Positions 1 through 64,000 of a stretch of DNA of 64,000 bases are shown one piece after another (within the stretch, counting starts at the first letter, position 1; the number at the start of each line of letters is the position of its first letter). The translations under genes and the position numbers were made by a program. The stretch lies in contig NC_058514.1 in NCBI RefSeq assembly GCF_020382885.2, forward strand, positions 67,001 to 131,000, written 5' to 3'. The DNA is from Scatophagus argus (Eukaryota > Chordata > Actinopteri > Scatophagidae). The notes below the pieces were generated by a model that did not search any database, had not been told where the DNA came from, and saw only the letters and a program-made list of their open reading frames with translations.

Positions 1-120
1 CATGTGAACGCCACAGACTGTCCAGATTCAGCTTAGTCTTACACCTTATTGTGTTACACCTTTTTCATTCTGTCAATGTCTCATTATTAACTAACATTTA
101 GAAAAATTAATTTGTGATGC

Positions 121-491
121 GGCCGGCACGGTGGTGCAGTGGTCAGCACTGTCGCCTCATAGCAAGAGGGTTCCAGGTTCAAATCCCGGTCTGGGCCCTT
201 CCATGTGGAGTTTGCATGTTCTCCCTGTGCCTGCGTGGGTTTTCTCCGGGTTCTCCGGCTTCCTCCCACAATACCAAAAACATGCACATTAGGTTAATTG
301 GCTACTCTAAATTGCCCCCTAGGTGTGAGTGTGAGAGTGTGTGGTTGTCTGTCTTTGTGTGTTGGCCCTGCGATTGACTGGTGACCAGTCCAGGGTGAAC
401 CCCGCCTCTCGCCCGTAGTCAGCTGGGATAGGCTCCAGCTCCCCCGCGACCCTGACGGATAAGCGGTATATAAAATGAATGGATGGATGGA
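121..491 (+). repeat. tRNA-derived SINE with GATG-type tail
   Basis: A full-length short retroposon of 371 bp. It has a tRNA-like head with an A-box-like stretch (GGTGGTGCAGTGG) and a B-box-like stretch (GGTTCAAATCCC), a long body, and a GGATGGATGGAT tail. A perfect 13-bp target duplication, TAATTTGTGATGC, lies at 108-120 and 492-504, which shows insertion by LINE machinery. Related copies occur at 15175 and 45698. It sits in the first intron of tnpo3. Confidence 0.85.
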
Positions 492-504
492 TAATTTGTG
501 ATGC

Positions 505-1506
505 ATTGCGATGCATAGATTTTTATCCCTCCTCCAGTAACCTGAGATTTGTCAGTTACCTGTGTGCTTACAAGTATAAGACAGTACATCAGTCAGACTC
601 TGGCTGTCCAGAACTGAAATGTCCAATCTACAGCAGTTCATGTGGGATTTAGAATGAGTCAGAGTTAGCTAGTACAGTCACGTCAGGAGCAGAATCTGCT
701 GAACTCATCAGAACCACAAACACAAGCTGCAGGTAAATATGTGCTCACTGTGTCAGCCTTCATTCAGTCAACACATGTGATGAACCAGGGTGTTGAGAGC
801 AGCTCTAAGGAGAAACCTGAACACCAGGTCCTGGTCTGAGTTTGTGCCACGCCCTGACCTCACAGGCTGTCTTCAGTTCGACTCACCTCCAAAACACAAA
901 GTACTGTCAGCTCCAACACATCCGCCAACAAAATGCTGCATAGTACAAACTGACTAAATATGCTGTCTTTGATATTCTACATTATGTACACCTGCGGGTA
1001 AAAAGGTAACATTTTTGAATGGAGTTTGGTTTCAGGCTCTTGCGTGGTCACTAACTTTAGCTGTTTGACTTTCACATGAAGTCAGAAACTAAACTTTACT
1101 GTAGCACTTACCGTAGCCATGCTAACAGGGCTAGCTGTGCAGCAGAGCAGGCCTACAGAAACCCCCTGACACTAAAACACAAAATCTCCGTTTACCATAA
1201 GACGTTTTGTATTTTAAATAAAACACTATCTGTTACATTAGCTGCCTAACAGCAGACTGCTAATGAAACTAAGCATTCAGACAACAGTTTGTGTTCTGAT
1301 CCATTCATTAAGCTAACTTAGCTTAGCAGTGATGCTAACGGCAACCTGCAGCTCCTCTGAGACTGCGCAGTTTCGATCACCTGTCCTTTAATGCACCAGT
1401 ACTATGTTAAACCCGGTCCCTACAAGCCACATTAAAACCACATCAGAGCCCTCTTCCACACCACTTGTCCCCACCGCTGGTCCTCCAGTCTCTCCCATTT
1501 TCTTAC
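505..1506. other. tnpo3 intron 1, no further exon seen
   Basis: This stretch follows the donor site of the tnpo3 first exon on the minus strand. I looked for the next transportin-3 exon and did not find one, so intron 1 appears to run off the left edge. Apart from the SINE at 121-491 I see only unique-looking AT-rich sequence. Confidence 0.55.
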
Positions 1507-1626
1507 CGATCTCTGGAGTTCTCCGAGCCACACGGAGGCTCGCTCCTTTCCGGCGGGGTCCGGGTCGTGGTACAGTGCCTGGACTGCCTGATAGACCAAG
1601 GCCAGGCTCGGTTTGCCCCCTTCCAT
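1507..1626 (-). CDS. tnpo3: Transportin-3, first coding exon only
   Basis: The minus strand encodes 40 residues beginning [20 protein letters not shown] and ending WLGELQRS, followed directly by a gtaaga donor. This closely matches the start of vertebrate transportin-3, the importin-beta-type receptor that carries SR splicing factors into the nucleus. The start ATG is at 1624-1626 and the exon is 120 bp, ending in phase 0. The rest of the gene is outside the window. In mammals TNPO3 lies in the same 7q32 neighbourhood as OPN1SW, CALU and ATP6V1F, which supports the call. Confidence 0.93.
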
Positions 1627-2117
1627 AGCTCAGGTCAAAAGCAGGAGTACGATAAGGCAAAAAAATAACCAACACGGCGGATTTTAAAGAGCCCTAAACG
1701 GTCTGTGTGTCGACCGCCATCTCGCACAGGATTCCCGCGTGCGACCACGAACCTCTCCCGACAGGAAACACAGACAGGAACATTAGTTCCGCTCTGTCAT
1801 GGTGGGAAGACACCTTTCTCGATTCAAAAAATCTGAAAGTTCATTTAACAGTTTATGAACAAACACACAAAATTTCATTCAGGACATGTTAAGGTAATCT
1901 GAATTCCACAAAGTTATCCTGAAATTATAGCTAGCCTTGTTTCTTGAAAAAAACTCCATGTGAAATATCTGAAATGTGTTTGATGAATCCACGGAACACC
2001 GTTAATAGACTTTACCTGACCCTATTTATGGGCAAATTTATTGTATTGTTTTCATGTTTTTTTACAGTTTATTTAACATTGGTAAACAGACAAACAAACA
2101 CAGAAATAGAAACATAG

Positions 2118-2260
2118 AGATGGCTGTGGCTCAGGAAGCAGAGCAGTCGTCCACCTATCAGCTCAGTGGCTCAGTCTCCAACTCTTGCAGTCTACCGGTT
2201 GAAGTGTCCTTGGCCAAGAGACATGGCTCTTCCACCAGTGTGAATAGTTATTGCTTATGA
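2118..2260 (+). repeat. Decayed tRNA-derived SINE fragment
   Basis: The stretch starts GGCTGTGGCTCAGGAAGCAGAG and continues with GTCCTTGGCCAAGA, the pattern of a common fish tRNA-SINE head followed by its 'TGTCCTTGGGCAAGA' core. It is short and diverged, and no target duplication was found. Confidence 0.5.
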
Positions 2261-2363
2261 TCAAGCAACATCTTCCACGGTGAATGCTGTAAAGTTATAC
2301 ATAAAAAGTCCCATTTAATTCATTAATTCAAAGAAAATAGAGTGTGGGGAGTTTTATCAGAAA

Positions 2364-2420
2364 TCAAAAAAATCAGAATTCCTTTATTTATCCCTGGAGG
2401 GAAATTCTTGAAATTTAGGT
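2364..2420 (+). repeat. Short LINE 3'-tail remnant
   Basis: Contains the 'CAGAATTCCTTTATTTATCCC' style block followed by a GGAGGGAAATTCTTG block. The same module recurs at 36578, 39358, 58040 (inverted) and in altered form at 62330. It looks like the end of a dead-on-arrival non-LTR element. Confidence 0.5.
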
Positions 2421-4064
2421 TTTTATGTTGAAAAAACCTATGAAATTCTCCTCGAGTTGTGTTTCATGCTGCAGCACCTCCAAACTGAGGTTGTATCATA
2501 CCCATGCTCCATAACACTCACAGCCTGGTCATGATACAGCCCCTGCTCTGAAGATCAGTTATTATTATTTTGATTTGGATCATTAACGCTCTCGTATGCA
2601 GTTGCTTTAAAACATCATCTGTCTCCTCATCAATCAGACATCAATACACACACAGTGACTGGAAATTAATTAAAAAGCCCACCTTTATATTTGTTGATTT
2701 GACTTCTTCCTTCAGCTTATGTTCTCTGAAAGTCAGATGATAAAGTGGTGAACTGTTGAACAGATTTACGTCTTTATCCTGGTCCTCAGATTAACCCTCT
2801 GTCATTCCAGTCCAGTTTAGTGGGCGCCTAGTGGCATCTTTTTGTCTCTAATCTGGTCTTGTGATGGAGTTTTGAGGACCTGGAGGATTGAGGAGGTCAA
2901 CCTGATCAGGTAAATCTGAAACATCCAGATTAAGAAGTCACACAGACCAGAAACTAAAAGATTCTTATAGGATTGTTTTTAATCTCCAAACCACCTGCTG
3001 CTCTGAGTCCCAGAGCTGCTTTCTCAACACTGTGGTTTGTATGTCATCACATAGTTTGACACTGCAGATTGTACTTCATTAAAAAAAAAAAAATCTCCCT
3101 GTGTATAACATTGGGATATAAAAATAATACTGACTTGGCACATTCTGGCTGGTTTCATTAGTCATTTAAAGGCTGCTCAGAACAGAACAGGACAGACTAT
3201 CAATTACTGTTGATTGATTAACCTGCTTCTCTGCTGGAGTAAATCATTTAACTCCTTAATGAGCAAGTTAATTAAATGTTTGCAAAGATTTCATTATTTA
3301 AAGTTTAAACTGTGAATGACCTGCAGGATTACTTATGATGCTTTAACTGTGCAGTGATTATAGATTTAACCTAAGATGAAGATTTGGACTGATAAGGGAT
3401 AATTCACTCACAGTGTGAGGGTTAGGGTTAGGGTGGCTGACAGTTCGTTCAGTCTGAGGATATTCAGTGAATTAAAAGAAAAAGAAAAGAAAGAAAAGAA
3501 GAATTAAACTAATACTTTATTTACAAAGCATTAAGTAAAATTCAAAAGTTAACTGTGACTCTTTGATTTAAACAAATCAATAACACAAATCTTCTCAGGA
3601 TGTCACATTCTTATCTTTAAAATTATCTGAAGGCAGAGCTGAGGTAGATATTGTGGTCGGTTGGATTGATAAATTTAGTTTGTAAATATGAAAGACACAA
3701 TAAACCTAAACTAACTTCAAACTCTTCTCAATATTCTCTCTACTATCATGTCTCTGACACACAGTTTTCTTCAGATTATCATGTCATTTTGTTTATTTGT
3801 TTTCATAGTTTCCAGACAAATAAATCAGCTCATCAGGATTTTTGTTACAGCTTGTGCTTGTCGTTCAGTTTTGCACAGCTTCCAGCTGAATTGTTTTGGT
3901 TTCCCTCCACACAGTTGTTGTCTTTTCTACACGTCACACAAAATAACATTTTATTTGTTCAGTGCAAATCTCTGTGATCTATTTTTCTGTCCAAACAACA
4001 TGAACATGTTACATGCTCTGCTTGATGTGAGCCTGTTTTCACTTTAAGGCAAATGTGTCCATCT

Positions 4065-4144
4065 TAATCCTAAAATTTAGGAAAAGCTGAGCAGCTCTGG
4101 AGACTAAATCTTTGGTGTAAGTGGTTTATGAGTTGTATATAAAG
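4065..4144 (+). promoter_or_regulatory. opn1sw1 core promoter: OTX/CRX-type site and TATA box
   Basis: A TATATAAAG box lies at 4136-4144, 42 bp before the start codon at 4186. A TAATCC element, the photoreceptor OTX/CRX core, lies at 4065-4070. This layout is usual for cone opsin promoters. The sites are seen directly; their use is inferred. Confidence 0.7.
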
Positions 4145-4185
4145 AGGCTGAAGTAGTAAGCTGTGGTACAAAGCTCACAGTCACC

Positions 4186-6981
4186 ATGGGGAAACATTTC
4201 CACTTGTATGAGAACATTTCTAAAGTGAGTCCCTTTGAGGGGCCCCAGTATTACCTGGCCCCTCAGTGGGCCTTTCACCTTCAGACCATCTTCATGGGCT
4301 TCGTCCTGTTCGCTGGAACACCTTTAAACTTTATTGTTCTCCTTGTGACGCTCAAGTACAAGAAGCTCAGAGTCCCTCTGAACTACATACTGGTCAACAT
4401 CTCCGTCGCAGGATTCATCTTTGTCACCTTCTCCGTCAGTCAGGTGTTCGTCTCCACAATGAAGGGTTACTATTTCCTGGGACACACCATGTGTGCCCTG
4501 GAGTCGGCCATGGGATCTACAGCAGGTAGATAACACGATCTACACATGTTGTTTCTACACAGTAGTACTGCGTGCACTGTCACACGGTATGGAGGCTGCT
4601 GGAGCAGTTGGACAAAACCAACTATCTTTTATCTTTTCCTTTAAGCAGGCAGAGAAACTGAAGACAGTTTTAACATGACTCTGTTGATCTACTGTATCAT
4701 CTGCTGTTTACTATGAACTTCTTCTGTACTCTTAAGGATTGGTGACATCCTGGTCTTTGGCTGTCTTATCCTTTGAAAGATACCTGGTCATCTGTAAACC
4801 GTTTGGAGCCTTTAAGTTTGGCAGTAACCACGCTCTGGCTGCTGTTGCCTTCACCTGGTTCATGGGGATCAGCTGTGCCATCCCACCTTTCTTTGGTTGG
4901 AGCAGGTAGGTAACACACAATATATACATATACATATTTATATTGAGGTATGTATACAAAAGTTCACAAAATTAAATATAACGAACAAGGTGCTCCAGTG
5001 ACCTCTCAACCACAGGGTCACGGTCTGTATTCTAGAAGTCCTGAGGCCCTTGGTTTTGTGGGGACTGAGATGACGGTGGAGGTCTTGAAGCAGCGCAGTA
5101 TTTGGCATGTCTCCAGTGAAGTGTTGAAGATGAAATATTTTTACTCTTTGCCTGGTAACAGCTGGACAATTGTTTGTATATTTAGTTGACCATTTTAATA
5201 AATATGATGAAATCGTAAAAGGTAGTAATGATTAACCAAAATTAACATACAAATCAACATGGGAATGACAGCAGGTGTTGCAGACTATTAATCTCTTTAA
5301 AGAAGTATTCCAACCAACATGCTTCACCCACCACCTTCTCCAACCAACTTCTCATGGCTGTAACTCAGGCAGTTTCAGTATTTTCAGTATTTAGTATAAA
5401 AATATAAAACACAAAATACACAACACTGAAATATTTTAATGAAACTATACTAATTTACTAACTCAATCCATCAAATACAAATGACAAAATACTATTTTTG
5501 TATCTCAAATGCACATTTTATATTTTAAGGAATGTCTTCCTGTCTGTATGATTTTTTTTATATACGGTATATATATATATATAGATAAACATGTCAGTTA
5601 TGTGGTTTAAGGTACATCCCTGAGGGTTTGGGTTGCTCCTGTGGACCTGACTGGTACACTCACAACGAGGAATTTAACTGCAGCAGCTACACAAATTTCC
5701 TGATGGTGACCTGCTTCATCGCTCCACTTAGCATCATAATTTTCTCCTACTCGCAGCTACTGGGTGCTCTGAGGGCTGTGAGTAGAAAACATCCTGGTTT
5801 AACATCCTGGTTTGGTCCTGGTCTTAAGCTGAAGTTTGAAGTCATCCTTCTTGTTCTTTTCTTTTGTTCAGGTAGCAGCCCAGCAGACAGAGTCAGTCTC
5901 CACCCAGAAGGCAGAGAAGGAAGTATCAAGAATGATCGTCGTAATGGTGGGATCCTTCATCATCTGTTATGGTCCGTATGCTCTTGCAGCTCTTTATTTT
6001 GCCTACTCAGCAGATGAAAACAAAGATTATCGACTTGTCACCATCCCAGCATTTTTCTCCAAGAGCTCGTGTGTCTACAACCCCCTCATCTATGCCTTTA
6101 TGAACAAACAGGTGAGCAGTGTTGACTCTAAAACTAACTGGCAGGCAGGTGAACTGACAAGTGAGGAAACACAAAGTTTAAGTCTTAATAATGAAAGCTT
6201 CGTGCATCATCACATCCAGTTAATTTTATCAGTGAAAACTGACATAAATGTTTGTTATTTAACAGCAACTGTAACAAAATGTTTTGTATTTTCATCAGCA
6301 AGTAAAGTATAAGCCAAAGACCCACCAATAGTTTCTTGGATGTGTGCCAACAGAAGTGTTTAGTTTGTTGCCCACTCAGTAGCACATCAGTCCTCAGCTG
6401 TCTGCTGTACATAAGCTTTGGTCCACTCATGTAACCCTTATAAAGTAATTTTCACAAGAAATCAGTCTTTTATTTTGAGATAATGAGATCAACTGACCTG
6501 TTATCAGGGGAAGTGAGTTCTTTATCTCAAGACAACATAATAATTGGCTTGTGGCCAACTTTAAGGTCAGAACTGCAACATGTTACTGAATTAGTTTCTG
6601 AACGATCAACTGCTCTGCCATAGAAAGAGCAGCAAGCTGTGCTAATGCTAATGCTAGGTGAGCAGCACAGACTGTGTGAAACATGGATGAAGACTCTGTG
6701 ATGTCTGTAAAGCCACTAGGAAGCCCCCCATCACTTTTTGTCTTATAATTGAATCAATGAATCACAGAGAATTTTAACGCTTGAATGCACGAACGGAAAC
6801 CAATTATGAACACGTTAGAGGATGGTGTGATTGTTTCTCCTGCTGTTCTCAGGTCAGACCTGATGGTTGTTGTATTTCTCTTCAGTTTAACACCTGCATC
6901 ATGGAGACAGTCTTTGGAAAGAAAATGGACGAATCATCTGAAGCTTCCTCCAAGACAGAGGTGTCCTCAGTGTCCAAATAA
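4186..6981 (+). CDS. opn1sw1: SWS1 (ultraviolet) cone opsin, five exons
   Basis: Exons are 4186-4525, 4737-4905, 5612-5777, 5872-6111 and 6886-6981, all with GT-AG sites, giving a 336-residue opsin. The product starts [20 protein letters not shown], typical of fish SWS1. It shows the Glu113 counterion (CALES), the ERY motif after helix III, and the retinal lysine in [14 protein letters not shown] (bovine K296). The residue aligned with bovine 86 is Phe and site 90 is Ser, which in SWS1 opsins means UV rather than violet tuning. It would act as the light receptor of UV cones. AATAAA overlaps the stop codon and a second one lies near 7424; a hAT MITE lies between them. Confidence 0.97.
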
Positions 6982-7058
6982 AGCTCAAGTTTAATCAGAT
7001 TTACATGTCAGAGAGTTGACTGTAGACTCAAAGCAAACGTGTTCAACACACTGAAGAT

Positions 7059-7283
7059 CAGTGTTTCTCAACCTTTTGTGAGCCACGACACATATTTCAC
7101 ATTAGAAAAATCACGCGGCATACCACCAAACAAAAATGTTCGGATCAGTTAATTGTTCTGCCTATCACTACACGCCACTCACTTAGGGTACCGATCAGAC
7201 GAAACTGGATAATCTTCCGCCGCACAACAGACGATTTCTCATGGGACACCTATGTGCCGTGGCACAGTGGTTGGGAATCACTG
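7059..7283. mobile_element. hAT-type MITE in the opn1sw1 3' region
   Basis: A 225-bp non-autonomous DNA element with imperfect inverted ends. The left end starts CAGTGTTTCTCAACC and the right end closes GGTTGGGAATCACTG. A perfect 8-bp target duplication CTGAAGAT lies at 7051-7058 and 7284-7291, the hAT signature. It has no coding capacity. It lies 78 bp after the opsin stop codon and before the AATAAA near 7424. Confidence 0.88.
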
Positions 7284-7423
7284 CTGAAGATGTACTTATG
7301 TGTGAATGTACAGCACGTTTGTTTAGCTCAAAGGTAACAAAAAACTAATATGATAGTTTGCGCATTCCTCAGTTACTTTACTATTATTATTTGTGTGTAA
7401 AAATTCTGCTCTCGTGTGTATGC

Positions 7424-7429
7424 TGAATA
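7424..7429 (+). terminator. Likely opn1sw1 poly(A) signal
   Basis: An AATAAA hexamer in the context GCTGAATAAAGTTTC, about 440 bp after the opsin stop. The convergent calu transcript ends nearby, so both genes finish in this short interval. An alternative AATAAA at 6977-6982 overlaps the stop codon. Confidence 0.55.
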
Positions 7430-7917
7430 AAGTTTCAACAGTGTGATCTTAAAGGGTCAATTCACTCAGAATAAACATACAAATAGGATTTCATTTTATT
7501 TTTTATTGATAAACTGGCTGTAAAGGTCAAAGTACAGTATGAAGTCCAAAGTATGAATCTGTCCTAACTGTCCTAATTCTAGACTGGTTTGAATTTGTTT
7601 TACGTTGATATGAACAAGAGAGGAGCTCTTCACTTCAGCTCCTCCGACTTCATTCATTGAAAAGTTTCATCTTAGCACCAACATTTACGTGCTGATGTGA
7701 TCACACATCACTCAATGGTAAACTGCAAACAGGAAGTTCACACATAAAAACTGTGGAGCAGAGGTCAGCAAACAACAAGAGAAACAAAGCAGACCAGGAG
7801 GGTTAATCTGAAGAAGTGAAATAAAATAATCAGAACAAACCTAACAGAAGGTTCAACATATTCATCTGCTGCTGGTTTGCACAATAAATTATTTGTAAAA
7901 AAAAAAAAACTGTAAAA

Positions 7918-7923
7918 TTTATT
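7918..7923 (-). terminator. Likely calu poly(A) signal
   Basis: The plus strand reads TTTATT, so the minus strand has AATAAA about 18 nt after the calumenin stop codon at 7941. TTTATT also occurs near 7497-7505, so a longer 3' UTR is possible. Confidence 0.4.
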
Positions 7924-7940
7924 TTTAAATCTGCCCAGCT

Positions 7941-9911
7941 TTAGAACTCGTCGTGTCGCATTAAAGCCTCACCGAAGTCCGTCACCTGACTTCCAACAAA
8001 CACGTCGTATTTGTCGAGGATTTCCTTTTTGGCGAGTTTTCCGTCCTGAACAACACACAAAACACAGGTGAGACACAGGTGAACAGGCACACACTGAACA
8101 GGAAAAGATGAAGCAGTGGCATCAGCGTCAAGATTCACCTGGTTTTTGTCGGACTCATGCAGAAGGTGTTTGGCTTCAGCCTCAGCGTGGTCATAATCGG
8201 ATGGAAGAATCCAGTCCAGAGTTTCCTCTTTGTCCATCTTTCCGTCGTGGTTTTTGTCTCTGAACTCAGAAAACTGCTGACGTTCTGTTGTCACCCACTC
8301 TGGTTCTTCTTCTTTGTCGTCTGCAGTATACATGTCACCTACAGACGAGGAAACCGGAGGAAAGACTCGCACTGTGCAATCCTTTTAATCACACCTGGAA
8401 GTACTTACAAGTACTGTAGAAGTACCAGTACTGCAAATCGGGTAATACTGAACATTTTATATTCAGCAAAATGTCCACACAGCAGGCTTAAAGAAAGGAT
8501 GTAATCAATAAGTACTGATCCTCAGCCTCTTCCTGTTTAAAACTGATTTGAAAGAGAAGATGATAATAGTACACATGTAAGTAGTAGTGTGTTGTACTTC
8601 TTACCGATGTACTCCTGCAGGTCGATAAAACCGTCTCCATTCCTGTCAATGTCTTCTATGGTTTCCTGAGAACAGAGAGCACACATGACGTCAGTGACAT
8701 CATGTGATGTCACTGACATGATGTCAGTGACATCACGCTCACCTGCACCACGACATCCTTCATGTGTTCGTGGTCTTCAGGATGAAGAAAAGCCGTGAAC
8801 TCATGTTTGTCTGCAGTCGTGTCTCCATTTCTGTCTGCGGCTCTGAATCGTCTCTCGTCCCTCCACATCATGTGTGTGTAGTTGTACTCTGAGTCTGGCT
8901 GAGGGCTGTCTGTTAGAGTGAATCAGTTGTTAAGTGCTGTGTCGCTCACACAATCAAACACGGGAACACTGAGACCAGATTCTTTACCCAGATAACTCCC
9001 ATATGTGACGTTCTTGTACTCGTCCCAGCTGATCAGACCGTCATGGTTCATGTCGAAGTCTTTCCATTGGCGCTCCACGCTGCTATAAATGTGCTTCTTC
9101 TGAGCATTTTTGATCCAAACCTTCAGCTCCTCCTCAGAGATAAAACCATCTTTGTTGCTATCCATTTTGTCCACGATGACACTGCACAGAGATGCACAGC
9201 TTTGTTACAAAACCAGTACTTTTCAACTGATGATGTGAAAAACTCTGGAGACTGAAGACCAGCATCCATTTCATCTGACAGAGACGATCGCTCTGTGACC
9301 GAGATTAAATTCAGTGTCTAACAGTGAAAACACGAAGACATAAATCCATCATCAGCACACACGTTGGTTCAATCCTGTTAAAGGTGTCTTTACGCCTCCA
9401 CATGAACTGACTGATCAACGGAAATGAATAATAAAAAAAAAAATCTGTGTAAACCCACAAAAATACCACCTGAGCTTGTTGAACCAGTTGTGGACACGTC
9501 AAGGAACCGGGAACAAGGAAATTAAAGCAGAGGATTTCCAATCTGTTACACGTCTAGGTAGCCAAACCTGCAGCTCAGCCACACAGGCAGTCAGAAAACA
9601 TTTGGACTTTACTCTCTTTCCTCAACAAGACTTTATTGCAAACAGAAACCCTGTCTCAGTAAAAAAGATTCACCTGGGCTGAGGAGGACTCACCTGAGCC
9701 TCCGTTTGCTCTCCTCTGGGGGGAGCTGGTCAAAGGTTTTGGCCTCTTCTTGACCCAGAAAAGCTTCATGGTCATAGTCGTAGTTTTTGTTGTCATCATG
9801 CTCAAGATTGCTGAGCGGTTCTTCGTCGTGAACTCGACTCTTCCTTTCTGTTGGCTTACTGCTGCCGTAGACGATGCAGAGGGCAAAACACATCAGGAAG
9901 TGACGAAACAT
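7941..9911 (-). CDS. calu: Calumenin, ER EF-hand protein
   Basis: Coding exons on the minus strand are 9694-9911, 8988-9181, 8743-8909, 8605-8665, 8139-8338 and 7941-8045, giving 314 residues, close to the usual 315. The protein has an N-terminal signal peptide ([18 protein letters not shown]), a run of EF-hands with Ca loops such as [36 protein letters not shown] and [12 protein letters not shown], and ends in HDEF, the calumenin ER-retention signal. Calumenin is a CREC-family calcium binder of the secretory pathway that modulates gamma-carboxylation and ryanodine/SERCA function. Adjacency to the SWS1 opsin is conserved in vertebrates. Whether this is the teleost a or b copy cannot be settled here. 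Confidence 0.96.
8686..8735. repeat. Palindromic TGACATCA cluster with a CRE core in a calu intron
   Basis: TGACGTCA, the perfect CRE core, is at 8686-8693. It overlaps a near-perfect 28-bp palindrome at 8690-8717 with 13-bp arms (GTCAGTGACATCA). A further ATGTCAGTGACATCA copy follows directly. It lies between coding exons 3 and 4, a few tens of bases from each. Confidence 0.75.
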
Positions 9912-10334
9912 CCTGACAGAGACACCAAGACAAACCAGAGACAGATGGACTCCCTGAACACATCACACTGTTGGAAATGCATTATATATACTCCACTAGA
10001 GGACAGTGTAGAGATACCTGTATTTTACTTCCATCTTGCACTACATTTATGACAGCTGTAGTTTATTTTTCATATTAAAATAAATGATCAGTTTGTAAAA
10101 CACATCACGCCATTATACATTAAACCATACAATCGTACATAAAGTACTTTTAACAACAAAAAATTACTGCTTACTCAACACGTCTGCTTTTACTTCAGTC
10201 AAATTTTCATTGCAGACTGCGTACCTTACGTACCTACTACTAAGATCAATTTAAACTGTACTCGTTTTATTTTACTTTATCACATTAATAATAACTTCAG
10301 AGCAGATCCAGTTCCTGAATACGTGACACCTTAC

Positions 10335-10620
10335 CTGTGTTACTTATTGCTCGCGCGCTTCATCTGCGCACGGACAGCGTTGGTTTCACCTCCTCAACCT
10401 CTTATTCTTCTGCCGACCATCACTCACTAGGCTCCGCGCAGCTGCTGTCTTCCTGTCGCAGCCAATCCGCTGCCGTCTGGAACACCTCTCCCGATTTGAT
10501 TGGTCCATTTCAACAAGCGCTTGTGTTCGTTTAATGACGTCTGCGGCTTCGGTCATCGTACTCGCTTGACATTGGCTGTTGGCTGCGTGTGGACCAATGG
10601 GCGGGGCAGTAGAGAGTCAG
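10335..10620 (-). promoter_or_regulatory. Probable calu leader exon and CCAAT/GC-box promoter
   Basis: A gtaagg donor on the minus strand ends an exon at 10335. The first coding exon begins with a good acceptor one base before the ATG, so a non-coding first exon is likely here. The flank contains several CCAAT/ATTGG boxes (near 10470, 10498, 10570, 10596) and a GGGCGGGG GC box, and is CpG-rich compared with its surroundings. The exact transcription start is not visible. Confidence 0.55.
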
Positions 10621-11888
10621 CGATGAGAAAAGTGTCAGCTGCGTCCTGCCACGTCCTCAAATCGGAAAAATGCGACGATTCTTTCCGGGATAATCTGTTA
10701 TCTGTTGCTGTAAATTTTTACAACTTTAGGACATTTCATGTATGAGATTCAACGTAGCCTTGAATGAAATGAGTGATTTAATAAAAGACTGAACCAAAGC
10801 CCCGTGCTTAAATCTACTGTAACATTAAAGGTGCAAAATGTAAGACTACATCACAGATGGTGGCTAATAAAAGAAATTGAGCCAATTTATAAAATACATA
10901 GTGACGGAAAAAGAAATCTCAGCAGCCATCGGGTTTGCAGATCCTCCAGAGGGCGCTAGTTGCGGTGGGCTGTCGGGGTCTCTAGTACCTGGTGTCCTGG
11001 GACGGCACTCCTGGGACCTCTTTGGGCTGCTGTAAGAAAGGCAGGGAACTTTGTATGTTTCTCTGGTTTAGGTTAGCAGATGTAAAAGAGAGGTTCCTGA
11101 TAGGCCAGTGGTATAATATGACTTTTAATGAACAGAAGCATACAGGTGATGAGGTGGGTATGGTTGTGTGCGTGTGAGAGAGTGTCTGTGTGTGAGGTCT
11201 ACAAAGGAAATAAAAATATGACATACAATCAAAAATATTTGGAAAAAATGCAAAACCTGATCTGACAGATAACTGACATCATGTGTGTTGTTATGCAGTG
11301 GCTAATCAGAGACACGTGTGATCCAGTTACACTCTGACTGTTGTTTTGTTTACTTCCATGGATCCTTTATTTTCCCTTTACCCTTTTTTCAGCCTTTTGT
11401 CCTGAACAGAGTCAAGTTTCTTGGATGCCTTCACATTCCTGGTTGATAAAGCAGATTCTGCTGGAACACCCTGCTCACTGCAGGGTGTTCCAGCCATTTA
11501 TTGAACTGATGTTCTCTTTGAATCAGTCAGTCAGTTAGGGCTCACAGCAACATTTGAAGCTTTTATCACAACAACAATACACAACTTCTGAATGAATATG
11601 AACACATGCTGCACATTTAACACGAATTACTAAGCTGGTTTGTTAAGCTGTTACATGCACTGTGATTGGACGGAACATGTGACTGTTTCCACATGTGCCT
11701 GATTAACGGGTGGACTTTGTGTCTGACACTGACGTCCTGCCTTCACCTTCCAGCCTGCTGCTCCCAGGCTGGTGTCATCACCTCGGGACGCTGCCTGTTT
11801 CCAGTCTTTAAGTTAAATTATGGTAGCTTTACATTCAAAGAACAGACATGAAAATGTTTTCATCCAACTCTCAACACGAAATATCAAA
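10621..11888. other. Intergenic, calu upstream to crat-like 3' end
   Basis: No gene supported. Around 10825-10960 there is a repeat-like block with 'AAAGGTGCAAAATGTAAG' and 'CCAGAGGGCGCTAG', a style of small dispersed fish repeat also hinted at near 56725. A perfect hairpin lies at 11461-11493. Confidence 0.5.
11461..11493. repeat. Perfect 14-bp inverted repeat (hairpin)
   Basis: CTGGAACACCCTGC is followed by a 5-nt loop (TCACT) and the exact reverse complement GCAGGGTGTTCCAG. It is about 400 bp beyond the stop codon of the crat-like gene, so it could lie in that gene's 3' UTR. No known microRNA was recognised. Confidence 0.8.
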
Positions 11889-14800
11889 CTATTGCTTTAA
11901 GTGTGCATTCATTTCCAGTTTGGTTCTCAGAGTTTGTTCCAGCAGGGTCTTCATATCCAGCAGCGCTTCCTCCACAGCTCGGACCAGAGGTGCTGCTTTG
12001 TTTTCTCTGCTCGTCTCAGAAGCTTCAAAATGGGACACTATGAAGTCGATGTGATTATTCTTAATACCGTAGCACACGTTGAATATACCGGGCTCTTCAG
12101 GGCCCAGAAAGGGCAGACATCCGGTCTGGGACGTCACCTTGTGAACCAGAGCAGAGAGCAGAGAGCAGAGGTTAGCTACTGCAGCACTGATGCATCTGAT
12201 ATGAGCTTCTGTGATATGAAGTCAATCATTTTCAACAGCACACAGTTGTTACTGTGTTAGAACGTGAGAAGTTTCTTGTTTTAACCGGATCCTTGTCATG
12301 TTAACATGACATTTTCCTTCTCGTAGCAAATTATTTGATTTGAAAGGAACTTTTAGTTATAACAACATGTTACTTGCTTTCATCTGTTATACCTGAAACT
12401 TTCTCATTAGACTGTTGAGCACATGTCATGATGCTAAGTGTGACAGACAAAGGATTCAGTCTGTAAGTTCCGAGACTAAACTAAGGAGAGCAGATCAACG
12501 CCACGCAAGACCGAAGGAGTGAGAAAGTCTGAAGCCTGAATACTCAGCATTCACTGCCTGAGAGGTGAGACTGAGGCTCTCAGGTGGCTCATCATCAGTG
12601 TGAGAGGCTCCTGAGCCCCCCCCCCCAAACACACACAGTTGAATATGTGACTTTTTGCTCTAGGGTACACTGAGATAAATATGACATTTAACCACTTTAT
12701 TTTGCTTCGTGTCTTCCACAGTGTGAAGTTGGAGTGTCTCTCTGTTTTGAGGTATTTCTGGTTGCAGTCACAGCATGGCTCTTACCTGACTTGTCCAGAT
12801 TTTGTAGTCAAAGGCTTTAATGTAGGAGGTGTCTGTGAAGATATCAGGCATGGGGATATTTTCCTCAACAGCTTGCAACTCCAGACCAAAGAGATGTGTT
12901 TCTACAGACTGCCCACTGATCCCCTGTTGAGATGGACACAGTTCAGTTATGGCTCAGTGTGACATCATTTTTCCCCACAAAAACTCACTGTGTGATCTTA
13001 AGCGCAAACAAATGTGTTCCATGGGTTTTTCTTTCTCATGAAACATTTGCAGAGCAAAATTTTCCTGCTGAGACCTGCACTCTTTGCAGTTACGTTTAGT
13101 TATTCACAATTGCTGTGTTGCATTATCTGCTTACGTGCTCATATGCAGCCTCATGCACATTAACAAACCACACGTGAACACGTGTACACATTGTTGCTCC
13201 ATAGCACAACTGATCACCACTGATCAAAAACATCACAGACTACCTTTAACTTTCAGCTGGGCACAAAACAAGTCTTACATGAAACAAACTCCAGAGAAGG
13301 AAGCGGTTCAGCTCACAGAGATGAGTCAAGAACACTCACTGAGGTGGGGCAGTAAAGTCCCTCTCTGCTCTGACAGTAAGCTGGACTAAGCTGAGTTATA
13401 CTCACCATCATACTATACCGTCTGTGTGCTTTTATAGCTTCCTCCAACAACTCAACCTTCTCTGAGCTCTGTGCAAACAGAAAGAAGACAGGAATGTTAA
13501 AACTCAGCTGCTAATGCCTGATCTGATGTCAACACATTTTTCAGGCTTATACAAAATAACTTAATGAGCAGATGTGCCAAATACCGTAAAGTAAAAGTAA
13601 AAGATCTCTATTTATTAAACTAAAGTCAGCTTCCAAGTGAATGGAAAGCTGACTTCTCAGAGATATTATAGTTATTAAAAAAGGATAGGATTTGGGTGAG
13701 TATCTCTTCTCATGGAGCTACATTATGTAAGACTTCACCTGTTTTGTGGGGTCATCAAAGGCCTTGACAAAGGCCACTGAGGCACCCGTGGTCGTATTCA
13801 TCCCTGCCAAACGGCCCATATTGAACAGACGTAGTGTGGTGGGCTCCAGCACCGGACAGCACCGCAGCTGCATCCTGGCCAACGAGAACAGATAAATGTT
13901 TTCAACAATCATCCAGAGCCCTCAAACAAATCATGCAGCTCTGCACACAGCAGCTGCTTTAATGACTCCATTTTGAGTTGAGATCATTTGTTTATTAATT
14001 TGTCCAGTATCTGGCCTGTGAATGCCGCACTCTGTTTCCTTATCACAAACAGCATAATTTAAAGCAGAGCCTGAATGCATTTGAAAACCGACTGAATCGA
14101 TTTCACCTCAGTTAGGGAATCCAAGATCCTCTGTTTCTGTCTGACTGAGTGACCAGGCTTTGAAGCTTTAAGGTCCCCATGACAGACGTTGGCTGATTGG
14201 TGCCAAGATCCTGATAAGAGTCTTATCAACATTATGATGTGTTTATAAAACTATATTGGTGTTAATAAAAACATCATAAAGGTCATAAGACATGCATAAG
14301 CATGTACAAAAAAACTTTTCCACAAAAGGTTGTGACACAAAGCATCTCTAGTTAAACGATTCCTCAAAGCCCCACCTGTAGTAGGCCAGCTGCAGAGCCA
14401 TCTGCACAAAAGCATCCGGGCTCATCCTGAGGGCCTTCAGGACGCTTTTCCCAAACTGGTGAAATACCGTCACAGTCAGGTCGAGGTTTTGGGCCAATCT
14501 GTGTTGGGGAAGGGACAAGCGTCAGGACAATGAGATGGTGCCTTTGATGGTCTGATTGTGTTAACAGCAGGTCTCAGACCTGCCAGGTTTATAGTTTTTA
14601 TTCTGCAAAATATGATGCCCCACACTTCCTAAAGATGGAACAACTGCACCACCCACTGCACCACTCAACTGTAATAACTGTGCCACCCAGCTGTAAGGAC
14701 TGCACCACCCAGCAGATCTTGTAGAAAGCATGATATTAAAGGGTTGACCCTGAATGTAAAGAAGAAAACCATCACCGAGTGAAATCCATGGTGCTGCTGA

Positions 14801-17800
14801 GTGATTCAGTGGTAACACCCCTTCCTGGTTATCAGGTGTGTGCAGTCTCTGCTGTCAGTCAGTCATCAGTCAGTAAGTGCTGCTGTATGTAGCTGCTCAC
14901 ACAGTAATATGTGGGAACCTTCTTTTGGGTTTCTATTTTTCTGGCCACTGGATGTCTGCATAACTTTATCCCAAATAAAAGTTGCTCTTACGTGTCCATG
15001 TGCTGCTTGGCCTCCTCAATATCCTTTTTGATGTCGGGAGTGAGGTTGAAGTGGATCTTCTGGGGTGCTGGCAGAGGCAGAGGCAGAGGCCCTGGGGGAG
15101 CTTGCATCTGCAGATGTTTTCTCCTGTTTTTACACAAGACAAAAGAAATGATAAATGGGCTGAAGAAGAACCCCGTGGAGGCACGGTGGTGCAGTGGTTA
15201 GCACTGTCGCCTCATAGCAAGAGGGTTCCAGGTTCGAATCCCGGTCTGGGCCCTTCTATGTGGAGTTTGCATGTTTGCATGTCCAGGGTGTACCCCGCCT
15301 CTCGCCCGTAGTTAGCTGGGATAGGCTCCAGCTCCCCTGCTACCCTGACGGATAAGCGGTATATAAAACGGATGGATGGATAAAGAACCCCTCCTTGAAC
15401 CGCCACCTTAACGTGGTGGAGGGGTTTGAGCACCTGAATAATCTTAGGGGCTACGTTGTCGGGGGCTTAATGCCCCTGGTAGGGTCTCCCAAGGCAAACA
15501 GGTTCTAGGTGACAGATCAGACCAAGAGCGGTTCAGAAGCCTCTGATGAAAGATAAAACAATAAGGATGTGTACATTGCCCAGACTGGCATTACCGGGGC
15601 CTCACCCTGGAGCCAGGCCTGGAGTTGGGGCTCGCAGGCGAGCATCTGGTGGCCTACGGGACCCAGCCGGGTACAGTCCGAACAAGCGACGTGGGCCCGC
15701 TCTCCTGTAGGCCCACCACCCATGAGAGGGTTCAGAAGGGACCGGTGCAACGTGGTTTGGGCGACAGCTGTGGATGGGGATCCCAGCAACCCAAATCCTG
15801 GACAAAAACTCTGGCTATGGGGATATGGAATGTCACCTCACTGGGGGGGAAAGAGCCTGAGCATGTGTGGGAAATTGAGCTGTACCGGCTAGAGATAGTC
15901 GGGCTCACTTCCACACACAGCCTGGGCTCTGGAACCCAACTCCTGTAGAGAGGCTGGACTCTCTTCTACTCTGGAGTCACCCATGGAGTGAGGTAGCAAG
16001 CTGGTGTAGGCTTGCTCATAGCCCCCCAGCTCAGCCGCCACGTGTTGGAGTTCTCCCTGGTGAAAAGAGAGTCGTTTCCCTACGCCACATATGTCAAACT
16101 GGTCCACAGGAGGGCTGGTGTGGCTGCACGTTTTTGTGCCAACCAACCAAGAGCACACCGTTTGACCAATCAACTGTCTGAAGACGGAGATCAGTTTATT
16201 AAATGAATCAAGTCTGGTGTGCTGCTACTTGGTTGGAAAGAAAACCTGCAGCCACACCGGCCCTCCTGTGGACCAGTTTGACATGCCTGCCCTACGCCTT
16301 CGGGTCGGGGATAGGCCTCTCACTGTTGTCTCGGCCTTTGGGCCAAACAGCAGTGCAGAGTACCCGGCTTTCTTGGAGTCCCTGGAAAGAGTACTGGAAT
16401 GTGCTGCGATGACAGTGACACCTGGAGGGACGTGATTGGGAGGAATGGCCTCCCCGATCTGAATCCGAGTGGTGTTCTGTTGTTGGACTTCTGTGCCAGT
16501 CACAGTTTGTCCAAAACAGGTGTGACACCCAATGATCAACTTCGTGGTTGTGTCATCTGGCCTTCGGCCATATGTTTTGGACAATCGGGTGAATAGAGGA
16601 GCAAAGCTGTCCACCGATCACCACCTGGTGGTGAGTTGGATCCGCTGGGGGAGGAGGAAGCCGGACAGACTTGACAGACCCACTGTGAGGGTCTGCTAGG
16701 AACGTCTTGCAGAACCCTCCGTCAGAGGAGTTTTCAACTCACACGTCTGGGAGAACTTTGACCAGATCCCGAAGGAGGCTGGGGACATTGAGTCCGAGTG
16801 GACCATGTTCTCCACCTCCATTGTGGAAGCTGCTGCTCGGAGCTGTGGTCGTAAGGTCTCTGGTGCCTGTTGTGGCGGCAATCCCCGAACCCGGTGGTGG
16901 ACACCGGAAGTAAGGGATGCGATCAAGCTGAAGAAGGCTTGTAGAACTCCCGAGGCAGCTGATGGGTATCGGAGGGCCAAGCGTGTGGCAGCCCGAGCGG
17001 TTGTGGAAGCAAAAACTCTGCTCTGGAAGGAGTTTGGGGAGGCCATGGAGGAGGATTATTGGTTGGCCTCAAGGAAATTCTGGCAAACCATCCTGTGCCT
17101 CAGGAGGGGGAAGCAGTGCCCTGCTAATACTGTTTACAGTAAAAGTGGGGAGCTGCTGACTTCGACTGGGGATATTGTTAAAAGGTGGAAGGAATACTTC
17201 GAGGATCTCCTCAATCCGGCTGATGCATCTTCCGTCATGGAAGCAGATGCTGAGGACCCTGAGGCGGATCCACTCATTACCCAAGCCGAAATCACTGAGG
17301 TAGTTGGGAAGCTCCTCAGTAGCAGAGCACCGAGAGTGGATGAGATTCGTCCTAGGTACCTTAAGGCTCTGGATGTTGTGGGGCTGTCTTGGTTGACACG
17401 ACTCTGCAGCATCGCGTGGCAGTCGGGGACAGTGTCCTTGGACTGGTGGACCGGGGTGGTGGTCCCTCTTTTTAAGAAGCGGGACCGGGAGGTGTGCTCC
17501 AATTACAGAAGGATCACACTTCTCAGCCTCCCCGGGAAAGTCTATGCCAGGGTACTGGAGAGGAGAATCCGGTCGATAGTCGAACCTCGGATCCAAGAGG
17601 AACAATGCGGTTTTCATCCTGGTCGTGGAATGCTGGACCAGCTCTATATCCTCCACAGGGTACTTGAGGGTTCATGGGAGTTTGCCTAACCGGTCCACAT
17701 GTGTTTTGTGGACTTGGAGAAGGCCTTCGACCGTGTTCCCTGCGGCATCCTGTGGGAGGTGCTCCGGGAGTATGGGATCCGGTGTCCTTTGCTAAAGGCT

Positions 17801-20800
17801 GTGCGGTCTCTGTACTCCCGGAGCAGGAGTCTGGTCCGCATTGTCGGCAGTAAGTCGGACCTGTGCCCAGTGCATGTTGGCCTCCGGCAGGGCTGCCCTT
17901 TGTCATCGGTCCTGTTCATTATTTTTATGGACAGGATTTCTAGGCGTCTGGTTTGGGAACCATATGATTTCATCTCTGCTTTTTGCGGATGATGTTGTCC
18001 TGTTGGCTTCTTCAGGACAGGACCTTCAGCATGCGCTGGGGAGGTTTGCAGCTGAGTGAGAAGAAGCTGGGATGACAATCAGCACCTCTAAATCCAAGGC
18101 CAAGGTTCTCGATCGGAAAACGGTGGTCAGCCCCCTCCAGTGGAGGAGTTTAAGTATCTCTGGGTCTTGTTCATGAGTGAGGGAAGAATGGGAGCATGAG
18201 ATTGACAGGCGAATTGGTGCAGCGACAGCAGTAATGCGGTCATTGTATCGTCCGTCGTGGTAAAGAGGGAGCTGAGCCGTAAGGTGAAGGTCTCAGTTTA
18301 CCAGTCAATCTACGTTCCTACCCTCACCTATGGTCATGAACTTTGGGTCATGACTGAAAGAACGAAATCTCAGATACAAGCGGCTGAAATGAGCTTCCTG
18401 CGCAGGGTGACGGGGCGCTCCGTTAGGGATAGGGTGAGGAGCTCTGTCACCGGGGAGGAGCTCGGAGTAGAGCCGCTGCTCCTCCACATCGAAAGGAGCC
18501 AGTTGAGGTGGCTCGTGCATCTGTTTCGGATGTCCCCTGGACGCCTTCCTGGGGAGGTGTTCCGGGCATGCCCCACCGGGAGGAGGCCCCGAGGAAGACC
18601 CAGGACACGCTGGAGAGACTATGCCACTCAGCTGGCCTTGGAACGCCTAGGGGTCTGCCCGGAAGAGCTGGAGAAAGTGTCTGGGGAGAGGGAAGTTTGG
18701 TGCATCCCTGCTCAAGCTGCTGCCCCCGCAACCCGGTCCCGGATGAAGCGGAAGAAGATGGATCGATGGATGGATGATTAGAATTAAATTGATTCACGCT
18801 GGCACAGGAGAAAAGTTTTTTTTTTTAAAACTGTGGTCAATCGTATTTTCCAGCTTTTGTCAGTTCTTGTGAAAAGTATTCAGGCCTTTGTATTGCTGTG
18901 AAGTCACAATACTCCATAATGACATAAAGTTTACTTCACTGCACTGCCTTTAATGTCGTCACAAATGATTTCTGTCAAATAGTCAGAGAAATAGGAGAAA
19001 TTACAGCAAAGAGGTGCTAAGATAAATATTGATGATTTCTCAAGAACATGTGGCTGATAATTTTAATGTTTGCAGGGTCTGCAGGGTCTGCAGGGTGTAG
19101 GGTGTAGTCTGCAGGGAAATCAGTTTTAGTGACTGAGCCAGCTAACAAGCTAACAAGAGTTAGAAGACCAAAGATATGATCTTACTAAAAGAAGGATCTC
19201 AAGAATATCTGTGAGAAGATTAAAAATAATCCAGCTCAGCAGTAACACTCAATGAAAATAGAGGACATCACTTCATTCACCACAATGTTTGTCAGACTCT
19301 GATGTTTCATCTGTAAATACGTCTCATTGAGTTCAACCCTCCACTGATATGAACACCAGTAATACTAACAATAACACGCTGATGTTTAGTGAGCGCATTG
19401 GAAACCTGACGACATACTGTTAGACCTCCAGGATCCATACAGTAACATTGAGGCACATCGGGGCAGTCGTGGATCAGCGGTTAGGGTATCGGACCCGTAA
19501 CCGGTGGGTCGCTGGTTCGATTCCCCGTACCGGTGTCCATGGCTGAGGTACCCTTGAGCAAGGTACCTAACCCCCACTGCTCCCCGGGCGCTGCACGCGG
19601 TCGCCCACTGCCCCGGGTTTGTTGTGTGTGTGCACGTCACTTGGGTGGGTTAAATGCAGAGCACGAATTTCGTTGGAGTGAGTTCCCTCCAATGACAAAA
19701 TATGTCACTTTCTTTTTCTTGAGCCGTCACCTGTGTGATCACACACTTCTACCTGCCGAGCTAACAGCAGTAAATTGGTCTCATTGATGACTTCTGAGTC
19801 ATGTGAACAAACAAGCACTCGAATCACCTCAACAAGCTCACTGATTTTTGATGTACTTACATCTGTTCTACAGTGTAGTCAGTGATGCTCATCTGGATCA
19901 TACCATCAGCAGCTGCATGAGAGCAGTTCACACCACAGGTCCCATCTTGTGCAACGATGATCTGAAAACAGACACGCATTATCACTACAGGAGTTTGCTG
20001 TGCTCACATTGTTCTGATGGGTTACTGCACTACTTGGTCAGTACAGTCGAGGAGCCAGACTTTTACCTTAAGATCCCTGATTAAAGTGAATGGATACCAC
20101 GACCACAAAGAAAAGCTGCTGCTGTACCATTTCCATTTTTCTGCCGTTTCCTCTACATATCCCACATATTATTGATCATCTACCCACAGTAGACAGCTGG
20201 CCTCACTGATCATCCACTGCTTTATAAGAAAGTTAAACGAAGTTAAACACTTTGAGGGGAAAATAGTATGGGAGCTCAGGTCAAATTTTAATGTGTGCGT
20301 GTGCATGTGTGTGTGTCATCACCTGCAGCCCCTTGTCAAACCAGCGGTTTCCACTGCTCCACTGGCTGCCCCCTCCATGCAGCATCTGAAGAACAGGAGC
20401 ACTGTGACTCTCCTCAGCCGGGGACATCACTCCATCCAAACAAATTGTAAAAAGGCTGCTTTCGATAGCCAACAGCGACTCTTTGTTGGCATTATCTAAA
20501 CACATCAAAATATGAGAAAATATTATGTTGTTTATGTCAGTATGTCGTGTAATCACACTTCAACTGACCAGTTCTAAATATTTTCACATTATGGTTTCAG
20601 ACTTGTTTTATCAGGAAATATTATTTTCCTACTTTCTCATTCAGTATTATGCCGTGTGTCTTAGTTTAACTTGCATTAGAGTTGAGTGGTGCTCACCCTT
20701 GATGAGGTTGTTGTAGATTTTGCCCCAGACGTCACGTTGCTGGGTGGTGAGGATGCCGACAGGCTCTGTGTTGGTCTGCAGAGAAGAGTTGCGGATCTTC

Positions 20801-23800
20801 TCTAGCTGAACACAGAGCTGATCGACTGTCAGCATAGTCCCATCACTGTGGTACACATCCAGCTTAAAGAACTAAATTTAACAGGATGACACACATGAAA
20901 GCAAGACTGGATACCCAACCAAAGACACTCAGGAGCAGCCCAAGTTATTTAATCCCATTAATAAACTGACGGAATCTCACTGAGACCAGGGCTTCACGTG
21001 AACAGTTAGTATGAGCCTCTAAATGGGGTTAAATGTATTTAAATATTCCTTCATTTTGGCAAAAACTTTAATTTAAAATATCAGTGCAAAGAGGAAAGCA
21101 AATTTGATTTTCCAGATTAATGGATTAAGAATAAACTGGATAACATGGCCAAATATCTGCTGGACTAACCTGTTTTCACTTGATAATTTATGTCCTAATG
21201 TGGTTCATCGAAGGTTTTGAAGTGCACATCTTTGTATAAATAAACTGAACAGGAGGTATTCCTGTAGAAGGACGGTGGTCTGAAAAAACAGACCAGGCTT
21301 TGTGGTGGGGCCCAGACAGACGAGCTAACTGCTCCTGGTTCTTCTTTAAATGAGTCAGGTTGAGGAGACTCTGATCATAATGTAAGTGCTCTCACCTGAC
21401 AGTTGTGTACTACAGTGATGTGTTTGGTGGGGCTGGAGCTCTTGCTATGGAACACCAATGTGTCTGTCTTCAGACCGGGGATCCGGCAGGACGATATCAT
21501 CTGCTCGAACTGCTTCATGCACAATGGTCTCCCTCCCATGTGGTCATACAGAGTCCCCCTGCCAAACATGCCGTCAGTTTTGACCACTGATGTCCCTCAA
21601 ACTGCTGTATTCCCTGGATGTTTAGTACTAATTTTAATTAAGTAGAGCTGGTCCCAAATTTGGACCAAGACTAGTCTCTTGATCCTAATCCAGACAGACT
21701 GTCTGACCATGGCTGAAGTGGTACACTACACACAAACACTTAAGTTTGAAATAAAGCCTAATTTATAATCTTGAGGGAACTGATTTTATATCTCTGGCAT
21801 CAAAAAACATCAAAAAAGAAAAATACCCAAAATGATCATATAAGAACAGCAGCTGAAACCTTTTTGTTTCAGTAATTTAACTGCTTCATCAGCTGCTTCA
21901 TGTTTCAAGATGAAAACAACAAACTGATTGGCATTGATTAGCTCTGGTTGATACCAAGGTGTGTAAGAATAAGTCATGACCCATAAAACCGAAGAGGAAA
22001 GTGGGACAATAAAAACATTTTTAAGTTCAGTACTCACTTGTAATACATTGTTATTACATCCAAAAAACCTGCTATGGCTATGGCGGCACACCTAAACAGA
22101 GGAAACAGGGTTAATCATTTAAAAAGAAACTCCAGTCGCTCAGTACTGTGCTTTTATATGGATTAATATGGATTTAAAAGAAGAGACTGAGCTCTCTGCT
22201 CATTCAGTCTCTCGTATGGATGAGGTCTATCTTGCCTGCTTTTAGACTGTTACCACAGAGGACGTTATATAACATGCTGACTTCCCCTGATTAGTGATTT
22301 GGTGTGAATTTCATACAGGGAGGAATTTTTTTTTATTGATTTGTGTAAAGTTGAAGGCTTTGGTGTCTGGTGTCTGGTTTTGATTATAGTTATATCTTAA
22401 GGACTTTTGAGGGGGAGACATCCATTCATCCATTGAGTCTCTCTTGAATCAGCTCAGAAAAGATCAAACAAGGTTTCATTAAGTTTAAATCCAGTTAGCT
22501 TGTCAGCATATGCTGATGATGTGACCGTTTCGTCATGGGTCAAACAAACATTCAAACTCTCTAACAGAAACTGGATTTATGAGCAGGTGTGAACTGGCCC
22601 AGGTGTGAAAAGTCTCAAACAGAGCTCCTGTTAGTACGTCTGGTGAACATCAGCTCTCTGGCCAACACAGTGAATGAGCTGCAGATGGTCCCCTGTGGGA
22701 ACCCTTAATGGGAGCAGTCAAAAGAGTGTATAGATCATGGTGGAACGAACTAATGGAGTCCCCGTGGAGTCCTCGCAGTTTTCTTGCTTTTCTGAGCCGA
22801 CTGCAATCTACTTCACAAACAAGCTCCAAAACTCGAAATAACAGCTAAACTCAAGCCACTTCACCAAACCAGGACCCCAGCAGCAGGAAACCACCGGACG
22901 AGCTGAATATGTCTGAATAAGTCAGCAGCCCTAACAGCAATAAGCCATGTGAGATGAACTGCAGTTGAGCTGTCTGTCAGTAACGAGGACTGCGTTTTTT
23001 GGAGAACCAAGTGTCACCAACCACAAACATGAAAACAATCATTATGGAACAATTTGATCAAATCAGATGAAAACTTTGGTCCACATCAGAGCAACAAAAA
23101 AAACCAAAACATTTCAGCCTGTGTGTGTGTGTGTGTGTGCGCACGTGTATGTGTGTGTGTTTACCTTATCTGCTTCCTATCTCCATAGTCTTCTGGGTTA
23201 AGCAACAATGCAGGGTTGGAAAAAATCACCACGGGTTTGCGGGCATTAAGGTATTCAAACTTCACATAATTGTCTGTCAACTACAAATAGTAAGTAATAC
23301 ACACACACACACACACACACACAGATAAATTAATTAAAACAATGTGACAGCAGTAAATCACTTGAATTTGTGAAGAAGATCTTAGGAGAGGACATGCTCA
23401 GTTATGCTAATTAGGAAAGACTAACTCTGTGTGTGTGTGTGTTGTGGGTGTGGCTTCCTGATTCCCAGCACCAATCCCGACTCTTCCATCAGATTGGTGC
23501 TAACTTTCAGTGGCTGCTCTCTCTTCGTTATATTGGAATTATTTTTCTGACGAGTTCTGCTGTTTGTGTTTCTGTCTACAAACCACTACTTCCTGCCTCT
23601 TTTGTCTCACTGTTTGTCTGTCTCACTATTTCCAGCCGACGGGCCTGAGCCGCTCTCCTCTCCTCACCTGTCTGCCACCTGGATTACAGCAAACCTTTTA
23701 GTCCATTTGCTTTGGGGTCTAATAGAAAACCAAACTGCACCAGTGATCATTTTGAAGATCTAGAAGAATATCTGAACCTCACAAAGTTATAAATATTAAT

Positions 23801-25458
23801 GAACATGTGATTATTGAACTTGATGGTGATCGTACTAATGTTTAATCAGACATCGTTACCTCTGTATGCATCTTCACCAACTCCAACTCTGAGCTTGTCT
23901 TTCATTTTCCATTAATGGCGTCATTTGATTTTTGGATTAATGATCCTAAATACTGTAATATTTTTTATGGGAAACAAAGCTAAATGCAAATTAATTCATT
24001 AAATTAAACTTTTAATCTTTCATGATATTCATGACATTCATGATGTGTAGAGAACTTCATCCACCACCCCCCTTTACTTCAGATGTTTATATGCATCTTC
24101 TACGCAACTGTATATTTTTGTACTTTTAATATAACCCTCTATTTTTATCTTTTTATCTATCTTTTATATATATATATATGTAATGTATAAGCACTTTTGC
24201 GCTGCCTTGTCCTGCTAAATGTTGGCTGCTGTAACAACAAAATTTCCCCTCTGAGATCAATAAAGTCTCATCTTATCTTAAAAACCCTGATTTATTTTCT
24301 CAACTGTGTCTAGAGCTGAGGGTTGGGGATGGGGTCTAAAGCTCAGCAGTTGCGTCCGTAATGAGTTTCTATTTCAGGACATCAGGAGGTCACAGAAGCA
24401 CCATTGGCTCACTTAATGTGTCAGCACCTCTTGGTTGGTGTAGTTGGACTTGGTGTAGTTGCTGAGCTCACCCAGTTCTCAGTGGTGCAGGCTTTCCTCT
24501 CCAGGGCCCTCTGCAGTCTCTCTCCGATCCCTCCTGCTTTCAGAAACTCTTCCACCAGCTCCTTGGTTTTCCTCAGCTCATCTTCCTCCACGAAGGGCTC
24601 CAGTATACTGAGGTAGAGCTCACAGGTCTGCTGCAGAGGGGGGACAGGCAGCCTGGGCAGCTCGATGTACTGGCTCAGGTGTCTGCCAGAGACCATAGTC
24701 ACTGATCCAGGTTTCACCAAGTGCTTCATTTTCCCCATCTTAACCTGACAGACACAACATGGAAGCCAAAAGAATGAATTTTAATAACAAGAAATGACAG
24801 CTGGTTCAGTCAGTTACGATTGATTGATAACGAAGAGTTCATATATAAAAAAAACAAAAAACAAAAAACAAAGATCTGTTGTTTTATCTCCTAAATCTTG
24901 AATATCAGTCAATCTGTGTTTTAAGATGTGTCACTGCAAACAGGAGAAGAACCATTTAAAAAGAGGAAGTACACACAGCCTGCAGTCCTAAGGGTCTGCA
25001 GTTCAGTTGTTTTTCATTTAAACCAAAAATGAAAAAGAAAAGGGAAAAGAGAGCTATTTTAAACTAAAAAATATCAAAGAAAAAAAATTTAAAAGAAGGA
25101 ATTTTTTTAGACAAAAACTGAACTATTAATTGAATTATTATTATGATTATTATTATTAATAGAGTAAAAAAAGGAAAAAAGCTCAGTGTTTTGTTACTGG
25201 TTCAAACTTAAAACAAAACCTTTGTAAACAACAAATCAAAGTGGCAGAATGTGGACAGATCCCTGAGACAGTCTGGTCAACCAGTGGAATAATTAAAATA
25301 TAGAATCAAAATATTCAAAAAAACATGAGAAACATCATACAGAAATATTTGTTTTCCCACATGATGGAATCTCGTCACTGAACGTCAGATGTGGTCGACA
25401 CACAGAAAATAAGTCAAGCTTTGTTACTTACCAGAGCTCTGCTGCAAAGTCTGAACAT
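11889..25458 (-). CDS. Carnitine O-acetyltransferase-like protein with altered acceptor site
   Basis: Fourteen minus-strand exons: 25432-25458, 24472-24744, 23165-23280, 22038-22091, 21396-21558, 20697-20871, 20323-20495, 19861-19961, 14992-15123, 14376-14498, 13739-13874, 13406-13468, 12786-12923, 11889-12137. All have GT-AG sites and they join in frame to 640 residues (human CRAT 626). The N-terminus ([17 protein letters not shown]) looks like a mitochondrial presequence. The choline/carnitine acyltransferase fold is evident throughout: [42 protein letters not shown]. The catalytic His is in NCSHAAADG (H342), and the CoA-binding lysines (FGKSVLK) are kept. Oddly, the residues at human Y452, T465 and R518, which hold carnitine, are Leu, Leu and Thr; the STS motif is WTS; and the C-terminus runs past the usual AKL. 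The enzyme is therefore probably an active acyl-CoA transferase with a changed acceptor, or a pseudoenzyme. It is not choline acetyltransferase, which keeps the YES tyrosine. Confidence 0.92.
15175..15382 (+). repeat. Shortened copy of the GATG-tailed tRNA-SINE
   Basis: It has the same head (GGCACGGTGGTGCAGTGG, GGTTCGAATCCC) and tail (CGGATAAGCGGTATATAAA then GGATGGATGGATA) as the copy at 121, but lacks about 160 bp of the body. A 9-bp target duplication AAGAACCCC lies at 15166-15174 and 15383-15391. It inserted exactly at the 5' edge of the Rex3 element that follows. Confidence 0.85.
15392..18779 (+). mobile_element. Rex3 (RTE-clade) LINE, nearly full length, inactive
   Basis: A 3.4-kb non-LTR retrotransposon. 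It starts with TCCTTGAACCGCC, a 5' region conserved among long copies of this element. An AP-endonuclease region follows ([12 protein letters not shown] near 15827; DFCASHSLS near 16485). The reverse transcriptase region has [20 protein letters not shown] at about 17597, then [33 protein letters not shown] and the [12 protein letters not shown] active site near 17975. The C-terminal part ([19 protein letters not shown]) is at 18550-18620. The sequence CAGGGCTGCCCTTTGTCA at 17888, and GGTGGACCGGGGTGGTGGT at 17444, correspond to the classic Rex3 PCR primer sites. The 3' end is the (GATG)n-type tail. The frame is broken several times and the endonuclease part carries a MITE, so it cannot move by itself. 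Confidence 0.85.
16086..16289. mobile_element. hAT-type fold-back MITE inside Rex3
   Basis: A 204-bp element whose two ends are long inverted repeats of roughly 65-70 bp. The right end, inverted, reads CAGGCATGTCAAACTGGTCC, and the left end matches it from ATGTCAAACTGG onward. An exact 8-bp target duplication CCCTACGC lies at 16078-16085 and 16290-16297. Removing element plus one copy restores the uninterrupted Rex3 sequence, so this insertion is younger than the LINE. Confidence 0.9.
19455..19712 (+). repeat. tRNA-derived V-SINE-like element
   Basis: A tRNA-like head (GTGGATCAGCGGTTAGGG; GGTTCGATTCCCCG) is followed by the common fish core CCTTGAGCAAGGTACCTAAC and a tail region with ACTTGGGTGGGTTAAATGCAG. 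A related but diverged copy is at 37730. It lies in crat-like intron 8, about 150 bp downstream (minus strand) of exon 8. Confidence 0.8.
22400..22620 (+). pseudogene. LINE reverse-transcriptase fragment (L1/Tx1-like)
   Basis: A short plus-strand stretch reads [10 protein letters not shown], the YADD catalytic core of a non-LTR reverse transcriptase, in crat-like intron 3. The frame is open for only about 50 codons around it, so this is a decayed fragment. The clade is inferred from the local motif only. Confidence 0.5.
23122..23160 (+). repeat. (TG)n microsatellite at a crat-like splice donor
   Basis: An interrupted TG/CG tract. On the gene strand it is a (CA)n run that begins right after the gtaaac donor of exon 3. 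Confidence 0.9.
23301..23324 (+). repeat. (CA)n microsatellite upstream of crat-like exon 3
   Basis: A clean CA repeat about 20 bp upstream, on the gene strand, of the acceptor of exon 3. It is complementary to the TG tract on the other side of the same exon. Confidence 0.9.
24190..24285 (+). repeat. L2-type LINE 3'-end remnant
   Basis: Contains GCTGCTGTAACAACAAAATT, then CCCCTCTGAGATCAATAAAG and a TCTCATCTTATCTTA tail, as in the 3' ends of fish L2-like elements. It lies in crat-like intron 2. Confidence 0.6.
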
Positions 25459-27900
25459 GATGCTGTCAGGCCGGACGCTGTGGACCCAAGTGAAGCTGGT
25501 CAGCACTGCTCTGCAGCCAGTGACGCTAACTGAGAATTAAAACCGGTGGAGGCTTGTTTTTATGGGAATATGCTGTCACAAACTGTCAAAGTCACTCAAC
25601 AAATTTGCCTTTTACAAAGCCTGTGTTGTTTGTCTCACCAACAGTTTGTCTTCTTACACAAACAGACAATAAGCCTGCAGGTGTCTTCATGCAGGTTTTC
25701 ACACTTCATAACAAACTGACAGCACAACACTGACATGTGACTGACAGCTCAGACTTCAGTCACTCTTCATCACGGTCATTACAATCTTCTTCTCCCCCAA
25801 GTTCATCCCAACATACTTCATACTACTGAAGCTCTTCTGACCTGTCTGGTGTCAGCTCTGTGGTCACTTTAGCAACAACGTCCAGTAGACTTTCAAAATA
25901 AAACTTGCTGAAAAAAAAAATTACATATTATGACATTGAGTTTTGACATGAGAGTGAGTTCAGTTGCAGAGTCTCTCATTTTGCTTCATCACTTCATTTG
26001 TAGAGCTTCAGTTAACATCATGTTTAGCCGTGTCTTTATTTACTCCACCTGTTCCTCTGAGGATGAGACGCAGAAAGGGCCCCCAGGCTTCAGGGGCCGT
26101 AAGCAGGATGTTAGTTCCTTCTTCCCCTCCCCCGTGCATGTGCACAAATAAACTGCTGTCAGCTTCATAAGGGTCACATATTTATTCACTTTAAATGTAA
26201 GAGCACAATAAACACAATCAGTTTAATTAATGCTCTGCAAAAAGCCTGTGGACATTAACTGTCAAAACTGTCAACCACAACTTCCAAGATGCACTTCACT
26301 AACAAAACACACTGCCATGGTTACTGAATTCTTCAAAAAGTGACCCATAATCTGAACTTATTTTGAGCTGTAGGTTGTTTCAGTTTTCTGAACAGGAAGC
26401 ACATGAAGCTCTGCTATTGGGTGTTTCTTGCAGAAATGCATCCTGGAATTTGGAGTTGACTTCTACCTCAAAGTTTTTATAAGACTGCTGCAGGCGTTGA
26501 TGATGATGGTCATTATCATCGCCATTACAGATGCAACAACAAATGCTTCTTCTCATTTCTTCCCAATGCCAAATGGGTCAGTGGTGGCTCCGCCTGCCTT
26601 CTCGTCCCCGCCCTGCAGAGCAGAGCCAAGGTTCGCTGTCAGACAGGTGGACAGGACACAGCTTCTGGCACCGGTGCTGAGAGGGGACAACACAGGTGGG
26701 ACAGGTGAAGATGGAGATTTCATTGAAACACAAGTTTGACCTTCAGCTTGTGAAATAATTTATGTATGTATGTATGTTATGTACATATTTCTACATATTA
26801 TACCTGGACTCAATGAAGTTCACATTGTATTTTGATCCTGTTCTCTTGAGATGATTATTTAATTATGTTGTTATGATCATAACTTCATTTCTGGTTACAA
26901 TTATTTCCTGGAAGGGCCCACAAAATGCCAGAACTTTGCGCTATGCCCAGTCCACATCACAACACATCACAGAATGTCAAAAAGATATTCATAGCGGCCC
27001 CTAGTTATGCTGCTATAGGCTTGGACTGAACTCCCATGATGCACTGAGCTTCTCTCCAACTCTCCTTCTGCACACATTTATGTCCCATTAATGCATATCA
27101 CTAACCCAACTTCTTCCCTGGAGTCGTTGTGCTTTCTGGTCTCTCAGGTTCTCATGGATCATGGTTGGACCCCCTGCTGACTTTTATTACCATCTGTTAT
27201 ATATTTCTACATTATTATTATTGCTGCTATCACTATCAAAATCATTATTGTTAATACTGCCATTGTCATTCCAATACTCTGTCGTTATGCATCTCCTTCT
27301 ATGTACCCCACCAGCTGACTCTAACCTCTCTCAGCATCTCTTCATTTACTGCCACAGCATTAGTCTCAACACGCAACAAAAAAAGCTAATTAGGCTAAGG
27401 TCTGGACAGCGCGACAGGGCTTCATTAACTGGTGAGCAGTTCAGAAAAATGATTAGTTCTCCAGAGGAAATGAAGTGAGGATTATGATTTTTTTTTTTAT
27501 CTCAAGATAACAAGATACAAGACATCAGCCTGTAATGGTGATTGCTGTCAGCTTCTGGAACAGCAAGTTTTTTGGCTCTGCCAATCAGATTATTTCACAG
27601 AGGTGAGTGGTCACAGTATAAAATCATGAAGTGATATTTACTCTTCAGAGGGTTCCCTGAAACACACAGAGAGAAGAACACCCGGTTTCACAGAGCTAAA
27701 GGTTGGATTTTAGCCTGTACAATCACATGCCTGCACAGGTAGATAAAATCTACACAGATAAATATGTACTGAATGTTTTCAGCAAGAGAAAAATCTTACA
27801 CTTTTCCCAGAGGAAGAACAAACCTGGAAGACAAACAGATCCGTTTGAACGTGATTTCAAACCTAAAACCTGATTTCAAAAAAAAAAATAAAAATACTAA
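25459..27900. other. Region upstream of the crat-like gene
   Basis: No firm gene. An open frame at 26428-26739 (103 codons) has a Met/Ile-rich stretch encoded by ATG/ATC triplets and a Pro-rich tail; I recognise no family and see no clear splice sites. Around 26985-27330 the sequence GCTGCTATAGGCTTGGACTG and following text resembles a dispersed fish repeat of uncertain class. The rest is AT-rich. Confidence 0.45.
26985..27330 (+). repeat. Dispersed repeat-like block, family uncertain
   Basis: The text from GGCCCCTAGTTATGCTGCTA through CCCATTAATGCATATCACTA to the ATTATTATTATTGCTGCT run resembles a widespread fish interspersed sequence. I cannot name its class from the window alone. Confidence 0.4.
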
Positions 27901-27931
27901 AATTTAATTTAATTTAATAATAAAATAAAAT

Positions 27932-29880
27932 TTAAAAAACAAAAAATGAATCTACATACATGAAAGGACTGAAACTTGTCTCATTTGTTGTGGTGTTTGG
28001 TGAGATGCTTCTGGGGAAGAAAATTAAACCGAATTAAACAAACTCTACTACTTTTTCAAATGACATATCCTACTTTCTTACAGCTGCAGCAATGTTTTCT
28101 GGATGACATTTCGTTCCTCAAATCAATGAATTTTTAAATGTTCAATACCTAACATCAAGTAACAAAATGTCACTGAAAATGTCTGTTTCTGTCTGTTTCT
28201 TTAAACTGACCGTCTGAAGTCATCCAGCGAGTTGTTGACACTTTCATGAGACTCAAATCTGCAGATGAAGCACAGAGGATGACATTAGGTTCAGAAGAAC
28301 AACAACAATGACAGTCAATCATAATTAAAATGTCACTCAGACAGTATTCACAGTATTATAAAAATTTTTTTGCCATAATCTGCTGACCTGTCATATCAGC
28401 TGTGAGCCAACATAACCCTAATCCTTATTCCTTTGTGTCATAATTACATACAAGATTCAGTAAATGCCAAATATCTCTTTGCATAACTGCCAAAATTATG
28501 ATGACCTCTCATCACAATTCTGAAAGAAATGACAATCTTATCAGACATGCAGATCCTGTAATGACAAGATTAATTATTGAATATATCCTAATTTTCCTGT
28601 AGTTTACCTGTGTCAGGATTGTGAGAAAAGTCTCACATTTTATAATGAGGAGATTTTTCTCTGATGATTCCAATAAATAAAAGAATATTTTCTTAAAACT
28701 ATGTTTCAATTATGTTAAGTTTCAGTAGTGATGACAGATTTACTCTCATAATTATATTTTTATTCATAACTTTGTCTTAATTACATACCAGATTATATGT
28801 CATAAATAAATTAAAATCTTATCCCCATCTTATCTGATACGTGCAGGATATTTTTGCAAAAAAAAAAAAAAAAAAAAAAGTTTCAGAACTGTGTATGAGA
28901 TCTGTACCTTAAGGTCAGGATCTTATAACTGTGATAATTAGAGCTAAAATTCTGATCTATAATAAGTTTACTCTTGCAGCCGCAAAATATCTTTGGTCCT
29001 CATAACAATGTTACAGGGATGTAATAAATGCTGTGTTAACTTCTGATGTTATAACGGCAGATTTTATGGAATCGTGTCAGTTCATGTTTCAGTTCTTTTA
29101 ACGTCAGCTTGTGTTCTCATGTTTGAGGAGTCGGTCCATCAGAATCAGGAGACTCATTCCTGTAAGTCTTTCAGAGACCTCAGTATTGTGCACTTTTACA
29201 ACAACAACAACAACAAAAACAACAACATTCTGATCTTGTGATGCCATGTTGACCGTACCTGATTCTTAATTACTGACCAAACTCTAATTGTCATCTGATT
29301 ATTGGACATGATTATTCACCAGTTTCTGACTTGACGTAACACTGTCATAACTCTGCACTGATGCAACAGTCTGAGGTCATTATGACGTGTGTTGTAATTA
29401 TGTATTACATCTGTGTAATATAATATCACCTACAGCTAAGTCATCTTATTTTCACAACTTTGGATCTTCTAATGAAAAGAAGATATCACTTTCAGTTTGC
29501 TTTAGTAATTATGAATTATAAAAAGATTTCCTAACCAACATCAAGTTTTAAAAATGAGTCTCCTGCTGTTGTCTTTTCAGATTTCCTTCAGACTCACCTG
29601 GTGGAGTTTTCGTCTTTGTTGCTCAGCAGGTGAAACCTTGCAATGTTCAGATCATCACGTCTACCAAAAGGAAACAGGCAGAGCATCATCAGCCCCTCTA
29701 CGAGCACAAGACAAACCGACAAACCTCCCTGCTTTTATCCCTGTCAGCATGTTGTGAGTTTAAATCTCACCTGGAGATGTTGAGCAAAGAAAGAAGAGGA
29801 GCAGCAGAGACAGAAACCACCACCACCATCATTATCATCATCATCAGGAAGAGAGCAACAGACTGAACAGACTTCATCAT
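27932..29880 (-). CDS. Small secreted glycoprotein or peptide precursor, unassigned
   Basis: Four minus-strand exons: 29771-29880, 29598-29660, 28211-28258 and 27932-28010. They have consensus splice sites, all introns in phase 2, and join to a 99-residue frame. It starts MMKSVQSVALFLMMMIMMVV and runs into VSVSAAPLLSLLNISR, a clear signal peptide with a likely cut near SAA/PLL. The mature part is short and hydrophilic, with sequons NIS, NST, NNS, NTT and NET and two RR pairs (NISRRDD, DDFRRSI), as in a heavily glycosylated or processed peptide. No cysteines are present. A TATA box lies 42 bp before the ATG. Exons 2 and 3 (63 and 48 bp) are symmetric. I do not recognise the family. The last exon is the least certain: it ends in VDSFFVF and might splice onward. 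Confidence 0.5.
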
Positions 29881-29921
29881 CTGACCCACAGACAGACAGA
29901 CGGACGGAGTAGGTCCAACTG

Positions 29922-29929
29922 TATTTATA
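29922..29929 (-). promoter_or_regulatory. TATA box of the small secreted-protein gene
   Basis: The minus strand reads GAGTATAAATACAG. It lies about 42 bp before the predicted ATG at 29880, which leaves room for a very short leader. A canonical TATAAATA at this distance supports a real, regulated gene. Confidence 0.55.
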
Positions 29930-30083
29930 CTCTCAGTGTGTTTCAGGGTCAGGGAATCAGCAGCTCTGAGTTCAGACTGAACCTCGTCACTGTTATCATC
30001 ACCATCATCAGTGCTCCCTGTCGACAGTGAAGGCCAGGTGAAGGCCTCTCCATCTGCACGATAAACTCTTGAGGATTGATTCA

Positions 30084-30435
30084 ATATTTACTTGTTCAGT
30101 TTATCAGCTCTGATCTGAGGAAGTCAGACGGACGGCAGACGGTGAAAGCTGAGTTTGTCTCTCAGCCGCCAACCATCAGCTTTATTTCACACACACGAAC
30201 TGTGTTATGTGTTGTGTGTGTTATGCGTTGAAGAAAGAAAAGAAAGAACAGGAGGGGAACCATTTGATGCCTCAGCTCTCCTCCCCACTTAGCCAGCAGT
30301 CCGACACTCCTGTTCTGTTGTTTCTCCTGAAACTCCTGTCATTTTCAAGGTCTCTAAACTTTATTGTGATCAATCGTCATACACAAAACCAAAAGTTTTC
30401 TATGTTTGTATAATTTCACCCAAATCACCACATTA
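30084..30435. other. Upstream of the small secreted-protein gene
   Basis: No coding sequence seen. Mostly unique-looking sequence that leads into a dispersed repeat starting with a CAAGT pentamer run near 30436. Confidence 0.45.
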
Positions 30436-30770
30436 TGTCAAGTCAAGTCAAGTCAAGTCAACTTTATTTGTACAGTCCATTTTTACGAGCAGTTTGTCTC
30501 AAAGGGCTTAACATAACATCAGCAACATCCTCTGCCCTTCGACCCTCACATCGACTAAGGAAAAACTCCCAGAAAAACCTTTAACAGGAAAAAATGGAAG
30601 AAACCTCAGGGTGAGCAGCAGAGGAGGGATCCCTCACCCAGGACGGGCAGACGTGCAATGGATGTTGTACAGGCAGGAAAGCAATTAACAACATGAGAAA
30701 TGACATTACTAAAAAGACAAGTAAAACAAAATCCCAACTGTTTAGTTTCACTTTTGCTACCACCTCAATA
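30436..30770 (-). repeat. Dispersed fish repeat ('AACTTTATTTGTA' type)
   Basis: Starts with four or more tandem AAGTC pentamers followed by AACTTTATTTGTACAG and a block containing GGAAAAACTCCCAGAAAAACC and AGGAAGAAACCTC-like text. A shortened relative occurs near 40430-40590 (TTTATTTATATAGCACAAAT and GTCGAGACCAAACTC). These resemble a very common teleost interspersed repeat; its class is uncertain. Confidence 0.6.
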
Positions 30771-30840
30771 TGATTTTAATTATTTTATATTATATATATT
30801 ATTATTATATATTACATTATAAAGGAAACGCAGAATACAC

Positions 30841-31206
30841 TGTCATAGGAGCTTAGTCTACTACAAGTTACAAAGGGGTTTGACCCCGGAGCAACCTATC
30901 TGACGTGCTAAGCTTTCCAAATTCTTTTCAGGAATGAGTCCACACGTCTCCATTAACTGTTCCATCATACAAGGTTTATTCTCGGTGCAACAAAAAATAT
31001 GTCCATTCATCCTCCAACATACGACACCTGTGTCTCACTGGTCAAAAAATGTTTGCCCTTCCGTCGTCACACAACACCTGATGGCCCCAGATTTCCCATT
31101 ACATATATACCCTTTTATGGCCTGAATGACCACAGCACCCCCTATGGTACCCACAACAAATACAGATTAACCCTGCTTCCCCATAACATTGCATTTGGCT
31201 TCTACA
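30841..31206 (-). repeat. BEL/Pao LTR (element 3' side)
   Basis: On the plus strand it runs from TGTCATAGGAGCTTAG to GGCTTCTACA, so it has TG...CA ends. It aligns along its whole length with 35356-35726 with scattered differences. Confidence 0.85.
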
Positions 31207-34200
31207 TACTAGCCCCTAATTGTTAATGTTAACATAACAATTCAAACAAAAATACAACAAAAGAGCCAAACTATAATACATAATTCATCCTGAACAACAG
31301 ATTTACACTTCATGCAACAAAGTGCGTTTGGTCACTGGCCGTTCTATGGTGTTTTATTTAGTCTGTAATTTTACCGAACGCACCGGCCCATGTTTATCAT
31401 GGAAAACCTCCAGTGTCAGGATCCACGAGGTGCTGAAGCATCCATGATTGCCACAATATCTCCAAAAACCAGACTCCTTTTCTTTTGGTTCCATTTCTGC
31501 CTTTCTTGGAGCAAGGGCAGATACTCTCACACCCATCTTTTCCAGAAAAGATCAGCAAGATATTGTACCTGTCGCCATCGTCTTCTCACATAGTGATTGT
31601 GAGGCTCAAACAGTCCAGGTGGCAGAGCTGGTTTTCCTTTTAATAGAAGAAGGTGGTTAGGTGTAAGTGGCTCCAAGTAATTTGGATCGTCTGAAAGCTT
31701 GGTGATTGGTCGATCTTTCACAATGGCCTCCACTTCGCAGAACACCGTATGAAGCCCATCATCATCCAATTTCTGCTGACGTAGGACAGAACTGAGAACT
31801 CTCCTCACCAGGCGAATCATCTGCTCCCACACACCACCATGATGCGAACCTGCTGGTGGTTTAAAACTCCAACGGATCCCAACCTGTGATAGAACTCCTT
31901 GAATCCTATCCTGATTCAATGCAGCCAAAGCCTCCTTCAGCTCTCTTTCTGCTCCAACAAAGTTAGTACCATTATTCGACCATAGGCGTGCCACTTGTCC
32001 TCTCCTGCTGACAAAGCGCCGCAAAGCATTAATGCATGCATCTGTGTCCAGTGAGCTTGCTACCTCCAGATGGATGGTCCTGCTCGCCATACAGGTAAAT
32101 ATAACTCCATAACACTTGGTTATGGTTGATCTTCCTTTCTTCACCTCGATTGGTCCAAAATAATCTACTCCGGTGTCGACTCACAGTTGTCCTTCCAGAT
32201 GAGAAAGCAGAAATCTCTTCACTGTATCTTTGTGTCTGGCAATAGCGAATGATAGCAACCTCTGCTTTCAACAGATAATCCAGTGTCAAAAGGTGGGAGC
32301 CACACATTGCTTCCTGTCCTGGCTGGTTTCCTGGTTAACCACAGAAGCATCCTTCAATCAGAAAAATAAGCAATGAGACGGTCTGTCGGAATAGACACAA
32401 CATTCACACTGATGGCGTTAGTTGTTACCTGCTTTCTGACTTCTTGGTCATTAAGGAACCTCCTCTTCAGGCCCTGGATCCTTTGCTTTGCCACTGCAAA
32501 ATTATTGGGTAGACAGACCTTTGTCTTCTTGAAGTTCAACTTCAGACAATACTTCTCCTCGTGAAGTACTGCTGACTGTTCAAATATTTGCATAAACCTG
32601 TGGTCCTTTCTCAACATTTCCTTTTCCTTTCTAACGTTTTCATTGAAATCATAGGTATTTTGTTTGGTCAACATTTCCTCCAGTCTGCACACAGATGTCC
32701 TGTTCACCGTGGCTGAGAACAGCTCTTCCTCCATAGTGCCATTGGTTCCATTCAGTGGACCATTAACGACCCATCACAGTACTGTCCTAATGGTGTATGG
32801 ATCATCTCCCTTGGAGTTTATAACCTCCCAAGGTTCCAATAACTTGGGAGCATTGGTCCCAATCAAAAGGTCTACCTCCACCTTTATAGATGGGATGTGA
32901 ACTTTAGAAAGGTACGGCCACTTTGCCAGGTCCCCGGGTGTCGTCCCCAGTTACTGGCATTTCCTTCTGTGTAATGACTTCTTGTAGATTGTGAAAGTTA
33001 ATGCTGCCCAAACCAGCTACCTCCAACTCAGTTAATGAGTAGGCTGTTCTGACTGTTTTCTGTCTCTTTGTGTGCAACAGGAAATTAGTTCTTCTCCCTG
33101 TAAGATTCAGCCTACGCATAAGTCTTTCTGTGCAGAATGTGCCACTGCTTAGATGGCTCCTCCTGAGGTGTTTGCCTTTTGATGTGAAGCACGGTGGGAT
33201 GAGCTTGTCCACAAACTTCACGTCGAGCGCTTCTCACAGTCTCGGCTCATGTGTACAATACACAAACATGCGCAGCAAACTCCCATTTCCCTTAGAAACC
33301 GTATCTTTTCCTTATGCCTTTTTCCTTGGAACTGTTTGCATTCCTCCAACGAGTGACCACGAGCACAACACAAACATTCATGTTCTACCTTTCCAGGATC
33401 AGATATTTGTTTGTCTCCCTTTGACAGATCCATAGATGTTACTGTGGTGGCAACAACACCTCCCTTTACTCTGTTCCTGGGCTGTGATTTAAAGACAGTC
33501 GGCGATTTAAACCTGGTGCTTGGTTTTATCCTAGCACCAACAGATCACCAAACAAGGGGTCAGAAAGTATTCTGACACGTCGCTCAATAAACATGACTAA
33601 GTCACCAAACCAAGCTCTGTGGTGAGTATTTTCCATGATGTCATGTGCTGCAGTCCTCCATTGCTCTCTCATTTTGTACGGCAATTTTGTGACGATGGCT
33701 CTCATATTCACAGGCATGTCCAGTTCTTCCAGATATTGCAGCTCCTCCATTGCATTGCAGCACCCTCGCAAGAATAAGGAGAAGGCCTGGATTTCTTTCA
33801 GCTGTTCAGTTTTTATTGCCTGCCAGGCCAAAGCCTTTTCCATGTAAGCTGCTGCTACTTTGTATGGATTTCCAAAATGTTCTTGAATGAGGGCCTTTGC
33901 CAGAGCATAGCCACGCTCATAGTCCATATGTTGCCAGCTGCGCACTAGCTCTCTTGGTTGTCCCTGTGTGAATTGCTCCAAATAATACAAGCAATCAGCC
34001 TTTCCGACCTTTTACTCTACTCCTTGCTCAAAAGCCTTGATGAACGCTCCATATTTGAGAGGATCCCCATCAAATACGTGATGGAAGTGTCAGCAAGCGT
34101 TGCTGCTGTACCAGGGCAGCGGTGATCTCATTTTGCTTGTGCATGACAGTTAGTAGGTCAAGAGGCAGATTTTGACATTTTAACTGTTGACTTGTGGAAT

Positions 34201-35355
34201 GGGCTTCCTCCTCCTTTAACTGTGATGGTAGTTTGTCTGACAGCAGTGTCCATGTTGTTAACTCATGTGGTTGTTGTGTTGATTTCCACGCTTCAGGATT
34301 GTATTCATTTGCCGCTGGGTTTAGGACATGGATTGATTTAAGTTTCCTTTTTTCCTTTTCAAAATAGGAACTCATGCCATTTGAGGCTACTCGAGAGCCT
34401 TTCTGACTTAAAGCCTGTAGCACTTCCATCTTAGCAGCAGAAGCAGCTAATTCAGCCTCCACATCAAGCTGCTCCCTTCTCCTCCTCAACTGTTGCTCCT
34501 GCTCCTCCAAAGCATGTTGTTCCTTTAAAACTGCAGCACAAGCAACAAGTGCAGCTCTCTCTGCCTCAGCTTTAACTCATGCAGAGGATGTGGTACTGGA
34601 CCTACCATTGTTAATACTCTTGGCTGAGCGTTTGCTCCCAATATTGGAAACACTGTCATTGGGATTTATGTCATCCTCAACATTTTCATGATCATTTACA
34701 CAACCTTCACTGCAAGACACCCACATTTTTACCTCTTTGACACACTCATCATTAAACAGCATCTTTGCTTTAAACCACGTTCTGCTTCATCAGATGGTAA
34801 AAGACACAACAAATATTCATGCCAGCATTTCACCTCTTCACATACATCAACCAATTTTCCAACGTCCAATTTCTCGGCGAGTGCTTTAGCAGTGAGTTTA
34901 ATCACTCGTTTTGAAGTTTGAGTTCTCATCTCGCTAGTCACGCTAGCGAGACACACACACTTTACTAGCAGTCCGCACTTCAGTTCCGGTAATGTCCGAC
35001 ATGGCAACCAGTCAGCAATTTAATCAGTCAACGCAAAGTCTGTGTTCTGTTCAGGTCGGTAACCAATGTATTGGATTTACTTGTACACACAATTTAAATG
35101 GCCATTACAGTGTAGCGCTACACATACCTTACGCGTTGGGCGCCGGGCGGTGATCAGCTGATCCGGTGCTTGCTAGCCGCTTTAGCCTTCGCACCGCAGC
35201 CCCTGCGCATAAAAGCCACGAAACTGCAACCTCCTCCAGCATGCACAGATCAAACACCTGGCAGTCGCTCTCCTGCTGTGACGCCTCCGATCCGTGCCGA
35301 ACGTGCCAAAGGTTTCCAAACAAAATAAAGATCCAACGTTGCTTATGTTTTCGAC

Positions 35356-35726
35356 TGATATTATAGGAGCTTAGTCTATTACAAGCTACTGAGGGGTTTG
35401 ACCCCGGAGCGACCTATCTGACGCGCTAATTGTCCAAATTCTCTTACTAGGTCAGGAATGAGTCCACACGTCTCCATTAACTGTTCCATCATACGAGGTT
35501 TATTCTCGGTGCAACAAAAATGTGTCCATTCATCCTCCAACATACAACACCTGTGCCCTAGCGGTCAAAAACCGTTTGCCCTTCCGGGGTCACACACCTG
35601 ACGGCCCCAGATTTCTCATTAGATGTATAGCCTTTTATGGCCTGAATGACCACAGAGCCCCCTATGGTACCCACAACAAATACAGATTCGCCCTGCTTCC
35701 TCACAACATCGCATTTGTCTTCTACA
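35356..35726 (-). repeat. BEL/Pao LTR (element 5' side)
   Basis: The partner of the LTR at 30841, running from TGATATTATAGGAGCTTAG to GTCTTCTACA on the plus strand. TACAC follows at once, which matches the bases before the other LTR. Confidence 0.85.
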
Positions 35727-35731
35727 TACAC

Positions 35732-36286
35732 GATTTCAGCCCATCTGTGGCTGTGGCCTGAAAACTTCTGATCCAGATTCAACCTGCGTGTTTCTGTGTC
35801 ACTCTGAAGTGATGAAACCTCGTTTGATGGCTAAAACAGAAGAAGCTGAAAGTCACAACCAGCAAGATCATTTATTTTTTTTTCAACAGCTGTTACAGTT
35901 TTATAAGTTAAAACATGTGGAAGAAACACTGAATGACAGACAAACAGCAAATATGAGGCTCTAATTCTATATTGTTTTCATTTTCTTTTCCCAACTTGAG
36001 ATATTTTGAGCCAACAGGAAGGAAAATTTGCATTTATTTGCTGTTTTTGTCTAAAAATGTGACTCAGTCACATGAAAACTGAGACATCGTCCACTTCCTG
36101 TTCTGCCTTCACTGAAAATTTAACAAAACTGTTTTTACACAAGAATTTGTTTCCAAGAGGCAAAAAATGAAAAGCAAACGAAAACAGACAGTAAATCTAC
36201 ATTCACTGCACGGACAGACAACATGTCAGGGGCGTTTGGATTCATCACACGAAATGTAAACAGAATATGTTTAGACAGTTTCTTGT
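35732..36286. other. Between the LTR element and atp6v1f
   Basis: No gene seen. This should include the atp6v1f 3' UTR, since the gene stops at 36287. AT-rich, with no recognisable repeat. Confidence 0.5.
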
Positions 36287-37126
36287 TTATCGGAAATCCT
36301 CGGCGGAGAACATGCCCTTAGCGCGGCGCAGGATGGAGTCCTTGGACGCGTCATACGGATGCTCTTTGGACGGTATCTCTAACACAGCTGGGATAGACTG
36401 CATGTGGGCGTCGATGGCATGACGGATCATCTCGGCAATGAACTGGTTAATCAGGATGATGCCGATGTCATTACGCACCAAGAAGCTCCTGGAGGGAACA
36501 TGGAGGCAAAGACCGAGGAGATTGTACACCGAGTTAAACAAAAGTGATCATGTTTTAGGAATTAAGAGGAGATATTCAGAATCAGAATTCCTTTATTTAT
36601 CCCTGGAGGGAAATTCTTGAATTTCTTCTTGATTAATTCAACAGACAAAAAACATTTGCTGATAACAATTACCTTCAACAACGAATTTCTAGACAAGAAA
36701 ATCTTTAAAGTGCTTGATATTTTAATAGAGTTTGGTTTTAAAGTTCAGTCACCAGTCAAAGCCAAGTGAGCCAGAGAGGTTAATGACTGAAAAGTGGCGT
36801 TTTATATCCGCTGCTATTTGGATTATTTACATACCACATTATATACCTCGGGATTAAATTATTTTCAGTCAAGGAAATCACAGGATTAATATATAAGTAA
36901 AACTTTAAACAAATAGATTTCTGAACGGGTTTTCGTCCAGCCCAATTGTATTTGGTGAAGGTTCTTACTTGAAGGTCTCTTCGATCTCCGTGATACTCGT
37001 GTCCTTCTCCACCACCAAGAAATTCGGTTTTCGGTTCTTGTTGAGCTCACCGATCCCACCGAGCAGAAAGCCGGTGCACGTGTCCTCATCACCGATAACA
37101 GCGATCAGTTTCCCACGACCAGCCAT
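36287..37126 (-). CDS. atp6v1f: V-type proton ATPase subunit F
   Basis: Two coding exons, 36969-37126 and 36287-36488, encode about 119 residues. The product starts [20 protein letters not shown] and contains [20 protein letters not shown], then [20 protein letters not shown] and [20 protein letters not shown], ending SAEDFR. This is nearly identical to mammalian ATP6V1F along its length. Subunit F sits in the central rotor stalk of the cytosolic V1 sector, which drives proton pumping into lysosomes, endosomes and vesicles. The exon junction restores a Lys (ETFKSF) where mammals have Arg. It is head to head with lamtor4, with 1.17 kb between start codons. In mammals it also lies near CALU/OPN1SW. 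Confidence 0.97.
36578..36628 (+). repeat. Short LINE 3'-tail remnant
   Basis: The AATCAGAATTCCTTTATTTA / GGAGGGAAATTCTTG module, inside the atp6v1f intron. It is the same module as at 2364 and 39358. Confidence 0.55.
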
Positions 37127-37729
37127 CACGGAGCCCCAGATATGAAGATTTAGTAAGGGGAAGAGCAGGAAAAAATGTAGCTTCTAGGTGACAGAGGCTA
37201 CAGATCATGTGAAGAGGTCAGCTGACCAACACTTCCGTTTCAGTTGAAGCGTTTGGAAGTGCGCCCTCTGCTGCTCGGAAGGAAACAAATCAATAATTAA
37301 CACAAATGAATGAATGAATCGGTATTGAAACCAGTAAGCAATGATCCTTTGATCATATGCTTATATAGCAATTCAATACGAATCAGTTAACTAACGTCCA
37401 ACTAACCTAACGCCGCCATGTTTACAACGCGACGTGCGGCCTTCAAGAGCTCATTGTAAATCGCAGCTTCAAAACATCAAAGGTTAAAGCATACCAATAA
37501 CATTTTGGCATCAAACACCAGGTTTTTTCACAATCTTAGTTACCACTTCAGTATTAAGCTTTTTGCATTGTTTCTCTGTGCTGTTAATAACACATTATAT
37601 CACTGTATAGCAGTACTTTCCTTACTGTTGTGTTGGGCGGGGGGTCATTAGTTTAAATCTCTTACCATTGATGGACTTAAATTCTCAACAAAATTCCTAC
37701 AGACTCAGACTGGAGTGCAGAAGTGCCTG

Positions 37730-38040
37730 CCTCCAGCTGTGGCCCAGAGGTTGGAGAAGCGGCTTGTGATCGGAGGGTCACCAGTTCGATTCCCCCACCG
37801 GATGGGCAGGAAAAATTTGGGTGTGGTGGAGTGATAAATGCGAAAAATGCCCCCCCCCCCGCCCATTAGCCGACTGATGTACCCTTGAGCAAGGCACTTA
37901 ACCCCCCAATATGCTCCCTGGGTGCTTGATGCTGCCCACTGCTCCTGTGTGTGTTTCACTGCATTGCCGGGTGTTGCATGTGTGTGTTCAACTGAGGATG
38001 GGTCAAATGCAGAAGACGAATTCAGTGTGTGTATGTAGGT
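37730..38040 (+). repeat. tRNA-derived V-SINE-like element
   Basis: The head has a B-box-like CAGTTCGATTCCCCC and the core has CCCTTGAGCAAGGCACTTAAC, ending with GGATGGGTCAAATGCAGAAG. It is a diverged relative of the SINE at 19455 and contains a C homopolymer of about 13 bases near 37850. Confidence 0.75.
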
Positions 38041-38249
38041 TGATTCAGTATCAGCTTATGAGGTAATTATAAAGACTTCTTAAAGTAGAGAAAATAACAA
38101 AAAAATTCAATTAAGAAACAACTGAAATAAAGTAAACGAGAGAGTACAGTAAATAAGTAAATGTAATGTGTTGATTTTGAATTGTGTTTTTAGATTTCCG
38201 ACAGCACCTGAAGACCCCAACGGTCACGTGAGAAGTCACACATAAAGAC

Positions 38250-38297
38250 GGAGAAGAAAGAAGAAGAAGAATCAGCAGAAGAAGAAGAAGAAGCAGA
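38250..38297 (+). repeat. GAA/AGAAGA purine tract in the lamtor4 leader
   Basis: A nearly pure A/G run of AAG/GAA triplets just before the ATG at 38298. As it immediately precedes the start codon it would be transcribed. Confidence 0.75.
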
Positions 38298-39984
38298 ATG
38301 GTAAGTTCTTATGGGTGAGTCTTTTTTTTCTATATTTTTGTTTGTTGTTTATGTTAGTTTAACCCCTGGTGTCACGTTTAGGTGACTCGGAGATTACAGT
38401 TGGTCAGAATTTACTGACACTGATTAGCTAGTTAGCATTCAGCCTTTTAGCCCAGTCGGATCCTGTGTCGTAGATACAGATATGAAAACACTTGTTTTCT
38501 GTTTCCATTTCCTCTCCGTTGTTGTAGACGACGGCCGCTCTAACTGCGGGTCTGGAGCGGATCCCAGATCAGCTCGGGTACCTGGTCATCAGCGAGGACG
38601 GAGTTCTGGCCGTGAGTGTCACCAGACGAAATTTTGTCTTTTATAATGTATTAATCTGCCCCTCGTATATCAATAGAAGGACCGTTTCTGGATTAGTGTA
38701 TGCATTCACAGTTTCATCAATTTAACACTCAGCTTCTCTTACCGGTTTGTTTAAATGCTGAGCAGCTATTTGATCTCCGGTGATCAATAATAATATAAGT
38801 CAAATTCTACAAGGAATTAATAGATAAAACAACTTGAATTCTTAATGAGGAAGTTTAAGAGAAATTAATATAGGGAGTCATACGATACATCTGTAAAGGT
38901 TATATAAAGGAATAAGCAAGCTGCTCCCAAAGCAGACAGAAAGCAGACAGCTCGGTCCTTCGAGGAACAGCAAGACGGAGAAGAACAAGGCACAATAGCT
39001 GAATGACCGAATAAAAAATTTTAAAAAATTGACTAACCTACACTGCTGTAATGGGCTACTGGATGATTGAATTTCCATCGGGATCCATAAAGTATCTATC
39101 TATCTCAATAAATACTTTTGAAAATATTAAGTAATATATACAGAAATAAAAAAAACGCAATGTTATAATTGTTCTTTAATATTTTGTTGTCTTTATATTT
39201 CAAATTGATCTTTATTCTCTTTTATATCCATATTTTGTACCGATTTATTCCTTTTCTGGTGCTGATACGACTACACATTAATAGATAAGAAAATGATAAA
39301 CCAAATTTTGAATGGAGTTTGGTGTATAGTTGCACATGCAAGTTGAAAACATGAAGATCAGAATCAGAATTCCTTTATTTATCCCCGAAGGGAAATTCTT
39401 TAAAGATGTTATTTCTAAAACATTTTAGTGTTCAGTCCTGTCCAGTTTGAGCCTCCTGTCCTCTGACATCTGATTTCTTGTCCTCTAACCTCCTGACCTC
39501 TGACTTCCTGTCCTCTGACCTCCTGTCCTCTGACCTCCTGTCCTCTGTCCTCCTGTCCTCTGACCTCCTGTCCTCTGACCTCCTGTCCTCTGTCCTCCTG
39601 TCCTCTGACCTCCTGTCCTCTGTCCTGCTGTCCTCTGACCTCCTGTCCTCTGACCTTCTGTCCCCTCTGCGTGCTTCCTCCTCAGTCTGCAGGTGAGCTG
39701 GAGAACGACGAACACACAGCAGGTGTGATGATGCAGATGATCCGCACAGCAAGTCGCTTCAGGTTACCTGGATCAGCTGAGCCACCCTTCAAACGCATGT
39801 CAGGTAACACACACACAGCCAGGTGAACACAGTGTACAGGTGAGCCTCTCACCTGGACTCACCTGCAGCCTGTTGTTTCTCTTCAGTGATCCTGGAAGAT
39901 TTCGTTTACACGGCGACGGTCTCTGGTCAGAAAGTTTTTGTGGTCAAACGTCAAAACAACCAGCAGGCCCCAATCAGCGTTTAG
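38298..39984 (+). CDS. lamtor4: Ragulator complex protein LAMTOR4
   Basis: Four coding pieces: 38298-38300, 38528-38611, 39686-39803 and 39887-39984, giving 100 residues (human 99). The first exon carries only the ATG before its gtaagt donor. The product reads [20 protein letters not shown], then [31 protein letters not shown] and [14 protein letters not shown], which matches LAMTOR4 (C7orf59) throughout. LAMTOR4 is a roadblock-fold subunit of Ragulator, which anchors Rag GTPases and mTORC1 on the lysosome and contacts the V-ATPase. A poly(A) signal AATAAA lies near 40165. The intron before exon 3 ends in a CT-rich minisatellite. Confidence 0.95.
38985..39105 (+). repeat. LINE 3'-tail remnant with TCTA tail
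   Basis: GGGCTACTGGATGATTGAAT, followed by TTTCCATCGGGATCCATAAA and GTATCTATCTATCTC, has the form of an L2-like element end. It is in the second lamtor4 intron. Confidence 0.5.
39358..39405 (+). repeat. Short LINE 3'-tail remnant
   Basis: The GATCAGAATCAGAATTCCTT module followed by CCCCGAAGGGAAATTCTTTA. Same family as the pieces at 2364 and 36578. Confidence 0.55.
39477..39662 (+). repeat. CT-rich minisatellite before lamtor4 exon 3
   Basis: About a dozen copies of a 15-bp unit, TCCTCTGACCTCCTG, with variants (GTCCTCC, GACTTCC). The array ends 23 bp before the acceptor AG of exon 3, so it supplies a very long pyrimidine-rich tract to that intron. Confidence 0.92.
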
Positions 39985-40429
39985 AAATCAATCCACAGGA
40001 CGTGAGATGGCAGTCAGGTGGACTGATGGTGAAGGTCGGAGGTCGACGGCGGGTTGCTCAGGGCGAGCTTCTTCCGGCGTGTGCAGCTTGTGTTTGATGT
40101 ACAGAGAGTTTACAGAAAGTTTTGTAAGTTTGAATTTCTGTATTTAACCTGCGTGTAATTGAAAATAAAATGATTTGAAAACCTGAGACTCTTCGGTTGT
40201 GTGCTTGTTTCACTTCTGCAGTTTGTCTCACGTCATTTTGAGCTCATTTTGTACTGAAACTCAGCTGATGAAAGTCATGAAGTCATAACTGATGAAGGTC
40301 AAAAGTCCAGAAGCGCCGTCGGTGTCCTCGTCAATACCTTCACTCTTCACATGCTGCAACTCGACCGTTTTCCGTCTGTTAACGTTTCGATCACTTGATA
40401 TTTTTACTGTAAATCTCGACATTTTCAGT

Positions 40430-40590
40430 TTATTTATATAGCACAAATTCACAACAAACGTTACCTCACGACACTTTCCAATCAGAGCAGGTCGAGACCA
40501 AACTCTTAAATTAAGTTTTGTAATGCAGAGAAGCCAACATCCCCCCCATCAGCAAGCACTTGATGACAGTGGAGAGGAAACACTGCCTTG
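40430..40590 (-). repeat. Dispersed fish repeat fragment
   Basis: CAGTTTATTTATATAGCACA, then TCGAGACCAAACTC and AGCAAGCACTTGATGACAGT. A diverged relative of the block at 30436. Confidence 0.55.
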
Positions 40591-41868
40591 TTTGTGAAGA
40601 TCTAAAACTGGCACATAAAAGTAGTAAATGGTTACGTGTCCCTCTGAAATGGAGTAGAAAATGACATTAAAATAAACGACTCAAGTAAAGTTCAAATATT
40701 TCAATTTTGTCAATTAATGTACTTTGTCATTTTCTACCAATGGAAAAATTACTTTTTAAATGTGATCTATCAGATTTTGTCCATATTTGATGTAATAATA
40801 AGTTAACATAACTTGAAAAGCAGTGATATCTTGATAGTAATATTACGGTATATATTAAAATGTGACAGCACCACCTGCTGGTTGGTGACATGAACTGAGT
40901 CCTGAAAGTTTCATTTGCCCTGTGTTTGGTTTTGTCTGCCAATTTCTCTTTTGAGGGAGTTTTGTGACAAAATATGAGTTTTAAAATAAATTTCTTGTAA
41001 AACAGAACAATTTGTGAGCAATAGTTAATAGTTAGTTAAAAAATGCCAATAAAACACGAAAAACAATAATTGACAGCAATGTCAAACAATTATTTGGCAC
41101 TGAGGCAGAATGATAGAGCCAAAACATGAAAACAGTTGGCCAACAGTTTTCATGTTCTCGTCACTACGCATCAAATAGAAAAAACTGTTTTGCTATGAGA
41201 GCAGAGAAATGTAAACACTTTGCTGTGAGCATATGAACTTATGTTTCAATGAGTTTCTGTAAGTGCAAATATGAGAAACCAGCAATACAATTTCCTTCTT
41301 CTAAGGGCTGGTGCCTTAACATGAGAAGGTCAAGTTTTTAAAACGATTTATTTCCCATTACACTTTTTTTCTAAGGATTTCCCTGCTCATAACAAACTCC
41401 ATCAGGCAGTCGGCTGATGGGAAACGTTCACAGTGTGAGTCTGAAGTTTGTCCAGCTGCAGCCTGGTTTCTACGAAGACGTCTCGTCACGTCAAACAACC
41501 AGCTGAAACACAAGGTGAGACATGTCCTCTGTCCTCCTGGTCTGTCTGCTCCTCACGTTAGCTAACCAGATCACCCAAACAAGAAACGAAAAAAAAAAAA
41601 GAAATTTGCTTTTTATGGAGCACAGCAAAAATCTTCTGTTAAAACAAAGTGATTTGGTTTTCTTCATTACAAAATATTATAAGCACAAAATCAAAGAGCG
41701 TTCATGTGATTACACAACATTTTTGATGACAAAACTATTCCAGTACTTAAATAGTCACAGGAAACATCTGAGAAGAAAAAAACCCTTTATTGCATCATCG
41801 TCTCTACTTCTTCACATTTAAAGGAATGACGAGGCCTTCGGCTCTGTGGAACGAGTCATCACACGACC

Positions 41869-42122
41869 AGGTACACTGTCAGCTGTCATCATAAACTAAA
41901 CCCCGCCCCCTGCCCACAGGTACACTGTCAGCTGTCATCATAAACTAAACCCCGCCCCCTGCCCACAGGTACACTGTCAGCTGTCATCATAAACTAAACC
42001 CCGCCCCCTGCCCACAGGTACACTGTCAGCTGTCATCATAAACTAAACCCCGCCCCCTGCCCACAGGTACACTGTCAGCTGTCATCATAAACTAAACCCC
42101 GCCCCCTGCCCACAGGTACACG
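41869..42122 (+). repeat. 49-bp tandem repeat, about five copies
   Basis: The unit begins AGGTACACTGTCAGCTGTCA and ends CCCCGCCCCCTGCCCAC. Four copies are almost identical and the array ends with a partial copy (AGGTACACGGTCACCTGTC). The high identity points to recent expansion. Each unit carries an AGGTACAC and a CCCCGCCCC GC-box-like block. Confidence 0.93.
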
Positions 42123-42424
42123 GTCACCTGTCGAGCGCCACCCTCCTCCTCCATAACTTCCTGTCACGTGATTCTGAATTAAAACATGCGGATTAAAAAA
42201 TAAACAAACAGATCTAACAAATATCTGCAGGAAGAACAGAAGTGGCTGATGGGAAATCAAAGTGAGCTCAGAGTCCATGACATCACTTCCTCCTACAGAC
42301 AGACACATTTATAATTTAAAAAAAACAAAAAAACAGTTCTTTGAATTGCTCCTCCTCTTCATCGGTTTGTACACGGTGAATTCAGTTGATGGAATCAGCA
42401 GCTTCTTGTTTCCTGTCCAGTGAT

Positions 42425-45120
<2,696 letters not shown>

Positions 45121-46119
45121 TTTAAATTAAAATGTCCCTGTTCAGCGCTGGGATGGTTGAAACTTGACGGAGGAAGATGTCAGCCGGTCAGTGCGGGCGA
45201 AGCTGCTGGTCCCGGCCAAAAGACAGGAAAAACAGTAGAGAAGGACCGGAGATCGGCGAAGTGGGCGCAGCTCCTCCTCGGTGCCACGTCCAGGCCAACG
45301 CGGAATAATTGACGTCACTCCTTTGGAAAAACTTTATTAATAACAAGAAACAATGATGTGTTCAAGTTCGACCATTAAACATGATTTATAGGGTATTCCA
45401 CGCAAAAAGCTTTGCGACTAATGTTGATATTTATTCCTGAAAGTATCTAAAATGTTTTTCTATGATCTATGGAAAGTTCTTCTAAGTCCTTAAAGACTCA
45501 ATAACAAAATCTCCACATGTAAAAGTGATACAAAATATGTGACAGAAGACTTCACATTTATGTATCATTAGAATTTTATTTATTATGTTTATTTAATTCA
45601 TCTGTTTAATATCTGTTCAGATTCACAAGATATCCTGCACGCACTTATGAACTCTAAGAACAGAACAATAAATTTAATTAATTTAAATTAACTGAGGGAG
45701 GCTCGGAGGTGCAGTGGTTAGCACTGTCACCTCACAACAAAACAGTTCCAGGCTCGAATCCCGGTCTGCGCACTTCTGTGCGGTTGTTGCGTTTTCTCCC
45801 TGTCCCTGTCCCTGTCCCTGGGTTAGGGTTTTCTCAGGCTTCTTCCCACAATCCCAAACATGTTCGTTAGGTTAATTGGCTACTGTACCGGGGTGTGAGC
45901 TACTTGCCCCGGGGTGTGAGTGTGTGAGGGTATGTGGTGATTGGCTGGTGACCAGTCAAATTAATTGAAATATTACTATATTATATTATAGGGTGCTATA
46001 CTATAGATCAGTAACTTAAATTTAATTCATCTAAACAAGTTAGTTATTCTTCTAACAGCACTGAACGCAGCATCACATTCCCGCCTCCGCCTCATCCTCC
46101 AGTTCCGGTTCAGACTAAC
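45121..46119. promoter_or_regulatory. Bidirectional promoter region between arf5 and gcc1
   Basis: The start codon of arf5 and the first gcc1 leader exon are about 1.0 kb apart and diverge. The interval contains both promoters and a truncated SINE (45698-45960). CpG-richer sequence flanks each start. No TATA box is seen. Confidence 0.5.
45698..45960 (+). repeat. Diverged, 3'-truncated copy of the GATG-tailed SINE
   Basis: Shows the head GGAGGTGCAGTGGTTAGCAC and GGCTCGAATCCCGG, then the TTAGGTTAATTGGCTACT body block, as in the copy at 121. It lacks the GGATGG tail and stops in GGTGACCAGTCAA. It has a local CCCTGT triplication. Confidence 0.8.
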
Positions 46120-49100
46120 ATGGCGGCGGTGAGCTGACAGTCAACAGCTCCTCAGTTCAAACTAACTATTTGCATTTACCGTTTGCGCGTACCGTTTGCT
46201 CACTAAGTAAATCAGATCGGATGTGTTTTCTGGTGTTTTTCAGACTGTTAAAACCTGCTGTTTGTCCGTCACTGTGCTGACGGCCGCTCATCAGGTAAGC
46301 AACGGACAGAACTCGCAGGTTAATGTCGGTGCCTAGTGTGAAGAGTCAAACATTGAAGTCGGTGTCCTCCAGTTACCGTCAGTCTGTGAGGTTTAAACTG
46401 ACAATATTCCACACGTATCCGTGTGTTTCTACTCTCTCAGCGTCACACCTCAAACGAGTGGATTAAAAACATAAGGACATTAAAAGAAAGAGATAATAAA
46501 AAGTAAAACGAATGAAAGTGAACAAGGAAACTTTCCCCATCATCTACTGCTAGTTTTTTGTGTGTCCGATTTTATTTTATTCTCTTGCTCTCTTGTTTTT
46601 CACTTTTTAATTCATTGATGGGAGCAGTGTTATCCGTCTGTTACTCTTTAACTCATCTCTAAGCCCTCACTCTTAAACCAAAGGGTTTTATTAAGGGACC
46701 ATCCCTAAATTACGGTTTTACACGAAACCATTTTTTCTGATATCTTCATGCTCACTCTCCAACTAAGTGAAGTCTATTAGAGTATATTATTAGTACAATA
46801 ATAGTATGTAATTTAAAAATATACTAATTTCATCTTGTGTATTTTTATTGCTAATATGTCATTACGTTATTTTACAGAAGTATGTGAGTAGAAACAATTG
46901 CATTTTTCATAGCTTTTATGTGATGTGACTCACTGATCAAACCAATACAGAATTATATTATCACACTGGAAAAATAGGACACACCTTTTTTATTGGATTT
47001 TATGCTTCATATATTATATATCAGCAATTTAATGGAAAAATCAGCATTTTTTTTCAATAGCTCAGCTGTCTTGTGACCCAAAGACTCCACATCCATACCA
47101 GGTTTTATTACTGGACTGGACCAACTGGACTCTTTTGGGTGACTGGTGCCAGAAGCAGGTCCCCTGAGGGAATCTCAACGGAAGGCTTAAAATATTTTCT
47201 GTTCATTATGAAACTGTGGTACTGACACCAGAGTCTGTGTGATTATTTGGAAACTCTGTGTCTCTTTTCAGAAACCAACAAACCCAGTTTTTTCACTATG
47301 ATCAGTCTCAGTTGAACCAGTTCTGGTACTACATGGTGATGGATCCAGTTTGACCTGACCCTAGTAGACCATCGGAGTTATGGAGAAGTTCGGGATGAGT
47401 TTTGGAGGTGGTCCCAGCAGGAAGGATTTGTTGGACACCATCGAGTCCCAGAAAAAGCAGCTGGCCCAGTACCAGACTCGCTTCAAGGATGTGGTCCGGG
47501 CCTATAAAAGTCTTCTGAAGGAGAAAGAGGCTCTGGAGACCAGTCTGAAGGTCCTGACTGTGAACCAGGATGTGGACCTGAACCAGCAGAGCCAGGACAG
47601 GACCACCACTGCCTCGGAACTCCCTGAGGATGGCTGCTCGCTGCACAGTGAGGACAGTGTAGACACTGCAGCGTCTGTGGACACGCCCTGCGAGACCGCC
47701 AGAGGGGACCAAAGTGAGGAGGACCATGGAGAACCCAGAGGAAACTCCAGCTCAGTGGTATGTTTTTTGTTTTGTTTTTTTTAAAGCTTAATGACCAGAA
47801 TGTCATCAAGCAAACAGATCTCACTTTATTATTTATTACCATCTGAAGTGTAACAACCAAAGACACAAGCTCAACTGACGCGAGGTTGAACTGATGGTCG
47901 AAGCTGCTGTCATGTTACAGAAGTTTAACAGTTTAATGTTTTTTTTCCTGCAGGGGCTAAGGTCTGACCCAGATGTTATTGGCTCAGAGAACAGCAGTGC
48001 AGGAGTAGAGCAGCAGCATCAGGCAACAGCCCTTTCCAGTCTGGAGGCAGATCGCCGAATTGCCCAGCTGAAAAGCCAACTGAGCACGCTCACCAGCGCC
48101 CTGGCCACAGTTACGCAGGAGAAGTCTCGAATGGAGGCGAGTTTCCAGGCTGACAAGCGTCAGCTGAAGCAGGAGATGGAGGAGCTGCAGGAGCGCCTGG
48201 CCACCCTCAGGGCGCAGCAGGAGGCGGAGCTGCAGGCCCTGCAACAGCAGTTGACTGAGAGCCGTGCTCGCATCATCACACAGCAGCATGAGAGGGAGCA
48301 GGAGCAGGGAGACCACGCCCAGCAGCTGCGAGAGCTGCAGAAGATCCTGCAGCAGGAGAGAGACCTGCGACAGGACGCAGAGCTCCGCCTACAGGACACC
48401 AACACCACACTACTGTTGACATCACAGGCTGCGGACCGGGGGGCGGAGTTCGAGGCTCATCTCAACAAGGTGAGAGGGGAAAGAGATGAGCTGAGGAGGA
48501 GGCTGCAAGCTGCCGAGGAGGACCAGAAGAAACCAGATCCCAGAGTAGATGAACTGCAACAACAGCTGTTGGAGCTGAAAAACCACTTCCAGCAGCAGAT
48601 CCACATCGAGACCAGGAAGGTAAAACTAAGACTATAACCAAAATAGATCCAGGTCTAAACTAAGTATCCCCATTGCAACGAGAAGGTTAAAGATTGAAAC
48701 CTAAACTGGATTAGAACATGATTAAGTGACTAAGCAACTGTTCCAGTAGCAAATGCATAATGAGAACTGTATTAACTGGAGTCAGGTCTAGCTAAACTGA
48801 AACTACTCTCTGCTACTACTCCGGTACAGAATTAAATCACCCAGATCTAAATGGACAGTTCCAGATCAAGACCAGAAAAATAAAATTGAGCTTAACACAA
48901 AAGAAATTATAAACAAAATGAGCTGCTGGTCCTTTGAGGCAGTTTCACATCTGATCAGGATCATCCTGGATACATTCCTCCTTCCAGGCACTTTCCACTG
49001 GTAAGAGATCCAGAGCTCGACCCAGAACGTGTTGGGGCGATTATGTCATCTGGTCCGGGAACACCTCAATGTCTTCCAAGAGGAGATTTGTATCCTGCTA

Positions 49101-50843
49101 AGCCTGCTGCCAATGAGACCCAGAGAGACAGGAAATAGACAGATGGATGAACAAATGAAACTTTTATTAGAATGAGAACAGATCTTAAGACCATTTAACT
49201 CTGAATTAAACTCAGGTCCAGATGGCCAGACCACACTGACAGAAAGTAGGACTGAGATATCAGGTCTAGCTAAACTCTGATGGGAGACGGTGAACAGAGA
49301 TAGATTGACTGATGGCCTCTTCCTGTGATTGCTTAGCGTGGTTGTTGGGGTTAGTGAAACCAGATAGAGAAGGATGAGATTGTGAACTGGTCTGAGATCA
49401 TCTTTACTAACAATGAACTCTAACCTGACTGAACTCAGTCTGACTAAACTAACAGCAGATGAAACCTTGAACCTCTGACCATCTTCAGAGGGCCTCTCTC
49501 AGTGGTCTTCATTGCTGCCAGATGATCTGTTGGTCTTTAGCCTTCAGTACCTCACAGCTCTGTTTCTGTATTTGCAGGCTTGCGATGCAGAGGAGCGCGC
49601 TCGTGAGCGTGCTCAGGCTGCAGAGGTGAGAGTCGCAGGTCTGGAGCAGAGAGTCTCTGAACTGTCAGAGGTGCTCGGTTCCTGCGAGAAGACGAGGCAG
49701 AGAGACCAGCAGACCACTCAGAGACTCAGAGACCGGATCCTGCAGCTTGACATGGAGAACAAAACACTGGCCATCGCGGCCTCCAGCAGGATGGCGTCTG
49801 ACCTCAGCGTGGACGAGTCACAGTTGGATGTCCGTGTGCTGAAGGAGAAGCTGGAGAAGGTGAAGAAGCTGCTGCTGCTGGCGGCTCAGAAGAATCCAGA
49901 CCAGAACATTCAGAACCTTCTAGAGACCGAGGCAGAGGTGGCCGTGGACCAGCGCTCCGTGCTGTTTTACCAGCAGGAGCTGCGACAAGTTAAAGACGAA
50001 TTTGAGCGCTACAAGCTGCGAGCGCAGGTGGTCCTGAAGAACAAGAACGCCAAGGATGGCTGCCAGGCAAAGGAGCTGGAGGAGGTCCGTGACCAGCTGT
50101 CGGAGCTGAAGGAGAAGTACATTAACCTGCGGATCCAGAGCGATGAGGCTGAGGTCCAGCACCGCCACGAGCTGGAAGAGCGGCAGCAGCAGGTGATGGC
50201 GCTGCAACAGAGTCACAGACAAGAAGTAGAGCGAATGGAGGCGCTGCATCGTGACAGTTTGTTGCAACTGGAGGCGGAGCTGCACAAACAGAGAGAGAGG
50301 ACCATGGCGCTGCTGGACGAGAAAGATCAGGAGCTGGAGAGGCTGCGGGCTGCTGCACTCAGCTGTAGCAACGACACCGACAAGATAGCTGACGAGGAGC
50401 TCAAGGTTTCTGAGAGCGAAGATGACATCATCAGCCAGGCTCTGCGGCGGGCAACACCCAACGAGCCCACGCTGCTGCTGTACGCCGAGCAGCTGGCCCG
50501 GAAGGAGGTGGAGGTGGGGGCACTGCGGCGGCAGAAACACCGACTGGAGGATGACCTCCATCAACTGCAGGCGAAGATCATTGCTAATGGAGAGCGGCAC
50601 GACGAAGAAGTGGCCCAGCTACGAGGACAACTCGACAAACTGATCAGGGATCAGAGCAGGGAGGGCGCCAACCTGGAGTACCTGAAGAACGTCATCTACA
50701 AGTTTCTGACACTGCAGGATGCCAGTGGCAGACAGCAGACACTCACCGCCATCCTGACCATCCTGCACTTCAGCCCACAGGAGAAGCAAAGCGTCATGGG
50801 GCTGCAAGGCGCGACCTGGTGGACAGCCAGCAAGAGGAAATAA
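46120..50843 (+). CDS. gcc1: GRIP and coiled-coil domain-containing protein 1 (GCC88)
   Basis: The main coding exons are 47380-47757, 47954-48619 and 49578-50843, encoding 769 residues (human GCC1 775). The product starts MEKFGMSFGGGPSRKDLLDT, is mostly coiled coil rich in Gln, Glu and Leu, and ends in a GRIP domain at about residues 710-760 (NLEYLKNVIYKFLTLQDASG and LTAILTILHFSPQEKQSVMG). GRIP domains bind the GTPase Arl1 and target golgins to the trans-Golgi, where GCC88 tethers endosome-derived carriers. Upstream splice sites suggest two short leader exons (ending 46128, and 46244-46294) and an acceptor at 47271; together they carry a 29-codon upstream frame. A poly(A) signal ATTAAA lies near 51113. 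It is divergent from arf5. Confidence 0.95.
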
Positions 50844-51813
50844 AACACCTGAAGGAAGAAACTAACACCTGTCCTGTGTCCAGGTCTTTATGTAACATAT
50901 TAGACGAAGGGCACTGCTGTAATCTTAGTGTCCTGATGATCATCTGTGCGACGGAGAAATGAACTGAAGTTTGGTTTCAGTGTCGCTGAACTGAACTGCG
51001 TGTCTAAGAATACATAAATATTTGACTATCACTGTGAGTTAACTTTCCAAAATCAACCTTAATGCAGTTCTTTATTGTCACTGATATGTATATTTTTGAT
51101 TCCCTTGTTGAAATTAAAGTATTTTTCCTGCTTCACACACTTCATTCAGAGGTTGTTGAATCAGAGTTAATTTCATGGTGTGTTGGAGTAAAGTGGACTT
51201 TTCTTTTTTTATTTTATAGCTTATTCTGAGTGTTTTGTCATCCAGTCTGAATGAACAGAAATATTTACCAATGAGGCTGACGCTGGAGGTGTGAAATCAG
51301 CTGATAGAACACAACAGATTCATACATCAGATCAATGTATTGATCAAAATGCACCAGAAGGAACAAAACAGAGTTGAAAATGAAGCAACAAATTAGACAA
51401 AATGTGACACGAGATTTTACTTTTCAAAGGAAAACAAAGTATTTACAGACAATTTGAACAAAAGCAACACAATAATTTTAATGCGAGTTACATTCACAGA
51501 GTTTGGTGTGTGATACAAAAATAACTTCATCTGCAGTGGATGTTCTGTTCTGAGGTCTGTCATCAATAAAAAAACAACATGGGATAAAATTAATTAACTA
51601 AAAACAACAGGGACATTGACTGTGTGTCTTTAATGTACTGCTGAAGGTTTTTAAAATCTCACAATATTTCATGCCTTACTTTGCAGCCACATTAGCGGTG
51701 CACACGGTTTTGCTAGCAGGAGGGAGTCCGACTTCAGGCCACGAGCTGCAGGTGGTTTAAATGGGTCCATTTAATTCTTTGTTGCAGTTGATTTTCTGGT
51801 AACAGAATAGCTG
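50844..51813. other. Convergent 3' ends of gcc1 and dennd6b
   Basis: Both genes point into this gap. It holds the gcc1 3' UTR with ATTAAA near 51113 and presumably the dennd6b 3' UTR. I see no separate gene or clear repeat. Confidence 0.55.
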
Positions 51814-54800
51814 TCAGTAGGTGTTCAGTACAGTCTGCAGGTCTTCAGGCAGTGAGCTAATGGTGGACTTCATAAAAGCGTCCAGTTTGTCCAAAACGCC
51901 ATCTTTCACCTGCAGCTGCTGCCGTTGAGCTTTACTCTGAAAAACACAATCAGTGTGGTCAGAAACACACTTTGTGTAAACTCACACTTCACGTACCATC
52001 AACATTTTACACAAGAATTAATAGTGATTAGTATTAGAGTTGGTATTAAAGGAGAATTCATTTTATGAAAATTAAATATAAATTCATTTTTAAGCCTTAA
52101 ATAAAAGACTGACAACAATCTCTGGATGTTTTGGTTAAACTCACCTGTTCACTCACTTGCTGCGTTAGACAACAACACCAGCACTGACTCACATTCACTC
52201 ACCAGTTTCTCTCTGAGCTTCAGAACCAGGTCCACAATCTCCACCTCAGACTTGTCTTTGGTCCAACCCAGCAGGTCCTGCAGAGGCCAAAACATCAGTC
52301 TGATCCAGATGTTGACAGTGTACCAGGAGTCTGATGACATTAACTCACCGCATCACAGATCACCTCCAGGTGAAGGCTCTCCAGTTTCTGAGTCATCTCT
52401 TTGTGTCGATGTCGATACCACCCATCAAAGTTTGGAGACCTGAAAAACTTCCTGTAAACAGTTTAAAACAACAAAATGTAATTATGTGCAATTTACACTG
52501 AAACGACACGACAACTCGAGGACAAACAACAGAGTTCCTGAAGGTAAAGACACAGACCAAACTACATTATATGGACAAAAGTATTGGGACGCCAATACAC
52601 CAATGGACGCCCATCACACCAACAGGGACTTTAATGACGTCTCATTGTAAACACTCAGACAGCTTTGCAGCTCTAACAGCTTCCACTCTTCTGTGAAGGC
52701 TTTCCACAACATGTTGGAGTGTTTCTGTGGGAATTTGTGCCCATTCATGCAGTAGAGCATTTGTGAGGTCACACACTGATGTTGGACCAAAAGGCCTGGC
52801 TCACAATCTCCGTTCCAGTTCATCCCAAAGGTGTTGGATGGGGTTGAGGTCAGGGCTCTGTGTGGGCCAGTCAAGTTCTTCCACACCAAACTCATCCAAC
52901 CATGTCTTTATGGAGCTTTGCTTTGTGCACTGGGGCACAGTCATGCTGGAATAGAAAAGGGCCTTCAACAAACTGTTGCCACAAAGTTGGAAGCATAGCA
53001 TTGTCCAAAATGTCTTGGTATGCTGAAGCATTAAGATTTCCCTTCACTGGAAGTCAGGGGCCGAGAACAAACCCTGAGAAACAGCACGTCACACTTGGAT
53101 TCAATAATAAAGAGGTCTGTGCCAATAATTTTGTCCATTAATGTACATCTTATTTTTAAAATGATGACTTCTTTCATCCTGTAGTCACCTAAGTTTCTCA
53201 CCTGTAAAGTCCCATCCAATCACCTCTGAGTAGTGAGGTGAGCTGAGGTCCTGTGTGATCCAGAGTAGACATGAACTCGTCCTGACTGAAAGGTCGAATC
53301 TGAGGAGGAGTCTAAACACACAAACAGGAAGAATCAGGTGCTGACATCACTGTGAAGTCATCACATATAATACACTTCCTGTTTACCTTCCATGGTGTCA
53401 CTGATCTCTGCAGAGGCATCAGGCTCGCCATGTACCGCTCCTGTCAGACAAGACACAGGGTTTAAAGTTCTCGTTCTGTGGTGGGACAAAGCGGAGTAGT
53501 CATCGCACTCTCATCACACCATTTAAAACAAACAAAGCAAATTGATTTTAAGACAATTAAGACACTTCCATTTAACATCTACTTATTGCTTTATTTCAAA
53601 ATATACAGTCAGCCAAAATAACGTATACACACATCAGGAATAAAGGGTAATGCCATCTGCTGGGAAAACATCGTACGACAGTACAGTGATATCCTAATTT
53701 GATCAAACTTGGAAAGAGGTATCTATATGTACAGAAGTACTTATACAAATTATATATTTATGCATGTTTTTCTTTTCCTGATGTGTGTATACATTATTTT
53801 GGCTGACTCTGTATATCATGATCAATATCGATATTGATCAGTTTTGAAAAAAAAAAACAACAACTATTTTCTGGTCCTGTTTAAGATGAATACAGGATGA
53901 TGTATTTTGCATCGTTTTCAGATCAACATTCAAACATAAAACATAAACAATTAAAACATTACAAAACACAAAAAAACATTACAAAATAAACATATTTTCC
54001 CACAGTGATGACTTCAGGTATCCAAAGAGTTTTATTTCCTTTGACAATGATCTTCAACATGCTGGGACATCAATGACAGCTGTAAAGCCACAGGACTGTT
54101 TGTTGCACATGTATGTGACGCGTTGCATTGTGGGATTGTCAGCAGACATGCACACAGTCACGCTGGACTCTGCTGTCCAACAGGCTACATCTGTGCATTC
54201 AGACAGGAAGTGTTTTCTTACCAGCGGGATGATGAAGCTCTGAGTGAGCTCTAACAGGTGTCTCCTCAGGATGGCGCTCTGAGCCTCTGAAGGTCTCTTC
54301 CTCTGAATCCCCTGAGGACACAGACAGGTTTCTAAGCTTCTGTTTGACAGGTCGACACATCAGCAAGTTGCTGTCTGCTCACCTTCAACAGTCGTTTAAT
54401 AAGAATCTTGTCTTTGTGGAGAAATGTCTTGTACGCCGTGTAGATCCCTGCACACAGGAAGTAAAGACTTATCACAATAAAGCTGGGTCTTTTTTAAATT
54501 AATCTGATTAAGTCTGTCATGTGACCTGGTTTAGTATCGAGTGTTTTCAGCTTGCACAGTTTCTTCACCTTCACCTGTTTAGGTAAATCACCTGAAAGAA
54601 AAGCCAATACAGGTGTGTCACCACTTCATCACATAACAACAACAACAACAACAAACAAAGAGAAGAAGAAAATGAAGACAAAGTTCAGATTCGTTACATT
54701 GTCTTCTTACCTGCCATCTTGACTTCTCCCAGTCGGACAACATGAGGCCAGTTCTGAAAAGTCTTGATGAAGAACGGATTGGTAACGCCCAGAACCACAT

Positions 54801-57800
54801 TAGGCCTGCAGAGCACAGGCAGGCAGGCGAACAGACAGGTGAATTCAGACTGACAGACAGACACATGAACACGTGAATTCAGGTGTGTGTGTTACTCACG
54901 GGGCCTGCGTCCTGGTTGTGTACTCTCTGAACTCGCTGTCATGGATGGTGAAATACGGACGAAAATCACAGCAGAACTTCAGAGGACTGATGGAGCTGAG
55001 AGAAAACACTCTGTCACCATGGCAACAATACAAACACTGCTCTCTGATTGGCTGTCAGGAGCTCATTGAGCATCATGGCTCCAGTCATTTCTGAGGCAAA
55101 CGTCCTTCAGAACTCTGATTGGCTGTTCCATTACCTGATGAGAGCCAGCACAGTTTCTGAGGAAACGGTGGGAGACGGTGCCATGATGACCAGTGGTTCC
55201 CCTAGCAACATAAGCTCCCAGAGGATGTGCAGGTGGATCAGGACTGACTGGAAACACCTGTGTACAGGTGAAGACAGGCTTACATTAACATGTGACTTTG
55301 TACTGGATCTTCTTTTAACAAATTTGAACTTTCTTCATTTATCTGAATCTACTGTGTATTTTACTTTGTTCATTTATTTATGTATTTCTATTCATTAAAT
55401 AACTTTTTATTTTTCATGCATGTTTGTGAAGTACAGCTCAATATCCAATAATAGTAGGGGGTGCCATGGCAACCGACTTGTTAGAGCGTGCGCCACATGG
55501 CTGTCAACTGTTACTGCCTGTCATACTCCTCAGCCTCCTCCACTTCCTGTCTGCCTCCAATAAGTGCAAAAAATGCACCAAAAATAACCTGAAATAAAAT
55601 GATAATGATAAGAGAAGAAGACCGACTTGAAGAGGTCCAGCTCGTGGATGGAGGGCAGCAGAGTCGGAGCCGGCGGGAGGTCCTGATGAGATAAAATAAA
55701 GGTTCTTATTTCACACATACACACACACTTTGTGTTGTTGATACAGAGTCTCTCTGCGGTCCTGACCTCCCGAGGAGTCTGTCGGACCGGACTTCCTCCT
55801 GGCTTGTCTGTTTTTGATGGAATTCGGACCTGAAAAACCAAAAAAAGTCAGCTGTGGAAGACCAGTGAAGCAGACGAAGTTTCTCCTGGTGAAGATTTCC
55901 TCTTTCTCGCTATAAATTTACTTGAACTTCTCATAGATGATGTCTGTAAAATATTTCTCACCCCTCTGCTTACCAGTAAGGCCACACCCCCTTCTCACCT
56001 GGAAGACCACGCCCATCACTGGCAGGTTGAGGGTCAGTCCAGGAACAGGCAAAGGCCATTGGTCGATCTCGTTACAAACTGTCACAACAAGACATCAGGT
56101 GACATTGCAGTGATATCACAATTCTTACCATTCTTATTGGTCACATTACGATGAAGGTATGACATCATCACCTGCTTCGAGGCAGGGCTCCAGCTTCTCG
56201 AAGAACTCTGGAGCGATGATCTGCAGCAGAGAGTGGAACAGCTGAATGTACGGCAGCCTGGATACCAACACCAGAGACTGAAAGACAGAGTCACATGACC
56301 GCACAGCCGTCAATCAAACTGAAAAGGTTCATCAACAGGTATAAACATCTGAACGCAGGTGTGAACATGTTTGTGGGTGAGCAGGTGTCTCTGACCTTCT
56401 GGAAGTATCCTCTCCTCACAGAGACGTCCTTCACTTGTCTGAAATAGACGTAACCAAAGAAATGGGACACTTCAGTCTGTGGGGACAACAAGAGACACAT
56501 TATGACTTCATGAAGGGAGGAAGACGACGGTCATGGAGGTTGTGTTGTTCTCAGAGCTCCTTCCCTCTGGTTTAAAGATGGGGAAAAATGAATCTAATTC
56601 AAAATCTGCTGACAGTTCTAAAGCTTATTATTTATTCCCTTTCTTGGTTTGTTAAAAATGCTTCAAAATTTCTCAAGAGGTCAAAAAGATTTAAAGTAAA
56701 GAGCTAAAACAATGTGAAAAATGTCAGAGGTACAGTGTGTAGAACTGTTGTGTTTTTGTCGACCTACAGAGGGAGCAGCTCTGCTGGCGGAGTCCGCCAT
56801 GTTTCTGCAGTAGCCATTGACAGACAAACCAAACGCTGTCTCTAGAGAGGGACTCTCATATGTTTACATGACCTGAGAGGTCACCGTAGGATCTCCAGGT
56901 CAGTTGGTTGTAATCTGCAGACCAACTGACCAAATGAATCAAGGTGTAAATGTAGACAACATAACAATTCTTCACTTAGTCATGATGATGTTTTTCTGCT
57001 TGAATATCAGAAACGTTCCAGTGGCTTTAGCCTTTTCAGGCTAAATCAGGGTTAACTCGTGAACTCTTCCAGAATGAACTCTTTAATAAAAATGACACGC
57101 TCTTTACTGACAGCTGCTGCAGTCTTTCAGTCAGTTCACTAATTTCTGATCCTACCTTAAATTATAATTCACAGAACCACCAGAACAGACTTCACGATAA
57201 TTGTTGCATCCTTTTCAACTAAGCAGAAGTTCTGATGATTATTAATAGTTTCAGTCAAATGATGTAAAGACCCTTTGATCAGCTGCTCTGAGCTGTGATC
57301 AAATCACATCCTGTGACCTCTGACAGGAAACGACCTGTCGGCTGAGACGTTTGATGATCAGTAAAAACTAATCAGTCATTCTGTTGCAGACAAACCAATC
57401 AATAACCAATCACCGTGTTTCCTCACCTGCAGGGTGACGGGTGCGTCTCGGTCGTAAACGTCCTCTCTGAACCTTGAGGCTCTGCGACCGACTGACTGAC
57501 GTAACCTGAAGCTAAACTGAGTGTCCCCGAGGCATCCTGGGAAATGAAGTAACACATAATGACCTGTGACAGCCGAGTTGTCTCTCATACAGAACTTTAT
57601 TTATTACTGAGACAGCTGGATTTACCTGAGTATGAGTCAGGAAAGGACAGGTAGCAGATGCTGGTTTTCTGACAGCAAATCACAAAGAAAAACAATCAAC
57701 AAATGTATCATCAAAACACTGATTACTAATTTGTTTAATCACAACTTACCTCTTTCTCTGTGAGTTTCACATCCTGAGGATACACCAGCTGAAAACACCA

Positions 57801-58714
57801 AACACGGAAAGAAACAATTGGAACCAATTTCTGTTCAGAATTCTGATAATTTAATGCATCCCTGTCAAATGTCACAGTTCCTGAGAACATAATGTAATGT
57901 TAGGGTTAGAGTCTGTAAAGTCTAAACTGGTTCCCTAATTCATGACAACAAACCATCTGATTGAGGGAGCTACTCAAGGTGTAGGAATTCAAAGTCAAGT
58001 TCTGAGTTAAAAACAGTCAGTGATCCATTGGTCAAGAATTTCCCTTCAGGGATAAATAAAGGAATTCTGATTTGTGATTCTGATTCTGATTGGTCACATG
58101 CCAAACTCAATGGCACACTCAATGTTATTTCAGTCTAACATAACAAATAATCATTTCAACACCAGTCATTAACAAAATCTAAACTCATTTAATTCTCTTT
58201 TCATTAGAACAAGCATCTGATGATCAGTACTAGGAAATTTTAATAAAAAAATGTTGTTTGATTGCGAGATGCATGCCGAACTCAACAGAAGACTCGTCGG
58301 TTTTCGAAAGATCAAAGGAAAACCTGCATTTCACGAAAAGGACGGGGTCTCGTGGTCCGCAGACAAAAAAGCTGTTTTTCCAACAGAGTTTGATGCACCT
58401 GTCACCAACACCATGAAGGACTGTTCGATCATGTTGTATTTATGTCGGTGTTTTCGGCTGAATGGTTTCCTGTGGTGTTCATCAAACAAGCGAACAGTCT
58501 GTCTGGATCAGTTCTGCGTGATTTGTGTCCCTTATGATAAACGATGCTAACGATGCTAAGCTAACACGCTCTGTACCTCTATAGCTTGTCCGAGCTCCAG
58601 GTCGAAGGTAACGACACACACACACTCCAGCCAGGAGGAGAAGCGGGCCCACGGACACCGGCTGTCCGCCGCCTCCTCATGTCGGGGACAACCAGACTTG
58701 TCAAACGTGTTCAT
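51814..58714 (-). CDS. dennd6b: DENN domain-containing protein 6B
   Basis: Twenty minus-strand coding exons: 58577-58714, 57750-57788, 57626-57668, 57427-57536, 56396-56476, 56172-56277, 55999-56078, 55767-55829, 55627-55682, 55135-55257, 54900-54995, 54711-54805, 54526-54591, 54383-54447, 54222-54311, 53387-53440, 53202-53311, 52349-52451, 52203-52277, 51814-51936. They join in frame to 571 residues (human 585). Marks of the family: [119 protein letters not shown]. Residues favour DENND6B over DENND6A. DENND6 proteins are Rab14 exchange factors in endosomal recycling. The start is the first in-frame ATG before the conserved core. Intron 17 holds a Tc1 relic. Confidence 0.95.
52565..53143 (-). 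mobile_element. Tc1/mariner-type relic in a dennd6b intron
   Basis: A 579-bp element flanked by TA on both sides. Its ends are inverted repeats: left CATTATATGGACAAAAGTAT, and right, inverted, CATTAATGGACAAAATTATT. The minus strand still encodes the Tc1 transposase C-terminal signature ([20 protein letters not shown], near 52810-52870), preceded by remains of the middle domain. It is far shorter than a 1.3-1.6 kb Tc1 element, so it is an internally deleted derivative without a usable transposase. Confidence 0.85.
58038..58092 (-). repeat. Short LINE 3'-tail remnant, inverted
   Basis: AAGAATTTCCCTTCAGGGAT followed by AAATAAAGGAATTCTGATT, the reverse complement of the tail module at 39358. It lies in dennd6b intron 1. 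Confidence 0.55.
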
Positions 58715-60811
58715 CACGACCGGATCAGAGCTCCGAAACCCCCATCGTTCATCCTCCGGTTCTCCATCACCCGAAAGTGACCGAGCGAGTCTACAGGCTA
58801 GTCTCAGGCCTGTGGAGACCCCTGCTGGAGGACGAAGACACTGCGCCAGTGAACAGGACCACAAGGTACCTAACTGTTTTAGGCTATTAAACATAAACAT
58901 ATTAACATATATACATGAAAATCAAAAACAAAAACGAAACACGTGAATGATTAAATGATAAAGCAAACAACAAAGAAGGTAAGAAGATTACAGAAGTTTG
59001 AATTGAGTAGAAATAAAATCAACAATCAATCATCATGTGGTAACAAACACAATTACAATCAATACTCTGATAAATTTCAAAAGATATTTTGTGTTGTTGC
59101 TGCTTTTTATGTCATGTCTTTACTAAAGATTTGAAATTCATTTGAATCTCATGAAGAAATTGAAATTCAAATTGAGTCTGAGTCTTCAGTGGGCCCCTGT
59201 GCTGTGGAAGACGTCCTGCCTCGTTCCTGTGCCAAAGACGCCACGTCCTGGTGGCTTCAAGGACTACAGACCCTTGGCTTTGACCTCCCACATTATGAAG
59301 ACCCTGGAGAGAGCAGCTAAGGCCTATGGTTAGGCCACTCCTGGACCCCTCCAGTTCACCTACCAGCCCTGACTGGGAGTTGAGGACACCATCATCTACT
59401 TGCTGAAATGTTTCTACGCCCACCTGGACAAGATAATTAGCACTGCGAGGGTCATGTATTTTGACCTTTCTAGTACATTTAACACAGTCTGTCCAGCTCT
59501 ACCAGGGGAGAAGCTAACAGCAACGCAAGTGGATGAAACACCTAGATGCCCCACTCATGTCCTGGATTGACTACATGACAGGCAGACCTCAGGGGACTGT
59601 GCTTTCTGCCTTCCTCTTCAGCTTCTACACCACGGACTTCAACTACTGCACAGTCCTGCTGTCTTAAAACGTTCACTGATGACTTGGCACATGTGAGCAC
59701 CACCGCCCACTTCCTGTCTCATCACCACCTGAGATTCTTTAATATTGGCCATAGTTGGATGTATCAGCAAGGGTGATAAGACTAACTGTGGACAACTTTG
59801 TCACATGGTGTGAGCAAAACCATCTGCAGCTGAATATGACAAAGACCAAAGAACTGGTGACAGACCTGAGGAGGACCGTTGACACACATGTTCATCCAGG
59901 GGACTGCAGTGGACATTGTAGATACAAATATCTGGGAGTGTACATAGACAGTAAACTGGACTGGACTAAGAACTCTGATGCTGAGCTGCCTCAACTTCCT
60001 GAGGAGGCTCAGGTAATTTAACATCTACTGGACGATGCTGAGGATGTTCTATGAGTCTGCTGTGCCCAGTGTTGTTGCTGTTTGCTGTTGTGTGCTGTGG
60101 CAGCAGGTTGACTCATTAAACTGATTCAGAAAGCCCATGATGTGGTGGGGGTGGAGCTGGACTCTCGGTCGGTGGTGTCAGAAAGGAGGATGCTGTCTAA
60201 GTTACACACTATCTTGGACAGTGTCTCCCACCCGGTCCATGGTGTCCTGGTCAGGTACAGGACAGACCGAGTCCACCGTGATCCTTCACAGAGCAGCACA
60301 GGACATCAGTGGACATCAGACTTTACAAATCAGACTGAGAGACTGCAGTCTCACTGTGTTTGCTGCTCTATTTTGCACACATCCTTTTTATATTTATTTT
60401 ATGTTTATTTTCATATTCTAGACATATTTTTGCATCTACTTTAATCATAATACTTTGGCCTGTAGATTTCTAATCTTGGCCGGAGCAACTTTAACAAACA
60501 CAATTTCCTCCAGGGATCAATAAAGTATCTCTGATCTTTTCTCTACATTTTTTTACTGCAAAAATAAAATCAAACAAGTCTGAACTACTTTCATAAAAAC
60601 ATTAACATTATAATGACATGCAAAAGATTAAAAAATTTACAAATCTAGGAGAACACTATGACAACTGTGAAATGAGCAAAAGTCAGCTTAACACTGTTTT
60701 TTTAATTTTGAAAAGGTCTCTGCCGGATGTGTAAAGAGCACGTTCCGGGAGTTAGCCGGGTGTCAGTCCGGTAGTCGATTCAGTCTCTCTGTTGTCACCA
60801 GATCGCTCATC
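58715..60811. promoter_or_regulatory. Divergent upstream region of dennd6b and lta4h
   Basis: dennd6b and lta4h start codons diverge across 2.1 kb. The dennd6b side is CpG-rich near 58570-58820. Most of the middle is an L2/Rex1-like LINE relic (59170-60537). The last 90 bp before the lta4h ATG are GC-rich and probably contain its leader. Confidence 0.5.
59170..60537 (+). pseudogene. L2/Rex1-like (CR1-group) LINE, 5'-truncated and decayed
   Basis: The plus strand shows reverse-transcriptase pieces in order: VPVPKTPRPGGFKDYRPLAL and TSHIMKTLERA near 59220-59320; a degraded DFSSAFNT-like block near 59460; WCEQNHLQLNMTKTKELVTD near 59810; and KYLGVYIDSKLDWTKNSDA near 59925. The 3' end has CAATTTCCTCCAGGGATCAA followed by TAAAGTATCT, typical of this group. 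Frames are broken several times and the 5' half is missing. This is ordinary dead-on-arrival LINE sequence. Confidence 0.85.
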
Positions 60812-63800
60812 ATGTCTGCGGATCCGTGCTCCTTCTCCTCATTCACCAGGTGCGTCACTAAGCACCTAAATCTGTCCTTCCACCTGGACTTCGACAGACA
60901 TGTCATCAAAGCCAAGGTGGAGCTCACCGTGGAGGCTCTGGAGGACCGTTTTTCTGCTCTGGTAACGTTAACGCAGCCCGGTGCTTAGCACTGGGACAAC
61001 TGGCTATTAGCCTCAAAGCTAGCAGCTCATTAATTCAATGCAGAACGAGCAAAGTTTCATGATTTCACACCGTGTTTCTGGTCCCCGAAGGGGTCTTTTA
61101 ATAAAACTTTAATAAACATTGAAATGTCAAACTCCAAAGAAATCTGACGTTTAATTGTGATTTCACTCTTCATAGAGTTTAGACTTTAAATGACAGCATT
61201 TCAGAATGAAGTTTGGTGTGACATAGCTAACTGACTGAATGTAATGGAGCCACTGATTCTGGACTTTGACTTTATCCGATCTGGCAGGACAGGTATTCTC
61301 CCCTGAGATTGGAATGTTGATCAGGTGTACAGCAGAGCTTACTTTCATTTTAGTGAAACATTTAGCAGTTTAATGAGCTGAGCTTCTTTGTCAAAACGCC
61401 ATAAAGTAGTTTGCCGGTCAGTCAGAATTCTGTTGATCCTAAATATGGATGAATGCACAGGTTTTAACACTGGTTTTTTAGGTGTGTTTTATCAGATTAT
61501 AAATAGGTATGGTAGTAGTCTTAAGCAAAAGAGCTGTTAATCTGTCTGTTTTTTTAACCGAGTTTGGTGCGGTGTATTTGAGATTTAAGACAGACTGAAC
61601 TTATCGGGGTTGTTTTCTGTTGGACTTTGATTTGAAGGCTGATTTGTCAGTACAGGTGTGTGACTAAGGTCAGAGGATGACAGGTGAGTGTTTATCAGCA
61701 GGTATGTCACAGATTGCTGACTCAGGGCTGACATTAATCTCAGAACCTCATCAGTAAAAGTATTGTTTTGTCTGCTGCAGACTTTGGACACCAAAGACCT
61801 GAAGATCATTTCAGTGAGTGCCAATGGACAAGCGGCCCAGTTTACAATGGGCCCCAAACACAGGATCAAGGGGACGCCACTGGACATCACGTTGCCTTTT
61901 GACCTCTCCAGGTGACCGCTTCTTCTCTTTCTTCCTTTAACATCTTTTCAAAAACAAATTGCAGTTAATGTATTTGTGTTGTGGACCAATCAGAGGGCAG
62001 CATGTGATTGTGGAGGTGACTTATGAGACGTCTCCATCAGCATCAGCTCTGCAGTGGCTCACACCTGAACAGACTGCTGGGAAGAAACAGCCGTACCTGT
62101 TCAGCCAATGTCAGGTGTGTGTGTGTGTGTGTTTTTCTGTCTGAGGTCCACTGATGATGAAAAGTTGTTGTGTAATGAAATCTTGTGTAAGTTAGACATT
62201 TTAGCAGAAGTTAAAGTTTCATCATAACAAACGTCTGCAATGTTTGTTCTCTAAAACCTTTTTCCTTTCAAACTGCCGTCTTTGTTTCATTTTCTTGTGG
62301 TTATGATCTCCAAATGAGTTGATTTAGTCAGAATCAGAATACTTTAGTGATTCCTGGGGGAAATTGGATGTCTCTGAGTTTCTTCTGTTGACAGCAAGTA
62401 TTTTGCTCCTCTGTGAGTGTTTGTCCTCTGTGATGTTTATGTTGATATTATGAATGAACGTTCTGAAGACAAAAGATTGTGTATTCAAGCCCAGCGGTCA
62501 GATTATCAGATCAAACTGATTAAATTAGAAACATCAGCAGAGCAGAATGTCAGCATGACAGATGAACCTTATTGGCTGAAGGTAAAAACACAAATACAAT
62601 TCATTGTGTTGTCTCACAGGCTCATCACTGCAGGAGTATGGTTCCCTGTCAGGACAGCCCATCTGTCAAACACACCTACTATGCTCAGGTAACACACACA
62701 CACATCTGTTGGACGGTGTGTCTGCAGACCATCAGTCACTCGAGAAGCTGTGACCTGCGTTTTGTCTCTCAGGTGTCTGTGCCTAAAGATCTGGTGGCTG
62801 TGATGAGTGCAGTGAGAGACGGACAGGAAGTTGATCCTCAGGACAACAACCGTATCATCTACAGATTCAGACAGCCAGTCAGTCCACTCTTCTCCTCCTC
62901 TTTATTGATGATAATGACTCTGACTTAGCAGACATGTCGTTTGGTGTAAACACGTCAATGAATCAGAGATGTTTATTCAACACCTGCACATCAGTTAATC
63001 GAGTCACTCTGACCTTTGACCCCAGGTGCCCATGCCTTCTTACCTGATAGCCATCGTGGTGGGAGCTCTTGAAAGCAGGTACTCCCTGCCTTACCTTCTC
63101 ATTGTTGTCATCATCTCACCTGCAGCAGGTAAGCAGTGTTTCTGTGCTCTGATTGGCTGACAGGGAGATCGGACCAAGGTCCAGAGTCTGGTCTGAGAAA
63201 GAGTTTGTGGATAAAGCAGCATATGAGTTCTCTGAGGTGAGTAACAAACATCATGAAGAGCCTGAAACCACTGGACCTTCAGTGTAGAGAAGCCAATGCA
63301 GGAGAAATATGTTCTTGTGAGAACGTGTGCAGCAGCTTTCTGGATTGGCTGGAGAGTCTTTAGAGGCTGACTGGGGCCGTCTGAGTTCATCAGGCTTTGA
63401 AGTAACAAATATGTACTTTACGTGCATGCATTCATGTCATCCACAGAATGTTTCAGTTCAAATGATTTCAGTGTTTATGAGTTTAATTACTGTTCATGTG
63501 TCTGTGATGTCCCCATCAGACAGAGACCATGTTGAAGACAGCTGAGGACCTCGCAGGACCATATGTTTGGGGTCAGTATGACATCCTGGTTCTTCCTCCA
63601 TCTTTCCCATATGGAGGCATGGAGAACCCATGTCTGACCTTCGCTACGCCAACACTGCTGGTACACACACACACACACACGCATTATTACAGAAAGACAT
63701 CTGACAGCATCTCGTGAGTGTTGATCATGACTGTGTCTGTCTATTCACAGGCGGGAGACAAATCTCTGTCCAATGTGAGTAAATACTTCCACTCTGAGAG

Positions 63801-63937
63801 TGGAAAACTGTTTGTTTCTCTGGGTGTTCGTGTGTTCAGGTGTTCATGTGTTGTTCCTCCTGTCAGGTGATTGCTCATGAGATCTCCCATAGCTGGACTG
63901 GGAATCTGGTTACCAATAAGACCTGGGAACACTTCTG
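60812..63937 (+). CDS. lta4h: Leukotriene A4 hydrolase, first ten exons (cut by window end)
   Basis: Exons are 60812-60961, 61781-61911, 61994-62114, 62620-62688, 62773-62877, 63026-63078, 63164-63236, 63520-63660, 63751-63774 and 63867-63937; the rest is off the right edge. The product starts [20 protein letters not shown] and matches LTA4H across the N-terminal saddle domain ([40 protein letters not shown]). It reaches the catalytic domain with the aminopeptidase GMEN motif ([11 protein letters not shown]) and the zinc HEXXH site ([13 protein letters not shown]). LTA4H is a cytosolic M1 metalloenzyme that makes leukotriene B4 from LTA4 and also trims peptides. The rest of the zinc site (the downstream Glu) is beyond the window. 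All splice sites are GT-AG. Confidence 0.96.
62328..62372 (+). repeat. Short LINE 3'-tail remnant
   Basis: GTCAGAATCAGAATACTTTA followed by GTGATTCCTGGGGGAAATTG, a diverged copy of the tail module seen elsewhere in the window. It is in lta4h intron 3. Confidence 0.45.
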
Positions 63938-64000
63938 GTAAACAAACACACCGAACAGTTTCTTTCATGAAGACTTGATTTATATTTTTTTTCACCTGGT

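What the first reader, a model, noticed from the sequence alone, without database searches (positions are those of the whole stretch)
11889..25458. Carnitine acetyltransferase paralogue whose carnitine-holding triad is entirely replaced
Seen: a complete 14-exon, 640-residue frame with correct splice sites and the acyltransferase fold intact, including the catalytic His (H342) and the two CoA-phosphate lysines. Known for mammalian CrAT: Tyr452, Thr465 and Arg518 bind the carnitine carboxylate. Position-by-position alignment with no gaps around each site gives Leu455, Leu468 and Thr521 here. Choline acetyltransferase keeps the Tyr and changes the other two to Val and Asn, so this is a third state. 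Inferred: the enzyme still binds acyl-CoA but transfers to an acceptor other than carnitine, or acts as a CoA-binding pseudoenzyme.
Basis: partly seen in the sequence, partly recalled or inferred. Interest (0 to 1): 0.8.

Follow-up and report, generated by a model that had tools for sequence, protein, structure and literature searches.

The report
Fish carnitine-enzyme duplicate, rebuilt acceptor pocket
A fish genome carries an intact extra copy of the enzyme that attaches acetyl groups to carnitine, in which the parts that hold acetyl-CoA are kept but the pocket that holds carnitine has been rewritten, so it probably acts on some other molecule, although this has not been tested in the laboratory.

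Summary
A 14-exon, 640-residue frame lies on the minus strand (25458-11889). It is a carnitine/choline acyltransferase closest to CrAT. The catalytic His and four CoA-side residues (K419, K423, D430, E453) are kept; the carnitine-carboxylate triad Y452/T465/R518 is L/L/T, and W102, R469, S552, M564, F566, V569, V570, G573 and G575 changed too. The same genome has two canonical CrAT and two ChAT genes. The gene is a DNA-level duplicate of the CrAT beside PTPA (57% identity, dS about 0.7) and lost its peroxisomal tail. It is not a passive pseudogene: no stops where neutrality predicts about 11-15, and whole-protein relaxation is rejected (LRT 34-38). But constraint shifted over about half of the protein, branch-average omega is not significantly below 1, and positive selection was not shown (control branches also score). 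Best reading: an acyl-CoA enzyme with a new acceptor that is neither carnitine nor choline; thioesterase, pseudoenzyme and slow decline remain live rivals. No orthologue, transcript or structure could be examined.

The parts
25432..25458 (-). exon 1 (start codon; basic presequence-like N-terminus)
   Evidence: no acidic residue before position 37, 7 K/R in the first 30 residues; exon 1 itself not backed by homology
24472..24744 (-). exon 2
   Evidence: Pfam PF00755 match begins here
23165..23280 (-). exon 3 (W101N, W102Y in CrAT numbering)
22038..22091 (-). exon 4
21396..21558 (-). exon 5
20697..20871 (-). exon 6
20323..20495 (-). exon 7
19861..19961 (-). exon 8, with catalytic His342 (codon 19919-19917) and Asp346 (CrAT Glu347): HAAADG motif
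14992..15123 (-). exon 9
14376..14498 (-). exon 10, with CoA residues K422, K426, D433 (CrAT K419, K423, D430)
13739..13874 (-). exon 11, with L455 (Tyr452; codon 13849-13847), kept E456 (Glu453), L468 (Thr465; codon 13810-13808), N472 (Arg469)
13406..13468 (-). exon 12
12786..12923 (-). exon 13, with T521 (Arg518; codon 12899-12897), W555 (Ser552), kept S557 (Ser554)
11889..12137 (-). exon 14, with P567 (Met564), L569 (Phe566), E572/E573 (Val569/Val570), I576/N578 (Gly573/Gly575) and an 8-residue extension past the place where the sister gene ends in AKL-stop
15180..18790 (+). LINE-like reverse-transcriptase remnant inside intron 8 (not part of the gene product; named by eye)
   Evidence: read; not classified by any tool

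Best explanation
The gene is a DNA-level duplicate of the teleost CrAT gene that sits beside PTPA (crata-like), now near the end of another chromosome-sized contig. Its product is predicted to go to mitochondria and no longer to peroxisomes, to bind acyl-CoA in the ancestral way, and to use the ancestral His (HAAADG) and the Ser554 equivalent to move the acyl group. The pocket that held carnitine has been rebuilt: the carboxylate ligands are gone (R518T, T465L, Y452L; R469N nearby), the aromatic at the quaternary-ammonium end is lost (F566L), a bulky Trp comes in (S552W) and two Glu are added (V569E, V570E). The most likely consequence is transfer to an acceptor that is neither carnitine nor choline, neutral or carrying an amine, possibly larger. 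Shown: gene structure, residues, origin, retained coding constraint on part of the protein. Inferred: fold, acyl-CoA binding, catalysis, localisation, nature of the acceptor.
For: Intact 640-codon frame and splice sites. PF00755 566.4 bits. Of 62 columns invariant across nine CrAT, ChAT, CROT, CPT2 and CPT1 rows, 53 are kept, including H343, K419, K423, D430 and E453; nine differ: V79I, W102Y, L381I, Y452L, R469N, A510G, D517E, G573I, G575N. Six of eight CrAT-conserved acceptor-lining residues (list recalled) changed, against 114 of 336 conserved columns overall (hypergeometric P 0.02); 0 of 4 CoA residues (list from PMC11852590) changed. Grouped with C20 (support 87/99), branch 0.63 against 0.096. 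The model in which every constrained site is relaxed on this branch is rejected (LRT 38.4 with four genes, 34.3 with six). No stop against a neutral mean of 11.4-14.6 at 0.25-0.37 substitutions per site, and exon lengths that differ from C20 only by multiples of three. Precedent in PF00755: fungal polyketide-synthase cAT domains esterify or release polyketides (passages of PMC8582187 and PMC10512364; that the acceptors are polyols is recalled).
Against: The changes are far wider than the pocket: 114 of 336 CrAT-conserved columns, about 42% of sites in shifted classes, about 51% of constrained sites released. Branch-average omega is not significantly below 1 (LRT 2.1-3.7), and in the better-fitting three-ratio model the canonical sister C20 also has a raised omega (0.34 against 0.41 here), so the contrast with C20 in dN/dS is model-dependent. 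The branch-site signal (LRT 9.2-10.1; 1 of 100 null simulations as high) is not specific: C21b gives 8.7, C10 7.0, C17 6.5, C4 3.1, C20 0. The sparing of the CoA residues alone is not significant (P 0.19). No orthologue, transcript, structure or assay was available.
Confidence: 0.45

Rival explanations
1. Acceptor-less enzyme: the rebuilt pocket admits water and the protein works as a mitochondrial acyl-CoA thioesterase that helps set CoA and acetyl-CoA levels.
For: Catalytic His, CoA residues and the Ser554 equivalent kept while the acceptor ligands are lost. An HXXXDG acyltransferase, yeast Atf1p, is also an efficient thioesterase (abstract and passages of PMC5484351).
Against: Atf1p is only a loose analogue; nothing in the sequence points to water rather than another acceptor; two Glu and a Trp are gained rather than simple loss.
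Confidence: 0.17
2. CoA-binding pseudoenzyme: it binds CoA or acyl-CoA but catalyses nothing, and acts as a sensor, a scaffold or a brake on canonical CrAT.
For: The four CoA residues checked are kept, the DGYG motif and the acceptor ligands are destroyed. Another CrAT paralogue of the same genome (C17) has lost the catalytic His itself (H343Q) and D430 while most of its sites stay constrained, so loss of catalysis seems tolerated in this family here.
Against: Catalytic His and the neighbouring acid (HAAAD) are kept, which a pure binder would not need.
Confidence: 0.15
3. Declining gene: constraint was relaxed over much of the protein after duplication and the gene is on the way to loss without a new function.
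For: Branch-average omega not significantly below 1; about half of formerly constrained sites fit omega 1; losses at family-invariant glycines; position 79-92 kb from a contig end.
Against: No stop where neutrality would give about 11-15, no frameshift, splice sites intact; full relaxation rejected (LRT 34-38); family-invariant columns 53 of 62 kept.
Confidence: 0.18
4. It still transfers acyl groups to carnitine, held by other residues.
For: Overall similarity to CrAT.
Against: The three known carboxylate ligands are gone and two negative charges are added. A published redesign of ChAT towards carnitine changed Val459Thr, Asp460Glu, Asn461Thr and Asn514Arg (table passage of PMC5054688), the segments that correspond to CrAT 465-467 and 518.
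Confidence: 0.04
5. Gene-model or assembly artefact; alternative exons restore the triad.
For: No transcript data; exon 1 is only 27 nt and is not backed by homology.
Against: tblastn of the sister protein over the whole window shows a single copy of exons 11, 13 and 14 (the search missed short exons 3 and 4, so it is not fully sensitive); exon lengths match C20 and C4 except for multiples of three.
Confidence: 0.01

Closest known systems
Carnitine O-acetyltransferase (CrAT; PDB 1nm8, 1ndb)
   Same: Closest in sequence (51% identity to human CrAT, 57% to the sister gene C20), same exon sizes as C20 apart from multiples of three, His, the four CoA residues checked and Ser554 kept.
   Different: Y452L, T465L, R518T, R469N, W102Y, S552W, F566L, M564P, V569E, V570E, G573I, G575N; no PTS1.
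Choline O-acetyltransferase (ChAT; PDB 2fy2)
   Same: Also lacks Thr465 and Arg518 and keeps the catalytic His and the four CoA residues (own-genome ChATs).
   Different: ChAT keeps Tyr452, R469, S552, an aromatic at 566 and NGYG (own-genome ChATs); the window protein has none of these and is about 35% identical to ChAT.
Fungal polyketide-synthase cAT domain (PF00755)
   Same: Precedent that a PF00755 domain works outside carnitine and choline metabolism, esterifying polyketides (passages; acceptor identity recalled).
   Different: A domain of a megasynthase that takes its acyl group from a carrier protein (recalled); not compared in sequence here.
CrAT-like paralogue C17 of the same genome
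   Same: Second fast-evolving CrAT relative with an open spliced frame and Tyr452 lost.
   Different: Keeps Thr465 and Arg518 but loses catalytic His343 (Gln), Asp430 (His) and Ser554 (Gly): nearly the opposite pattern.

Membership tests
Carnitine/choline acyltransferase superfamily (PF00755) | Full-length domain match | tested here: met
   566.4 bits against a cut-off of 22.3, profile 1-565 of 574
Carnitine/choline acyltransferase superfamily (PF00755) | Catalytic His with nearby acid (HXXXE/D) | tested here: met
   His342, Asp346
Carnitine/choline acyltransferase superfamily (PF00755) | CoA residues K419, K423, D430, E453 | tested here: met
   four of four kept
Carnitine/choline acyltransferase superfamily (PF00755) | DGYG-type motif (G573 and G575 invariant in nine rows) | tested here: not met
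   GIFN in place of DGYG
Carnitine acetyltransferase (CrAT) | Phylogenetic place inside the vertebrate CrAT clade | tested here: met
   six-row CrAT clade 98/98; grouping with C20 87/99, below the starred level
Carnitine acetyltransferase (CrAT) | Tyr452, Thr465, Arg518 for the carnitine carboxylate | tested here: not met
   Leu455, Leu468, Thr521
Carnitine acetyltransferase (CrAT) | Acetyl transfer to L-carnitine | not testable with these tools
   needs purified protein
Choline acetyltransferase (ChAT) | Tyr452, Val465, Asn518 pattern | tested here: not met
   Leu, Leu, Thr; own-genome ChATs C10 and C21b show Tyr, Val, Asn
Pseudogene | Stops, frameshifts or broken splice sites | tested here: not met
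   none found
Pseudogene | Neutral rate over the branch | tested here: inconclusive
   omega = 1 for the branch average not rejected (LRT 3.7 and 2.1) but all-sites-relaxed rejected (LRT 38.4 and 34.3)

The most novel reading that the evidence does not exclude
A third acceptor class within the vertebrate CrAT/ChAT clade: a fish mitochondrial acyltransferase, born from crata by duplication, that esterifies or amidates a metabolite that is neither carnitine nor choline, in a genome that also keeps a second, His-less CrAT paralogue.
Probability: 0.4. Interest if true: 0.7.

Novelty: new variant of a known kind. Interest (0 to 1): 0.5.

Why it matters
Vertebrates are known to use this fold with two small-molecule acceptors, carnitine and choline (general knowledge). 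An intact duplicate with the acyl-CoA half kept and the acceptor half rewritten would add a third reaction, or a CoA-sensing pseudoenzyme, to fish metabolism, and it offers a natural experiment on how acceptor specificity evolves. It is cheap to test with one recombinant protein.

Tried and rejected
Alternative exons that would restore the triad: tblastn of the sister protein against the whole window found no second copy of exons 11, 13 or 14. Retrocopy: rejected, since introns are kept at the same places as in C20 and C4. Product of the teleost whole-genome duplication: disfavoured, since dS to C20 is 0.70-0.76 whereas C20/C4 gives about 2.0 and the two ChATs 4.1 by NG86. Block duplication with PTPA: the 5 PTPA matches in the genome lie beside C20 only.

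Positive selection: the branch-site test looked significant (1 of 100 null simulations as high), but the same test with other branches in front gave LRT 8.7 (C21b), 7.0 (C10), 6.5 (C17), 3.1 (C4) and 0.0 (C20), so I do not rely on it. In that control the C20 run put 97.5% of sites in the shifted class with omega 1, a sign that the split of changes between the C20 and window branches is poorly identified. Omega for the window branch moved between 0.41 and 0.67 with the model, and the three-ratio model gave C20 itself 0.34. Many codons carry multi-base differences (104 with two, 26 with three of 576), a known cause of false signals (recalled).

Literature: ten searches. In the listings seen I found no description of this gene or of a fish CrAT with replaced carnitine ligands, and no paper naming a CrAT-like gene beside the UV opsin. 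This is weak: only open-licence papers are held, one search listed 15 of 1,670 papers, and most papers were seen as listings only. Two fish papers that print 'carnitine O-acetyltransferase-like' (PMC8774099, PMC3762756; one table passage each) give only a gene label, so whether either is this gene is unknown. Zebrafish Crata has an AKL end and Cratb has no PTS1 (passages of PMC8919083), matching C20 and C4 here.

Orthologue searches were not made: the collections offered are prokaryotic, viral, phage or plasmid, no metagenome scan was allowed, and the genome has no relatives held.

Limits: paralogue proteins come from my own spliced aligner with human CrAT as guide. On the window gene it reproduced the hand-made model except for a false 26-nt mini-exon before exon 9 and ends cut to the guide, so local errors elsewhere are likely, above all in the CPT1 genes. 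The count of 13 loci is a lower bound (76 of 85 candidates were scored). The tree used 11 rows: human, mouse and 9 of 13 loci; C7b, C21a, C16a and C16b were dropped. The invariant-column count used nine rows (human, mouse and 7 loci), with C22w and C17 as test rows. Codon models used C22w, C20, C4 and C17, or these plus the two ChATs. The acceptor-lining list (W102, Y107, Y452, T465, R518, S552, S554, F566, V569) is recalled; V569 was outside the 336 conserved columns and so not counted. The papers by Jogl 2003, Wu 2003, Cai 2004, Hsiao 2006 and Cronin 1998 are not held.

Full report
Observation. The gene was rebuilt by hand from the reverse strand: 14 exons, 25458 to 11889, 1923 nt with the stop, 640 aa, each of the 13 introns GT...AG. 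Pfam gives one family, PF00755, over profile positions 1-565 of 574 (566.4 bits). Among solved structures it is closest to human and mouse CrAT (642.6-626.8 bits), then ChAT (379-371), CROT (227-225) and CPT2 (199).

What else is changed. With CrAT numbering, W101N, W102Y, Y452L, S454P, T465L, D466A, T467G, R469N, R518T, S552W, M564P, F566L, V569E, V570E, D572G, G573I and G575N are replaced. H343, E347 (as Asp, as in the CROT, CPT1 and CPT2 rows), D356, K419, K423, D430, E453, H519, S554 and Q555 are kept. K419, K423, D430 and E453 are the CoA residues named in PMC11852590 (section 5, part 1 of 2 read). Of 62 columns invariant in nine CrAT, ChAT, CROT, CPT2 and CPT1 rows, 9 differ here; leave-one-out controls differ at 1 of 63 (C20), 1 of 63 (C4), 0 of 62 (C10) and 2 of 64 (C21b). 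Among 336 columns conserved in four CrATs, 114 differ. Six of the 8 acceptor-lining ones in that set differ (P 0.02; the list is recalled) and 0 of 4 CoA ones (P 0.19, not significant).

Relatives in the same genome. The window lies at G000:C22:67001-131000 of a 570.7-Mb assembly in 48 contigs; PF00755 gave 89 exon matches, which I group into 13 loci, a lower bound. Two are canonical CrATs: C20, next to PTPA and ending in AKL, and C4, with no AKL end. Two are ChATs (C10, C21b). By residue pattern, by eye, I name C9 CROT, C6 CPT2, and C7a, C7b, C21a and C16a CPT1s. C16b is a multidomain fusion, and C17 is a second divergent CrAT.

Origin. The window protein groups with C20 (ultrafast bootstrap 87, SH-aLRT 99; below the tool's starred level), on a branch of 0.63 against 0.096 changes per site. 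dN 0.295 and dS 0.705 by NG86, 0.298 and 0.758 by YN00; C20 to C4 gives dS 1.99, so this duplication looks younger than the C20/C4 split. Introns are kept, so it was a DNA-level copy. It now lies about 79-92 kb from one end of an 18.4-Mb contig, among genes read by eye as UV-type opsin, calumenin and GCC1 (7tm_1 and GRIP matches, and EF-hand matches below the Pfam cut-offs). Where the sister gene ends in AKL-stop, this one reads [15 protein letters not shown], so the peroxisomal signal is gone. The N-terminus has 7 K/R in 30 residues and no acid before residue 37, compatible with mitochondrial import (inference).

Is it alive? Neutral simulation of the C20 coding sequence gives on average 7.8, 11.4, 14.6 and 18.8 stops at 0.15, 0.25, 0.37 and 0.6 substitutions per site; none is present here. 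The lowest of 300 runs at each of these distances was 2, 1, 6 and 6. The exons that differ in length from C20 do so by 3, 3, 6 and 12 nt, plus 9 nt inside and 24 nt at the end of the last exon, always whole codons. A two-ratio codon model gives omega 0.62-0.67 on this branch against 0.08 elsewhere; a three-ratio model, which fits better, gives 0.41 here and 0.34 on C20. Omega 1 for the branch average is not rejected (LRT 3.7 and 2.1). A model in which all constrained sites were released on this branch is rejected in favour of one in which about half were released (LRT 38.4 and 34.3). So coding constraint persisted on roughly half of the protein, while the rest changed freely or adaptively. The branch-site test for adaptive change is not specific.

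Mechanism. From the retained half I infer normal binding of acyl-CoA and a working His. From the replaced half I infer that a carboxylate acceptor is no longer held and that a quaternary-ammonium acceptor is unlikely, since the aromatic at 566 is lost. Charge in and near the changed region falls (R518T, R469N, V569E, V570E, partly offset by D466A and E342S), which would suit a neutral or amine-bearing acceptor; which of these side chains face the pocket was not tested. The superfamily has a precedent for other chemistry in fungal PKS cAT domains (polyol acceptors recalled), and an HXXXDG acyltransferase has a precedent for thioesterase activity. A redesign that moved ChAT towards carnitine touched the segments matching 465-467 and 518. 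I put transfer to a new acceptor at 0.45, with thioesterase, pseudoenzyme and decline sharing most of the rest.

Verdict. It is a new variant of a known enzyme family. Interest is moderate: a clean, testable case, but one species, no orthologues, no expression data, and diffuse rather than surgical change.

Noticed in passing
L013/L014 (G000:C17, about 6.430-6.443 Mb, minus strand): Second divergent CrAT paralogue with an open spliced frame: catalytic His343 is Gln, Asp430 is His, Tyr452 is Cys, Ser554 is Gly, while Thr465 and Arg518 are kept; 11-14% of constrained sites fit as released on its branch, so most remain constrained. A candidate CrAT pseudoenzyme.
   Followed up: partly
L022:4867-8772 + (G000:C16, about 7.679 Mb): One open frame of 1301 aa (mechanical start) joins a divergent PF00755 half with Asparaginase_2, HIT and class II tRNA-synthetase (D, K, N) domains; it keeps a HSAVDG motif. 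More acyltransferase sequence lies upstream in other exons.
   Followed up: partly
window 11889-11915: Stop loss relative to the sister gene: where C20 ends in AKL-stop this gene reads [15 protein letters not shown], so the peroxisomal targeting signal is gone.
   Followed up: yes
window 4132-6309 +: Exons of a rhodopsin-family receptor that looks like the UV-cone opsin SWS1 (name by eye; 7tm_1 match).
   Followed up: partly
window 7944-9962 -: EF-hand exons that look like calumenin (name by eye; EF-hand matches below the Pfam cut-offs).
   Followed up: partly
window 47368-50840 +: Coiled-coil gene with a C-terminal GRIP domain, GCC1-like (name by eye; GRIP match).
   Followed up: partly
window 31530-34576 -: Retroelement pieces with an integrase-core-like stretch (28.8 bits, below the Pfam cut-off of 32.6); Pao/BEL-like by eye. 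Only described.
   Followed up: no
window 15180-18790 +: LINE-like reverse-transcriptase remnant in intron 8 of the CrAT-like gene, by eye.
   Followed up: no
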